Positions 1 through 64,000 of a DNA stretch of 64,000 bases are shown here, piece after piece. The notes below the pieces were generated by a model, which made no database searches, had not been told where the DNA came from, and saw only the letters and a list, made by a program, of their open reading frames with translations. Source of the DNA: Streptomyces inhibens (GTDB lineage Bacteria; Actinomycetota; Actinomycetes; Streptomycetales; Streptomycetaceae). The translations under genes and the position numbers were made by a program. The DNA is taken from the NCBI RefSeq assembly GCF_003389455.1, contig NZ_QUAC01000209.1:1-64000 (forward strand), read 5' to 3'. Within the stretch, counting starts at the first letter, position 1, and every line of letters starts with the position of its first letter.

Positions 1-691
1 CGCGGCGGCCGGGCTCCGCCGTCGCGCCGTGCGGTCCCGGCTGCGCGGGCGGGCCGGCCGGGGCCGCGTTCTTCGACTTGCTGCGGGCGCGGAGGAACTC
101 GATGGCGATCGGGACCACGGAGATCAGCACGATCGCGATCAGGATCAGCTCGATGTGCTTGTGGACGAACTCGACATTGCCCAGCGAGGCGCCGAGGAGC
201 GTGACTCCGGCGCCCCACAGGGCGCCGCCGATGACGTTGAAGGTGAGGAAGGAGCGGTAGTTCATCCGGCTCACGCCCGCGATGATCGGCGTGAACGTAC
301 GGACGATCGGCACGAAGCGGGCCAGGACCAGCGACTTGGGGCCGTACTTCTCGAAGAACACATGCGCCTTCTCCACGTTCTCCTGCTTGAAGAGCCGGGA
401 GTCGGGGCGCTTGAAGAGCGAGGGGCCGACCTTGCGGCCGAAGAGATAGCCGGCCTGGTCGCCCAGGACGGCGGCCAGCACGACCAGCGCGCATACCGCC
501 CACAGCGGCTTGTCCAGCTTGTTGGTCGTCACCAGCAGACCGGTGGTGAACAGGAGCGAGTCGCCCGGCAGGAAGAAGCCGATCAGCAGGCCGGACTCCG
601 CGAAGACGATGACCAGGACACCGATCAGGCCGAATGTCGCGATCAGATAGTCCGGGTCCAGCCACTGCGGGCCGAGCGCGAGAGTATTCAC
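1..691 (-). CDS. DedA/SNARE-associated family membrane protein (3' end outside window)
   Basis: This frame is open from a GTG at 691 to the left edge, 230 codons with no stop, so the C-terminus is missing. An AGGAG lies about 9 nt before the GTG. The protein starts MNTLALGPQWLD and has the DedA pattern: a hydrophobic first segment, then GFFLPGDSLLF, a glycine-rich FG(R)KVGP segment, and the family signature around residues 125-150 (FVPIVRTFTPIIAGVSRM, with the conserved Arg and Gly). Three or four hydrophobic segments and a lysine-rich, then Pro/Ala/Gly-rich, cytosolic tail follow. DedA proteins are inner-membrane proteins linked to lipid-carrier recycling and envelope homeostasis; the substrate of this one cannot be told. 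It stands alone and divergent from the broken gene at 912. Confidence 0.9.
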   Translation of the reverse strand, partial: MNTLALGPQWLDPDYLIATFGLIGVLVIVFAESGLLIGFFLPGDSLLFTTGLLVTTNKLDKPLWAVCALVVLAAVLGDQAGYLFGRKVGPSLFKRPDSRLFKQENVEKAHVFFEKYGPKSLVLARFVPIVRTFTPIIAGVSRMNYRSFLTFNVIGGALWGAGVTLLGASLGNVEFVHKHIELILIAIVLISVVPIAIEFLRARSKSKNAAPAGPPAQPGPHGATAEPGRR

Positions 692-911
692 GGGGTGAAG
701 GCTCCTGGGTCGAGGGCGCCGGATCGTGCGGTGCGACGAGCGAAGCGACGGGGTGAAGGCGCGTGTGCGGCCCAAAACTATCAACGCCAGGCGACCCCCC
801 TTGGTTCCAGGCGGGCGCAGCCGGCCCCCGCCGGTCCCCACCCGACCGCTCCCCGACCGCTGGCCGCGCCCGCCGGACCGGGTGATGCTGGCCCGTAAGG
901 AGGTGCGCACC

Positions 912-1318
912 ATGGGCATCGAGGATTACGGCGGCGGACAGCACACGCAGTCCGACGTCCTGGTGGTCACGACCAATGACGTCCCGGGGTTTCATGTGGA
1001 CCGGGTGATCGGCGAGGTCTTCGGCCTGACGGTGCTTCCCCAAGCTCTCGGCTGCGCTCAAGCAGGGGAGACCCCATTCGCCACCTCGGCAGCCAGATCG
1101 GCGCGGGCCTGAAGTCGCTGGTCGGCGGCGAGCTGCGGGGCCTGACCAAGACCCTTGTCGAGACCCGTAACCAGGCGATGGAACGGCTGGTGGAGCAGGC
1201 CCGCTCGCGCGGTGCGAACGCGGTGCTGATGTTCCGCTTCGATGTCACGGAGGCCGCCGACGTGGGCACCGAGGTGTGTGCCTACGGGACGGCCGTGGTG
1301 CTCGCCCCGCTGAGCTGA
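912..1318 (+). pseudogene. YbjQ/UPF0145 (DUF74) family gene disrupted by a palindromic insertion
   Basis: Translation from the ATG at 912 (GGAGG upstream) gives a normal YbjQ N-terminus (VLVVTTNDVPGFHVDRVIGE VFGLTV) up to position 1034 in frame 0. The rest of the family (HLGSQIGAGLKSLVGGEL, a helix rich in Glu/Arg, then the NAVLMFRFD and CAYGTAV strands) resumes at 1082 in another frame and ends with TGA at 1316-1318. The family normally has about three residues between the two blocks; here there are 47 nt, so roughly 38 extra bases, which is not a multiple of three. The extra bases look like a short hairpin-forming element (see 1035-1075). YbjQ proteins are small pentameric proteins of unknown function. 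Everything outside the insertion is well conserved, so the disruption looks recent. Confidence 0.8.
1035..1075. repeat. MITE-like palindromic element inside the YbjQ gene
   Basis: The stretch begins CTTCCCCAAGCTCTCGGCT and ends AGCAGGGGAGACCCC. It can fold with CCCC/GGGG outer arms and a partial GCT/AGC inner stem. From memory, very similar palindromes (CCCCAAGCTCTCGGCTTCGC followed by TCGAGCAGGGG) recur between genes in many Streptomyces genomes. Here the element sits inside a reading frame. Its exact ends are inferred from where the host protein family resumes. No second copy was noticed in the window. Confidence 0.65.
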
Positions 1319-1335
1319 GCCCCCAAGAGGACGGA

Positions 1336-1372
1336 CCGTACGGGCCGAGTGCGCGCTCCCCGGCCCGTACGG
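1336..1372. terminator. Bidirectional hairpin between convergent genes
   Basis: Perfect 12-bp inverted repeat CCGTACGGGCCG / CGGCCCGTACGG with a 13-nt loop. It lies 17 nt after the YbjQ stop and overlaps the approach to the stop of the MerR gene on the other strand. No U-tract follows, which is usual in Streptomyces. Confidence 0.75.
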
Positions 1373-1373
1373 A

Positions 1374-2132
1374 TCACTGGTGACGGGCCGTGTTGGCCAG
1401 GATCGCGTCACGCATATAGACGGCGAGGCCGGTCCTGATCGCCTCGTAGGTGGCGGTGAACCGCTCATCGGCGACATACATCTCGCCGAGGCAGGTGTGG
1501 AACTCGTGGCTGCACTCGTAGTACGCACCGCAGATGAACTGCCGGTGCTCCTCGGCGACATCCATCGCCGCCTCCGAGTCCGCCGGCACGCCCTGCGCGA
1601 GCTGATCCGCCATCTTGCGGTGGATGGCGTCGAACTCGGCCGTCACCCGCTTCCAGTCGTCCTTGGTGTACGCGGCCGTCCTGCGCTGCGACTCCTTGTA
1701 GGCCTCGGTGTGGCCCCAGCGCTCCTCGACCTCCGCGGCGTGCTCGTCGGGGTCGAAGTCCCCGAAGACCTCGAACTTCTCCTCCGGTGTGAGCCGTACA
1801 TTCATCCTGCGTGCCTCCATCGCGTGTTCGACGGCGGCGGCCATCTCCTGGAGTTTGCCGATCCGTGCGGTCAGCAGGTCGTGCTGGCGCCGCAGATGTT
1901 CCTGCGGGTCCACGTGCGGATCGTCCAGGAGGGCCGCGACCTCGTCGAGCGGAAAGCCGAGCTCCCGGTAGAACAGGATCTGCTGCAGCCGGTCCAGGTC
2001 GTCATCGCCGTAGCGCCGGTGACCTGCGTGGTTGCGCTCGCCGGGCTGCAACAGGCCGATCTCGTCGTAGTGGTGCAAGGTGCGCACCGTCACGCCGGCG
2101 AAGGCCGCGACCTGCCCTACCGAATAACTCAC
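1374..2132 (-). CDS. MerR-family regulator with TipAS-type ligand domain (TipA-like)
   Basis: A 252-aa protein starting at a GTG at 2132 (GGGAGCGGAA upstream). The frame is open much further upstream, but that extension has no family similarity. Residues 1-70 are a MerR winged helix (YSVGQVAAFAGVTVRTLHHY, then DEIGLL, GHRRY). Residues 70-110 are the dimerising coiled coil. Residues 115-250 match the TipAS/SkgA antibiotic-recognition fold (EVFGDFDPDEHAAEVEERWG, the helix around W-K-R-V, and the Tyr/Trp/His-rich C-terminal half with FHTCLGEMYVADERF). TipA-type regulators bind thiopeptide-like compounds and activate their own promoter and efflux genes. The divergent LysE-type exporter at 2247 is a plausible target. 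The ligand is unknown. Confidence 0.88.
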   Translation of the reverse strand: MSYSVGQVAAFAGVTVRTLHHYDEIGLLQPGERNHAGHRRYGDDDLDRLQQILFYRELGFPLDEVAALLDDPHVDPQEHLRRQHDLLTARIGKLQEMAAAVEHAMEARRMNVRLTPEEKFEVFGDFDPDEHAAEVEERWGHTEAYKESQRRTAAYTKDDWKRVTAEFDAIHRKMADQLAQGVPADSEAAMDVAEEHRQFICGAYYECSHEFHTCLGEMYVADERFTATYEAIRTGLAVYMRDAILANTARHQ

Positions 2133-2246
2133 TTCCGCTCCCTTCTCGGTACGCACTCCACGATGTGTCCTCACGCCACGTGAGGTGCAAGTCCGCATCC
2201 TGAAAAACCGGTGAGGGGGCGGCTCGGGGGTGCGATCCTGCCGCAC

Positions 2247-2912
2247 ATGCTGGGGATAACGGATCTGTCCACATATCTGGTGGGGCTGGCGCTGATCATT
2301 CTGCTGCCGGGCCCGAATTCGCTCTACGTCGTCTCGGTGGCGGCGCGGCGCGGCCCGCGGGTGGCGTACCGGGCGGCGGCCGGTGTGCTGTGCGGTGACA
2401 CGGTACTGATGACGCTGTCGGCGGGCGGGGTGGCCTCGCTGCTGCAGACCAGCCCGGTGCTCTTCGCGATCGTCAAGTTCGCCGGCGCGGGCTATCTGAC
2501 GTGGCTCGCGGTCGGGATGCTGCGCGGCGCCTGGGCGCTGTGGCGCGGCCGGGAGACGCGCAAGGCGGCGCGGAGCGACGGGGCGTCCGAGGCGCCGAAG
2601 GAGGCCGTCGAGCGGCCGTTCCGCAGGGCGCTGGTGGTCAGCCTGCTCAACCCGAAGGCGATCTTGTTCTTCATCTCCTTCTTCGTGCAGTTCGTGGATC
2701 CGGCCTATGCCCATCCGGTGCTGTCGTTCCTGACGCTGGGCGCCTGGGCGCAGCTGTTCAGCTTCACCTATCTGTCGGTCCTGATCTTCAGCGGGACGTT
2801 TCTGGCGGCGACCTTCCGCCGCCGCAAGCGGCTGACGGCCGGGCTGTCCGCGGGCGCCGGCGCGGCGTTCCTGGGCTTCGCCGCGAAGCTGTCGCTGGCC
2901 AGCGCGAGCTGA
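2247..2912 (+). CDS. LysE/RhtB-family amino-acid exporter
   Basis: A 221-aa integral membrane protein. It carries the LysE family N-terminus (YLVGLALIILLPGPNSLYVV, the PGPN motif), about six hydrophobic segments, and the second conserved block NPKAILFFISFFVQF around residue 148. The ATG at 2247 was chosen because the family starts just before this first membrane helix; a GTG at 2211 would add 12 residues. LysE proteins export amino acids or their analogues. Its promoter region faces the TipA-like regulator, so co-regulation is possible but not shown. Confidence 0.88.
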   Translation: MLGITDLSTYLVGLALIILLPGPNSLYVVSVAARRGPRVAYRAAAGVLCGDTVLMTLSAGGVASLLQTSPVLFAIVKFAGAGYLTWLAVGMLRGAWALWRGRETRKAARSDGASEAPKEAVERPFRRALVVSLLNPKAILFFISFFVQFVDPAYAHPVLSFLTLGAWAQLFSFTYLSVLIFSGTFLAATFRRRKRLTAGLSAGAGAAFLGFAAKLSLASAS

Positions 2913-2972
2913 GCAGGCGTTGAACGGGCCGCTGAGCGTGCACTGAGCGCTGCTCCACGGCCGTACGGGAAC

Positions 2973-3009
2973 GGGCGGGCGGGCACCCACGACGGGTGGC
3001 CGCCCGCCC
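2973..3009 (+). terminator. Terminator after the LysE gene
   Basis: GGGCGGGCGG pairs with CCGCCCGCCC, and an inner CACCC/GGGTG stem follows after one mismatch. The structure lies 60 nt after the lysE-like stop and before wrbA. Confidence 0.75.
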
Positions 3010-3086
3010 CTTGCGCTTCCACTGGCCGAACCCTGGAGGCCACCCACCCCTTATGCCCTTATTGTCGGGTTCCAGGAGGTGCGCCC

Positions 3087-3710
3087 ATGCCCGTGCACGA
3101 CGTGAAGGTCGCCGTCATCTACTACTCCTCGACCGGCACCATCGCCGAGCTCGCACAGCTGATCGCGGACGCCGCCGAGCACGCCGGGGCCGACGTACGA
3201 CTGCGCCGGACGGCCGAACTCGCCCCGCAGACCGCGATCGACGCCAACCCGGCCTGGGCCGCCAACGCCAAAGCCACGGCGGACATCCTGGAGGCCACCC
3301 ACGAGGACATGCTCTGGGCGGACGCGGTGATCTTCGGGACCCCCACCCGCTTCGGCAATGTGACCTCCCAGCTCAAGCAGTACCTCGACACGCTGGGCGG
3401 CCTCTGGCAGCAGGGCAGGCTGGCCGACAAGGTCTACAGCGGCTTCACCGCGAGCGCCACCCCGCACGGCGGCCAGGAATCCACCCTGCTCGCGCTCTAC
3501 AACACCGTCCACCACTTCGGCGGCATCCTCATCGCACCGGGCTACACCGACCCGGCGAAGTTCACCGACGGCAATCCCTACGGCACCTCCCATGTCGGCG
3601 GCCCGGAAACTCCGCTCGACGACCCCGCCCGCACCGCCGCCCGCATCCAGGCGGTGCGCGTGGTGAAGTTCACCAAGGCCATCAAGCACGGCCTTTCACA
3701 GGCCAGTTGA
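3087..3710 (+). CDS. wrbA: WrbA-type NAD(P)H:quinone oxidoreductase
   Basis: A 207-aa flavodoxin-like protein with AGGAGG 8 nt before the ATG. The FMN phosphate-binding loop is YYSSTGTI at residues 12-19. The WrbA signature follows: GTPTRFGNVTSQLKQYLD at about residues 89-106, then the SATPHGGQE block and the GGTP-like substitution DGNPYGTSHVGG near residue 170. WrbA proteins are tetrameric FMN enzymes that reduce quinones by two electrons and so limit redox cycling; they are cytosolic. Glutamate decarboxylase starts 16 nt after the stop, so the two are probably co-transcribed as a stress-linked pair. Confidence 0.92.
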   Translation: MPVHDVKVAVIYYSSTGTIAELAQLIADAAEHAGADVRLRRTAELAPQTAIDANPAWAANAKATADILEATHEDMLWADAVIFGTPTRFGNVTSQLKQYLDTLGGLWQQGRLADKVYSGFTASATPHGGQESTLLALYNTVHHFGGILIAPGYTDPAKFTDGNPYGTSHVGGPETPLDDPARTAARIQAVRVVKFTKAIKHGLSQAS

Positions 3711-3726
3711 CGGGTAGTGGCGACAG

Positions 3727-5142
3727 ATGACACTGCACAAAGGCGCATCAGCATCCGACCGCAAGCGCACCGGACACCCGGTCAACCCCTTCTACGGCGA
3801 GGCCGACCCCGTCGCCGGCATGGCCACCTCACCACCGCGGCACACGCTGCCCGACGGACCGGTCTCCCCGCACACCGCCTACCAGTTCGTGCACGACGAG
3901 CTGATGCTGGACGGCAACTCCCGGCTGAATCTGGCGACGTTCGTGACGACCTGGATGGAGCCGCAGGCCGGTGTCCTGATGGCGGAGTGCCGGGACAAGA
4001 ACATGATCGACAAGGACGAGTATCCGCGCACCGCCGAACTGGAGAGGCGGTGCGTGGCGATGATCGCCGACCTGTGGCACGCCCCCGTGCCGTCGGCCGC
4101 CGTCGGCTGCTCCACCACCGGGTCGAGCGAGGCCTGCATGCTCGCCGGGATGGCCTTCAAGCGGCGCTGGATGCAGCGCAACCAGGACCGCTATCCGGGC
4201 CGGGCCCGGCCCAACCTCATCATGGGCGCCAACGTCCAGGTCTGCTGGGAGAAGTTCTGCAACTTCTGGGAGGTCGAGGCGCGCCAGGTCCCGATGGAGG
4301 GCGACCGCTTCCACCTCGACGCGGCCTCCGCGGCCGAGCTGTGCGACGAGAACACCATCGGCGTGGTGGCGATCCTCGGCTCGACCTTCGACGGGTCCTA
4401 CGAGCCGGTGGCCGAGATCTGCGCGGCGCTCGACGAGGTCCAGGAACGAACGGGCTGGGACATCCCGGTCCATGTGGACGGCGCGTCCGGCGCCATGATC
4501 GCGCCGTTCCTCGACCCGGAGCTGGTGTGGGACTTCCGGCTGCCGCGGGTCGCCTCCATCAACACCTCCGGCCACAAATACGGCCTGGTCTACCCGGGCG
4601 TCGGCTGGGCGCTGTGGCGCGATCAGCAGGCACTGCCCGAGGAGCTGGTCTTCCGCGTCAACTACCTGGGCGGCGATATGCCGACCTTCGCGCTCAACTT
4701 CTCCCGGCCCGGCGCCCAGGTCGTCGCGCAGTACTACACCTTTCTGCGGCTCGGCCGGGACGGCTACCGCGCCGTACAGCAGGCGACCCGGGACGTGGCC
4801 CGCTCGATGGCCGAACGGATCAGCGCACTGGGCGACTTCACGCTGCTCACCCACGGCGATCAGCTGCCGGTCTTCGCCTTCACCACCGCCGACGACGTCA
4901 CCGCCTTCGACGTCTTCGATGTGTCCCGGCGGATGAAGGAGCGCGGCTGGCTGATCCCCGCCTACACCTTCCCGCCGAACCGCGAGGAGCTGTCCGTCCT
5001 GCGCGTGGTCTGCCGCAACGGCTTCTCCCAGGACCTCGCCGACCTGTTCCTCTCGGACCTGGAACAGCTGCTGACCGAACTCAGGGAACAGCCGGGCCCG
5101 ATGGGGCGGCCGGAGAATGTCGCCACGGCCTTCCACCACTGA
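3727..5142 (+). CDS. gadB: Glutamate decarboxylase (PLP-dependent)
   Basis: A 471-aa group II PLP decarboxylase of the bacterial/plant GAD type. It begins with the family's HPVNPFYGEADP block near residue 16 and has the SSEACMLAGMAFKRRW segment. The PLP-lysine is Lys284 in SINTSGHKYG, preceded by HVDGASGAMIAPF. The Tyr/Phe-rich NYLGGDMPTFALNFSRPG loop follows. The enzyme converts glutamate to GABA and CO2 while consuming a proton, which aids acid resistance or feeds the GABA shunt. The short C-terminus ends FHH. The gene lies 16 nt after wrbA. No antiporter gene is adjacent, so a classical acid-resistance pair is not evident. Confidence 0.93.
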   Translation: MTLHKGASASDRKRTGHPVNPFYGEADPVAGMATSPPRHTLPDGPVSPHTAYQFVHDELMLDGNSRLNLATFVTTWMEPQAGVLMAECRDKNMIDKDEYPRTAELERRCVAMIADLWHAPVPSAAVGCSTTGSSEACMLAGMAFKRRWMQRNQDRYPGRARPNLIMGANVQVCWEKFCNFWEVEARQVPMEGDRFHLDAASAAELCDENTIGVVAILGSTFDGSYEPVAEICAALDEVQERTGWDIPVHVDGASGAMIAPFLDPELVWDFRLPRVASINTSGHKYGLVYPGVGWALWRDQQALPEELVFRVNYLGGDMPTFALNFSRPGAQVVAQYYTFLRLGRDGYRAVQQATRDVARSMAERISALGDFTLLTHGDQLPVFAFTTADDVTAFDVFDVSRRMKERGWLIPAYTFPPNREELSVLRVVCRNGFSQDLADLFLSDLEQLLTELREQPGPMGRPENVATAFHH

Positions 5143-5263
5143 GCCCGTCCGGCGGATCCCGGCGAACGGCGGGCGGAGGCGACTCTGGCCCCTTGCCCTA
5201 CGGTTTTGGAACATAAATAACAGACTCTTGCGATCATGCCTGTTGACCTGCAGATACGCCCCA

Positions 5264-5908
5264 TCAGCTACGCCCGGAGGCTCCCCGGACATCCTTCGTC
5301 GCGTACGGGTTCTCCGCCCCGTCCCCGAGCACCCCGACGAACGGCTCCCCCTCGCCGGCGAAGACGTACGCCCCGCCCTCGATCCGCTCGATCAGCCCGC
5401 GCGTCCACTCGGCACCGCTGTCCGCGGAGTGCACCCACATGTTCATGATCTCGCCGATATGGCCGAGCTGGCCGGGCCCTTCCTCGGGTGTGTAGTACTC
5501 GGTGACCGTGCTCCGCCACTCCTGCAACGCCCGCACCCGCTCCTTGAGCAGCGCCACCGCCTCGTCCCGCGGCAGATCGACGACGAAGCCGATGGCCGCG
5601 CTGAGCATGTCGACCTTCTGGTCGGGCTGGGCCAGCGCCGCGCGCAGCAGCGCGAAGAACTCCGCCTCGCCCGCCGCGGTCAGCTCGTACTCGGTACGCG
5701 GCGGACCGCCGGCGGTGCTCGGCGCGAGGTCATGGGCGCGCAGCAGCCCCTGCTTGGCCATCTGCTTGAGCGCGTGGTAGATCGAGCCGGGCTTGGCGTT
5801 GGACCACTCGTGGGCGCCCCAGTACTCCAGGTCGTTGCGCACCTGATAGCCGTGCGCCCGGCCGTGCTGCCGCACGGCGCCCAGTACCAACAGCCGGATC
5901 GCCGACAT
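5264..5908 (-). CDS. PadR-family transcriptional regulator
   Basis: A 214-aa protein with the PadR winged-helix N-terminus: SAIRLLVLGAV, then HGYQVRNDLE, GSIYHALKQMAKQGLL and the TEYELTAAGEAEF wing. The C-terminal half (residues 90-214) is the helical PadR C-terminal dimerisation part. The ATG at 5908 has GGAGGAG directly before it; an ATG four codons upstream overlaps that site and is less likely. PadR repressors sense small aromatic or drug-like ligands and usually control a neighbouring gene. The gene at 5972 (DinB), 63 nt upstream on the same strand, may be co-transcribed. Confidence 0.88.
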   Translation of the reverse strand: MSAIRLLVLGAVRQHGRAHGYQVRNDLEYWGAHEWSNAKPGSIYHALKQMAKQGLLRAHDLAPSTAGGPPRTEYELTAAGEAEFFALLRAALAQPDQKVDMLSAAIGFVVDLPRDEAVALLKERVRALQEWRSTVTEYYTPEEGPGQLGHIGEIMNMWVHSADSGAEWTRGLIERIEGGAYVFAGEGEPFVGVLGDGAENPYATKDVRGASGRS

Positions 5909-5971
5909 CGTCTCCTCCATCCCTCGCGCGCCCTTGCCGTCAGCCTAGAGCGCGCCGGGACGGGACCCGCG

Positions 5972-6520
5972 CTACGCCTCCCGCGCCCCGCGCTCCTCGT
6001 CCACCAGCTCAAAGGCGGTCTTGCCGTCCAGGGATTCCCGGATGATGTCGGCATGGCCCGCGTGCCGGGCCGTCTCCTCGATCAGATGCAGCACCAGCCA
6101 GCGCATCGACTGACGGGCCTCCGGCGGGAACCACGGGGCCTTCGGCAGCGGGAAGGTGTCGTCCAGGCTCGGCACGGTGCGGATGAACTCCTCCGTGCGC
6201 CGTGCGACGCCGTCCCAGAACGTCAGCACATCCGCCAGCGTCCGGCCGTCCTCCAGCTGGAAGCTCAGATGCCAGGTGTCCTGGTTCCGCTCGATGGAGT
6301 GCGGCCGCTCCTGCGCGGTCTCCACCCAGCCCTGCTCGGTCTCCGCGACATGCTTGACCAGTCCGGCCAGCGTCAGCTCACTGGCGCTCGGCCGCTCCGT
6401 CGCCCGGTCGTCGGTCAGCCCCAGGACCGCCCGCCGCAGCCCGCCGCGCTGGGCCTCCAGGAAGGCCAGCAGCGCGCCGCGCTCATCACCATGGGCCTCG
6501 GCAAGAACGTGAGTGGGCAT
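5972..6520 (-). CDS. DinB-family (DUF664-like) metalloenzyme
   Basis: A 182-aa protein, predicted four-helix bundle. It shows the DinB/DUF664 pattern: a first helix LLAFLEAQRGGLRRAVLGLT, LVKHVAETEQGW carrying the first histidine, and the C-terminal LVLHLIEETARHAGHADIIRE with two more histidines placed to form the divalent-metal site. The start at 6520 has AAAGG about 9 nt upstream; an open extension of 21 codons exists but is not conserved. Members include mycothiol- or bacillithiol-dependent transferases. The substrate here is unknown. Confidence 0.85.
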   Translation of the reverse strand: MPTHVLAEAHGDERGALLAFLEAQRGGLRRAVLGLTDDRATERPSASELTLAGLVKHVAETEQGWVETAQERPHSIERNQDTWHLSFQLEDGRTLADVLTFWDGVARRTEEFIRTVPSLDDTFPLPKAPWFPPEARQSMRWLVLHLIEETARHAGHADIIRESLDGKTAFELVDEERGAREA

Positions 6521-6632
6521 GAGAATCGCCTTTCGTGACATCCCTGGGCGGCCGGCGCTTCGCCGTCCGCCCTCCGACATCACTCAAGCTACGAGCCCTT
6601 GCGGTCAGCTTCTGTCCTCAACTCGCATCCGC

Positions 6633-8090
6633 TCAGAACGGGAACTGCGACCGCCCGTGCTGAATGGAGATCCACTTGGTGGTGGTGAAGGCCTCCACCA
6701 TCGCGTCACCGTTCAGCCGCCCGACCCCGGAGCTCTTCGCGCCGCCGAAGGGCACGATCGGCTCGTCGTGCACCGTGGCGTCGTTGACGTGGAACATGCC
6801 GGTGTCGATGCGCTTGGCGAACTGCACACCGCGCTCGATGTCGCCGGTGTGCACCGCGCCGCTGAGCCCGTACGGCGTCGCGTTGGTGAGCCGTACCGCC
6901 TCCTCGTCGCCGTCGAACGGGATCAGCAGCACGACCGGCCCGAAGATCTCCTGCGTGAGGAGCGGGGAGTCCTCCGGCAGCCCGCTCAGCACGCTCGGCC
7001 CCACGAGCGTGCCCCGGGTCTCGCCATGGAGGAGCGCCGAGGCGCCCTCGGCGACGGCGCGGTCCACCAGCGAGGTCATGGCCTCGGCCTGGCCCTCGTT
7101 GATCAGCGGGCCGATATGGGTCTGCGGGTCGGTGGGGTCGCCCACCTTGAGGGATGCGACCTTGGCGACGAACTTCTCGGTGAACTCCCGCTCGACGGCA
7201 CGGTCCACCAGCACGCGGTTGGCGGCCATACAGACCTGGCCCTGATGGACGAAGCGGCTGAAGACGGCGGCGTCCACGGCGTAGTCGACATCGGCGTCGT
7301 CGAGGACGACCAGCGCGCTGTTGCCGCCCAGTTCCAGCACCGTGTGCTTGAAGTTGGCGGCGGCGACCGTCGCGACATGCCGGCCGACCTTCTCCGAGCC
7401 GGTGAAGGAGATGGTCTTGGGCACCGGGTGGTCGATCAGCGCATCACCGATCTCGGCGATATCGGTGACCACGACATTGAGCACGCCCGCCGGCAGCCCG
7501 GCCTCCTCGAAGATCTTGGCGACCAGACCGCCGCCGCAGATCGGGGTGTTCTGGTGCGGCTTGAGGACGACGGCGTTGCCGAGCGCGATGGCCGGCGCGA
7601 CGGACTTGATCGACAGCAGGAAGGGGAAGTTGAAGGGGCTGATGACGCCGACCACACCGACCGGCAGCCGGTAGAGCCGGTTCTCCTTGCCGTCGATGGG
7701 CGAGGGCAGGATGCGGCCCTCGGCGCGCAGCGCCAGCTGAATCGCCTCGCGCAGGAACTCCCTGGCCAGATGGAGCTCGAAGCCCACCTTGGTGAGGGTG
7801 CCGCCGACCTCGGCGGCGATCGCCTCGGACAGCTCCGCCTCACGGTCGTCGATGATCCGCAGCACGCGCTCGAAGACCAGCCGCCGGCTGTACGGATTGG
7901 TGGCGCCCCACCCCCGCTGCGCGCGCTCGGCCGCGCGGTAGGCCTGGTCGATCTCCTCGACCGTGGCGACGGGTATGGAGGTCAGCTTCTCGCCGTTGTA
8001 AGGATTGAAGTCGACGATGTCCCATGAGCCGCTTCCTGAGCGCCACTCACCGTCGATGAACTGATAGGCCAAGTCGTCGAAGTAGGACAT
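6633..8090 (-). CDS. NAD(P)-dependent aldehyde dehydrogenase (benzaldehyde/vanillin-type)
   Basis: A 485-aa aldehyde dehydrogenase of normal length. The general base is Glu253 in VLELGGNS and the nucleophile Cys287 in GQVCMAANRV; the ISFTGSEKVG cofactor loop and PFNFPFLLSIKS proline-rich block are present, as is the C-terminal PFGGAKSSGVGRLNG. The sub-pattern (NPYSRRLVFERVL, SPFNFPF) is that of aromatic aldehyde dehydrogenases such as vanillin and benzaldehyde dehydrogenases, which oxidise the aldehyde to the acid. Substrate choice is an inference from the subfamily. The gene is monocistronic in appearance. Confidence 0.9.
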   Translation of the reverse strand: MSYFDDLAYQFIDGEWRSGSGSWDIVDFNPYNGEKLTSIPVATVEEIDQAYRAAERAQRGWGATNPYSRRLVFERVLRIIDDREAELSEAIAAEVGGTLTKVGFELHLAREFLREAIQLALRAEGRILPSPIDGKENRLYRLPVGVVGVISPFNFPFLLSIKSVAPAIALGNAVVLKPHQNTPICGGGLVAKIFEEAGLPAGVLNVVVTDIAEIGDALIDHPVPKTISFTGSEKVGRHVATVAAANFKHTVLELGGNSALVVLDDADVDYAVDAAVFSRFVHQGQVCMAANRVLVDRAVEREFTEKFVAKVASLKVGDPTDPQTHIGPLINEGQAEAMTSLVDRAVAEGASALLHGETRGTLVGPSVLSGLPEDSPLLTQEIFGPVVLLIPFDGDEEAVRLTNATPYGLSGAVHTGDIERGVQFAKRIDTGMFHVNDATVHDEPIVPFGGAKSSGVGRLNGDAMVEAFTTTKWISIQHGRSQFPF

Positions 8091-8174
8091 GCCATCCCGA
8101 TCTGGAGAACAAGGCGCTCAGGGCGCCGCATTGGGGGGTGCTGACTCCTGATGGTTCGCCATCCTACCGACGCG

Positions 8175-9038
8175 TCACATGAGTTGGAGCAGACCGCGCA
8201 AGAGGTCTCTGGTTTCGGAGGGACTCGGCCCCTCCGCCTGGAGTCGGTCCATCACCCGCGCGTACTGCGCCACTTCCTCGGGCTTGTCCACATACAGCGC
8301 ACTCGTCAGCTGCTCCGTATAGACGACGTCCGGCAGTCCCGACTCCTGGAAACCGAGCATGGTGAAGGCGCCGCTCTCGCCCGCGTGCCCGCCCAGACTG
8401 AAGGGCATCACCTGTAGGCGCACATTGGGCCGCTCGGACACCTCGATCAGATGTCTCAATTGCTCGCGCATGACCTCGCGTTCGCCGTACGGGCGACGCA
8501 GCGCGGCCTCGTCCAGCACACAGTGGAACTGCGCCGAACGCTCGGCCACCAACAGCTTCTGGCGCTCCATGCGCAGCGCGACACGGCGCTCTATGTCGGC
8601 AGGGCCCGCATCCGGCATACCGCGTTTGACGACGGCCTGCGCATAGCTCTCCGTCTGCAACAGCCCGTGCACGAACTGGACTTCGTAGACCCGGATGAGA
8701 GAGGTGGCTCCTTCCAGACCCACATACGTCTGGAACCAGCCGGGCAGCACATCGGTGTAACTGTGCCACCAGCCGGCGACGTTCGCCTCGCGCGCAAGGG
8801 AGAGCAGTGCCTCGCGCTCCTGCGCGTCACCGACCCCGTACAGCGTGAGCAGGTCCTCCACATCCCGTGCCTTGAAGCTCACCCGGCCCAACTCCATGCG
8901 GCTGATCTTCGATTCGGACGCACGGATCGAGTAGCCGGCCGCCTCGCGCGTTATCCCGCGCGATTCCCGCAGCCGGCGGAGCTGCGACCCGAGCAGGATT
9001 CGCCGCACCACCGACCCGCTCGACTCACTTCCGGACAC
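8175..9038 (-). CDS. XRE-type regulator with DUF5753 domain
   Basis: A 287-aa protein from a GTG at 9038 with AGGAGG about 9 nt upstream. Residues 15-75 are an XRE helix-turn-helix (LGSQLRRLRESRGITREAAG, then SESKISRMELGRVSFKARDV). Residues 95-280 are the DUF5753 domain found in actinobacterial regulators (EANVAGWWHSYTDVLPGWFQ, VHGLLQTESYA, ERRVALRMERQ, PNVRLQVMPF). Such proteins, for example WhiJ of S. coelicolor, work with DUF397 partners. Here the divergent ATPase gene (9352) and a DUF397 gene (9968-10207) complete the typical trio. Candidate operators lie at 9213-9239 and 10266-10292. Confidence 0.9.
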   Translation of the reverse strand: MSGSESSGSVVRRILLGSQLRRLRESRGITREAAGYSIRASESKISRMELGRVSFKARDVEDLLTLYGVGDAQEREALLSLAREANVAGWWHSYTDVLPGWFQTYVGLEGATSLIRVYEVQFVHGLLQTESYAQAVVKRGMPDAGPADIERRVALRMERQKLLVAERSAQFHCVLDEAALRRPYGEREVMREQLRHLIEVSERPNVRLQVMPFSLGGHAGESGAFTMLGFQESGLPDVVYTEQLTSALYVDKPEEVAQYARVMDRLQAEGPSPSETRDLLRGLLQLM

Positions 9039-9351
9039 CTCTCAGACCCTCCTGTGACCCCACCCCGTCCAACAGTGGGCCGCAGTCTGCCACGTTCAGG
9101 CTTCGTTGAGTGCTCATCCGGTTACTGATATGTGCGGCTCCCGCACGCCCTCCACAAGAAGCCGCAGGAAGAATTCCGAGCAAATCTGCCTGTGTCTACG
9201 CAATCACGTCACGTGCACGTGCATCTGCCCTTGCATCTGTCTCGCACATTGGGAACCATAGGCGTCGCACGCATGCACGCTCGTGAAAGATCCGCCAGAT
9301 CCGGCTGACCGGCCAGGGTCATGACGTCCGCGAACGCCAGGAGTGCCTCGC
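9039..9351. other. Divergent intergenic region between regulator and ATPase
   Basis: 313 nt with no coding signal. It carries a cluster of TGCA/ACGTGCA motifs at 9207-9239 and is locally less GC-rich (9170-9260) than its surroundings, as expected for a divergent promoter. Confidence 0.6.
9213..9239 (+). promoter_or_regulatory. Candidate operator, copy 1
   Basis: The 16-mer GTGCACGTGCATCTGC followed by CCTTGCATCTG. The same 16-mer occurs in reverse orientation at 10277-10292, upstream of the DUF397 gene, and the adjoining 11 nt also match at 8 of 11 positions. It contains the palindrome TGCACGTGCA and a repeat of TGCATCTG. The site is about 113 nt before the ATPase start and 175 nt before the regulator start. 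Confidence 0.6.
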
Positions 9352-9834
9352 ATGGGGACCAAGGTTTTGACCATGCTCGAGCCGTTATGGCAGGGCTTTC
9401 CTCCCGCCGACCCCTTGGCCGTCTCCGGATCCGCGTCCTGCACACTGCCGCCGCGCTACGAATCGGTGCGCTGCGCACGGTCGTTCACCCGCGAGACCCT
9501 CCAGGGCTGGGAGCTGGACGAGCTGTTCGACTCGGTCGCTCTGGTGGTCTCCGAACTCGTCACCAATGCCCTGCGGCACGCGATCCTCGCCGCCCCGGAG
9601 CACGCCGACGCCACCCCGCCCGCCCGGCTCCATCTGATGCGCTGGTCGCACCGGCTGATCTGTGCGGTACGGGACCCGAGCGATGACTCACCGGTCGCCG
9701 GCGAGGCCGATTCCGCCGCGGAATCGGGGCGCGGGCTGTATCTCGTGGACTCCTTCAGCGACAGCTGGGGCTGGCACCCGCTGTCCGGCGTCACCCACGG
9801 CAAGATCGTGTGGGCGCAATTCCGGCTGCCGTAG
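9352..9834 (+). CDS. Anti-sigma-factor-type ATP-binding protein (HATPase_c, GHKL)
   Basis: A 160-aa stand-alone GHKL ATPase/kinase domain. The N-box is VVSELVTNALRHA at about residues 65-77, the G1-like box is CAVRDPSDDSP, and the G2-like box is ESGRGLYLVDSFSDSWGW. The ATG at 9352 is preferred because AGGAG lies 8 nt before it; a GTG three codons upstream is also open. Proteins of this size in Streptomyces resemble RsbW/SpoIIAB anti-sigma kinases, and many are partners of XRE-DUF5753/DUF397 systems. The target protein is not known. Confidence 0.85.
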   Translation: MGTKVLTMLEPLWQGFPPADPLAVSGSASCTLPPRYESVRCARSFTRETLQGWELDELFDSVALVVSELVTNALRHAILAAPEHADATPPARLHLMRWSHRLICAVRDPSDDSPVAGEADSAAESGRGLYLVDSFSDSWGWHPLSGVTHGKIVWAQFRLP

Positions 9835-9845
9835 CCGGACCGCAC

Positions 9846-9877
9846 ACCGGGCGCACCGTCACGTACGGGCGCCCGGT
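9846..9877 (+). terminator. Terminator after the ATPase gene
   Basis: ACCGGGCGC pairs perfectly with GCGCCCGGT, with a further inner CCGT/ACGG stem separated by one unpaired A. It begins 12 nt after the stop codon. Confidence 0.8.
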
Positions 9878-9878
9878 C

Positions 9879-9918
9879 GTCATGTGCGGACCCATCGCGT
9901 CATGTGCGGACCCGTCGC
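9879..9918. repeat. Two direct copies of a 20-bp unit
   Basis: The unit GTCATGTGCGGACCCATCGC is followed immediately by a copy with one change (A to G). It lies just past the terminator and before the convergent DUF397 stop. No function is apparent. Confidence 0.7.
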
Positions 9919-9967
9919 CGCACACCGGCGGGCGCTCGCGTACGGCGGTCCGGCCGCCCGGCCCGGC

Positions 9968-10207
9968 TCAGTCGCGTACGAGGTGGTCGAACTCCCCGTC
10001 CTTGACACCCAGCAGCATGGCCTGGACCTCGGCCGGCGTATAGACGAGCGCGGGGCCGTCCGGGAAGCGGGAGTTGCGTACCGCGATCTCGCCCCCGGGC
10101 AGTTTGGCGAACTCCACGCACGAGCCCTGGGAGTTGCTGTGCCTGCTCTTCTGCCATGCCACATCACGGAGATCCGTTGCGGCCATGCCGTTGTATGCGT
10201 GGGGCAC
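9968..10207 (-). CDS. DUF397 domain protein
   Basis: A 79-aa protein from a GTG at 10207 (GGGAGAG 7 nt upstream). It matches DUF397: WQKSRHSNSQGSCVEFAKLP, the VRNSRFPDGPALVYTPAEVQAML block and a C-terminal GEFDHLV. DUF397 proteins are small partners of XRE-DUF5753 regulators and affect development or secondary metabolism in Streptomyces. It is convergent with the ATPase gene and completes the trio begun at 8175. The candidate operator at 10266-10292 lies 59-85 nt upstream. Confidence 0.9.
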   Translation of the reverse strand: MPHAYNGMAATDLRDVAWQKSRHSNSQGSCVEFAKLPGGEIAVRNSRFPDGPALVYTPAEVQAMLLGVKDGEFDHLVRD

Positions 10208-10265
10208 AAGGCTCTCCCGGTGATAAATGGTGTCAACTGCCCGGGATCATAGCTGCGTTCACATG

Positions 10266-10292
10266 CGGATGCATGCGCAGATGCACGTGCAC
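10266..10292 (-). promoter_or_regulatory. Candidate operator, copy 2 (inverted)
   Basis: On the minus strand this reads GTGCACGTGCATCTGC then GCATGCATCCG, matching the site at 9213-9239 (16 of 16, then 8 of 11). It sits directly upstream of the DUF397 gene, as expected if one regulator controls all three genes. Confidence 0.6.
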
Positions 10293-10495
10293 GACAGGCG
10301 GTGCCGATGCGGTCACAGCTCGTCGAGCACCTTCCCCACACCCTCCCTCACCATCGACCGCCGGCCGCCGCCCCTGATGGGGTGCGGCTACACCTGGTAC
10401 GGATCGTCGGGGCCGAAACCCTCATGGACGAGGAAGGGACGAGTGCCGCGCCTTTCGGGTTCCGAGGTCCGGCGGTACGCACGGAGCTCCGGCCC

Positions 10496-11683
10496 TCACT
10501 TCTTGCACAGGGCGGTGTCGAGGAGAGCCTTGACATCGGCGGGGCCCTGCTTGGTGGGCGCTTGGTTGGCGGTGACGGCGATCGTGACGGCGCGGCCGTC
10601 ATCGGTGACACCGGGGCGGGTCTTGTAGCCCGGGATGTCACCGCCGTGGCCCCACATCAGGCCGCCACAGCTCAGCGGGGTGCTGGTCACACCGAGTCCG
10701 TACCGGGCGCCGGGCCCCAGCCCCTCGGCGGGGACGGTGGTGCGCATCTGGACGAGCTGTGCGGGCTTGAGGAGCTTGCCGCCGAACAGGGCGGCGAAGA
10801 AGCGGTTCAGTTCGCTCGGGGTGGAGATCACCTGCCCGGCGGCCCATCCCCAGGAGGGGTCCATCTCCGTGATGTTCTCCAGCGGTGCCCCGGGCTTCGC
10901 CGCGAAGTAGCTCTGGGGGTGAGCTTCCCGGATGCGCTCGTCGCCCGCGCCGGGGAAGTAGGTGTGGCGCAGCCCGATGCGCTGGATGATGCGGTGGGTG
11001 ATCTGCTCGGCCAGCGGGCGGCCGGTGACCTTCTCGACGAGCAGGCCGGCCAGGAGGTAGTTGGTGTTGCTGTACGACCAGCTGGTCCCGGGAGCGAACA
11101 GCGCCTTGTGGGCCAGCGCCGCGTGGAGCAGGGTGCGGGGCTGGAGGTAGGTGTGGCGGGCCTTGCCGGTGAGGTCGCCGATGGCGTCGCTGTACTCGGG
11201 CAGTCCGCTGGTGTGCTGGAGCAGCTGGCGTACCGTGATGCGGCGGCCGTCGATGCCCTCGCCGCGCACCAGATTCGGCAGGTATTTCTCGATGAGGGCG
11301 TCGAGAGCGACCTCGCCCTCGCCGACCAGTTGCAGGACGACCGCGGCGGTGAACGTCTTGGTGTTGCTCCCCGCCCGCACCTGCCCGTCGACCGGCACCT
11401 TCGCCCCGGTCTTCAAGTCCGCGACGCCGGAAGTGTAGTTACGGGCGCGCCCGTCACGGCCGACGGTGGCGGCCAGAGCGGCGGGGTACTTGTCCTTGTG
11501 CACCAGGCGGTCCATACCCTGCTGTACGGCATCATCGGAGCCACGGGCCGGCACCCCGGACGCGGGCAGCGAGCAGCCCACGGCCAACGCGGCGGCCATC
11601 ACCGCCACCATCGCCGCCCCCCGCCGCCGCTTGGACAGCGACGTTGCGCGAACACGACGGGGCCGGCGAGAACGATCGGCCAT
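10496..11683 (-). CDS. Serine hydrolase, class C beta-lactamase/D-Ala-D-Ala carboxypeptidase family (exported)
   Basis: A 395-aa protein of the beta-lactamase/AmpH fold. The SxxK motif is SNTK in RAGSNTKTFTA, the YxN motif is in SWSYSNTNY, and the third motif is WGHGGDIPG. The N-terminus has an arginine cluster (KRRRG) and a hydrophobic stretch ending AAALAVGC, which could be a lipobox or an ordinary signal peptide with a possible Tat character. Likely a cell-wall-facing carboxypeptidase or esterase; substrate unknown. A GCACCC/GGGTGC hairpin sits at 11699-11714, just before the Shine-Dalgarno. It is unrelated in context to the NRPS-linked homologue at 60189. Confidence 0.88.
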   Translation of the reverse strand: MADRSRRPRRVRATSLSKRRRGAAMVAVMAAALAVGCSLPASGVPARGSDDAVQQGMDRLVHKDKYPAALAATVGRDGRARNYTSGVADLKTGAKVPVDGQVRAGSNTKTFTAAVVLQLVGEGEVALDALIEKYLPNLVRGEGIDGRRITVRQLLQHTSGLPEYSDAIGDLTGKARHTYLQPRTLLHAALAHKALFAPGTSWSYSNTNYLLAGLLVEKVTGRPLAEQITHRIIQRIGLRHTYFPGAGDERIREAHPQSYFAAKPGAPLENITEMDPSWGWAAGQVISTPSELNRFFAALFGGKLLKPAQLVQMRTTVPAEGLGPGARYGLGVTSTPLSCGGLMWGHGGDIPGYKTRPGVTDDGRAVTIAVTANQAPTKQGPADVKALLDTALCKK

Positions 11684-11876
11684 GGAGAGGCTCCCTGTGC
11701 ACCCTGCCGGGTGCCTCGGACATCCGGACCCGTTCAGCCTGCGCGTTCACGCTTCACTGATCCATCCGGGCAGCGGGCCCAAGCACAGTAGGGGTAACCC
11801 CCGGCCCTCGGGCGGGCCTGGACCCGTCACGCCTCGGCAGTGGCCACCTGGTCGTAGCCATACGAGACCAGGGTCG

Positions 11877-12113
11877 TCACCGTGACGCGTACGGAAGCAG
11901 CGCCATCTCCCGGGCGTTCTTGATCGCACGGGCCAGCCGGCGCTGCTGCTGCGCGGTGACCCGGGTGACCCGGCGGCTGCGGATCTTGCCGCGGTCCGAG
12001 ATGAACTTCCGCAGCAGATCGGTGTCCTTGTAGTCGATATGGGTGATGCCCGCCGCGTCCAGCGGATTGGGGCGGGGCGTGGAATTCCGGCGCGGGTCGG
12101 ACCGACGGGGCAT
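11877..12113 (-). CDS. rpsR2: 30S ribosomal protein S18, alternative copy
   Basis: A 78-aa S18 with the standard core ([18 protein letters not shown], then [20 protein letters not shown] and ALLPY). It has no cysteines, unlike the zinc-binding primary S18 of actinobacteria. It is the last gene of the minus-strand arm of the Zur-type locus (rpmG2-rpmE2-cobW-rpsR2), 54 nt after the CobW gene. In zinc starvation such copies replace the zinc-containing protein and free zinc. Predicted Zur repression through the palindrome at 13757-13775. Confidence 0.93.
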
Positions 12114-12167
12114 GAGAGCTTCCTTGTGCGTGCTGGGGGCCGTGCGGACAAAGCGGCACGGCCTGCG

Positions 12168-13316
12168 TTACGAAACGGGGTCGAGGAGTTCGTCGAAGGC
12201 GGGCGGCAGGCTCTTCCAGGCCGGCGGGCCGCCCGCGTACTCGGCGTCGGTGAGCAGACACGACTCCAGGAGCGAGGTGAGGCCCTCGCGGTCCAGGCCC
12301 GGCGAGGTGAAGACCAGATGCTGGGCGCGGTCACCGTGCTCGGGATGCCAGTCCAGGGCGGCGGCGGCCCGGCGCATCGGCGGCACCATCTCCCAGGCGG
12401 CGTCCGGGAGCGAGGCCAGCCACGGCCCGGCGTTCTCCACACACAGCGCACCGCCGGCCGCGTCCCAGGACAGCAGCGTGTCCGGGCGGTCGGCCAGCCA
12501 GAACCGGCCCCGGCTGCGCGCGGCCGCACAGGTCAGGTCCTCCAGCGCGGTGTAGAGCCGCTCGGGGTGGAAGGGCCGGGTGTGCTGCCATACGAGCGTG
12601 CCGACGCCCTCCGCGTCGGCCTCCTGCGGCAGCAGCGCACAGGCCGGGTGCTGGCGGGCCGCGGCCGCCTCCACATCGAAGCCGGCCATCGCGGCGGCCG
12701 CCAACTCCCCGGATTCGACCGGGACCTGGTGTGCCATCGGGTGCAACTGGGCGAGCAGCGCGAGGTCGGCGGGCTCGGCCTCCTCCTCCCCCGTCGCGAT
12801 CGCCAGCACCGGCGCGTACTCCAGCTGCCGCGCCCAGGTGTCGGCGACCGTGCGCCGGTCGGAGGCCGCGGCGGCGAGGCCCGCCTCGGCGAGGTCGTCG
12901 CCACAGCCGAGGTAGGGCAGCAGCAGCGCCGGGTCGACGGCGGTGAGCACGCCGGTCAGCGCGAGGTTCCGGCTGCCGCAGCCGCTGATCACCTCGGCCA
13001 TCGCCTTGGGCTCGACCGAGTCCCACAGTTCGACGATCGCCAGCCGGCAGGTCCGGCCGGCGGCCAGCCGCTCCAGCTCGGGCACCAGGTCCTCGCGCAG
13101 CGCACAGCAGGCGCAGTCGTTGACCAGCGGCGCCTCGCCGGTGTCGAGCGTGCCGCCGGCGTCGCGGACCGTGCGCGTCACGGTGCCTTCGGCGGCCGAG
13201 GCGAGGTCGTGATGGAGGGCGACGCTGCCGGGTACGGAGCGCAGCAGCCGCTCGACGGCGGCCTGCCGCGCATCCGCGTGCAGGCCGCCCACCAGCACGA
13301 CGTTGAGCCGCTCCAT
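12168..13316 (-). CDS. CobW/COG0523-family protein of the Zur regulon
   Basis: A 382-aa protein starting at the ATG at 13316, whose A overlaps the TGA of rpmE2 (TGATG), so translation is coupled. It has the COG0523 metal-binding motif CxCC (NDCACCALREDL, Cys68/70/71) and the C-terminal CobW domain (residues about 270-370, RPFHPERLY, RSRGRFWLADRP). The expected Walker A GxxGxGKT is not seen; the corresponding N-terminus reads VVLVGGLHADARQAAVERLL, so nucleotide binding may be altered or lost. Mycobacterial Mrf, encoded beside the same ribosomal paralogues, drives ribosome hibernation in low zinc. A zinc chaperone or Mrf-like role is inferred from context. Confidence 0.85.
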   Translation of the reverse strand: MERLNVVLVGGLHADARQAAVERLLRSVPGSVALHHDLASAAEGTVTRTVRDAGGTLDTGEAPLVNDCACCALREDLVPELERLAAGRTCRLAIVELWDSVEPKAMAEVISGCGSRNLALTGVLTAVDPALLLPYLGCGDDLAEAGLAAAASDRRTVADTWARQLEYAPVLAIATGEEEAEPADLALLAQLHPMAHQVPVESGELAAAAMAGFDVEAAAARQHPACALLPQEADAEGVGTLVWQHTRPFHPERLYTALEDLTCAAARSRGRFWLADRPDTLLSWDAAGGALCVENAGPWLASLPDAAWEMVPPMRRAAAALDWHPEHGDRAQHLVFTSPGLDREGLTSLLESCLLTDAEYAGGPPAWKSLPPAFDELLDPVS

Positions 13317-13570
13317 CAGAGTGCCCCACGGTTGCCGTAACGGCGCTCGAACCGCTCGACGCGGCCCGCGGTGTCCAGCACCCGGGCGGTGCCCGTGTAG
13401 AAGGGGTGGCTCGCCGAGGAGATCTCGACGTCGATGACGGGATAGGTGTTCCCGTCCTCCCACTCGACGGTCTTCTCGCTGGTCGCGGTCGAGCGGGTCA
13501 GGAAGGCGTAGTCGGCGGCCCGGTCACGGAAGACGACGGGCCCGTAGGCGGGGTGGATTCCAGGCTGCAT
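13316..13570 (-). CDS. rpmE2: 50S ribosomal protein L31 type B (zinc-independent)
   Basis: An 84-aa L31 with the type B pattern: [16 protein letters not shown], the [15 protein letters not shown] insertion, and [29 protein letters not shown]. It lacks the CxxC zinc ligands of type A L31. It lies 8 nt after rpmG2 and overlaps the CobW gene by one base. Expected to replace zinc-bearing L31 when Zur is derepressed. Confidence 0.95.
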
Positions 13571-13578
13571 CGCTGTCC

Positions 13579-13743
13579 TCAGCGCTCCTCTCGGAAGGTG
13601 ACGTGACGGCCGGCGACCGGGTCGTACTTGCGCAGTTCCAGGCGGTCGGGGTCGTTACGGCGGTTCTTGCGGGTCACGTAGGTGTAGCCGGTGCCGGCGG
13701 TGGACCGGAGCTTGACGACCGGGCGTAGTTCGTTGCGGGCCAT
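13579..13743 (-). CDS. rpmG2: 50S ribosomal protein L33 (cysteine-free paralogue)
   Basis: A 54-aa L33: it begins [20 protein letters not shown] and continues [20 protein letters not shown] before ending REER. The zinc-binding cysteines of C+ L33 are absent. It is the first gene of the minus-strand arm; its ATG (13743) is 14 nt from the Zur-like palindrome, so bound Zur would cover the promoter or leader. Confidence 0.95.
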
Positions 13744-13756
13744 GTGGGTAGTATAC

Positions 13757-13775
13757 GGAAATGGTTTCCATTTTC
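13757..13775. promoter_or_regulatory. Zur-box-like palindrome between divergent ribosomal-protein operons
   Basis: GGAAATGG-TTT-CCATTTTC, 7 of 8 arm positions symmetric, in an AT-rich island (13745-13785) unlike the surroundings. It resembles the actinobacterial Zur consensus (TGAAAATG-type half-sites). It is the only palindrome of this type between rpmG2 (minus) and rpmB2 (plus), so one site probably represses both arms. Assignment rests on gene content and the motif. Confidence 0.8.
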
Positions 13776-13816
13776 AATAGCTCCTCATCGGGGGCCCCGA
13801 CCGGAGGGATCGCACC

Positions 13817-14053
13817 TTGTCCGCCCACTGCCAGCTGACCGGCCGCAAGCCGGGCTTCGGCAACTCCATCTCCCACTCGCACCGCCGCACCTCGCGCCGC
13901 TTCGACCCCAACATCCAGCGCAAGCGCTACTGGCTGGAGAGCGAGGGCCGGCACATCCGGCTCACGCTGAGCGCCAAGGGCATCAAGACCGTGGACACGA
14001 TCGGCGTCGAAGCGGCCGTCGCCCGCATCCGCGCACGAGGGGAGAAGGTCTGA
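13817..14053 (+). CDS. rpmB2: 50S ribosomal protein L28 (alternative copy)
   Basis: A 78-aa L28 beginning at a TTG at 13817 with GGAGG 8 nt upstream. Core: [20 protein letters not shown] and the [12 protein letters not shown] block. Only one cysteine remains of the CxxC seen in zinc-binding L28, so this is the C-minus form. Its TGA overlaps the ATG of rpsN2 (TGATG). First gene of the plus-strand arm of the Zur-type locus. Confidence 0.95.
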
Positions 14054-14358
14054 TGGCCAAGCAGAGCAAGATCGCCAAGAACGAGAAGCGCCTCGCGACC
14101 GTCGCCCGCTACGCGGCCCGGCGGGCCGTCCTCAAGGCCGTCATCCGCAGTCCCCACGCGCCGGAGGAGGAGCGCACCGCCGCCCGGCGCGAACTCTCCC
14201 GCCAGCCGCGGGACGCCAGCGCCACCCGCGTACGCAACCGCGACAGCGTCGACGGCCGCCCGCGCGGCTACTTCCGCGCCTTCGGCCTGTCCCGCGTACG
14301 ACTGCGCGAGCAGGCACACGCGGGCTATCTGCCGGGGGTCCGCAAGTCCAGCTGGTAG
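14053..14358 (+). CDS. rpsN2: 30S ribosomal protein S14 (zinc-independent, long type)
   Basis: A 101-aa S14 of the long, C-minus class: [60 protein letters not shown]. The CxxC pair of the short zinc-binding S14 is absent. Translationally coupled to rpmB2 by a one-base overlap. Completes the set of five alternative ribosomal proteins at this locus. Confidence 0.95.
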
Positions 14359-14466
14359 CCGCACCACCGGCCGCCCGGAGCCGGGGTACCCCTGGACCGG
14401 TCGGCCGAACCGTCGGGGTAATACTGGACAGAACGTCCACCACCCCCCGACGAAAGGAGCGCTCCC

Positions 14467-14664
14467 ATGCTCCGCAACGCCTTCGAGCCCTGGCACCTGA
14501 TCCTGATCATCGCGGTTCTCGTGCTGCTCTTCGGTTCGAAGAAGCTGCCCGACATGGCGCGCGGTCTCGGCCGCTCGATGCGCATCCTCAAGTCCGAGGC
14601 CAAGGCCCTCAAGGGCGAAGGGACGACCGAGGCGCCCCGCCCGGAGTCCGCCACCGGCCACTGA
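14467..14664 (+). CDS. tatA: TatA-family twin-arginine translocase subunit
   Basis: A 65-aa protein with AAAGGAG upstream. It has an N-terminal hydrophobic helix ([20 protein letters not shown]), the conserved [14 protein letters not shown] hinge and an amphipathic helix, then a short charged tail. TatA oligomers form the translocation pore for folded Tat substrates in the plasma membrane. The protein is shorter than the main Streptomyces TatA (about 95 aa), so it may be a paralogue. It is a single gene with no tatC nearby. Confidence 0.9.
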
Positions 14665-14691
14665 CCCCCGGCCCCGGTTACGGGGTCAGTG
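14659..14691. terminator. Bidirectional hairpin between tatA and the nitrilase gene
   Basis: CACTGACCCC pairs perfectly with GGGGTCAGTG (10 bp, 13-nt loop). It overlaps the last codons of both convergent genes. Confidence 0.8.
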
Positions 14692-15531
14692 GTCGCCGCC
14701 CTCGTCGATCAGCCGCCGCACCTCGCGGTCGATCAGCCCCAGCCGGGCCTCGGCGACCAGCGGTACCGTACGGCGCTGCCGGCGCGCCTCGGCGAGATCG
14801 ATCTCCACGGTGACCAGCGAGGGCTCCCACTTGGGCGCCTGCGCCACCACCGCCCCGCGCGGGTCCACCACCCGCGAGCCGCCCCAGAACGTCGCACCGT
14901 GCTCATTGCCGACCCGGTTGACGAAGACCACCCAGCACTGCAGCATCCGCGCCGTATAGGACAGCAGGGTGTCCCAGTACAGCCCGGTGTCCATGCCCTC
15001 CGGGTCCAGGCTCGCCGCGCTGTTGGTCGGCACGAACAGCACCTCGGCGCCGTCCTGCACCGCCAGCCACGGCACCACCGGCTGCCAGGCGTCATTGCAC
15101 ACCAGCGTCGCGCCCCGGCCGCCGCTCTTGGACCGCTTCAGGTCGTACGCGCGCATCGACTGCCCCGGGCTGACGTGCTTGCGCTCCTCCCAGGCCAGGT
15201 AGTTGGGGAGGTACAGCTTGCGGTGCGCATGCAACAGCGCACCGGCCGCGTAGTACACCGAGGTGTTGTACGCGCGCAGGCTGGTGTGCTCATGGAAACC
15301 GACCAGCACATCGGGGCCGAGGGTGCTCAGCTCCAGCAGCCGCGGATCGTTCGCCTGGATGGACTCATCGCGCTTGAGCGCGCCCAAGTGATAGCCGTGC
15401 AGGCTCAGTTCGGGGAAGATCACGAGATCGGCGGCCTGCGCCGCCGCCTGCTCGATCTGCTCGCGGGCCACGGCAAGGTTCTCCGCGATGTCTCCCAGCA
15501 CGCAATCGGTCTGCGCCAGCGCAATGAGCAT
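14686..15531 (-). CDS. Carbon-nitrogen hydrolase (nitrilase superfamily)
   Basis: A 281-aa protein with the full catalytic triad: Glu41 (FPELSLHGY), Lys105 (HRKLYLPN) and Cys145 (VCNDAWQP). It hydrolyses a non-peptide C-N bond, probably an amide. The tail motif GSRVVDPRGAVVAQAP is standard for the family. The sequence is closest in pattern to predicted amidohydrolases or NAD synthetase glutaminase-like domains acting alone; no synthetase domain is attached. The substrate is unknown. Monocistronic; the upstream leader has an AT-rich stretch (15568-15582) that may hold the promoter. Confidence 0.88.
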   Translation of the reverse strand: MLIALAQTDCVLGDIAENLAVAREQIEQAAAQAADLVIFPELSLHGYHLGALKRDESIQANDPRLLELSTLGPDVLVGFHEHTSLRAYNTSVYYAAGALLHAHRKLYLPNYLAWEERKHVSPGQSMRAYDLKRSKSGGRGATLVCNDAWQPVVPWLAVQDGAEVLFVPTNSAASLDPEGMDTGLYWDTLLSYTARMLQCWVVFVNRVGNEHGATFWGGSRVVDPRGAVVAQAPKWEPSLVTVEIDLAEARRQRRTVPLVAEARLGLIDREVRRLIDEGGDH

Positions 15532-15929
15532 GACCCCACCTCATCGACTCATCACCTTTGCGGCTTCTATCGTAATTTTGCCAGAGGCCGCAGCGAGCGG
15601 CACGGCCCCACGGCGCATCCGGCCCCGCCCCGCTTCAAACGCCCGGAAGACGGGTCCCCACCAATGAGGGAAACGGCGATCCTTCCCGTGCCGGACCCTG
15701 CCATGACGCGTTGATCTGCACGATCCGTCGTACGGCCCGCAGGGTGGCTTCCAGCCGCAGCGCCGCCCCTCGGCCGCGGTACGACGGCCCGCGGTCGAGT
15801 CGTCCGGCGATGCCGACGGCCGGCTCGACCGGGCGGCCCAGGCCGAGCGGCCCGCCGGACCCGCTCGGCCGGCCGTCGAGCCTCCGTACGCCCCGGGAAC
15901 CGCCCCGCGCGCCGTACGCGGCCTCCCCG
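15532..15929. other. Intergenic region between nitrilase gene and anchored chaplin
   Basis: About 400 nt without a convincing gene. The first 50 nt (AT-rich) should contain the nitrilase promoter on the minus strand. A strong hairpin at 15841-15870 ends the chaplin transcript. Nothing else was recognised. Confidence 0.5.
15841..15870 (-). terminator. Terminator after the anchored chaplin gene
   Basis: GGCCGAGCGG / CCGCTCGGCC, a perfect 10-bp stem with a 10-nt loop, 60 nt beyond the chaplin stop on the minus strand. Confidence 0.75.
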
Positions 15930-16574
15930 TCATCTGCGCCGCGTACGGGCCCTGCGCAGCAGCAGCGCCCCGCCCAGCACCAGCCCGCCGCCCATACCGG
16001 CCACCATGCCCAGCTGCTCCGCCCCGGTGGACGCCAGCAGCGCGGAGCCGGCCGACGCCCCGGCCCGCGCCACCGCATCCACCCGCGGCTCCTGCACGGG
16101 GTGCGGGGCGGGCTTGTGGGCATGCTTCGCCGGCGACCCGGCCGGGCGCCTGACGGGCTCCTGATCCGGGCGCTGCACCGTCCGGGGCGCGGCCTGGCGC
16201 TGCACCGGCTCCGCGCGCTTCGCCGGCCCTGTGGTCGTCCAGTGCACCCCCGGGGCTTGCATTGCCTCCGGTGGCCGCTGGGCCGGCGGAGGCCGGTGCG
16301 CCGGCGGCGGTTGCTGAACGGCCGGCGCGGGCGGCGCACCGTTTCCGCACGACGCCCCCATCGCCGGGTTGAGCGCCGCGCCCGCGTCCACCGAGTTGCC
16401 ACACGCGTTGACCGGGGCGTCCACGGTCACCTGGATGCTGTTGCCGGACAGCACACCGGGAGAGTTCGTCGCGCTCCCCCCGGCGCCGGCATCCGCGTAC
16501 GCCGCGCTGCCGCTCGCACCGAGCACGCCCGACGCCGCCGCCACGAACACGCACGTCTTCAGGCTCTGTCGCAT
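15930..16574 (-). CDS. Long chaplin with a single chaplin domain and sortase anchor
   Basis: A 214-aa protein from the ATG at 16574 (GGAGGG 7 nt upstream). Signal peptide residues 1-28 (ending AYADAG). One chaplin domain at about residues 37-78: NSPGVLSGNSIQVTVDAPVN, then ACGNS...GASCGN with the paired Cys58 and Cys76. A Pro/Gln/Arg-rich wall-spanning linker follows (80-175), then LASTG at about 180-184, a hydrophobic helix and an RRARTRRR tail, the layout of the sortase E (LAxTG) substrates ChpA-C. Those of S. coelicolor carry two chaplin domains; this one has only one. Expected to be covalently attached to peptidoglycan and to seed chaplin fibrils on aerial hyphae. Confidence 0.88.
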   Translation of the reverse strand: MRQSLKTCVFVAAASGVLGASGSAAYADAGAGGSATNSPGVLSGNSIQVTVDAPVNACGNSVDAGAALNPAMGASCGNGAPPAPAVQQPPPAHRPPPAQRPPEAMQAPGVHWTTTGPAKRAEPVQRQAAPRTVQRPDQEPVRRPAGSPAKHAHKPAPHPVQEPRVDAVARAGASAGSALLASTGAEQLGMVAGMGGGLVLGGALLLRRARTRRR

Positions 16575-16718
16575 CTCTCGTCCCTCCTCTGCAGTCATTG
16601 CGTACGGGCCGCCGCCCGCACCCCCTGTTCCGCTCGCACGACCGGGCGGCCGGCAGCGCATACGCGGCGCCGACCGCCCGGAGACGCAAGCGGTGGAACG
16701 GCCGAGGCCGTGGGCCCG

Positions 16719-17102
16719 TCAGCGGTTGGCGACGCCGTTGCCGGACAGCACCGCGATGTCGTCCAGGATGTGCGACAGCGCCTCGTCGCCCTTGGCCTGG
16801 CTGGAGTTCTCGACGCACTGCTGGTTCTGCGGCGACGACAGCACGTTGATGTCCTGGGCAACCGCCGCGCCGTTGATCTTGGGCAGGGCCAGGCAGAGGT
16901 CGTTCAGGGAGCCCTGCACGAGCCCGAGCTGGGTGCTCAGATTGCCGCGCGTGGTGGAGTTGCCGTAAATCGACTTGGAACCATTGCCGTTGACCGTGGA
17001 CGTGCCGTGATCGTTGCCGATCGCCATGGCCTGCGGCGCGGCCGCCGCGGTCATTCCCACGAGCGACGCCGCAATCGCCGCGCCCGCCATCATCTTCTTC
17101 AT
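16719..17102 (-). CDS. Rodlin (RdlA/RdlB family), copy 1
   Basis: A 127-aa secreted protein. Signal peptide to about residue 27 (AAAAPQAMA), then the rodlin body: [56 protein letters not shown], and the highly conserved [20 protein letters not shown] followed by [12 protein letters not shown]. Two cysteines. Rodlins organise chaplin fibrils into the paired rodlet layer on aerial hyphae and spores. S. coelicolor has two; this locus has three. The three mature parts are very alike, and copies 1 and 3 share the [15 protein letters not shown] insert, so they are closer to each other than to copy 2. Confidence 0.93.
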   Translation of the reverse strand: MKKMMAGAAIAASLVGMTAAAAPQAMAIGNDHGTSTVNGNGSKSIYGNSTTRGNLSTQLGLVQGSLNDLCLALPKINGAAVAQDINVLSSPQNQQCVENSSQAKGDEALSHILDDIAVLSGNGVANR

Positions 17103-17340
17103 CGCGCAAACCCTTCAGGAGAAGGAACTCCCGGCACGGGAGCCCTGTTTGAATAACCCGTCACACCCGCACGAGTTCCGCATCATCACCCGAACAGATG
17201 GCGATGGGTTTCTCGAATAAGACGTCGCGTGCATTACCGGGTCGTCGGCGACGCGATCCCCGCAACTGGCCAGACTTCCCTGGCCTGTCACCGTTGGCGA
17301 TGGCTCCCCGAGGAGCTCTCCATGCGGACGGTATGGAAAA

Positions 17341-17377
17341 AGGGCCTACGCCACCGGTTAACGGGTTCGCAGGCCCT
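17341..17377 (-). terminator. Terminator-like hairpin of unassigned transcript
   Basis: On the minus strand AGGGCCTGCG pairs with CGTAGGCCCT (one mismatch) and is followed by TTTTTCC, an intrinsic-terminator form. No gene ends here: the nearest upstream gene, rodlin 2, already has a terminator 200 nt earlier. It could end a small RNA or act in the rodlin 1 leader. Confidence 0.5.
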
Positions 17378-17395
17378 GCCTTGTGTTTCCGGCCG

Positions 17396-17446
17396 GCATG
17401 CCAATGCCCTGGCGACCCCATCAATCTCGCAAGGGCACTGGCATGC
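17396..17446. repeat. 15-bp inverted repeat in the rodlin intergenic region
   Basis: GCATGCCAATGCCCT and AGGGCACTGGCATGC are inverted copies (14 of 15) separated by 21 nt. It lies just upstream (minus strand) of the terminator-like hairpin. It may be a structured RNA or a protein-binding site. Confidence 0.6.
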
Positions 17447-17577
17447 TTCCCTCCACACATCATTCTTAACGATCCGGTGCACCGCATATCGGTAACGGGC
17501 AAATAACAATTCCGCGCACCGGTGCCCACCGTTTCCCGCTCCGAAGGCCCGGCTTCACGCGACGATGGCAGCAAAAA

Positions 17578-17616
17578 CCCGGGCCGCCCAGAAGAAGGAG
17601 GGCTGGGCGGCCCGGG
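17578..17616 (-). terminator. Intrinsic terminator of rodlin copy 2
   Basis: Perfect 14-bp stem CCCGGGCCGCCCAG / CTGGGCGGCCCGGG, loop of 11 nt, followed on the minus strand by GGGTTTTTGC. It starts 15 nt after the rodlin 2 stop. Confidence 0.92.
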
Positions 17617-17630
17617 CCTTACTCAGCCGC

Positions 17631-18017
17631 TCACTGGTTGTGGACGCCGTTGGCGGAGAGCACCGCGATGTCGTCCAGAATGTGCGACAGCGGTTCGTCG
17701 CCCTTGGCCTGGGTCGAGTTCTCGACGCACTGCTGGTTCTGCGGCGACGACAGGATATTGAGGTCCTGCAGCCCGGCGAGGAGGTTCAGCTTGCCCAGGG
17801 CGATGCACGGCTTGTTGAGAGAGCCCTGGATCAAGCCGATCTGCGGGCTCATGTAGCCGTACGTGGTGGAGTTGCCGAAAATCTCCCGGGAACCGTTGCC
17901 GTTGACGGTGGAGGTGCCGTGGTCGTTACCGGTGGCCATCGCCTGTGGGGCGGCAGCGGCGGCAATGCCGACAAGGGACACAGCCACAGCTGCGGTCGCC
18001 AGTGTCTTCTTCATCAT
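17631..18017 (-). CDS. Rodlin (RdlA/RdlB family), copy 2
   Basis: A 128-aa secreted protein. GAAGGA lies 6 nt before a tandem ATG-ATG; the first (18017) was chosen. Signal peptide ends about AAPQAMA. The body shows [80 protein letters not shown]. It differs from copies 1 and 3 in the KLNLLAGLQDLN segment and in the Pro after GDE. Role as for the rodlet layer on aerial cells; expression would be expected in sporulating aerial hyphae only. A perfect terminator follows. Confidence 0.93.
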   Translation of the reverse strand: MMKKTLATAAVAVSLVGIAAAAAPQAMATGNDHGTSTVNGNGSREIFGNSTTYGYMSPQIGLIQGSLNKPCIALGKLNLLAGLQDLNILSSPQNQQCVENSTQAKGDEPLSHILDDIAVLSANGVHNQ

Positions 18018-18304
18018 TGCTAGTCCTTCGTGTTTCGGGTTGCCCTTGGGACGGACAAGATGCCCAACTCGAAAGAATTGAGTTGGGTTGTGCTGATTCA
18101 CTCCAATGAGCTTGCCCCTGGTCAGTCGTACTGAGCAGGGGAAGCGCCCGGGAGATACGGGCAGGATTCATTCGGTGGGCCACCGCACCCCGCCCGGTGA
18201 TTTCGGCCGGGCCCGTGAAGCATTCGGCAGCTGCGGTATCGCCGGAAACGATGAACTGCCAATATCCACGCCGCGGCCGGCGGGCGAGCCCGCGTGCCCG
18301 GGAA

Positions 18305-18595
18305 TTACTTACCGAGCGGCAGACCACCGAGCAGCGGAGCGTTCTTGGTGGCCCCGGCGACGCTCCCGAGAAGTTTCTTCGCGCTGGTCGACCTGACCTT
18401 GTCCTTCGTGGTCTTGACCATCTTGACCAGCGGCGCGATCTGGTGGCCGTCCAGCTGCTTGCTGTTCAGCGCGTCCGTCAGACCGCCGTTGAGGCTCATG
18501 GTCGGAGCGCCGGGCTGGGCGGCGAAAGCGGGCACGGCCGCACCCAGCGCCATGACGGAACCAACAGCAACTGCGGCAGACTTCGCGTACTTCAC
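18305..18595 (-). CDS. Small secreted protein of the chaplin/rodlin locus
   Basis: A 96-aa protein from a GTG at 18595 (AAGGGA 9 nt upstream; a TTG two codons earlier is too close to it). Signal peptide KYAKSAAVAVGSVMALGAAV ending AFA-A, nearly the same N-terminus as the neighbouring short chaplin (KYAKVAAVTAG), which suggests that the secretion leader was duplicated. The mature part, about 68 residues, has no chaplin domain and no cysteine: APTMSLNGGLTDALNSKQLD, GHQIAPLVKMVKTTKDKVRS, then a basic segment and APLLGGLPLGK. No family was recognised. Position and leader suggest a surface-layer component. Confidence 0.7.
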   Translation of the reverse strand: MKYAKSAAVAVGSVMALGAAVPAFAAQPGAPTMSLNGGLTDALNSKQLDGHQIAPLVKMVKTTKDKVRSTSAKKLLGSVAGATKNAPLLGGLPLGK

Positions 18596-18800
18596 TTTCA
18601 ACTGTCCCTTCTCGGGCGGTGCTTGAAGGTCCCACGACACTGGCGCCGCGTGAGCATTCGCTTCGCTGCTCGGATCACCGCATTCACCCTGACTAACGAG
18701 TGCGGCCGCACGGAGAAACTCTGAAGTTCCCCCTCCTTGACAACGCCACTCGAAAGGCGTGACCCCTATACGCCTGCCCCTGCCGGAAGACGAATGCCGA

Positions 18801-18838
18801 CCGGCCCCGATGCGCAGGGGACCGCGCACCGGGGCCGG
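18801..18838 (-). terminator. Terminator after the short chaplin gene
   Basis: CCGGCCCCG / CGGGGCCGG, perfect 9-bp stem, on the minus strand 32 nt after the chaplin stop. A smaller CTCGAA/TTCGAG hairpin (18854-18869) abuts the stop codon itself. Confidence 0.75.
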
Positions 18839-18869
18839 GTCACATGGACACGGCTCGAATTCCTTCGAG

Positions 18870-19103
18870 TCAGTGGTTCAGGCAGTTGTTGCCGAACGCC
18901 GGGTTCAGCAGAGCGACGATGTTGATGGTGTTGCCGCACAGGTTGATCGGAATGTGGATCGGCACCTGGATGGCGTTTCCGGAGATGACACCGGGGGAGT
19001 TCTTGGCGCCGCCTGCGGCACCCGCGTCGGCGAACGCCGGCGCAGCCGAGCCCACCGCCATGAGCGTTCCGGCAGTGACTGCTGCGACCTTTGCGTACTT
19101 CAC
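18870..19103 (-). CDS. Short chaplin (ChpD-H type)
   Basis: A 77-aa protein from a GTG at 19103 (GAAGG upstream). Signal peptide to about residue 25 (AAPAFA). The mature 52 residues are one complete chaplin domain: NSPGVISGNAIQVPIHIPIN, LCGNTINIVALLNPAFGNNC, ending LNH, with the disulphide pair Cys56/Cys74. Short chaplins are secreted, assemble into amyloid fibrils at the air-water interface and make aerial hyphae hydrophobic. Intact and likely functional, in contrast to the remnant at 20095. Confidence 0.93.
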   Translation of the reverse strand: MKYAKVAAVTAGTLMAVGSAAPAFADAGAAGGAKNSPGVISGNAIQVPIHIPINLCGNTINIVALLNPAFGNNCLNH

Positions 19104-19464
19104 TTTCAGCCCTTCCTGCAGCGGGTCCGTAGCGAACACGACCGTCGTGTCGCTCGGGCGGTGAGCTGCTCGCCCGTAACGCCGCTGCCGATATTGGTAA
19201 CGATTTCTCCTCGTGGACGAAACTCTTGCCCGGAGGTTTTCGGAGGAATCGCCCGAAGGGTGCACGACCGTTTCAGGAGATTGCCACCGCGCATATGACG
19301 CGGAAAAAACACCGGAGTTCGAACGTACGAGGCACCCGCCGAATACGAATTCCTACCGAAAGGGACGCGAAAATTTTCGGCCCTACGGTTCGTAAGAGGG
19401 TGTCGCGGGCCCGGACCGCTCAGGAAGAGAGAGCCGGCAGCCGGGCCTGCGAACGACGGCCGGT
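19104..19464. other. Intergenic region between short chaplin and rodlin copy 3
   Basis: 361 nt without a convincing gene. It should hold the chaplin promoter on the minus strand. It includes a perfect 12-bp palindrome CGAAAATTTTCG (19368-19379) in an AT-rich island and a weak 7-bp GGCCCGG/CCGGGCC stem (19408-19447) that may end rodlin 3. Confidence 0.5.
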
Positions 19465-19851
19465 TCAGCGATTGCCGACACCGTTGGCGGAGAGAACCGC
19501 GATGTCGTCCAGGATGTGCGACAGCGCCTCGTCTCCCTTGGCCTGGCTGGAGTTCTCGGCGCACTGCTGGTTCTGCGGCGACGACAGGATGTTGATGTCC
19601 TGGGCAACCGCCGCGCCGTTGATCTTGGGCAGGGCGAGGCACAGCTTGTTCAGCGAGCCCTGGATGAGCTCCAGCTGCGGGCTCATGCTGCCCCGGGTGG
19701 TGGAGTTACCGAACGCGGACACGGCACCGTTGCCGTTGACCGTGGAGGTGCCGTTGTCGTTGCCAACAGCCATCGCCTGGGGGGCGGCCATCGCCGAGAT
19801 GCCGACGACGGACGCGGCTACAGCCGTCGTGGCCAGGACCTTCTTGATCAC
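19465..19851 (-). CDS. Rodlin (RdlA/RdlB family), copy 3
   Basis: A 128-aa secreted protein from a GTG at 19851 (AAGGG 6 nt upstream). Signal peptide [20 protein letters not shown] ending AAPQAMA. Body: [93 protein letters not shown]. Two cysteines, as in the other copies. It is the first in transcription order of the three co-directional rodlins; S. coelicolor instead has its two rodlin genes divergent. Confidence 0.93.
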
Positions 19852-20010
19852 GATTTACCCTTCTCGAAGCGGAGTGCCCGTATCCGGAGCGACCTGGTCA
19901 ACTCGCTTCTGGGGGTGCGGTTTCGCCGTTTCACCCGAATGCCGCGAAACCATAGATACATATCACTGCATGCGTGCGGCACCGCATTGCGGGATACGTT
20001 TCGGCATACC

Positions 20011-20042
20011 AAAGGCCGGTACGAAGATTCGCACCGGCCTTT
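20011..20042 (-). terminator. Terminator after the chaplin remnant
   Basis: AAAGGCCGGT / ACCGGCCTTT, perfect 10-bp stem with a 12-nt loop, 53 nt past the stop of the broken chaplin gene. It is intact although its gene is not. Confidence 0.85.
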
Positions 20043-20094
20043 GCCGTAGAGAGGTCCTCCGAATGCGGGCAGGGCCTCAAAAGCTGTACGGCGC

Positions 20095-20295
20095 TCAGCG
20101 GTTGAGGCAGTTGTTGCCGAACGCCGGGTTCAGCAGAGTGACGATGTTGACGGTGCTGCCGCAGATGTTGACGGGCACGTCGACCGGGACCTGAATGAGG
20201 TTGCCGGAGACAACACCCGGGAGTTCTGCGTGACACCCGCCGCGCCGGCGCCACCGTGCGCACCGGCCACACCGGCCGCTTTGCCCTCGCCGCAC
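20095..20295 (-). pseudogene. Decapitated and frameshifted short chaplin
   Basis: The C-terminal part is a good chaplin domain (PGVVSGNLIQVPVDVPVNIC, GSTVNIVTLLNPAFGNNCLN R) ending at 20095. Reading upstream, the domain's first residues (AAGVAGAHGGAGAAGVTQNS) lie in a different frame: one C is missing from a C-run at about 20216-20219. Beyond about 20300 no signal peptide exists in any frame; instead the sequence runs into the start of the gene at 20353 on the other strand. Two lesions, loss of the leader and a 1-nt deletion, make secretion impossible, so this is a remnant. The frameshift alone could be a sequencing error, the missing leader could not. Confidence 0.8.
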
Positions 20296-20352
20296 GGCGT
20301 CTCAACTCTTCGCCGTTTCCGGTCGATTGTCAGTGGGGTCGTGTGCAAGGGC

Positions 20353-21338
20353 GTGATGAAGGTGACACAAGCACAAGTGCTGGCCTGGCGATTGCGGCAG
20401 CAGGGTCTGGCGCCGCGGACGACCGCCTCGGTCGAGGAGCTCGTCGCGAGGCCGGCCGGTGTACAGGCGCAGGTGCTCTCGGCCGCCGAACTCGCCCCTT
20501 CCGTCGGGCAGAAGAAGCCGCGCCCCGACGCCGCAGCGCAGGCACTCGCCGCCCGTTTCCTGATCAGGACCTGCGCAAGGCGCGGCACGCTGCATCTGTT
20601 GCCGGCCGAGGAAATGCCGGCATATCTGGCGCTGTTGGCGGCCGCGCGGACCTGGGAAAAGCCTTCCTGGCAGCGGGGCTTCGGCGTGGCTCCGCGGCAG
20701 ATGGCGGCCCTGGGCGAGGCCGTCGACGCGATCTGAAAGGCCGTCCCGGGGACAGAACGTGACCTTCACCTCGCCGCGGTCGTGGGTGCCCGGGTGGCGC
20801 GGGGTGCCGGACCCGGCGGAGGCCGCGCCGGCGGTGATTTCCGCGTATCTGGGGGCGCACGGTCCGGCGACACCCGCCGCGTTCGATGCCTGGCTGCTGC
20901 GTGGCGCGACCCGTAAGGCCGTTCTTCGCGGCTGGTTCGAGGCGCTGGGCGACCGGCTGACGGAGGTCGAGGTGGACGGCGCGGGCGGGGCGTTCGTGCT
21001 GAGCGAGGACGCCGAGGCGCTGGCGCGTACCAAGCCGTCGCGGGAGGTCCGGCTGCCGGGCCGGCTTCGATCCGTACGTCCTCGGGCCCGGCACCGCCGA
21101 TACGGGGCTGATCGCGGCCGGCCGACGCAAGGCGGTGAGCCGGACCGGGGGCTGGATCTCGCCAGTGGTGGTGCACGAGGGCCGGGTGGCCGGGGTGTGG
21201 GAGTTCACCGAGGAGTCGGTGGCGGTGACGCTCTTCGCGGAGCGCGGCGAGGTACCGCGGGCGGGGCTGGAGGCGGAGGCCGCCCATCCGGCGCGCCGCA
21301 CGGGGCGCGAGCGCCCGCTCATGGTGCGTACGAGCTAG
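20353..21338 (+). pseudogene. Winged-helix DNA-binding domain protein (HTH_42, PF06224 type), decayed
   Basis: Pieces of one family protein appear in three frames. Piece 1 (20356-20736): KVTQAQVLAWRLRQQGLAPR to WQRGFGVAPRQMAALGEAVD, then a TGA. Piece 2 (about 20750-21060): VTFTSPRSWVPGWRGVPDPA to PSREVRLPG. Piece 3 (about 21067-21338): FDPYVLGPGTADTGLIAAGR, WISPVVVHEGRVAGVWEFTE, ending TS. From memory of the family, about 40-50 residues between pieces 1 and 2 are missing, and a small indel near 21060 separates pieces 2 and 3. The intact family is about 360-390 aa and is related to AlkX/AlkZ-type DNA glycosylases. A deletion plus an indel argue for real decay. Confidence 0.8.
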
Positions 21339-21412
21339 CGGCCAGGCCGCGGGAATCGTGTCGTATGGGCTGGTCAGGGGCGTTGTCAGACCCAGGTGCA
21401 AGACTTTGGAGC

Positions 21413-23095
21413 ATGAGATGGGCGGTGGCGGAGACGGGCGACGGGGGTGCTCGTCTCTGCCCGCTCGCCCAGGACGGCCGGCCCGCGGGCCCGGTGGTGC
21501 GGGAGCCCTCGCTGGCCGAGGCCGTGCGCTCGCGCCCCGAGGTCGAGCGGTGGGTGTGGCGGTCCACCGCGGAGATCTACCGGCGGCTGCTGGCGGCGGG
21601 GGTGCGGGTCGAGCGGTGCTACGACGTGGAGGCCGCGGAGACGCTGCTGATCGGCCATGAGGAGGGCCAGTCGGGCCAGCCGCGGTCGCTGGCCGCCGCC
21701 TGGGCGCGGCTGCACGGGCTGCCCGTCCCCCAGGACGCGCCCGCGCGCACGGCACAGACACAGCCGTCGCTGTTCGAGCCGGGCCCGGTGCCGCTGCCGC
21801 CCGGCACGGACGAGCTGGCGGCGCTGCTGGAGGTCTATGCCGGCCAGGTGGCGCGTACGGAGAAGACCGAGCATCCCGACCGGATGCGGCTGCTGCTCGC
21901 CTCCGAGTCCGCGGGCATGCTGGTCGCCACGGAAATGGGGCGGGCCGGGGTGCCCTGGCGGGCGGATGTGCACCGCAAGCTGCTCGACGGGCTGCTGGGC
22001 GAGCGCTATCCGGGCGGGCTGGAGCCGCGCCGGATGGCGGAGCTGGCGGACGAGGTGTCCCGGGCCTTCGGGGACGGCGCGCGGGTGCGCCCGGATCTGC
22101 CGAACGACATCATCAAGGCCTTTGCCCGCGCCGGGATTTCCCTCACCTCGACCCGCAAATGGGAGCTGCAGCAGATCGATCACCCGGCGGTGGCACCGCT
22201 GTTGGAGTACAAGACGCTCTACCGTCTGCACACCGCCCATGGGTGGGCCTGGCTGCAACAGTGGGTGCACGACGGCCGCTTCCGCCCCGAGTATCTGCCG
22301 GGCGGCACGGTCTCCGGCCGCTGGACCACCAACGGCGGCGGCGCACTGCAGATCCCCAAGGTGATCCGGCAGGCCGTGCTCGCCGACCCGGGGTGGCGCC
22401 TGGTGGTCGCCGACGCCGACCAGATGGAGCCGCGGGTGCTGGCGGCGGTCTCCCGCGACCGTGGCCTCATGGAGGTGGCCGGCAGCGGCAAGGATCTGTA
22501 CGCGGATCTGGCGGCCCGCGCGTTCGGCGGCGACCGCGCCCAGGCCAAGCTCGGTCTGCTGGGGGCCATTTACGGCCAGACGTCCGGCGACGCCCTCAAG
22601 CACATGGCCGATCTGCGCCGCCGCTATCCGGCCGCGGTGGCGTATGTGGACGATGCGGCCCGCGCCGGCGAGGAGGGCCGGCTGGTGCGCACATGGATGG
22701 GCCGCACCTGCCCGCCCGCGTCCGTGGCCCCGCCCGACGAGGCCGGCCTGCCCCAGGAGGAGGAGCAGCCCTCGGGTTACGGCAGCGGCTCGGCGGCCGC
22801 CCGCGCCCGCGGCCGGTTCACCCGTAACTTCGTCGTCCAGGGCAGCGCCGCCGACTGGGCGTTGCTGGTGCTGGCCGCGCTGCGCCACTCGCTGTCGGCG
22901 GGCGGACTCCGCGCCGAGCTGGTCTTCTTCCAGCACGACGAGGTGATCGTGCACTGCCCGGCGGAGGAGGCCGCGACGGTGTCCGAGGCGATCTCGGCGG
23001 CGGCCGCGGCGGCGGGCCGGATCGCGTTCGGCGAGACCCCGGTCCGCTTCCCGTTCACCACGGCGGTGGTGGAGTGCTATGCGGAGGCGAAATGA
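21413..23095 (+). CDS. DNA polymerase I-like protein (bifunctional 3'-5' exonuclease/polymerase annotation)
   Basis: A 560-aa protein from the ATG at 21413; the frame is open far upstream only because it runs through the neighbouring pseudogene. Residues 1-200 are a diverged exonuclease-like domain (RWAVAETGDGGARLCPLAQD onward). Residues 200-560 are a family A polymerase: motif A VVADADQMEPRVLAAVS, an O-helix-like segment AKLGLLGAIYGQTSGDALKH in motif B position, and motif C FFQHDEVIVHC. It is shorter than PolA (about 900 aa) and lacks the 5'-3' exonuclease domain. Such second PolA-like proteins are common in actinobacteria; their role, perhaps repair, is not settled. Confidence 0.88.
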   Translation: MRWAVAETGDGGARLCPLAQDGRPAGPVVREPSLAEAVRSRPEVERWVWRSTAEIYRRLLAAGVRVERCYDVEAAETLLIGHEEGQSGQPRSLAAAWARLHGLPVPQDAPARTAQTQPSLFEPGPVPLPPGTDELAALLEVYAGQVARTEKTEHPDRMRLLLASESAGMLVATEMGRAGVPWRADVHRKLLDGLLGERYPGGLEPRRMAELADEVSRAFGDGARVRPDLPNDIIKAFARAGISLTSTRKWELQQIDHPAVAPLLEYKTLYRLHTAHGWAWLQQWVHDGRFRPEYLPGGTVSGRWTTNGGGALQIPKVIRQAVLADPGWRLVVADADQMEPRVLAAVSRDRGLMEVAGSGKDLYADLAARAFGGDRAQAKLGLLGAIYGQTSGDALKHMADLRRRYPAAVAYVDDAARAGEEGRLVRTWMGRTCPPASVAPPDEAGLPQEEEQPSGYGSGSAAARARGRFTRNFVVQGSAADWALLVLAALRHSLSAGGLRAELVFFQHDEVIVHCPAEEAATVSEAISAAAAAAGRIAFGETPVRFPFTTAVVECYAEAK

Positions 23096-23221
23096 GGGGT
23101 GGGCGTGGGGGCGCTTCGAGGGCTGGGCGGGAGCACCGGCGGGAGGGTGTCGGTGATGGTGTGAGGGCCGCGGCGTGAGCCATATTCGATTTCCGCGCGA
23201 TCAGATCAGAGGAGTGTCCAG

Positions 23222-24244
23222 ATGACCGTCCCTCCGGGGCTGCGTGTCCATCCCGAACTCGCCCCGTTTCTGGCTTCGTTGCCGCCGTTCGCCGATCCGT
23301 ACGAGGACATCGAGGCCACCCGCGAAAGCTTCCGCGCACTGTTGGCCTCGAACCCGGCCGACCGCTCGGGGATACGCAGCGAGCGGTTCGACATCCCGCG
23401 GGCGGACGGCAGCGCGCTGACGGTCGAGGTCTACCGTCCGGAGGACGCCGAGGGCGCCGCCCAAGGGGGCGTGTTGCCCGCTGTGTTGCACTTCCACGGG
23501 GGCGGGTACGCCCTCGGACGGTCGTTGCCGGGGCAGGACCGGGCGGCCATCGCGCTCTGCCGTGAGCTGCCCGCCGTCACCGTCACCGTCGAATACCGGC
23601 TCGCCCCCGAGCACCGCTATCCGGCCGGTGTGGAGGACTGCTATCTCGCCCTGGAGTGGACGGCACGGCGGGCGGCCGAGCTCGGCATCGATCCCGAACG
23701 GATCGCGGTCACCGGCAAGTCGGCGGGCGGTGGGCTCAGCGCGGCCGTCGCCTTGATGGCCCGCGACCGCGGCGGCCCGCGCCTCGCCTATCAGTCGATG
23801 TGCGTACCGGACCTGGACGACCGCGTTGCCGAGGAGCCGATTCCGGCGGACGCGGCCCCGGGCGCCGGTGCGGCGGATGCCGCTCCGGATCCGCGGCTGA
23901 ACAGCCTTCGGACGATCCGGCTGGCGTGGCAGCACTACCTGCCGGAGGGGGCGGCGGCGGATGCCTACGCCGCGGCGGCCCGCGCCTCCGATCTGTCGGG
24001 GCTGCCGCCGGCCTATGTCCTGGTCTGCGATCTCGATCCGCTGCGGGACGGCGGCCTGGCGTATGCGCGGCGGCTGATGGATGCGGGGGTCCCGGTCACC
24101 GTGCGCAATGTGCGCGGTGCCTGGCACGGCTTCGAGCTCTATGCGCCGGAAACCCGGATCGCGAAGGAGATGACGGCGCATTGGAGGGGGCACTTGAAGG
24201 CGGCGTTGTATCCGGAGGCGGCGGTGGGGCCGGGGGTGGAGTAG
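23222..24244 (+). CDS. Alpha/beta hydrolase, HSL-type esterase/lipase
   Basis: A 340-aa hydrolase of the hormone-sensitive-lipase family. Oxyanion-hole HGGG at residues 92-95, nucleophile Ser167 in GKSAGG, acid Asp272 in DLDPLRD and base His302 in AWHGFEL. YRLAPEHRYPAG precedes the nucleophile elbow, as is usual for the family. It hydrolyses short to medium acyl esters; the natural substrate is unknown. No signal peptide, so cytosolic. It converges on the TetR gene; three 9-bp GGTGCCGTC repeats (24289-24315) lie between. Confidence 0.9.
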   Translation: MTVPPGLRVHPELAPFLASLPPFADPYEDIEATRESFRALLASNPADRSGIRSERFDIPRADGSALTVEVYRPEDAEGAAQGGVLPAVLHFHGGGYALGRSLPGQDRAAIALCRELPAVTVTVEYRLAPEHRYPAGVEDCYLALEWTARRAAELGIDPERIAVTGKSAGGGLSAAVALMARDRGGPRLAYQSMCVPDLDDRVAEEPIPADAAPGAGAADAAPDPRLNSLRTIRLAWQHYLPEGAAADAYAAAARASDLSGLPPAYVLVCDLDPLRDGGLAYARRLMDAGVPVTVRNVRGAWHGFELYAPETRIAKEMTAHWRGHLKAALYPEAAVGPGVE

Positions 24245-24288
24245 CGGGGTAGCCGGGGCGGGGCGGCCGAGGCGGCGGGCCGCGGGCC

Positions 24289-24315
24289 GGTGCCGTCGGT
24301 GCCGTCGGTGCCGTC
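24289..24315. repeat. Three 9-bp tandem repeats between convergent genes
   Basis: GGTGCCGTC repeated three times without interruption, just past the TetR stop. Short and possibly slippage-derived. Confidence 0.7.
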
Positions 24316-24320
24316 GGTGC

Positions 24321-24992
24321 TCAGGACGTCCCGGCCGGGCCCTTGGCGCGCGGGCTCTGGGCGCCCGGGCCCTCGACGGTGGAGATCAGGCCACGGGTGA
24401 TCCGCACCATTGCCGCGACCAGCAGTTCGCGAGGCCGGTCGGGCCGGTCCAGCCACCACAGGGCGAGACCGTAGAGCGAGCTGCGGATCGCCTCGCCGAG
24501 CGGTTCCAGCTCGGCCTCGGGGATGCCGGGCACGAACTCGCGGAGCAGGGCGATATCCGTCTCCCGCTGTCTGCACTGCAGTTCACGGTGGAAGGCCTGC
24601 ACCTCCGCGTCCCCGGTGGTGTCCCGGAACATCATCCGCCAGGTGTACGGATGGCTCTGCACATACCCGAACCAGGCGTCGTACATCGCCTTCATCCGGG
24701 TGTCCAGATCGCCCTCGCCGTGGAGGAGTTCACGGATCGGGGCCGCGGCCAGCTCATCGCGGTGCCGCTCCAGCAGGGCGAGGTGCAGCTCCTGCTTGGA
24801 GTCGAAGTGGCGGTAGAGCATCGGCTTGCTCAGGCCGGCTTCGGCGGCGATCTCCCCGATGGTCGTGCCCGCGAAGCCGCGCTCGGCGAACAGCCGGGCG
24901 GCGGCGTCCTCGATACGCGTCCTGGCCTCGGCGCGCGCGGCGCGGCTCCGGTCGATCTCGCTCATGTGGACCCACTCATCGATCTGGCTCAT
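24321..24992 (-). CDS. TetR-family transcriptional regulator
   Basis: A 223-aa protein. The TetR helix-turn-helix is ARTRIEDAAARLFAERGFAG, TTIGEIAAEAGLSKPMLYRH, FDSKQEL at about residues 20-65, and the ligand domain follows (TRMKAMYDAWFGYVQSHPYT onward). The start is uncertain: an ATG at 24992 gives MSQIDEW, and an ATG at 24965 nine codons later begins MSEIDRSR; neither has a strong Shine-Dalgarno. It is divergent from the CrtA-like monooxygenase gene, and a palindrome in the shared promoter (25046-25063) is the likely operator. The ligand is unknown. Confidence 0.88.
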   Translation of the reverse strand: MSQIDEWVHMSEIDRSRAARAEARTRIEDAAARLFAERGFAGTTIGEIAAEAGLSKPMLYRHFDSKQELHLALLERHRDELAAAPIRELLHGEGDLDTRMKAMYDAWFGYVQSHPYTWRMMFRDTTGDAEVQAFHRELQCRQRETDIALLREFVPGIPEAELEPLGEAIRSSLYGLALWWLDRPDRPRELLVAAMVRITRGLISTVEGPGAQSPRAKGPAGTS

Positions 24993-25045
24993 TTCGGCTG
25001 GTGATTCCGGCTCGCAATTGTCCTTGCGGTGAAGGATACTAGGTC

Positions 25046-25063
25046 GTGTACCGCTTGGTATAC
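25046..25063. promoter_or_regulatory. Likely TetR operator
   Basis: GTGTACC-GCTT-GGTATAC, an imperfect palindrome (6 of 7) in the 103-nt gap between the TetR gene and the monooxygenase gene. It is the only clear dyad there. Confidence 0.55.
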
Positions 25064-25095
25064 GCATCAGTAACCTTGGGATACGGGGGCTCATC

Positions 25096-25794
25096 GTGAT
25101 CGTTTCCGTGCACTTCGCCGACATCGGCGTCCGCTCCGTGCGTGCCGCCCTGCGCGAGCGCCCCCGGCCGGACGACGTCCCCGGACTCCGCTACGCACAG
25201 ACCACCTTCACCGGCGCCATCGCCTCCGGTCCGCCCAAGCTGCACCCGGGCCGGGCCGGGCTGATGGCCGCGTGGGACGACGATGCCGCGCTCGACCGTT
25301 TCCTTGCCGAGGGTCCGCTGGCCCGGCGGCTGGCCGGGGGCTGGCATGTGCGGCTGGAGCCGGTACGGGTCGCCGGCTCGTGGAGTCCGATGCCGGTCGA
25401 GACCGCCCCCGATGCGGCGAGGGACGACGAGGACGGGCCGGTCGTCGTCCTCACCCTGGGGCAGCTGCGGCTGCGTCGCGCGCTGCCGTTCCTGCGCGCC
25501 AATTCCCGGGCCGCCGGCCGGGCCGCGGCCGATCCTTCGCTGGTCGCGTCCGTCGCCCTTGCCGGACCGCCCCGCTTCGTCGGCACCTTCTCCCTGTGGC
25601 AGAGCGTGTCGGCGATGCGTCGCTACGCATACGGCGCCGAGCGGCCCGAGCACAAGGACGTGGTCAGGGAGCATCAGACGAAGCCGTTCCACCACGAGGC
25701 GGCGTTCATACGTTGCCGCCCCTACGGCGCCCAGGGCACGCTGGACGGCCGGGAGCCGGTGGCGGCGGCCGCCATGGCCCAACGCACGCCCTAG
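25096..25794 (+). CDS. CrtA-like (spheroidene monooxygenase family) protein
   Basis: A 232-aa protein resembling the CrtA/spheroidene monooxygenase family as annotated in actinobacteria: an N-terminal IVSVHFADIGVRSVRAALRE, a central VVVLTLGQLRLRRALPFLRA NSRAAG stretch, and the C-terminal LWQSVSAMRRYAYGAERPEH with HHEAAFIRCRPYGAQGTLDG. CrtA oxidises carotenoids in purple bacteria and is a haem protein; no carotenoid genes are nearby, so that role is doubtful here. Divergent from and probably repressed by the TetR regulator at 24321. Confidence 0.7.
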   Translation: MIVSVHFADIGVRSVRAALRERPRPDDVPGLRYAQTTFTGAIASGPPKLHPGRAGLMAAWDDDAALDRFLAEGPLARRLAGGWHVRLEPVRVAGSWSPMPVETAPDAARDDEDGPVVVLTLGQLRLRRALPFLRANSRAAGRAAADPSLVASVALAGPPRFVGTFSLWQSVSAMRRYAYGAERPEHKDVVREHQTKPFHHEAAFIRCRPYGAQGTLDGREPVAAAAMAQRTP

Positions 25795-25900
25795 GAGGGA
25801 CCGCGGACCCGCGTAGTTCCTGTGGGTACGCCCTAAACTCGCCGGGTAGGGGGCCGACCGCGGGCGAGCGGCCGATATGCGATCCGGGAAGGGACCCGCG

Positions 25901-26395
25901 TTGACCGACACCGAAGGGGTTGCCGACGTCTCGGTCGCGGCTGATGCGTCGGTCACCAAGCTGAGCCCCAGGGACCGCCGTAAGCGGATCGCCGACCGGG
26001 TGCCGGCCGAGGAGCCCGTTATCCGGGTGATCGCGCTGGGCGGCGAGTACCACGCGGCGTTCAACGTCTTCCTCGGCATGTCCACCGCCGATATCGCCGG
26101 CAGCTTTCGCGCGGATGTCGCCTTTCTGTCCACCTCCGCGGTCGACAACGGCCACTGCTACCACCAGGCGCAGGAGAACGTCCTGGTCAAGCGTGCGCTG
26201 ATGGCCGCGGCCCGGCGCAAGGTGCTGCTGGTGGACCACTCCACGTTCGGCCGCCAGGTGCTCTATGAGCCGGCGCCGCCGGCCGACTTCGACCTCGTCA
26301 TCTCCGATGAACAGCTTCCCCAGGAGGAGCAGGACGCGCTTCAATCCCTGAGTGTGCGATACGAGTTGGCGACGGAGGGGAGCTGGCGGGGATGA
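25901..26395 (+). CDS. Truncated DeoR-type C-terminal domain protein (no helix-turn-helix)
   Basis: A 164-aa protein from a TTG at 25901 with GGGAAGGGA upstream (an ATG at 25877 is the alternative). The C-terminal 110 residues match the DeoR/GlpR sugar-phosphate sensor domain: FRADVAFLSTSAVDNGHCYH, ENVLVKRALMAAARRKVLLV, DHSTFGR, FDLVISDEQLPQEEQDAL. The usual DeoR N-terminal helix-turn-helix is absent, and the first half of the sensor domain appears compressed (RIADRVPAEEPVIRVIALGG joins too early). Either a stand-alone sensor or a remnant. The stop overlaps the RidA start by 4 nt (ATGA), so the frame is under some constraint. Confidence 0.65.
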   Translation: MTDTEGVADVSVAADASVTKLSPRDRRKRIADRVPAEEPVIRVIALGGEYHAAFNVFLGMSTADIAGSFRADVAFLSTSAVDNGHCYHQAQENVLVKRALMAAARRKVLLVDHSTFGRQVLYEPAPPADFDLVISDEQLPQEEQDALQSLSVRYELATEGSWRG

Positions 26396-26865
26396 GTGCG
26401 GAGACGGCGATGAGCGGTGCGGGCGGCGCGGACGCGGGTACCGGCGAGGGCGCGGCCGCGCGCGGCGGTGAGCTGGAGCGGATCAATCCGCCACATCTGG
26501 CGCCGCCGACCGGGTTCAGTCATGCCGTGCGCGCCGCCGCGGGCACCATGGTCTTCCTCGCCGGGCAGACCGCTCTCGACGGATCGGGCCGGATCGTCGG
26601 GGACGGCATCGTCGAGCAGTTCGAGCGGGCGCTGACGAATCTCCTGGAGGTCGCGGCGGCCGCCGGCGCCGGCCCGTCCGATATCGCCAAGCTCACCGTC
26701 TTCGCGGTCGATGTCGCCGACTACCGCCGGCATGCCCGGGACCTCGGCCGGGTGTGGAAGCGCCTGGTCGGCGGCGACTTCCCGGCGATGGCCGTGATCG
26801 GCGCGACCCGCCTGTGGGACGAGACGGCCCTGGTCGAGATCGAGGGCATCGCCGTCGTCCGGTAG
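26392..26865 (+). CDS. RidA/YjgF-family protein
   Basis: A 157-aa protein with an Ala/Gly-rich extension of about 28 residues, then the RidA core: INPPHLAPPTGFSHAVRAAA, MVFLAGQTALDGSGRIVGDG, IVEQFERALTNLLEVAAAAG, IAKLTVFAVDVADYRRHARD, PAMAVIGATRLWDETALVEI. The conserved arginine is in GATRLWD. RidA proteins hydrolyse reactive enamine/imine intermediates; subfamilies vary, and some lack activity. Translationally coupled to the DeoR-domain gene. Its stop codon lies 14 nt before a 44-bp tandem repeat that seems to reuse the sequence of its own 3' end. Confidence 0.88.
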   Translation: MSAETAMSGAGGADAGTGEGAAARGGELERINPPHLAPPTGFSHAVRAAAGTMVFLAGQTALDGSGRIVGDGIVEQFERALTNLLEVAAAAGAGPSDIAKLTVFAVDVADYRRHARDLGRVWKRLVGGDFPAMAVIGATRLWDETALVEIEGIAVVR

Positions 26866-26878
26866 GCGCGTTCTCTGG

Positions 26879-27010
26879 CGTCCGGTAGGCGTTCTCGGTC
26901 GTCCGGTCGGCGCGTCCCCCATCGTCCGGTAGGCGTTCTCGGTCGTCCGGTCGGCGCGTCCCCCATCGTCCGGTAGGCGTTCTCGGTCGTCCGGTAGGCG
27001 CGTCCCCCAT
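26879..27010. repeat. Tandem array of a 44-bp unit (3 copies)
   Basis: Copies start at 26879, 26923 and 26967, and a partial one at 27011. Each unit consists of two related halves, one starting CGTCCGGTAGGCGTTCTCGG and one starting CGTCCGGTCGGCGCGTCCCC. The motif GTCGTCCGGTAGGCG also spans the last codons and stop of the RidA gene (about 26854-26868), so the array probably grew from there. No spacers, so not CRISPR. Confidence 0.9.
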
Positions 27011-27015
27011 CGCCC

Positions 27016-27050
27016 GGTGGTGGGCGACACCCCCGTCGCCGCCCACCACC
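27016..27050 (-). terminator. Terminator after the N-acetyltransferase gene
   Basis: GGTGGTGGGCG / CGCCCACCACC, perfect 11-bp stem, directly beyond the stop of the minus-strand gene and at the end of the tandem array. It may serve both convergent genes. Confidence 0.75.
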
Positions 27051-27053
27051 CGC

Positions 27054-27884
27054 TCACTTCTGGTGGACGGCCACCAGCGACTCGGCGTCCGCAGCGGACA
27101 GGGGGATGCCGAACTCCGTGTCCAGCAGGCCCGGGATCTCCTCCGGCGCGACCTCGCGCACCTCGCGTGACCAGTCCGGACGGGTCCGGGTGAACTCCCG
27201 GCCGACCAGCGTGCTGCGCAGCTCGGGGAGCGGGCGCTGCACCACCATCCGGCTGGTGAACGGCGAACGCGGATGGGTCGAGATGTAGTGGTTGAAGACG
27301 GTGAAGTCGACGGGGAAGCGCCGGTCCGTGCCGAAGGCGTAGAGGTCGAACCAGCCGTCCTCGTGGCGCGTCCGCAGCACCCAGGCCCCGGCCTCCTCCT
27401 CGTGCACCAGGCCGAACGTCCAGCTCCCCTGGCGGGCTTCCACACCGTCCCGCAGGGGCAGCGGTTCGAGCAGCGCCTCGCCGCCGAAGCCGACATCGGT
27501 GATCCAGTCCGCACCGTCCAGCTCGACCTTGAGCAGTGCGTGGGTGGCCGGGCGGATGCGGTTCTCACCCATCCGGGTCCGGGCGCAGAGGCCGGTGACG
27601 CGGAAGCCGAGGCGGTCCAGGGCGGCGGCGTAGAGCAGATTCTGTTCGTAGCAGTAGCCGCCGCGCCGCTGCTCGACCAGCTTGGTCTGCAACGACTCCA
27701 GGTCGAGCAGGATAGGGCGGCCCAACAGGATGTCGAGGTTCTCGAAGCCGATCGACGCGGAGTGCGCGGCGTGCAGCCCGCGCAGGGTCTCCAGGGTGGG
27801 CCGGCGGTCGCCTTCGTAGCCGATGCGGGCGAGATAGGCGTCCAGCTCCAGCTGGTCTCCGCCCCACTCGGAATCGCTCTTCAC
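27054..27884 (-). CDS. nat: Arylamine N-acetyltransferase
   Basis: A 276-aa protein of normal NAT length. The catalytic triad is complete: Cys78 (RGGYCYEQN), His115 (ATHALLKV) and Asp130 (TDVGFGG). It transfers acetyl from acetyl-CoA to arylamines or hydrazines by a ping-pong mechanism. Some actinomycete homologues release or cyclise aromatic polyketides as amide synthases, but no polyketide genes are here, so detoxification or an unknown cellular arylamine is more likely. Single gene. Confidence 0.92.
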   Translation of the reverse strand: MKSDSEWGGDQLELDAYLARIGYEGDRRPTLETLRGLHAAHSASIGFENLDILLGRPILLDLESLQTKLVEQRRGGYCYEQNLLYAAALDRLGFRVTGLCARTRMGENRIRPATHALLKVELDGADWITDVGFGGEALLEPLPLRDGVEARQGSWTFGLVHEEEAGAWVLRTRHEDGWFDLYAFGTDRRFPVDFTVFNHYISTHPRSPFTSRMVVQRPLPELRSTLVGREFTRTRPDWSREVREVAPEEIPGLLDTEFGIPLSAADAESLVAVHQK

Positions 27885-28043
27885 GCGGTGTCCTCCCCTG
27901 GGCCTGCATTCCTCAGGAGGAGCCTAGGAGGCCCGGCACGGCGCCCGCGATCGGTATTTGGGCCGAGGGCCGGTCCCCGGGGACCTAGGTCCACGGGGTG
28001 GATGAGGCGTACGAGTCCTACGACCCGCGGCCTCCGCATGCGG

Positions 28044-28089
28044 CAGGGGCGCCCGCCCCACCGGTCTTCCGGTGGAACGGGCGCCCCTG
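28044..28089 (-). terminator. Strong terminator after the acyltransferase gene
   Basis: Outer stem CAGGGGCGCCCG / CGGGCGCCCCTG (12 bp) and inner stem CCACCGG / CCGGTGG (7 bp) around a short loop, 30 nt beyond the stop at 28119. Confidence 0.88.
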
Positions 28090-28118
28090 GCGCCACGCTC
28101 GGTGTGCGGGCCCGCCGG

Positions 28119-29453
28119 TCAGTTGCGGCCGCGGGCCATCCCCACCGGGTCCTTCTTGAACGCCCAGGTCATCTTGGGCTCCATCGCGAACCGGAAGGCC
28201 CGTTGCACAGGGGGTGTGCACAGCAGGGTGACGACGGTGCCCGCGATGAGGGTCAGCAGCACCGCGCCCCAGGGCGTGTGCACCCACGGGTGGTCGTACC
28301 AGTTCCAAAAGCGCGAGCCCTTGGCGAGGAAGCCGTGCAGCAGATAGCCGTAGAGGGTGCCCGCGCCCAGCGCCGTGCACCACATCGTGCGGCCCGGGAT
28401 CCAGGCGAAGAAGCAGGCGACCAGCACCAGCGAGCAGCCGAACATCGCCAGCGTCATCACCGCGCCGCTCCACCACGGGGCGGCGAGTTCCTGTGCGGCG
28501 TCGCGGTGGTAGAACCACGCGGCGTTCATCCGCGGCGCTGCCCAGTACGCGAAGACCAGCGCGGCCGCGAAGACCGGTACGGCCAGGATCCGCGCCTGCT
28601 TGCGGCGTACGAGCTTGAAGTGCTCCGGCCGCAGCGACAGCCCGATCACGAAGAACGGCAGGAACTGCAGCACCCGCTGGAGGTCCAGATCGTCGCCGAT
28701 GTTCGGTGAGACGGATGCCAGCACGGCGATGGTCAGCGCCAGCGGGACCGGCCAGCGCACGATCTTCCACAGCGGGGTGGTCAGCCGCCAGATGAACAGG
28801 GCGGCCAGGAACCAGGTCAGATACCAGGGGTCCGTCAGGCTGATCGGATATCCCGGATCGTCGTCCGTCCACCTCTTGAAGAACGTATAGGCGACTTCGA
28901 AGAGGATGTAGGGGACCGCGACTCCGGTGATCAGCCGCTGCAGCCGGTCCTTGCGCATATCGAAACTGCGCGAGAAATAGCCGGAGATGATGATGAACGC
29001 CGGCATATGGAAGGCGTAAACGGTGATGTAGAGCGCAGCCGCCGACCGGCTGCCGTGGCGCAGCGGCTCCCAGGAGTGCCCCATGGCCACCAGCACGATG
29101 GCCAGATACTTCGCATTGTCGAAAAATGCGTCGCGCGGCTTCGCTTGGGCATCGGCCGTGCCGGCATTCTTCGCCCGGGCTCTGCCCCGGCCCTTGGCAC
29201 GGCCTCCGGTCCTGGCGTGCGAACCGGCGCCCGGGGTGTCCGAGGCCGGCTGCGCCGCCGGGTGGCCGACCGCGGTGTGACGGGCCGTCGCCGATCCGGT
29301 GGCGGTGGCCGGTGCCATCGTTGACGTGGCCGTCGCACCGCCGGAGTGTGCCGGCATCGATGCGCCCGCCCGGTTCAGCGTGTCATTCGGCATCTGCCGC
29401 GGCGGAGGAAGCGGCACCCGCCGTTCGCCGTACGCCGGAAAATCGTTGTTCAA
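28119..29453 (-). CDS. Acyltransferase family 3-type integral membrane protein
   Basis: A 444-aa protein. Residues 1-110 are a Pro/Ala/Thr-rich, basic cytosolic extension. From about residue 112 it shows the acyltransferase 3 pattern: RDAFFDNAKYLAIVLVAMGH with the conserved catalytic-type His, FHMPAFIIISGYFSRSFDMR, then eight to nine hydrophobic segments. The start is chosen at the TTG at 29453, preceded by GGGAGGG; an ATG at 29393 lacks a ribosome-binding site. Relatives acylate surface sugars or lipids; substrate unknown. The family is the same as the NRPS-linked gene at 63067, but the two proteins are clearly different. Confidence 0.82.
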   Translation of the reverse strand: MNNDFPAYGERRVPLPPPRQMPNDTLNRAGASMPAHSGGATATSTMAPATATGSATARHTAVGHPAAQPASDTPGAGSHARTGGRAKGRGRARAKNAGTADAQAKPRDAFFDNAKYLAIVLVAMGHSWEPLRHGSRSAAALYITVYAFHMPAFIIISGYFSRSFDMRKDRLQRLITGVAVPYILFEVAYTFFKRWTDDDPGYPISLTDPWYLTWFLAALFIWRLTTPLWKIVRWPVPLALTIAVLASVSPNIGDDLDLQRVLQFLPFFVIGLSLRPEHFKLVRRKQARILAVPVFAAALVFAYWAAPRMNAAWFYHRDAAQELAAPWWSGAVMTLAMFGCSLVLVACFFAWIPGRTMWCTALGAGTLYGYLLHGFLAKGSRFWNWYDHPWVHTPWGAVLLTLIAGTVVTLLCTPPVQRAFRFAMEPKMTWAFKKDPVGMARGRN

Positions 29454-29756
29454 GGACCCTCCCGGAACGAACCCAGGGGAGGAGCTGGACGCTGGCCCGC
29501 ACCGGGCCGCAAATCGGAACCCAAAAGCCAAATCCTGCGTGTTAGTTCTTTTACGGGGAGGGTGGCGGCGTCGAACATCTCAGGCACCTTAGCCCCGCGG
29601 CGGGAATCACGTAAATCCCTGCCTGACGCGGCCACCGGCCGCGCGTCCGCCCTCCACAGCTCCTTCACCCGGCGCGGGCCGGAACCGGTGCCCCGCCGCC
29701 GTCCGAAGCCCCGCGAGATCTGGGACATTGCCCCCCTAACCCCCGGCCCCTGCCCG
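29454..29756. other. Intergenic region between acyltransferase and phosphodiesterase genes
   Basis: 303 nt without a convincing gene. It should hold the acyltransferase promoter. A CGCGGCC/GGCCGCG hairpin (29627-29643) may end the upstream phosphodiesterase transcript. Confidence 0.5.
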
Positions 29757-30641
29757 CTATTCAATAATCCCGGCGATCCCCCGCGCCCGCACCGACCGCA
29801 CGTTCGTGTTCTTCGCCACGTCCCACGCATAGACCTCCAACGGGCGGCCGTGCGGGCCGCGCAGCCGGTGCACGGCCGCGAGCCAGCGTGAACTGACGGC
29901 GGACATACGGGGGTTGATCTGGTCGGCGAATCGCGCATAGCGCGGCAGTTTGTCCACATCGGGCGCGCCCAGAATTCCCGTACGCACCTGTGGCACCCGT
30001 TCATGCACGGTCTTTACGCAGGTCACGGAGAAGCTCTGGACCACCAGCCGGCTGCGGACATGGTCGCGATCCAGCCAACCTTGCGCCCGTAGTTCCCGGA
30101 CGATCTGCGCCTCGATTCCGGGATAGCGCTCAGGGGCCTTGATCTCCAGCAAGAGGCGCTGCCCGTTGTGGTCCAGCCGGCGCACATAGTCGGCGAGCGT
30201 CGGCACCCGCTCCCCCGCGAACCGCTTGCCGAACCAGCTTCCGGCGTCCAGCCGGGCGATCTCGGCGGCGGTGAAGTCCCCCAGCCGCCACGGCGCCCGC
30301 CCGGGAAACACCTTCGCGGCATCGGTCGTCCGCTTCAGCGTGGTGTCGTGCATCACCACCAGCCGGCCGTCCTTGGTGCGCTGCACATCGTTCTCGACCC
30401 ATATGAGCCCGCGGCGGTGTGCGGCGTCGACGGCGGCGAGCGTGTTCTCCGGCGCATAGCGGGAGGCGCCGCGGTGTGCGATCACCAGCGTCGCCGCGGT
30501 GCCGGGACCGGCCCGGGCCCCCTTGCTCACGGCGACATCCGCGTACTCCTCCGGCCCGGACGCCATGGCGGACGACGACACCGCCGCGGTCACCAGATAC
30601 GCGACTCCGGCGGCGGGGATCCTCAGCGATCTCCGAAGCAT
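29757..30641 (-). CDS. glpQ: Secreted glycerophosphodiester phosphodiesterase
   Basis: A 294-aa protein from the ATG at 30641 (AGGAGGC upstream). Signal peptide about residues 1-28 (LRRSLRIPAAGVAYLVTAAV then SSSAMA). GDPD motifs: IAHRGASRYAPENT (HR and ENT), WVENDVQRTKDGRLVVMHD (the usual ExD is ExND, plus HD), and LLLEIKAP. These bind the divalent metal and the phosphodiester. The enzyme releases glycerol-3-phosphate from deacylated phospholipids or teichoic acid outside the cell. Many Streptomyces glpQ genes are PhoP-controlled; no clear PHO box was identified. Confidence 0.88.
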   Translation of the reverse strand: MLRRSLRIPAAGVAYLVTAAVSSSAMASGPEEYADVAVSKGARAGPGTAATLVIAHRGASRYAPENTLAAVDAAHRRGLIWVENDVQRTKDGRLVVMHDTTLKRTTDAAKVFPGRAPWRLGDFTAAEIARLDAGSWFGKRFAGERVPTLADYVRRLDHNGQRLLLEIKAPERYPGIEAQIVRELRAQGWLDRDHVRSRLVVQSFSVTCVKTVHERVPQVRTGILGAPDVDKLPRYARFADQINPRMSAVSSRWLAAVHRLRGPHGRPLEVYAWDVAKNTNVRSVRARGIAGIIE

Positions 30642-30983
30642 GCGGAAGCCTCCTGGTGCCCCGTCCGCGGGCCGGCCGGGCTGTCTCCTCAAAAACATGC
30701 CCGCACCGGCTCCGGCCCGCTATGCGAAGAGCCCGCCGGCGGCCCCGTACCGACCGTCGCATCGTTTACCTTTTCGCAGGTCAGAGGGGGAAGGCAGCGG
30801 ACCGGCGCGGGGCGTCGGCGGGTTCCGGGGCGGCCCTCCATCCGTGCGTATGCCGTTGTCGAGATCGTGCGTATGCCGTCGTCGAGATCGTGCGTGCGAC
30901 GTTGTCGGGATCGCGTGTACGCCGTCGCCGGGATCGTGCGCGCGCCGTCGCCAAGGTGCCGGATTTGCGGTAAGTAGTGGGCG
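30642..30983. other. Intergenic region with 23-bp tandem repeats before the GNAT gene
   Basis: 342 nt with no convincing gene. It holds the divergent promoter of the phosphodiesterase gene and the 23-bp array at 30844-30957, which ends 26 nt before the GNAT start. Confidence 0.6.
30844..30957. repeat. Five degenerate copies of a 23-bp tandem repeat
   Basis: Copies begin at 30844, 30867, 30890, 30913 and 30936. The consensus is GTGCGTATGCCGTCGTCG followed by AGATC or GGATC. The first two differ by one base; later copies drift. A 23-bp period is not a codon multiple and is close to two helical turns (about 2.2). Confidence 0.88.
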
Positions 30984-31955
30984 ATGTCCGCCACGCCGCG
31001 CCCGCGACCCGTTTTACGGCCGTTCCGCCCCGGAGACGGCCGCTCGCTGCTGGCGGCCTGGTGCCGCAGCGCCCCGGACGATCCGATCACCGCCGCCCGC
31101 TTCCGGACGCTGATCCTGCTCGACCCCAATTTCGACCCCGAGGGGTTACGGGTGGCCGATCTCGACGGGCAGGTGGTGGGCGCCGCCTACGCCGTGCGCC
31201 GCCGTACCCCGCTGGCCGGCACCGACCTGGAGCCGGACGTCGGCTGGATCCTGTTCTTCTTCGTCGATCCGCCGCACCGCCGTACGGGCCTCGGCCGCCG
31301 GCTGCTCACCGACGCCCTCGACTGGCTGCGCGGACACGGCCGCACCCGGGTCGACTTCGCCCCGTACGCCCCCCACTACGTGCTCCCCGGCCTGGACCGG
31401 GCCGCGTACCCGGAGGCCGCCCGGCTGCTGGCGGGCCTCGGCTTCCGGCCCCGCTACGAGGCCGCGGCGATGGACCGCGGCCTGGTCGGCTACCGCATGC
31501 CGGACGAGGTACGGCGGCACGAGGCGGCCCTGACGGCGCGCGGCTACCGATTCGGCACGCCGTCCGACGACGATCTGGTGGACCTGCTCGGGCTGGCCGA
31601 GGAGTTCACCCCCGACTGGGCGCGGGCGATCCGGCAGTGCCTGACCGGCGGCGCCCCTCTGGACCGCATCGTCAGCGCCCGCGCACCCGACGGGCGGATG
31701 GCGGGCTGGGCCATGCACGGCGCGTACGACGGTACGGCCGAGCGGTTCGGCCCCTTCGGCGTACGGAAGGAGCTGCGCGGCGCCGGTCTGGGCAAGGTGC
31801 TGCTGCATCGGACGCTGGAGCGGATGCGGGCGCTCGGCGTGCACGGGGCCTGGTTCCTGTGGACGGGCGAGCAGAGCCCGGCGGGGCATCTCTACCGCGG
31901 CAGCGGATTCACCACGACCCGGAGGTTCACGGTGCTGCGGTGGGAGGCGGGATGA
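30984..31955 (+). CDS. Double GNAT-domain N-acetyltransferase
   Basis: A 323-aa protein with two GNAT folds. Domain 1 (about 10-155): LRPFRPGDGRSLLAAW and FFFVDPPHRRTGLGRRLLTD with the acetyl-CoA loop RRTGLG. Domain 2 (about 170-320): EFTPDWARAIRQCL and GVRKELRGAGLGKVLLHRTL with the loop RGAGLG, ending HLYRGSGFTTTRRFTVLRW. Proteins of this kind acetylate small amines or sugar phosphates. The stop overlaps the start of the sugar-binding lipoprotein gene by 4 nt (ATGA), so it is in an operon with the ABC importer and may act on its substrate. Confidence 0.87.
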   Translation: MSATPRPRPVLRPFRPGDGRSLLAAWCRSAPDDPITAARFRTLILLDPNFDPEGLRVADLDGQVVGAAYAVRRRTPLAGTDLEPDVGWILFFFVDPPHRRTGLGRRLLTDALDWLRGHGRTRVDFAPYAPHYVLPGLDRAAYPEAARLLAGLGFRPRYEAAAMDRGLVGYRMPDEVRRHEAALTARGYRFGTPSDDDLVDLLGLAEEFTPDWARAIRQCLTGGAPLDRIVSARAPDGRMAGWAMHGAYDGTAERFGPFGVRKELRGAGLGKVLLHRTLERMRALGVHGAWFLWTGEQSPAGHLYRGSGFTTTRRFTVLRWEAG

Positions 31956-33346
31956 GGCGCCGTACGTTCACGGCCGGGGCCGCGGCGGGGGCCGCCCTGT
32001 TGGCCGGTGCCGGATGCGACGCGCCCGGTGGCGAGGGGTACGGAGACGGCGGTGACGGCCGGGGCAGCGGCGGCCGTCGCGGCGCCCCCGTCACCCTGAC
32101 CGTCCTCACGCACTACGCGAGCGAACCGCTCGCCTCGGCGCTGCAAACCGTCGTCGACGCCTGGAACGCGACGCACCGGCGCATCACGGTGCGCACGGCC
32201 GCGGTCAAGTTCGCCGATCTGCTGACGACTTACATGGTGCGGCAGGCCGCGGGCCAGGGCGCCGACATCATCCATCCGTACTGCCTGTGGACCGGCCAGC
32301 TGGTGCGGGCCGGGGTACTGCGCCCGGTGCCGCCCGCCGCCGCGCGGCAGATCCGCCGGGACTTCACCCCGGCGGCCGTGGCGGCGTCGTCCGTGCACGG
32401 CACGCTCTACGGCTACCCCACGGAGGTGCAGACCTACGCGCTCTACTACAACAGGCGGCTGCTGCGGCAGGCCGGTATCGACGGGCCGCCGGGTACCTGG
32501 CAGGAGCTGGAGGACGCGGCGTACCGCACCGCCCGCCGCGACCGCCACGGCAACATGCTGGTGCAGGGCTTCGGGCTGTCGCGGGCCGACGATGCGAGCG
32601 TCGTGGGGCAGACGCTGGCTCTGCTGGCCGCGCGCGGCGGCGCATTCCTCACCCCCGACGGACGGCGCACCGCCATCGGCTCGGCCGCCGGGCGCGATGT
32701 GCTCGACCTGGAGCGCCGGCTCATCGACCGCGGCGCCGCCGACTCCGGTATCTCGCTCCTCAGGGCCTTTCCGTCCGGCCAGGTCGCGATGGCGATCAAC
32801 GCCGGCTGGTGGACGGCGAGTCTGCGTGGCGCGATGGGGGCGGACTACCGCGAGGTCGGGGTGGCGCCGGTGCCGGGCCCCGCACCGGACGACCGCGGCA
32901 CGCTCGCCACGGGCTTCCTGCTCGGTGTGAACGCGAAGAGCAGATATCCGGGGGAGGCCTGGGAGTTCCTGCACTGGCTCAACGGTGTGCGGGCGCCGGC
33001 CGCCCGGCCGGGGCGCGGCGCGGGAGGAGGCGTCCCGGTGTCCAGGATGAGCGCGCTCCAGGTGTCGGTCGGTTCGATGACCGGGCGGGCGGACGATATG
33101 CGGGCGCTGCTGGGAGGCGGCGGCGAGGGGGACGCCGACGGCCGAGGTGGCGGCGACCCGAACCTCGGCCCCTTCCTGGACGCGCTGCGCTACGCCGTCC
33201 CGGAACCGAACGGTCCGCGCGCGCAGCAGGCCAAATCGCTGCTGCGCAAGAACATCGAGGACGTCTGGACGGGCCGGGCCTCGGTCGATGCCGCGCTGCG
33301 CACCGCCGGCCGGCAGATCGACCAGGAACTGTCCCGGCCCTACTGA
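31952..33346 (+). CDS. Extracellular solute-binding lipoprotein (sugar ABC importer)
   Basis: A 464-aa family 1 solute-binding protein. The N-terminus MRRRTFTAGAAAGAALLAGA GC is a Tat-type leader with a lipobox ending at Cys22, so it is a lipoprotein on the outer face of the membrane. Body features of the sugar-binding family: VTLTVLTHYASEPLASALQT, DIIHPYCLWTGQLVRAGVL, YGYPTEVQTYALYYNRRLLR, GQVAMAINAGWWTASL. A low-complexity Gly/Asp/Arg stretch follows the lipobox. It works with the two permeases downstream. The adjacency to the mannosylation genes suggests uptake of a sugar, but specificity is not visible. Confidence 0.9.
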   Translation: MRRRTFTAGAAAGAALLAGAGCDAPGGEGYGDGGDGRGSGGRRGAPVTLTVLTHYASEPLASALQTVVDAWNATHRRITVRTAAVKFADLLTTYMVRQAAGQGADIIHPYCLWTGQLVRAGVLRPVPPAAARQIRRDFTPAAVAASSVHGTLYGYPTEVQTYALYYNRRLLRQAGIDGPPGTWQELEDAAYRTARRDRHGNMLVQGFGLSRADDASVVGQTLALLAARGGAFLTPDGRRTAIGSAAGRDVLDLERRLIDRGAADSGISLLRAFPSGQVAMAINAGWWTASLRGAMGADYREVGVAPVPGPAPDDRGTLATGFLLGVNAKSRYPGEAWEFLHWLNGVRAPAARPGRGAGGGVPVSRMSALQVSVGSMTGRADDMRALLGGGGEGDADGRGGGDPNLGPFLDALRYAVPEPNGPRAQQAKSLLRKNIEDVWTGRASVDAALRTAGRQIDQELSRPY

Positions 33347-33380
33347 GCCACTCCCCCATGTCATCGAGAGGTGGTGCCGA

Positions 33381-34292
33381 ATGGCTTCAGCCGGCGGTGG
33401 TCCCGTCAGGGCGGCCCGGCGGCGGCAGACCGCCGTCGCCTATCTGTTCCTGACCCCGGCCCTGCTGTTCTTCGCGGTCTTCCTCGCCCTGCCGCTGCTG
33501 TTCGCCGTGCTGCTCGCGCAGTCGCGCTGGGCCGGCTTCGACCTCGCCGATATCGAGCCGGTCGGGATGGCCAACTTCACCGACCTCTTCGCCCGCGGCT
33601 CGACCTTCCTGACGCCCGTCCTCACCAATACGCTGCTGTACGCCGTCGGCACCGTCGCGATCGCCCTCCTCGGCGCGCTCACCCTCGCGACCTGCATCAA
33701 CAACCTTCGTTTCCAGGGTCTTTGGCGGACCCTCTCTTTCCTCCCGATTGTGACGACCGTGGTCGCCGTGGGCAACGTATGGAAGTACCTGTACGCACCG
33801 GGCGGGCTGATCAACGGAGCCCTCAACGGTCTGGGTCTGCATTCCGTGGCCTTTCTCCAGGACCCCGGCACGGCGCTGCCGTCCGTCGTCGTGGTGCAGG
33901 CATGGGCCTCCATGGGAACCGCGATCCTCATTCTCACCGCGGGCCTGAAGTCGATCCCCGAGGCCTATTACGAGGCCGCCGAGCTGGACGGTGCCGGCGC
34001 CGGCACCATTTTCCGGCGCATCACCCTGCCGCTGCTCCGGCCGTCCCTGCTCTTCGTCTGCATCACCCAATTCATCACCGGATTGCAGTCGTTCGCCCTG
34101 ATCAATGTCATGACGGACGACGGCGGACCGGGCGATGCGACGAATGTCGCGGCTCTGGAGATGTATCAGCAGGCGTTCAAGTACGGCGACTGGGGAATCG
34201 CCAGTGCGGCCGCCTTTGTGCTGTTCCTGGTGATTGTCGCGATCACGGTGGGGCAGCTCTGGCTGTTCCGCCGGAAAGGCGGGGAATCGTGA
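33381..34292 (+). CDS. Sugar ABC transporter permease (MalF-type)
   Basis: A 303-aa permease with six hydrophobic segments. It starts at the ATG at 33381; longer frames run back into the binding-protein gene. The EAA loop that docks the ATPase is EAAELDGAGAGTIFRRITLP. CUT1-type pattern: TAVAYLFLTPALLFFAVFLA at the N-terminus, FSFLPIVTTVVAVGNVW-like segment in the centre. The stop overlaps the next start by GTGA. No ATPase gene is present; in Streptomyces CUT1 importers often share MsiK. Confidence 0.9.
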   Translation: MASAGGGPVRAARRRQTAVAYLFLTPALLFFAVFLALPLLFAVLLAQSRWAGFDLADIEPVGMANFTDLFARGSTFLTPVLTNTLLYAVGTVAIALLGALTLATCINNLRFQGLWRTLSFLPIVTTVVAVGNVWKYLYAPGGLINGALNGLGLHSVAFLQDPGTALPSVVVVQAWASMGTAILILTAGLKSIPEAYYEAAELDGAGAGTIFRRITLPLLRPSLLFVCITQFITGLQSFALINVMTDDGGPGDATNVAALEMYQQAFKYGDWGIASAAAFVLFLVIVAITVGQLWLFRRKGGES

Positions 34293-35179
34293 GCCGGTCC
34301 GCCCGTCGGCGCCCCCGTCATCGCCGCCCCTGGGGCTCGTACGCCGTGGTCGTCGCCGGGGCCGTCCTCACCCTCGTCCCGTTCCTCGACATGCTGCTGA
34401 CCTCGTTCAAGGGGCCCGGCGAATACGGAAAACTCCCCTACCGCTTCCTCCCCCAGGCCTTCGACCTTTCCAACTACCGCGCCGCGATGGAGCAGCTGAA
34501 TCTGCCCCTGCTTTTCCGCAACAGCGTCATCGCCACCGCCGTGATCACCGGATCCATTCTGGTGACCTCCGCGCTCGCCGGATACGCGCTGGCCAAGCTG
34601 CACTTCCCCGGCCGGGAGGTGATCTTTCGCCTGGTCCTTTCCACGATGATGTTCCCGCCGTTTCTTTTCTTCATCCCGCACTTTCTGATCCTGGTGCACT
34701 GGCCCGGCGCCGGCGGCAACGACCTGCTCGGCCGCGGCGGGGCGGGCCTCACCGTGAGCCTTGCCGCGCTGGTCATGCCGTTCCTCGTCTCCGGTTTCGG
34801 GATCTTTCTGATGCGGCAATTCATGATCTCCATCCCGGACGAACTGCTGGAGGCGGCCCGTATCGACGGCGCCGGCGAATTCGCCCTCTGGTGGCGCATC
34901 GTGCTGCCCCAGACCAAACCGGTGGCGGTCACCCTCGCGCTGCTCACCTTCGTCAACGCCTGGAACGAATACATCTGGGCGCTGCTGATCTCCACCGCCA
35001 ATCCGCGGCTCATGACGCTGCCGGTGGGCATCCAGATGCTGCAGAGCTATCTCGACCCCGACCGTATGGTCCCGGTCATGATGGCCGGCCTGGTGCTGAG
35101 CATCCTGCCGGTCCTGCTGCTCTTCCTGCTGCTGCAGAAGCACTACCTGCGCGGGGTGATGCTCAGCGGCCTCAAGTGA
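34289..35179 (+). CDS. Sugar ABC transporter permease (MalG-type)
   Basis: A 296-aa permease with six hydrophobic segments and the EAA loop EAARIDGAGEFALWWRIVLP followed by NAWNEYIWALLISTANP, typical of MalG/CUT1 proteins. It starts at a GTG overlapping the previous stop, so production of the two permeases is coupled. A GGGGGC/GCCCCC hairpin follows, separating this operon from mppG 136 nt further on. Confidence 0.9.
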   Translation: MSRSARRRPRHRRPWGSYAVVVAGAVLTLVPFLDMLLTSFKGPGEYGKLPYRFLPQAFDLSNYRAAMEQLNLPLLFRNSVIATAVITGSILVTSALAGYALAKLHFPGREVIFRLVLSTMMFPPFLFFIPHFLILVHWPGAGGNDLLGRGGAGLTVSLAALVMPFLVSGFGIFLMRQFMISIPDELLEAARIDGAGEFALWWRIVLPQTKPVAVTLALLTFVNAWNEYIWALLISTANPRLMTLPVGIQMLQSYLDPDRMVPVMMAGLVLSILPVLLLFLLLQKHYLRGVMLSGLK

Positions 35180-35189
35180 CGGGCGCCCT

Positions 35190-35207
35190 GGGGGCGGTGT
35201 GGCCCCC
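35190..35207 (+). terminator. Short hairpin after the importer operon
   Basis: GGGGGC / GCCCCC with a 6-nt loop, 10 nt after the permease stop. Short, so termination may be partial and mppG could be read from both its own and the upstream promoter. Confidence 0.5.
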
Positions 35208-35314
35208 CGGCGCACCCGTCGAGGTTGACTTCTCCGTAAAACATGATGAGTTCCGGTTTCTCCTGGGCTGTTGTGGCAGCTGTGGTGAGAGTTTCTGACC
35301 CCTCAGGAGGAACC

Positions 35315-36514
35315 ATGGCTTCCGACTCGTCGTCCCCGACGCCGATGCCGGCCGTGTCGTTGATCGTGCCGACGTTCAACGAGGCAGCGAACATTGATGA
35401 GTTGCTCGACGGCGTGTGTGCGGCGATCCCGGCGGGTCTGGAGGTCGAGGTGCTGTTCGTCGACGACTCGACGGATGACACACCGGAGGTCATCGAGAAG
35501 GCGGCCGCGCGCTGTCCGATGCCGGTGTCGGTGCTGCACCGGGAGGTTCCCGAAGGGGGGCTCGGCGGAGCGGTGGTGGCCGGGATCGCCCGTACGAGTG
35601 CGCCGTGGATCATGGTGATGGACGCCGATCTGCAGCATCCCCCGCAGCTGCTGCCGCAGTTGATCGAGGCCGGTGAGCGCGCGTCGGCCGAGTTGGTGGT
35701 GGCCAGCAGATACGCGGAGGGCGGGAGCCGTGGCGGGCTGGCCGGCGGGTACCGGGTGGCCGTGTCGGGGGCGTCGACCGCGCTGACCAAGTCGCTGTTC
35801 CCCCGGCTGCTGCGCGGGGTCTCCGACCCGATGAGCGGGTGCTTCGCCATCCGGCGGGAGGCGGTCGACCGCGCCGTACAGGAGGGCGAGACCCGGCAGG
35901 AAGGGGGGCTGCGGCCGCTCGGCTACAAGATTCTGCTGGAGCTCGCGGTGCGCTGCCGGCCGCGCGGGGTGGTGGAGGTGCCGTACGAGTTCGGGGAGCG
36001 GTTCGCCGGCGAGTCGAAGTCGACGGTGCGCGAGGGGCTGCGGTTCCTGCGGCATCTGGCGGAGCTGCGGACCAGCGACAAACGGGCCCGGATGGTGGCC
36101 TTCGGGCTGATCGGGGTGTCGGGCTTCGTACCGAATCTGCTGGCGCTGTGGGCGCTGACCGGTGCCACGACCCTGCATTACGCGGTGGCGGAGGTGCTGG
36201 CCAATCAGCTCGGGGTGCTGTGGAACTTCGCGCTGCTGGACTTCCTGGTCTACCGGAGCGGGAAACCGGGGCGCGGGGCCGGCCGGCTGCTGGGGTTCGC
36301 GGCGCTCAGCAACGCGGATCTGCTGGCGCGGATCCCGTTGATGATGCTGTTCGTGGAGCAGGCCGGGATGGGGCCGGTGCCGGCGACCGTGATCAGTCTC
36401 GTGGTGGTGTTCGCGCTGCGGTTCCTGCTGGTCGACACGTTGATCTACCGGCGCAAGGGGGCGGCCGCAAAGCGCGCGGCGGACGCGGCGGTCAGGTCCG
36501 AGGGCGCTGCTTAG
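35315..36514 (+). CDS. mppG: Polyprenyl-phosphate mannose synthase (GT2) fused to GtrA-like domain, MppG
   Basis: A 399-aa protein; the ATG at 35315 has AGGAGG 6 nt upstream. Residues 10-245 are a GT2 dolichol-phosphate-mannose synthase domain: SLIVPTFNEAANIDELLDGV, VLFVDDSTDDTPEVIE, the DAD metal motif in MVMDADLQHPPQ, and the VPYEFGERFAGESKS block. Residues 265-385 are a GtrA-like four-helix membrane domain (FGLIGVSGFVPNLLALW onward). It transfers mannose from GDP-mannose to a polyprenyl phosphate, making the donor for GT-C enzymes. The next two genes are such enzymes. The symbol follows my recollection of the mannopeptimycin cluster order G-H-I-J-A-B-K-L. Confidence 0.85.
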   Translation: MASDSSSPTPMPAVSLIVPTFNEAANIDELLDGVCAAIPAGLEVEVLFVDDSTDDTPEVIEKAAARCPMPVSVLHREVPEGGLGGAVVAGIARTSAPWIMVMDADLQHPPQLLPQLIEAGERASAELVVASRYAEGGSRGGLAGGYRVAVSGASTALTKSLFPRLLRGVSDPMSGCFAIRREAVDRAVQEGETRQEGGLRPLGYKILLELAVRCRPRGVVEVPYEFGERFAGESKSTVREGLRFLRHLAELRTSDKRARMVAFGLIGVSGFVPNLLALWALTGATTLHYAVAEVLANQLGVLWNFALLDFLVYRSGKPGRGAGRLLGFAALSNADLLARIPLMMLFVEQAGMGPVPATVISLVVVFALRFLLVDTLIYRRKGAAAKRAADAAVRSEGAA

Positions 36515-36612
36515 CTGACAAGGCAAACTCGTGGCGGCCCGCCCCTGCCGGACAGCAGACTCCGAGCGATGATCTCGCCGGATTCCACCTGGACGGACAG
36601 AGGCGGAGAAAC

Positions 36613-38112
36613 GTGCTGACAGCTCCCGTTGATGTGGGAACGGATCCGCGTTCGGCGGTACGGCCGGCCCGATGGCCGGCGGCCGTCGTCGCGGGCGCCG
36701 TGACCGTCGTGCTGCTCGCCCTGTCCGGCAGGTATGGCTACAACGTCGACGAGCTGTATTTCCGGCTGCTCGGCGAACACGGCTGGGCCTGGGGCTACAC
36801 CGACCAGCCGCCGCTGGTGCCGGCGCTGGTGCACGCCACCGCCCAGGTCCTCGGCGACTCGGTGTGGGCGATCCGGGTGCCGGCGGCGCTGTGCGCGGGG
36901 GCCGTGGTGCTGCTCGGGGCGCTGATCACCGCCGAACTCGGCGGCACCCGCCGGGCACAGACTCTTTCCGCCCTGGGCCTGGGCAGCTCGTTCCTGGTGC
37001 TCAGCGTCGGCCACATCATGGTGACCACCACCCTGGACATGCTCGCCTGGGCCGCAGTGCTGCTCTTCGTCCTGCGGGCGCTGCTGCGCTCGGAGGGCAA
37101 GTGGTGGCTGTGGGCGGGGGTGGTGCTGGGCCTGGCGCTGTACGCCAAGTACATCGTGGCGCTGCTGCCGGTGGCCCTGCTGGCCGGGCTCGCGCTGGTC
37201 GGACCGCGCAAGGTGTTCCGTGACCGGTGGCTGTACGCGGGGATCGCGCTGGCGCTGGCCATCGGCTCGCCGAACCTGATCTACCAGGCCACCCATGACT
37301 TCCCGCAGCTGCAGATGGCCGATGCGCTGGGCGCCACCGACGGCCCGATGAACCGGGTCATCTTCGTGCCGAGCCTGGTGATCCTGCTCGGTCCGGTGCT
37401 GACCGTGGTGTGGGTGGCGGGGCTGGTGAAGCTGCTGCGTGAGCCGGCATGGCGGCCGGTGCGGGCGCTGGCACCGGCGTTCGTGGTCGGGGTGGCGCTG
37501 ACCCTCTACGGCGGTGGCCGGCCCGACTACGTCGGCGGGTTCCTGATCGGGCTGTTCGCGGCCGGGGCGGTGGCCGCCGACCGGTGGATGGGGCGGCGTA
37601 CGTCCCGGCGGGTGCTGCTGTGCGCCGGACTGGCCGCCAGTGCGGTGCTACAGGTGCTGATGGCGCTGCCGGTGCTGCCGCAGAACTCCCCGTTCGTGCC
37701 GCTGAACAACATCTCCCTGGAGAGCGTCGGCTGGCCGCGGCTGGCCGAGCAGGTGCGCACGGCGTACGAGGCGCTGCCGCGGCAGCAGCGGGAGCGGGCC
37801 GTGGTGCTCGCCGACAACCTCGGGGAGAGCGGCGCGCTGGACCGCTACGGGCACGGGCTGCCCGCGGTGTTCAGCGGCCACAACGAACTGCACAAGTGGG
37901 GCCCGCCGCCGGAGCGCGCCGAGGTGGTGGTCGCGGTGGGCGTGCCCCGGTCCCGGCTGGCCGCGGGGTTCACCTCGTGCACCGTCGTGGGACGGGTCGA
38001 CAACGGCGTCGGCGTCGAGAACGCCGAGCAGGGCAGGCCGATCACGGTGTGCCACGGCCGCAAGGCTTCCTGGGCCCGACTGTGGCCCTCCTACCACTAC
38101 TTGAGCGGCTGA
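36613..38112 (+). CDS. mppH: Polyprenol-dependent mannosyltransferase (GT-C, GT39/ArnT-like), MppH
   Basis: A 499-aa membrane protein from a GTG at 36613 (GGCGGAG upstream). Eleven or so hydrophobic segments; the first extracytoplasmic loop carries the catalytic Asp-Glu of GT-C enzymes in YGYNVDELYFRLLGEHGWAW. A C-terminal soluble region (about 390-499) contains RAVVLADNLGESGALDRYGH and HNELHKWGPPPERAEVVVAV. It transfers mannose from a polyprenyl-phosphate carrier to the peptide on the outer face. The protein is a close tandem paralogue of MppI; mannopeptimycin needs an O-linked dimannose on Tyr and an N-linked mannose. Which one this enzyme adds is not decided here. Confidence 0.85.
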   Translation: MLTAPVDVGTDPRSAVRPARWPAAVVAGAVTVVLLALSGRYGYNVDELYFRLLGEHGWAWGYTDQPPLVPALVHATAQVLGDSVWAIRVPAALCAGAVVLLGALITAELGGTRRAQTLSALGLGSSFLVLSVGHIMVTTTLDMLAWAAVLLFVLRALLRSEGKWWLWAGVVLGLALYAKYIVALLPVALLAGLALVGPRKVFRDRWLYAGIALALAIGSPNLIYQATHDFPQLQMADALGATDGPMNRVIFVPSLVILLGPVLTVVWVAGLVKLLREPAWRPVRALAPAFVVGVALTLYGGGRPDYVGGFLIGLFAAGAVAADRWMGRRTSRRVLLCAGLAASAVLQVLMALPVLPQNSPFVPLNNISLESVGWPRLAEQVRTAYEALPRQQRERAVVLADNLGESGALDRYGHGLPAVFSGHNELHKWGPPPERAEVVVAVGVPRSRLAAGFTSCTVVGRVDNGVGVENAEQGRPITVCHGRKASWARLWPSYHYLSG

Positions 38113-38170
38113 TGTGCCCCTGCACCCCGGGCCGTGTGCGAATCGACAATTCAGCGGGAAGTGAGGCGTG

Positions 38171-39700
38171 ATGACGACATCCCTCGACAGGGATTCCAGG
38201 GCGGCCGCGGCCGAACCGGGGGTGTTCCGCCCGGCGCCGATGGCGTGGCGGCCGGTCGCCGTGGTGGTGGCCGCGCTGGCCGTGCTGCTGTTCGCCTTCG
38301 CCGGCGAATACGGCTACCACGCCGATGAGTTGTACTTCCGGCTGCTCGGGGTGCACGGCTTCGCCTGGGGCTATGTGGACCAGCCGCCGCTGCTGCCGCT
38401 GGCCGTACGGACCTCGATGGAGATCTTCGGCGACAGCATGTGGGCGATCCGGGTGCCCGCGGTGCTGTGCGCGGCGGCCGTGACCGCGCTCGGCGCGATG
38501 ATCGCCGCCGAGCTGGGCGGTTCCCGGCGGGCCCAGACGCTGACCGCGTTCGGGGTGGCCACCTCGACGATGGTGCTCAGCTTCGGCCACTGGATCCTCA
38601 CCACCAGCTTCGACACCGTGGCGTGGGCCGCGGTGCTGCTGTTCGTGATGCGGGTGCTGCTGCGCGGCGAGAGCAAGTGGTGGCTGTGGGCCGGGGTGGT
38701 GGTCGGTGTCGCGCTGTACGCCAAGTACATCGTGCTGCTGCTGCCGGTGGCCCTGCTCGTGGGGCTGGCGCTGGTCGGCCCGCGGAAGGTCTTCCGCGAC
38801 GGGAAGCTGTACGCGGGCACGGCGCTGGCGCTGGTCATCGGCTCGCCGAACCTGATCTACCAGGCCACCCATGACTTCCCGCAGCTCCAGATGGCGGAGG
38901 GGCTGGCGGGCACCGACGGCGAGGCGAACCGCGCCATGTTCGCCACGAACCTGATCCTGCTGTTCGGCCCCGCGCTGTTCGTGCTGTGCATGATCGGGCT
39001 GGTCAAGCTGTTCCGGGTGCCGGAGTGGAAGCCCGTACGGACACTGGCCGTCGGCTATCTCGCGGCCACCGCGGCGTCGTACCTCATCGAGGGCGGCCGG
39101 CCGGACTACACCGGCGGACTGCTGATCGCGCTGCTGGCCGCCGGGTGTGTGACGGCCGACCGGTGGGCGGGCGCCCGCAAGCTGCGGCTCTCGGTGCTCG
39201 CGGTCTCGCTGACGCTCAGCACCGCGGTGCAGATGCTGCTGTCTCTGCCGGTGATTCCCAAGACCTCGCTGCGCGACTTCCAGATCGCCAGCATGGCGCT
39301 GGAGACGGTGGGCTGGCCCCGTCTGGTCCAGCAGACCGAGGCGGCCTACCGCGCACTGCCGGCGGCGGACCGCGACCGCGCGATCGTGCTCACCGAGAAC
39401 TTCGGCGAGGCGGGCGCCCTGGACCACTACGGCCACGGGCTGCCGGCGGTGTACAGCGGCCACAACGAGCTGTACCACTGGGGCCCGCCGCCGCAGCGCG
39501 CCGAGGTGGTGGTCGCGGTGGGCATCGACCGGAAACGGCTGTCCGCCGACTTCACCAGCTGCAAGGTCGTCGACCACATCGACAACCGCCTGGGCATCGA
39601 CAACCCGGAACAGGGCGTGCCGATCACGGTGTGCCACGGCCCCAAGAAGCCCTGGTCCGCGCTGTGGCCGGCCTACCGGCACTACAACGCCTATCTGTAG
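38171..39700 (+). CDS. mppI: Polyprenol-dependent mannosyltransferase (GT-C, GT39/ArnT-like), MppI
   Basis: A 509-aa paralogue of MppH, alignable over the full length by eye with long identical stretches such as KWWLWAGVV, LYAKYIV, GSPNLIYQATHDFPQLQMA. Catalytic Asp-Glu in YGYHADELYFRLLGVHGFAW. It begins at the ATG at 38171; a GTG one codon earlier is also possible. C-terminal soluble segment DRDRAIVLTENFGEAGALDH. Same chemistry as MppH with a different acceptor expected. A perfect 15-bp terminator after it separates the mannosylation genes from mppJ. Confidence 0.85.
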   Translation: MTTSLDRDSRAAAAEPGVFRPAPMAWRPVAVVVAALAVLLFAFAGEYGYHADELYFRLLGVHGFAWGYVDQPPLLPLAVRTSMEIFGDSMWAIRVPAVLCAAAVTALGAMIAAELGGSRRAQTLTAFGVATSTMVLSFGHWILTTSFDTVAWAAVLLFVMRVLLRGESKWWLWAGVVVGVALYAKYIVLLLPVALLVGLALVGPRKVFRDGKLYAGTALALVIGSPNLIYQATHDFPQLQMAEGLAGTDGEANRAMFATNLILLFGPALFVLCMIGLVKLFRVPEWKPVRTLAVGYLAATAASYLIEGGRPDYTGGLLIALLAAGCVTADRWAGARKLRLSVLAVSLTLSTAVQMLLSLPVIPKTSLRDFQIASMALETVGWPRLVQQTEAAYRALPAADRDRAIVLTENFGEAGALDHYGHGLPAVYSGHNELYHWGPPPQRAEVVVAVGIDRKRLSADFTSCKVVDHIDNRLGIDNPEQGVPITVCHGPKKPWSALWPAYRHYNAYL

Positions 39701-39723
39701 CGCGCCTCTCGTCCCCCACCCCG

Positions 39724-39756
39724 CGGCCCGGTCCGAAGCACCTTCGGACCGGGCCG
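39724..39756. terminator. Perfect 15-bp hairpin between mppI and mppJ
   Basis: CGGCCCGGTCCGAAG / CTTCGGACCGGGCCG with a 3-nt loop, 24 nt after the mppI stop. It suggests that mppG-H-I and mppJ-A-B-K-L are separate transcripts. Confidence 0.9.
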
Positions 39757-39784
39757 TCTGCCGACCTGCTTCGCTGCACGGTAA

Positions 39785-40903
<1,119 letters not shown>

Positions 40904-40944
40904 CCGCACACGCATATCGATCACGTCGGCTGAGGGGGTTTTCC

Positions 40945-49193
<8,249 letters not shown>

Positions 49194-49197
<4 letters not shown>

Positions 49198-52100
49198 CCA
49201 GCTCTGCAGCGGACCAGCCCGACAACCCGAACACCACCCCGGCGTCACGTGCCGAGCGCACCGCCGCACTGCCGGCCCATGTGCAGGAGCTGCTGCGCGC
49301 CCGGCTCGCCGGCCGGGCCGCCGCGACGGGCGGCGCGGACACCATCCCGCGCATCGGGCACGACGGCCCCGTCGCGCTCTCGCCCGCCCAGGAACGCCTC
49401 TGGTACCTGCATGAGCTCGAACCGGAGAGCAACGAGTACAACACCCTGCGCGTCCTGCGGCTGCGCGGCGACCTCGACCCCGGCGCGCTGTCCGCGGCGC
49501 TGACCGAGATCGTCGCCCGGCACGGCGCGCTCCGCACCACCTTCGGCTCCCGCGAGGGGCATGCCGAGCAGACCGTGCATCCGCCCGTACCGACACCGCT
49601 GCCGCTCGTCGACCTGTCGGCGGCGGACGACGACGAGCGGGACGACGCGCTGCGGACCCTGCTGCAGTACGAGGCCCGGCGCCCCTTCGACCTGCGCCGC
49701 GGCCCGGTGCTGCGGGCGCAGCTGATCCGGCTGGCGGCCGACGACCATGTCCTCGCGCTGGCCCTGCATCACATCGTCACCGACGGCTGGTCGATGGGCG
49801 TGCTCACCGGCGAGCTGACCGCCCACTACGCCGCGACGCTGCGCGGTGCGCCCGCCGTACTCCCCGAACTCCCGGTGAGCTACCTCGATGTCGCCGTCTG
49901 GCAGCGCGAGCAGCTGAGCTCCGCGCGGCTGCGCGAGGGGCTCGACCACTGGCGCCGGGAGCTGGCCGGGCTGGTCCCGCTCGATCTGCCGACGACCTGG
50001 CAGCGGCCGCCGGTCCGCACCAGCGCCGGAGCGCTGCACTCCTTCGAGATCCCCCCGGCCGTCGCCGCACGCCTTCGGGAGCTGGGCCGGGAACAGGGCG
50101 CCACGCTGTTCATGGCGCTGGTCGCCGCGGTCCAGCTGCTGCTGTCGCGCTGGTCGGGGCAGCGGGACATCGCGGTGGGCACTGCCGCGGCCGGGCGCGG
50201 CCGGACCGAGACCGAGAATCTGATCGGCTTCTTCGTCAACAATCTGGTCCTGCGGTCCCGGATCGACGAGGAGCGGTCGTTCGCCGAGCTGCTGCGGGCG
50301 GTGCGCGCGACGGTCCTGGATGCCTTCGCCCACGAGGACGTGCCGTTCCAGCGGGTCGTCGAGGCGCTGCATCCGGAGCGCGACCTCAGCCGGCCGCCGC
50401 TGGCCGAGGTCGCGGTGAATCTGCACAACACCCCGCGGACCGACACGGAGCTGCCCGGGCTGCGGATCGAGGAGATGCCGCCGCCGGTGTTCGCCTCCAG
50501 CATGGACCTCTCGTTCGACTTCACCGAGCGCGACGACCGGCTCGAAGGGCACCTCACCTACAACACCGATCTGTTCGCCGCGGACGCCGCCGCGCGGATG
50601 GCCGCGCAGCTGGTCACCCTGCTTGAGGACCTGACCCGCAGGCCCGCGGTCCCGGTGGCCTCGCTGGCCGTGCTGCCGGCCGCCGAGCACCGTCGGGTGA
50701 CCGAGGAGTGGCCGCACTCCGGGCCCGGCCAGGAGCCGCGTACCGCACCGGAGTTGTTCGCCGCGCAGGTTGCCCGGACCCCTGAGGCGGATGCGCTGGT
50801 CTCCGACGAGGAGACGCTCAGCTACGCCGAGCTGGACGGCCGTACCAACCAGTGGGCGCGGCTGCTGCTGGCCCGGGGTGCCGGGCCGGAGACGCTGGTG
50901 GCGGTGGCGCTGCCCCGCTCCGCGCAGATGGTCACGGCGATCCTGGCGATCCAGAAGACCGGTGCGGCCTATCTGCCGCTGGACCCCAAGAGCCCCGCGG
51001 AACGCAACCGGCTGATGATCGAGGACGCCCGCCCGCTGCTGGTGCTGACCTCGGCCGGGTTCGGCGACGGCGCGGAACTCGGCGCGCCCGCACTGTTCCT
51101 GGACGACCCGGACACCCGCGCCGCCGCAGGCCATCTGTCCTCCGCCCCGCTGGAGGCCGCCGAGCTGCCCGCCCCGCTGCTGCCCGGCCACCCGGCCTAC
51201 GTCATCTACACCTCCGGTTCCACCGGCCGCCCCAAGGGCGTGGTGGTCACCCACACCGGTGTGCACGGCCTCGTGGCGGCGCAGTCGGCGCACTTCCGTA
51301 CCGGGCCCGGCGCGCGGGTGCTGTCGTTCGCCTCGCTCGGCTTCGACGCGGCCTTCTCCGAGCTGGGCATGGCGCTGCTGTCCGGTGGTGCGCTGGTCGT
51401 CGTCGGCCAGGAGCGGATCCTGCCCGGACAGCCGCTGGCCGATGTGCTGGCCGAGCACCGGGTCACCCATGTGACGCTGCCGCCCAGCGCGCTGTCCGCG
51501 CTGACCCCGGGGGCGCTGCCGAAGGACCTCACGCTGGTCGTGGCCGGCGAGGCCTGCCCGCCCGCGGTGGCCCGCACCTGGTCCGCCCATCACCGCATGA
51601 TCAACGCCTATGGCCCCACCGAGTCCTCGGTCTGCGCCAGCATGAGCGCCGCGCTGACCCCGGACACCGTCAGCGGCGACTCGGTCCCCATCGGCCGCCC
51701 GCTCTCCGGCGTCCGGGTCAGCGTTCTGGACGACCGGCTGCGCCCGGTGCCGGCCGGCGTCCCCGGCGAGGTGTATCTCTCCGGCGCCGCGCTGGCCCGC
51801 GGCTACCTCGGGCGGCTCGCGCTGACCGCGGAGCGGTTCGTCGCCGACCCGTACGGTCCGCCGGGAAGCCGGATGTACCGCACCGGCGACCGCGCCCGCT
51901 GGCTGGCCGGCGGCGACCTGGACTATCTGGGCCGCACCGACGACCAGGTCAAACTGCGCGGCTTCCGGATCGAGCTCGGCGAGGTCGAGGCCGTGCTGTC
52001 GCGCCACGACGGGGTCGGCGCGGTGGCCGCCACGGTGCACAAGGACGAGCGGGGCACCCGCCGCCTGGTGGCCTACGTCGTCCCGGCGCGCAAGGACGCG

Positions 52101-55100
52101 GCCGACCCGGCGCGGCTGCGCGAGTTCGCCCGCGAGGTGCTGCCCGAGCACATGGTGCCCTCGGTCTTCGTGCCGCTGGACCGGCTGCCGCTGAACGCCA
52201 ACGGCAAGGTCGACCGGCGGGCGCTGCCCGCACCCGACATCCGGCGCGACGAGGGCAGCGCCCGTATCGCGCCGCGCACCCCGGCGGAGGAGACGCTGGC
52301 GCGCATCTGGTCGGAGGTACTGGGCGTCACGGACATCGGCGTCGAGGACAACTTCTTCGACCTCGGCGGCGACTCCATCCTCAGCCTTCAGGTGGTGGCG
52401 CGGGCCCGGGCCGCCGGACTGCGGCTGACCGCCAAGCAGACCTTCCTGCGGCAGACCATCGCCGATCTCGCCGCCGACGCCGTCGCCGAGACCGACCCCG
52501 CCGCGCACGGTGCGGCAAGCGACGGCCCGGTCACCGGCGAGCTGCCGCTCACCCCCATCCAGCACTGGTTCTTCACCACCCTCGGCGACAGCCTGGAGCA
52601 GTTCAACCAGTCGCTGTATCTGGAGCTGGCCGAGGACCCCGACCTCCCGGCGCTGCGCGCCGCACTGGCCGCGCTGACCGAACAGCACGACGCGTTGCGG
52701 CTGCGCGCCGTATCCGAGGACGGGCAGTGGCGGCTGCACCACGCCCCCGCCGAGACCGGTCAACTCCTCGAACACCTCGATCTGTCCGGCGCCTCGCCCG
52801 ACGAGCAGGACGCCGCGATGGCGGCCGCCATCGACGCGGCGCAGCGGGGCTTCGGGCTGTCCGAGGGGCCGCTGCTGCGGGCCCGGCTGTTCACCCTCGG
52901 CAACGCCCGGCCGCCCCGGCTGTACCTCGTCGCGCACCACCTCGTCATCGACGGCATGTCCTGGCGCATCCTGCTGGCGGACCTGGAGACCGGCTACCGC
53001 CTGGCGGCGGACGGCCGGCCGATCGACCTGGGGCCCCGGACCACCTCGTTCCGCGACTGGTCGCGCCGGCTGTCGCGCCATGTCGCGGACGGCGGCCTGG
53101 ACGCCGAACTGCCGTACTGGAAGGGCGTACAGGACGCGGCGCGCGAGGCCGCCCCGCTCCCCGTCGACACCGGCCGGCTCGCCGACCGCCAGGGTGCGCA
53201 GGAGGAGCCCGGCGAGAACACCGCCGGATCGGCCCGCACCGTCTCCGCAGCGCTGTCCGCCGCGGGCACCGAGGCGCTGCTGCGGCAGGTGCCCGAGGCC
53301 TACCGCACCCAGATCAACGACGTCCTGCTCAGCGCGCTGGGCCGGGTGCTGACCGACTGGGCAGGCGGCGAGCGGGTGCTGATCGCCCTGGAGGGGCACG
53401 GCCGCGAGGAGCTCTTCGACGAGGTGGACCTCACCCGCACCGTCGGCTGGTTCACCACCCTCTTCCCGGTCGCCCTGCGGGTGCCGGCCGACCGGGACTG
53501 GGGAACGGTCCTCAAGAGCGTCAAGGAGCAGCTGCGGGCGGTACCCCACAACGGACTCGGCCATGGCGCGCTGCGTCATCTGGCAGGGCCGGACTCCCCG
53601 CTGGAGGACGGCCCGGAGCCCGAGGTCAGCTTCAACTACCTCGGCCAGCTGGACGTGTCCGCCGACCGCACCGGCCTTGCCCGCGCCATGCTCACCAGCG
53701 AGGGCGCCGAGCGGGCCGCCGGCCAGCGCCGTGCGCAGCTGCTGGAGATCAACGGCGTGGTCACCGGCGGCCGGCTGGAGTTCCACTGGACGTACTCGGT
53801 GAACCGGCACCGCGCAGAGACCGTCGAACGGCTCGCCGCGGGCTTCATGGCCGCGCTGGAAGCGATCGTGGCGCACTGCGCCGCCCCCGGTTCCGGCGGC
53901 GCCACCCCGTCCGACTTCCCGCTGGCCGCCCTCGACCAGGCCACCGTCGACAAGATCGCCGGCGACGGCCGCACGGTCGAGGACATCTACCCGCTCACCG
54001 CGATGCAGAGCGGCATGCTCTTCCATGCGCTGAGCGAGTCCGGACGCGACCCGTACACCGGGCACTTCGGCGTCCGGGTGGACGGCATCACCGACCCGGG
54101 GGCGCTGGCCGCGGCCTGGCAGCAGGTCGTCGACCGGACCCCCGCCCTGCGCACCGCCATCGTCTGGCAGGACGTCGCGGAACCCCTTCAGGTGGTGCAC
54201 GCGGCCGCCCGTGTGCCGGTCACCCATCACGACCTGCGCTCCCTGACCGAGCAGGACCGGCAGGCCGCCCTGGACCGGCTGTGGGAGCGGCGCGAGGAGA
54301 CCGTCATCGATCTCGCCGTCGCGCCCGCGCTGCGGCTGACCCTCGCCCGGCTCACCGACAGCGCCGTCCAGATGTTCTGGACCTCGCACCACATCCTGAT
54401 GGACGGCTGGAGCTTCGCCGGGCTGCTGTCGGAGGTGTGCGCCCAGTACACCGCGCTGACCGGCGGCCCCCGTGCGGCGGTCCCTGCCCGCCGCCCGTAC
54501 CGCGACTATGTCGGCTGGCTGGCCGAACAGGACCGGCCGGCCGCCGAGGCGCACTGGCGCTCGGTGGTCGACGGGTTCACGGTGCCGACGCCGCTGCCCT
54601 ACGACCGGCAGCCGGTGAAGGCACACGGCACCCGGTCCTCGCGTGAGGTGCGGCTGCAACTGTCCGCCGAGCGCTCCGAACGGCTGTCCGAGGCCGCCCG
54701 GTCGGCGCGGCTGACCGTCAACACGCTGGTCCAGGGCGCCTGGGCGATCCTGCTGGCGCGCTACGGCGGGGTGCGCGACGTCTGCTTCGGCACCACCGTC
54801 TCCGGCCGTCCCGCCACCCTGCCCGGCGCCGAGTCGATGGCCGGGCTGTTCATCAACACCGTTCCGGTACGGGCAACCATCGACGGCGCCGGTGCCGGCA
54901 CCGCCACCGTCGAGTGGCTGCGGCAGCTGCAGAGCGAGCAGCTCGACTCCCGGCAGCACGAGCATGTCTCACTGGCGCAGATCCAGCGCTGGAGCGGTAT
55001 ACCGGCCGGCACCAACCTCTTCGACAGCATCGTCGTCTTCGAGAACTACCCCTACGACAGCGATGCGGCCGCCAAGTACGGGCTGACCCTCGGCACGTTC

Positions 55101-58100
55101 CAGGGCGACGAGGTCACCAACTACGCCCTAACCCTGACCGCGTACGTGGCCGACGAGCTCCATCTCAACCTCGGCTACGACCCGGATCTGTTCGACGAGG
55201 CGACCGTCGAGCGGATGGCCGGGCATCTGGCGACGCTGCTCGACGCCGTCGCCGCCGCCCCGCACACCCCGGTGGACGACCTCCCGCTGATCGATGCGGC
55301 CGAACACCACCGGCTCCTCACCGAGTGGAACGACACCGCCGCCGGTTTCCCGCCGCCGCGGCCGGTCCATGAGCTCTTCGCCGAGCGGGCCGCCCGTACC
55401 CCGGACGCGGTGGCGGTCAGCGACGCCACCCGGCAGCTGACCTTCGCCGAGCTGGAGACCCGCGCCAACCAACTCGCGCACCACCTGGCCGGTCTGGGCG
55501 TGGCGCCCGGCACGCTGGTCGGGGTGTGCGCCGACCGCGGGGTGGACGCCGTGGTGGCGCTGCTGGGCGTGCTGCGGGCCGGCGGTGCCTTCGTACCGCT
55601 GGACCCCGCCTATCCGGCGGAGCGGCTCCAGGTCATGCTGGAGGACGCCGCGGTACCGGTCGTGGTGACCGAGGAGCGGCTGCTGGACCGGACCGCCGGG
55701 CACGACGCGACGACGGTGTGCCTGGACCGCGATCTGCCGCTGCTGGAGGAGCTCCCGGCCCGCCCGCCGTACACCGCCGTGACGCCGGACGACCTGGCGT
55801 ATGTCGTCTATACGTCGGGCACCACCGGGCGCCCCAAGGGCGTGATGGTCGAGCACCGGCACGTCCACCACATGGTGCACGCCTGGGACCGGCGCTACGG
55901 GCTCGCCGCACTGCAACCGCGCGCGCTGTCCGTCTCCAGCATCTCCGTCGACCTGTTCTTCAGCGACTTCCTGCTCTCCGCCCTCTTCGGCGGCACGATG
56001 GTGATCTGTCCGCAGGACGCCGTCGCCGACCAGGTGGCGCTGACCGATCTGCTGCTCAAGAGCCGGGCCCAGCTGATGGTGACGGTGCCGACGCTGGCCC
56101 GCGCGGTGGTCGCCGAGCTCGCCTGGCGCGGTGTGACGCCGGAGGCGCTGCGGGTGCTGATGGTGGGCTCCGAGGGCTGGCCGGCCGATGCCGCGGCCGA
56201 GATCCTGGCCGGTCTCGCGCCGGGCACGGTGCTGGTCAACGCGTACGGATCGACCGAGACCACGGTCGACTCCACGGTCTTCCAGCTCGGCCGCGACCCG
56301 CTGGGCGACGCCGCTTTCGTACCGGTCGGCAGGCCGCTCGCCAACACCCGGATCTATGTGCTGGACGAGCGGATGCGCCCGGTGCCCACCGGCGTCGTCG
56401 GCGAGTGCTACATCGGCGGCGACGGGGTGTCGCGCGGCTATCTGGGCCGCCCGGAGCTGACCGCCGAGCGTTTCCTCGACGACCCGTTCGCGCCGGAGCC
56501 GGGCGCCCGGATGTACCGGACCGGTGACCTCGCGCGCTGGCGGGCCGACGGCAACCTCGAATGCCTCGGCCGGGTCGACGACCAGGTCAAGATCCGCGGC
56601 TTCCGGGTGGAACTCGGCGAGGTGGAGGCGGCGTTGGCCCGCCACCCGGCGATCGACTCGGCGGCCGCCGCGATCCGCAAGGACGACGGCGGGCCGGCCC
56701 GTCTGGTGGGCTATGTCGTGCCCGCCGCCGGCCACACCCCCGACCTGGCCGAGCTACGGGCCTTCGCCGCCGAACGGCTGCCGGCGCCCGCCGTCCCCAC
56801 CGCGTACATGGTGCTGGACGCGCTGCCGATGACGCCGAGCGGCACCGTCTCCCGGCGTGCGCTGCCGGCCCCGGCCGGAACGCAGGACGCCGCCCGGCCC
56901 TACACCGCACCGGGTAACGCCACCGAGCTGCTGCTCTGCGGTATCTGGCAGGAGGTCCTGGGCGTCGAACGGGTCGGCGTGCACGACAACTTCTTCGACC
57001 TGGGCGGCGACTCCATCCTCAGCATCCGGGTCAGCTCCCGGATCCGGGCCACGCTGGGCGTCGCTCCGTCGCCCCGACAGCTCTTCGACACCCCGACGGT
57101 GGCCGGTCTCGCCGCCACCCTCGGCCGGGACGACCCCTCGGCGGCCGCCGACGTCCCCCTGGAGCCGGCCGACCGCGGCGCACCGCTGCCGCTCTCCTCC
57201 GCCCAGCAACGCCAGTGGTTCCTGCACAACTTCGACCCGGACAGCAGCGAGTACCACATCGTCACCGGGCTCCGGCTCGACGGTGATCTGGACGTCGCGG
57301 CGCTGCGAGGGGCCCTGAACGGGCTCGTCGCCCGGCACGAGGCGCTGCGTACCACCTACGCGGCCACCGGCGAGGGCGCCGAGCAGATCGTGCACCCCGC
57401 GGGCGAGGTGGTCTGCGCGCGTACGGATCTGTCCGAGGTGCCCGAGGACCAGCGCGAGGACACCTTGCGCGGGCACATCGAACGCGCCGCCGCCCGGCCG
57501 TTCAGCCTCACCGAGGGCCCGGTCCTGCGCGCCGAACTTTTCCGGCTCGGCGCCCGCGACCATCTGCTGCTGCTCGTCATCCACCACATCGCCACCGACG
57601 GTGTCTCGATGCAGGTGCTCACCGAGGAGCTCGGCGTCCACTACGCCGCGGCGCTCGACGGCACACCGCCCGCCCTGCCGGCGCTGCCGGTCTCCTACGC
57701 CGACTACGCGGCCTGGCAGCGCCGGATGCTGTCCGGCCCGGCGCTGGACGACCATCTCGCCTACTGGCAGGAGCGGCTGGCCGGTGTCCGGCCGCTGGAG
57801 CTGCCCACCGACCGGCCCCGGCCGGCGGTCCGCAGCTCCGCGGGCCGGATGCTGCTGATCGAGATCGAGCCGCGGGTGGCCGCGGGCCTCAAGGAGCTGG
57901 CCCGCCGCCATGACGCCACCCTGTTCATGGCGCTCACCGCGGCGGTCCAGCTGCTGCTGGCCCGCTACACCGGACAGCCGGACATCGTCGTGGGCACCCC
58001 GGCCGCCGGCCGGGGCCGCCAGGAACTCGAAGGGCTCGTCGGGCTGTTCGTCAACACGGTGGCACTGCGGTCCACCGTCGACGAGAGCCGGACCTTCGGC

Positions 58101-60185
58101 GCCTTCCTCGGTGCGGTGCGCGACACCGTCCTCGAAGCGTTCGTGCACGAGGACGTGCCGTTCGACCGGCTGGTCGAGGTGCTGCGACCGCGCCGCGACC
58201 CCAGCCGTAACGCACTGGTGGAGGTGTTCGTCGGACTGGAGACGGACCGGTCGGCGCCGCCTGCGCTGCCCGGACTGACGGTGACCGAGGTCCCGTTCGT
58301 CAGCGGCGAGGTGAGCCATGACCTCAGCTTCGACTTCGTCGACCGGCCCGACGGCCTGAAGGCGGCGATCGGCTACAGCACCGCGCTGTTCGACGACGGC
58401 ACCATCGAGCGGATGGCCGGCCAGTTCCAGGCGCTGCTCGCCGCGGTCCTCAAGGACCATCGCGCGCTCGCCGACATCGCACCCGCGGACGAGGACGAGG
58501 TACGGCGGCTCGCGGCACTGCGGCAGGCCGCGCCCTCGGAGCCCGACGCGTCGGAAGCCGACGGCGCGCCGGCCGCCTACCGCGCGCCCGGGACCGCTGC
58601 CGAGCGGGCCCTGGCGGAGATCTGGGCCGCCGTGCTGGGGGTGGTGCGGGTCGGGACCGACGACAACTTCTTCCAGCTGGGCGGCGACTCCCTGCTCAGC
58701 ATCCAGGCGGTGCAGCGGATGCGGCAGGCCGGGCTCGCGGTGACCACCAAGGATCTGTTCGTCCACCAGAGCATCGCCCCGCTGGCGGCCCTCGCCGAGG
58801 AACGAGCGGCGGACCGGCCCCAGGCGCCCCAGGCGCCGCACGACGACGCCGGGACGGCGGGCGAGATACCGCTCACCCCCATCCAGCGCGACTACTTCGA
58901 GGCCGGGCCGCTCGCCCCGCACCACTTCACCCAGTCGGTGTTCCTCGAACTGCACGCCGATCTCGACGAGCCCGCGCTGCGGCACGCCCTGGCCGCGCTG
59001 ATCGGCCACCACGACGCCCTGCGGACCCGCTTCGTACACGAGGACGGCGACTGGCGGCAGTACGCCACCCCGCCGGAGCCGGTGGACATCCTGCGCCGGC
59101 ACGACCTGTCCGGGGTGCCCAAGGATCAACGTGCCGCCGCCATGGACGAGTTGGCGGCCTCGGCCGACGCCGGGCTCGATCTGGCGGCCGGTCCGCCGGC
59201 CGCGGCGCTGCTGTTCGTCTTCGGGCCCGGGGAGCGGCCGGCGCTGTTCGTGACCGCGCACCATCTCGTCGTCGACGGCGTCTCCTGGCGGATCCTGCTG
59301 GAGGACCTGGAAGCCGGCTACGTCCAGGCCCGCGACGGGAAGCCGGTGTCCCTGGGCGCCAAGAGCACCTCGTTCGGGCAGTGGGCGCACCGGCTCGCCG
59401 GGCACATCGCCGACGGCGGTCTCGCCGAGCAGGCCGCCTACTGGCAGGCGCTGCCCGACGGCACCGAGGTCCCGCACGACGGCTCCGGTCCCGCGGTGGT
59501 GGAGTCGGTGCAGACCGTCACGGTGGAGCTGCCACAGGACACCAGCGAGGTGCTGCTGCGCCGGTCCGCCGGGGTGTTCCGGACCCGCTTCCACGAGGTG
59601 CTGTTCGCCGCGCTCGCCGGCACCCTGGCCCGGTGGACGGGCGAACGCCAGGTCGTGTTCGACACCGAGGGCCACGGCCGGGAGGACCTCTTCGACGACG
59701 TCGATCTCTCCCGGACCGTCGGCTGGTTCACCACCGAGTACCCCGTCGCCCTTGAGGTGGCCGGCGACCGGGAAGACTGGCCCGCGCTCATCAGGTCGGT
59801 ACGCGGACAGCTGCGGTCGCTGCCCGGCAACGGCTTCGGCTACGGCGCGCTGCGGCATCTGAGCCCGGCCGGCACCCCGGGTGCCGCACTCGCCGAACGG
59901 GCCCCGGCCCAGGTGGTGTTCAACTACCACGGCCAGGCCGACGATGCGCAGCGCGCGGCGGAGAGCGACCTCTACCACGCGTTCGGCGACCCGATCGGCC
60001 GCGAGCAGCGGCCCGACGAGCTGACCGGGCACCCGGTGGAGGTGGTGGGCGCCGTGCACTCCGGGCGGCTCCGCTTCACCTGGTACTTCTCGCGCAATGT
60101 TCATCACAGGGCCACCATCGACAAGGTGGCCGAGGACTTCGCCGACGCGCTGCGCACCATCGCCCGGCACATCACGGAGCGGTGA
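49194..60185 (+). CDS. mppB: Nonribosomal peptide synthetase MppB (C-A-T-E-C-A-T-C-T-E)
   Basis: A 3663-aa NRPS. Module 4: C (55-490, HHIVTDG 192), A (510-1010), T (Ser1061), E (1115-1560, PLTPIQHWFF, HHLVIDG 1248). Module 5: C (1595-2035, HHILMDG 1732), A (2050-2560, YTSGTTGRPKG 2206), T (about 2607). Module 6: C (2660-3090, HHIATDG 2797), T (Ser3166), E (3225-3660, HHLVVDG 3356). Module 6 has no A domain: a linker of about 40 residues joins C6 to the usual A-T linker (AYRAPGTAAERALAEIW). No thioesterase follows. A4 reads D-A-S-T-V-A-A-V-C, a Tyr-type code, and is followed by E, giving D-Tyr. A5 (D-L-S-T-M-G-A-V-D) probably activates hydroxyenduracididine and serves both T5 and T6. Confidence 0.93.
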
Positions 60186-60188
60186 GCC

Positions 60189-61508
60189 ATGGACCACGAC
60201 AGCCTGCACAGCACCCTGACCGAGCTGGCCGCCCGCCATCGGGTGCCCGGCGCCCAGCTCGCCGTCATCCACGAGGGGGAACGGTTCCTGGTGCACACCG
60301 GAGTGTGTGACACCGGCTCCGGAGCCCCCGTGGAGCGGCACACCGCCTTCCCCGTCGGCTCGCTGACCAAGCCGTTCACCGCCGCCCTCGCGATGATCCT
60401 GGTGGCCGACGGGGACGTGGACCTGGACGAGCCGCTGAGCGGACAGCTGCCGGAGTTCGGGGCGGGCGAACTCGTCACCCTCCGGCAGTTGCTCAGCCAC
60501 ACCTCGGGCCTGCCCTCCGACGTGCCGGAGGGCAGCGGCGAGGCCGGCGGCGGCGACCGTGCCCGCTGGGTGGCCCGGCACTGCCGTACGGCGGATCTCA
60601 CGCATCCGCCCGGGACGGTCTTCTCGTACTCCAACATCGGCTATGTCGTCGTGGGCCGGCTCATCGAGGCGGTCACCGGCATGAGCTGGCAGGAGGCGAT
60701 CAGCGCGATCCTGCTCGAACCCCTGGGCACCCGGCCCGCGTTCGTCGTCGGAGCCCGCGCCAGCCGCCCGGTGGCCACCGGGCACGCCGTCCAGGCGGTC
60801 CGCGACCGGGTGGTGCCGATACCGGACCAGGATCTGCCCGAGGTCGAGATGCCCAACGGGGCGCTGGCGCTGAGCGCCGAGGACCTGGTCGGCTTCGCCC
60901 GGCTGTACTTCGCAGGCTGCCCGGACCCTCAGCCGCTGGACCGGGCGACCGCCGACGACATGTGCTTCGACCAGCTGTCCTCGATCGCCATCGGCCCGTA
61001 CGGCATGGCCGACGGCTGGGGCCTGGGCTGGGCGAGGTTCGACGACGGTGCGGCGGACGTCTACGGCCACAACGGCACCGGCGACGGCACCTCCTGCCAT
61101 CTGCGCTTCGACCCGGCCAACGGCTCCGCGGTCGCGCTGACCGCCAACGCCAACACCGGCGCCCAGCTGTGGGACGCCCTGGTGCCCCGGCTGCGGGCCA
61201 TGGGCCTGCCGGTCGGCGACCGCCCGGCGCCCGAGCCGCCCGCCACCCCGCCGCCGGTCCCGGACGACTGTCCGGGCCGCTACACCAACGGCGACACCGA
61301 GTTCGTGGTGCAGCCCGGCGCCGACGGCGGGCTGCTGCTGAGCTTCGGCGGGGCGCCGCACTCGGAGCTGCTGTGCTCCCCCGATCTGCGCTTCACCATG
61401 CGGGAGCTGGGCAGCGGTGCCCGGTCCCCGGGCCGCTTCGTCACCGATCCCGCCACCGGGCGGATCGGCTACCTCCAGATCACCGGGCGCCTCGCCCCCC
61501 GACGCTGA
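60189..61508 (+). CDS. mppK: Penicillin-binding-protein-type peptide cyclase, MppK
   Basis: A 439-aa serine hydrolase of the beta-lactamase/PBP4* family, starting 3 nt after the mppB stop. Catalytic motifs are intact: S58-x-x-K61 (VGSLTKPF), Y147-x-N149 (SYSNIGY) and the third motif HNG at 294 (YGHNGTGDG). No signal peptide, so it is cytosolic. A C-terminal beta-rich domain spans about 350-439. Stand-alone PBP-type thioesterases such as SurE cyclise NRPS peptides ending in a D-residue; mppB ends in an E domain and lacks a thioesterase. MppK is therefore the likely macrocyclase. Confidence 0.88.
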   Translation: MDHDSLHSTLTELAARHRVPGAQLAVIHEGERFLVHTGVCDTGSGAPVERHTAFPVGSLTKPFTAALAMILVADGDVDLDEPLSGQLPEFGAGELVTLRQLLSHTSGLPSDVPEGSGEAGGGDRARWVARHCRTADLTHPPGTVFSYSNIGYVVVGRLIEAVTGMSWQEAISAILLEPLGTRPAFVVGARASRPVATGHAVQAVRDRVVPIPDQDLPEVEMPNGALALSAEDLVGFARLYFAGCPDPQPLDRATADDMCFDQLSSIAIGPYGMADGWGLGWARFDDGAADVYGHNGTGDGTSCHLRFDPANGSAVALTANANTGAQLWDALVPRLRAMGLPVGDRPAPEPPATPPPVPDDCPGRYTNGDTEFVVQPGADGGLLLSFGGAPHSELLCSPDLRFTMRELGSGARSPGRFVTDPATGRIGYLQITGRLAPRR

Positions 61509-61526
61509 GACAGGGACGGCCCCGGG

Positions 61527-62894
61527 ATGACCACGGCCCCCACGGACGCGGAGACGGTACGCGGCAGCGCGGCCGTCCCGCTGTCCCGCAACCGCGACTA
61601 CAACGTCCTGTGGTCCAGCCAGCTGATGTCCGAACTCGCCATGGAGATGGCCGCGGTGGCCGTGCCGCTGCTGATCCTCGCCCGGCACGGCTCACCGCTC
61701 CAGCTGGGTCTGGCCTCCTCCGCGATGGCGGCCGCGCACATGATCTCGGTGGTGCCGGCCGGGGTGATCGCGGACCGCTGGGACCGCCGCCGGCTGATGC
61801 TGGGCTGCCAGGTGTTGCGGGTGCTGGGCATGGTGAGCCTGGCCGGCGCGCTGCTGCTGGACCGGTACGCGTTCTGGCATGTGCTGCTGGTCGTGGTGCT
61901 GGAGGGCTTCCTCGGCTCGGTCTTCGACCCCGCGGAACATGCCGCGCTGCCCCAGGTGGTGCCGCCCGACCAGCTCTCCACAGCGGTGGCCAGAAACGCG
62001 GCGCGCCCCTACATAGCCACCCTCGTGGGGCCGGGCGTCGCCGGGTTCCTCTTCAGCGCCCTGCCGCTCGGGCCGTTCGTGACCAATGCGCTGATGTTCG
62101 CGCTGTCGTCCGTGGCGCTGTGCTTTCTCCGGCTGCCCAGGGGGCGGTCCGCCGCGGTCCGGTCCGGCGACGGGTCCGATGGTGCCGGAGCGGACCACGA
62201 CGGACGGGACGACGACGGACGGGACGACGACGCACGGGACGACGGGAGCGACGACGCTGCGCCGCGGACCGGGGGCACCGGCCAGGACTTCGCTGCCGGC
62301 TTCCGCTGGGTGCTGGGGCAGCCGGTGATCCGCACCACGATGGCCTGGATGCTGATCACGAACCTGGCCTTCAGCGCGCTGCTGATCGTGCTGCTCGCGC
62401 TCTCGGGCGAGGACAAGGTCGGCGCCGGTGAGCTGGGCCTGACGATGGCCTGCTTCGGCGCCGGCGGACTGCTCGGCGGGCTCTTCGCGGCCCGGATGCA
62501 CGCCGCCGCCCGGCCACCGGTGATCATCCTCGGCTTCACCTGGACCGCCGCCCTGGGCGCCGTCCTGATGGCGGCGGTGCCCACCGGTCTGCCCCAGGGA
62601 GCGCTGCTCGGCCTGATGGCGCTCTTCGCCCCACTCGCCAACACCACCGTGCTGACCTACCAGTTGACCGTCACCCCGGACGAGCTGCGGGGCCGGATGA
62701 GCGGCGTCGCCGGGTTCTGCTCGGGAGGCGCCGGTGTCCTGGGGCCCGCGCTCGGCGGTGCGCTGACGGGGGCGGCCGGCGGGGGCGTGACCCCCGTACT
62801 CATCTGCGCCGGCTGCCTGGTCCTGGTCGCTGTCGCGGCCACCGCGAGCCCCACGCTGCGGCGGTTTCCCGACATCGCGGACCGGAATCCCTGA
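61527..62894 (+). CDS. mppL: Major facilitator exporter, MppL
   Basis: A 455-aa MFS protein with about twelve hydrophobic segments. First segments: YNVLWSSQLMSELAMEMAAV, then the loop PAGVIADRWDRRRLML (motif A). The central cytoplasmic loop (about 205-260) is strongly acidic and contains 15-bp tandem repeats coding DGRDD units. This family of drug exporters resembles the EntS/MFS_3 type. Likely exports the finished or partly modified peptide so that the membrane mannosyltransferases can act outside, or provides self-resistance. Nineteen nt after mppK, so in the same operon. Confidence 0.85.
   Translation: MTTAPTDAETVRGSAAVPLSRNRDYNVLWSSQLMSELAMEMAAVAVPLLILARHGSPLQLGLASSAMAAAHMISVVPAGVIADRWDRRRLMLGCQVLRVLGMVSLAGALLLDRYAFWHVLLVVVLEGFLGSVFDPAEHAALPQVVPPDQLSTAVARNAARPYIATLVGPGVAGFLFSALPLGPFVTNALMFALSSVALCFLRLPRGRSAAVRSGDGSDGAGADHDGRDDDGRDDDARDDGSDDAAPRTGGTGQDFAAGFRWVLGQPVIRTTMAWMLITNLAFSALLIVLLALSGEDKVGAGELGLTMACFGAGGLLGGLFAARMHAAARPPVIILGFTWTAALGAVLMAAVPTGLPQGALLGLMALFAPLANTTVLTYQLTVTPDELRGRMSGVAGFCSGGAGVLGPALGGALTGAAGGGVTPVLICAGCLVLVAVAATASPTLRRFPDIADRNP
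62199..62243. repeat. In-frame 15-bp tandem repeat in the exporter gene
   Basis: GACGGACGGGACGAC three times (the last with one change), coding an acidic DGRDD-type stretch in the cytoplasmic loop of the transporter. In-frame length change is expected to be tolerated. Confidence 0.85.
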
Positions 62895-63066
62895 CCGCTG
62901 CGGCACCGCCCGGGACCGGCCAACTTAACTCCACAGTCAAGGACATGGAACGCCCGGACAAATCCGACGATGCTCGTGGATCACCAACTGGAGATTTCCG
63001 CGCGTCCTCGGTGCGGGGGCTGGTGCCTGTCCGGCGGTGTGCCGCGCGGTCGGCGAAAGGTCCCGT

Positions 63067-64000
63067 ATGCAGACCCCCCAGACACCGAGCCAGCCGCAGT
63101 CCCGGCCACGGCCAAAGCCGCAGCCGCAGTCACAGTCACAGTCACAGCCGAATCTGAGGTCCCTGACCGGATTACGGTTCCTGGGCCTCTTACCCGTCTT
63201 CCTCACCCATGCCGCGTTCGAGGGCGTCTTCAGCGACGCGAACGTGAGCTGGGGCTTCCTCGACGCGATGGGGAACACCGGCTATGCCGCGGTCTCGTTC
63301 TTCTTCGTGCTGAGCGGCTTTGTGATCACCTGGTCCTACCGCTCCCGCGACACCACCCGCACGTTCTGGCGCCGACGCGCCTTCCGGGTCTTCCCCAACC
63401 ATCTCGTGGCCTATGTGTTCGCGCTGGCCCTGATGCTCGCGGCGGGCACCGCCTTCGACGCCCCCGCCCTGATCTCCCAGATGTTCCTGGTGCACGCATG
63501 GGTGCCCGACCCGCTGTTCATCGACACCGGCAACACGGTGACCTGGTCCCTCGGGGTCGATGTGGTGTTCTACGGGCTCTTCCCGGTGCTGCTCGTGCTG
63601 GTGAACAAGATCAAGCCAACCCGTCTGTGGTACTGGGCCGGTGCTGCCGTGCTCATGGTGATCGCCATCCCCACAGTGGCGCTGGCCCTGCTCCCGGACA
63701 CCCCGGCCATGTCGGTGGGCGATGTCTCCCGCAGCCAGTACTGGTTCACCTACTTCTTCCCGCTCTCCCGCACCGTGGAGTGCGTGCTGGGCATGCTGAT
63801 GGCGCGGATCGTGCTGTCCGGCAAGTGGATAGGCCTGCGGGTACTGCCTGCCGCGGCCCTGGTGGTCGTGGCGTATGTCGTCGCACAGCAACTCCCCTTC
63901 CTCTACCGGCTCAGCGCGGTGCTGATCGTGCCGATCGCGCTGCTCACCGCCTCCGTGGCGGTGGCGGACGCCGAGGGCCGGGGCACCCCGCTCGGCGGCA
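63067..64000 (+). CDS. Membrane O-acyltransferase (acyltransferase 3), probable isovaleryltransferase (3' end outside window)
   Basis: Open from the ATG at 63067 (GAAAGG 5 nt upstream) to the right edge, 311 codons. A Gln/Pro/Ser-rich start (residues 1-30) precedes the acyltransferase 3 fold: LRSLTGLRFLGLLPVFLTHA with the conserved His, SFFFVLSGFVITWSYRSRD, then RRRAFRVFPNHLVAYVF, and at least eight hydrophobic segments in the visible part. In the published mannopeptimycin pathway a membrane acyltransferase adds isovaleryl to the outer mannose; position and family fit. I am not sure of its letter. Two TTA leucine codons (63172-63174, 63190-63192) near the start make translation dependent on the rare bldA tRNA. 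Confidence 0.85.
   Translation, partial: MQTPQTPSQPQSRPRPKPQPQSQSQSQPNLRSLTGLRFLGLLPVFLTHAAFEGVFSDANVSWGFLDAMGNTGYAAVSFFFVLSGFVITWSYRSRDTTRTFWRRRAFRVFPNHLVAYVFALALMLAAGTAFDAPALISQMFLVHAWVPDPLFIDTGNTVTWSLGVDVVFYGLFPVLLVLVNKIKPTRLWYWAGAAVLMVIAIPTVALALLPDTPAMSVGDVSRSQYWFTYFFPLSRTVECVLGMLMARIVLSGKWIGLRVLPAAALVVVAYVVAQQLPFLYRLSAVLIVPIALLTASVAVADAEGRGTPLGG

Follow-up and report, generated by a model that had tools for sequence, protein, structure and literature searches.

A very probably complete mannopeptimycin biosynthetic cluster in Streptomyces inhibens

The question raised by this locus is whether Streptomyces inhibens carries the entire mannopeptimycin pathway and whether its product would be the known one. 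Mannopeptimycin is a sugar-decorated antibiotic against Gram-positive bacteria, and its cluster was reportedly described by Magarvey et al. in 2006 from Streptomyces hygroscopicus; we take BGC0000388 to be the reference record. The window, i.e., the whole stretch of DNA that was analyzed, spans 64,000 nucleotides and corresponds to bases 1-64000 of a 133,975-base contig, with the same numbering, in a genome of 9.48 Mb in 486 contigs. A first, sequence-only reading had recognized a mannopeptimycin-type cluster here, and this is borne out by an MppJ 98.2% identical to the crystallized protein 4kib and by matching genes and domains. With a probability of about 0.96, the DNA points to a complete mannopeptimycin biosynthetic cluster. 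Chance is excluded because MppJ is 98% identical and the same gene order recurs in three other genomes. The cluster is an already known one, present here as another copy in another strain, and it is near-identical to the published genes where these were compared (MppJ and MppR).

Extent and gene content of the locus

Translations were inspected across 27-91 kb of the contig. This gave 22 plus-strand genes with no internal stop, from mppG at 35315 to the end of a GDSL-lipase gene at 78799, covering ~43.5 kb. The locus had been described as nearly complete from mppG to the acyltransferase; mppG is indeed the left end, but 64000 is the window edge and the cluster runs on to ~78.8 kb. Inside the window lie mppG, mppH, mppI, mppJ, mppA, mppB, mppK, mppL and the start of mppM. 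The polyprenyl-phosphate mannose (PPM) synthase, two GT-C mannosyltransferases, MppJ, PBP-type hydrolase, MFS exporter and acyltransferase named in the sequence-only reading were all found.

The sugar and acyl gene set, as recognized by Pfam, comprises the PPM synthase, the two GT-C mannosyltransferases and two acyltransferases. The left border is mppG (35315-36514, ATG at 35315), which combines a GT2 domain with a GtrA/DPMS membrane domain (PF00535, PF04138) and is the left-most gene kept in three relatives, with 82-86% identity. It is followed by mppH (36613-38112, GTG start) and mppI (38168-39700, 84-88% in the three relatives), both coding for GT-C proteins of the PMT_2 kind (PF13231); the available text of one paper treats MppH/I as putative polyprenyl-phosphomannose-dependent transferases (PMC4635501). 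Downstream of the peptide genes, mppL (61527-62894; PF07690, PF05977) encodes an MFS exporter, and a 2026 paper, in the portion available, describes export of the aglycone as experimentally linked to MppL (PMC13285481). The acyltransferase gene mppM (Acyl_transf_3, PF01757), whose start is uncertain, is present as had been claimed and begins at ~63037, but it opens a tandem pair and extends over the window edge to end at 64287; the second member, mppN, occupies 64302-65672.

The enduracididine genes had been expected to the right of the window, and mppO (65779-66810), mppP (~66980-68140), mppQ (68140-69387) and mppR (69342-70289) lie directly beyond its edge. They are followed by genes for a regulator-like HTH protein (mppS, 70246-71253), an MbtH-like protein (71315-71530), a response regulator (71924-72592), a sensor kinase (72695-73909), a lipoprotein-like protein so called by eye (73998-74396), an ABC ATPase (74399-75319), an ABC membrane protein (75324-76955) and the GDSL protein (77345-78799); gene starts beyond the window edge are not all certain. 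A single gene at 73934-75319 was rejected in favor of the separate lipoprotein and ABC ATPase genes. The letters S-Z are given here by order in the S. lydicus 103 list, as far as that list is available (PMC5357945).

TTA codons occur at 63172 and 63190 (mppM, near the start), 69307 (mppQ) and 70477 (mppS). Translation of TTA codons may need the rare leucyl-tRNA bldA, and these three genes may be dependent on it.

Precursor genes, assembly line and peptide release

The C-methyltransferase MppJ (mppJ, 39890-40903), of the beta-methylphenylalanine pathway, is identical to crystallized MppJ (4kib) at 331 of 337 residues (98.2%, six differences), far above the 60% that the sequence-only reading had named as its threshold. 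The enzyme acts on phenylpyruvate and has an iron centre, and His243, Asp244 and His295, presumably the iron ligands, stand at exactly the positions that had been given for them. Similarly, MppR matches crystallized MppR (4jm3) at 291 of 298 aligned residues (97.7%, seven differences), an alignment that excludes the last 17 residues of MppR here. Residue-by-residue comparison with crystallized proteins covered MppJ and MppR, both of which we take to come from S. hygroscopicus on the basis of an abstract and a reference title. The six and seven differences, respectively, indicate a strain different from the S. hygroscopicus reference, to which the locus is otherwise alike also in the printed domain string. 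For the remaining enduracididine genes, MppP matches the MppP structure 5dj1 over residues 15-381 with 610 bits, MppQ passes the NCBIfam equivalog TIGR04461 endura_MppQ (680 bits against a cut-off of 540) and MppO matches arginine beta-hydroxylases with a best E of 2e-78, so that mppP, mppQ, mppR and the hydroxylase gene mppO were all found within 65779-70289.

The peptide would be built by two NRPSs. For mppA (40945-49197) the ATG at 40945 was judged likelier, the ORF extending back to 40810; its product contains three A, three T and two C domains in Pfam, in the order A-T-C-A-T-C-A-T (modules 1-3). The product of mppB (49194-60185) contains two A, three T and five C-type domains, two of the latter being of the epimerization type (TIGR01720 twice, taken as the mark of E domains, and HHxxxDGxSWRIL motifs), in the order C-A-T-E-C-A-T-C-T-E (modules 4-6) and with an E domain at the C-terminus. 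Domain order was read from motif positions. Pfam and motif scans agree with the six modules, five A domains and absence of a thioesterase previously proposed; no thioesterase family was detected in MppA or MppB at E 1e-5. The string of MppB also stands in the available part of a 2022 review, where it is given for the mannopeptimycin NRPS (PMC8949500).

Module 6 of MppB lacks an A domain, since the ~70 residues from its C domain to its T motif are too few for one. No stand-alone A domain was found nearby, as five of the 64 AMP-binding matches in the genome are on this contig and all five are in MppA or MppB; A domains elsewhere in the genome could still load module 6 in trans. In the same part of the 2022 review, the second A domain of the mannopeptimycin NRPS is said to feed both T domains after it (PMC8949500).

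The pockets of the five A domains were read at what we take to be the GrsA positions: DVWNVAMVH (A1), DVAYLIAVA (A2), DGWTGAILS (A3), DASTVAAVC (A4) and DLSTLVAVD (A5). That of A4 is, we assume, plainly a Tyr code; for A1, A2, A3 and A5 we know of no textbook code for Ser, Gly, Phe or Arg-like residues that fits. In the hexapeptide we take Gly, beta-methylphenylalanine (bMePhe) and Tyr to follow Ser in this order. In published syntheses, as far as their text is available, L-beta-hydroxyenduracididine is followed by mannosylated D-beta-hydroxyenduracididine and this in turn by Ser (PMC5238550). The placing of the E domains in modules 4 and 6, taken with the printed residue order, fits assembly as Ser, Gly, bMePhe, D-Tyr, L-beta-hydroxyenduracididine and D-beta-hydroxyenduracididine.

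With regard to release, mppK (60189-61508) starts three bases after the end of mppB and encodes the PBP-type hydrolase, to which the sequence-only reading had given no role. Among the best 60 of 117 matches to solved structures at E 0.001, the nearest were 6ksu (5.2e-73, spanning MppK residues 3-436), whose record title reads alpha/beta hydrolase and which we take to be SurE, and Ulm16 8fek (5.7e-60, in three stretches); the third-best match was at 2.4e-30, with carboxypeptidases and beta-lactamases next. MppK keeps the S58xxK61, Y147xN149 and H294xG296 motifs of these cyclases. As it is nearest to SurE/Ulm16 and is named a SurE cyclase in the accessible text of a 2020 review (PMC7459860), MppK is most likely a trans-acting cyclase that would release and cyclize the hexapeptide, as has been suggested in print before. 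The terminal E domain of MppB is consistent with cyclization by MppK of a D-ended peptidyl thioester; in contrast to SurE and Ulm16, the expected substrate would be a hexapeptide ending in D-beta-hydroxyenduracididine. The biffamycin A cluster, as far as its description is available, is similar in its polyprenyl-phosphate mannose route, in a PBP-type cyclase and in an MFS exporter akin to MppL (49% according to that paper), but it makes a tetrapeptide and its cyclase is embedded in the NRPS (PMC13285481).

A further beta-lactamase-fold protein (PF00144) is encoded on the minus strand at 10496-11683 of the window, outside the cluster.

Relatives of the cluster and its surroundings

A search with MppJ in 392 genomes of the genus, the source genome included, gave 29 genomes with a match at E 1e-60 or better, and an MppJ of at least 90% identity was present in only four of the 392 sampled genomes, again including its own. 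The three others (G137, G311 and G175) have all 22 genes, likewise arranged, at 69-95% identity. Across the four Streptomyces copies, identity is 90-92% for MppJ, 75-82% for the MFS exporter, 73-78% for MppM and 69-86% for MppN. The A1, A3 and A5 pockets are the same as in the three relatives; A2 has A here and G in all three, and L here where one relative has M, while A4 has V here and I in all three. Going by the residues exchanged, these A2 and A4 differences are conservative.

The relatives were compared over 120-kb stretches, so that the right border could be judged as well. In a tblastn search at 1e-10, the 18 proteins on the left flank of mppG (contig 14-35 kb, from crude ORF calls) had no match in these stretches, nor had the nearest 11 of 25 proteins on the right flank, up to 90.9 kb. 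Further out, nine of the 25 right-flank proteins matched the relatives: eight in G137, in reverse order, of which four aligned over 96-100% of their length at 77-86% and four matched more weakly (32-56%), and the ninth at 32-35% in G311 and G175. No flanking DNA common to G137, G311 and G175 was found by blastn. Because the genes are kept in order while the flanks differ, the cluster is a unit of ~43.5 kb set in different surroundings. Two ABC permease genes (PF00528) at 33147-35179 of the window adjoin mppG on its left on the same strand; they are probably outside the cluster, because they had no match near the cluster in the three relatives.

One of these copies has been described before. 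We take G137 to be S. lydicus 103, whose region 7791219-7850756 was published as a mannopeptimycin cluster, and the mpp genes of G137 lie inside it; protein identity to the locus here is 72-95%, in other surroundings. The gene list, in the part of the paper available, comprises G, H, I, A, B, K, L, M, N, Q and S-Z, with MppS as a regulator, MppT as hypothetical, MppU and MppV as a two-component pair, MppW as a lipoprotein, MppX as an ABC transporter and MppY and MppZ as conserved hypothetical proteins (PMC5357945). It fits the genes found here, and J, O, P and R, missing from that list, are nevertheless present in G137. In the same text MppL appears as an ABC transporter and MppK as an alpha/beta hydrolase, whereas here they read as an MFS and a PBP-type protein, respectively (PMC5357945).

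Named genomes with an MppJ of 90-93% were S. lydicus NRRL ISP-5461, Streptomyces sp. MspMP-M5, Streptomyces sp. CB02959 and S. inusitatus, from a set of 64 loci found in which records very near the source genome may be absent. Their 21-kb loci share the order G, H, I, J, A, and all four carry MppR at 86-89%; CB02959 and G175 are probably the same genome. The mppR frame of S. inusitatus has two in-frame stops near the first codons and one ~20 residues before the end, and its start and end may be placed differently.

More distant loci were noticed alongside. On contig C249 of the source genome (~28.2-39.1 kb; L132:8181-19094), a second MppJ-like methyltransferase, 54% identical, comes after the genes for a PKS of 1854 residues (KS-AT-DH-KR-T) and an NRPS of 1068 residues (C-A-T), and an MbtH-like stretch lies in between; this hybrid cluster probably draws on a beta-methylated aromatic residue. 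Jomthonic acids are built on beta-methylphenylalanine, according to the available text (PMC6117699). Lentzea pudingi has, within 21 kb, a distant mannopeptimycin-like cluster of different gene order, with relatives of MppJ (59%), MppK (46%), MppL (55%), MppP (64%), MppQ (58%) and MppR (66%, in a frame with one TGA), an NRPS sequence adjoining the MppK relative and one GT-C protein that matches both MppH (40%) and MppI (36%) in the same frame; mannopeptimycin is listed for the strain in the accessible part of a 2022 Lentzea survey (PMC9120177), and its product may differ. Streptomyces sp. MJM8645 has a 21-kb NRPS locus with relatives of MppJ, MppK, MppO, the HTH protein, MbtH, the two-component pair and the ABC transporter. 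Within those 21 kb neither MppP nor MppQ was matched, and MppR had no match anywhere in the genome, so that by its gene content this appears to be a similar frame without enduracididine genes.

The predicted pathway and its product

The gene set, the open frames, the domain order and the near-identity of MppJ and MppR can be read from the DNA itself. We infer, or take from print, the reaction of each enzyme, the double loading by A5, the role of MppK, the attachment of sugars and acyl groups and the making of the product by this strain. MppP, MppR and MppQ would convert arginine to enduracididine, which MppO would hydroxylate, and MppJ would make the precursor of beta-methylphenylalanine. MppA would link Ser, Gly and beta-methylphenylalanine; MppB would add Tyr, epimerized to D, and then L-beta-hydroxyenduracididine, while A5, its second A domain, probably also loads the A-less module 6, whose residue the terminal E domain would convert to D. 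MppK would then release the D-ended hexapeptide from the last T domain and close the ring. After export of the aglycone by MppL, MppG would supply polyprenyl-phosphate mannose, MppH and MppI would attach mannose at the membrane, and MppM and MppN would add isovaleryl groups.

The lower conservation of MppM, MppN and the MFS exporter than of MppJ among the four Streptomyces copies, together with A2 (A/G, L/M) and A4 (V/I) pockets unlike those of the three relatives, could indicate a cluster of the same logic whose product differs in one residue or in the acyl or sugar pattern. We consider this very unlikely: MppJ and MppR are ~98% identical to the crystallized proteins from the published pathway, the genes and the domain layout agree with it, the exchanges in the pockets are conservative, and divergence from the relatives has no bearing on the much closer reference cluster. 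That the strain makes an undescribed mannopeptimycin congener, changed in acylation, mannosylation or one residue, could be proposed because the exporter and the acyltransferases are among the less conserved components of the cluster and the pockets of two A domains depart from those of the relatives, but on this sequence evidence we regard it as improbable. A silent or decayed copy without product, for which the TTA codons in mppS, mppQ and near the mppM start might speak, is scarcely credible with 22 of 22 frames open, without internal stop, and the catalytic motifs of MppJ and MppK present.

Our preferred reading is still that of a complete mannopeptimycin cluster. Cyclization by MppK and loading of the A-less module 6 by A5, both probable steps here, have already been proposed in print, in the available portions of two reviews (PMC7459860, PMC8949500). 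The strain would be one more likely mannopeptimycin source with a sequenced genome, and having the cluster undivided on a single contig helps to compare the copies.
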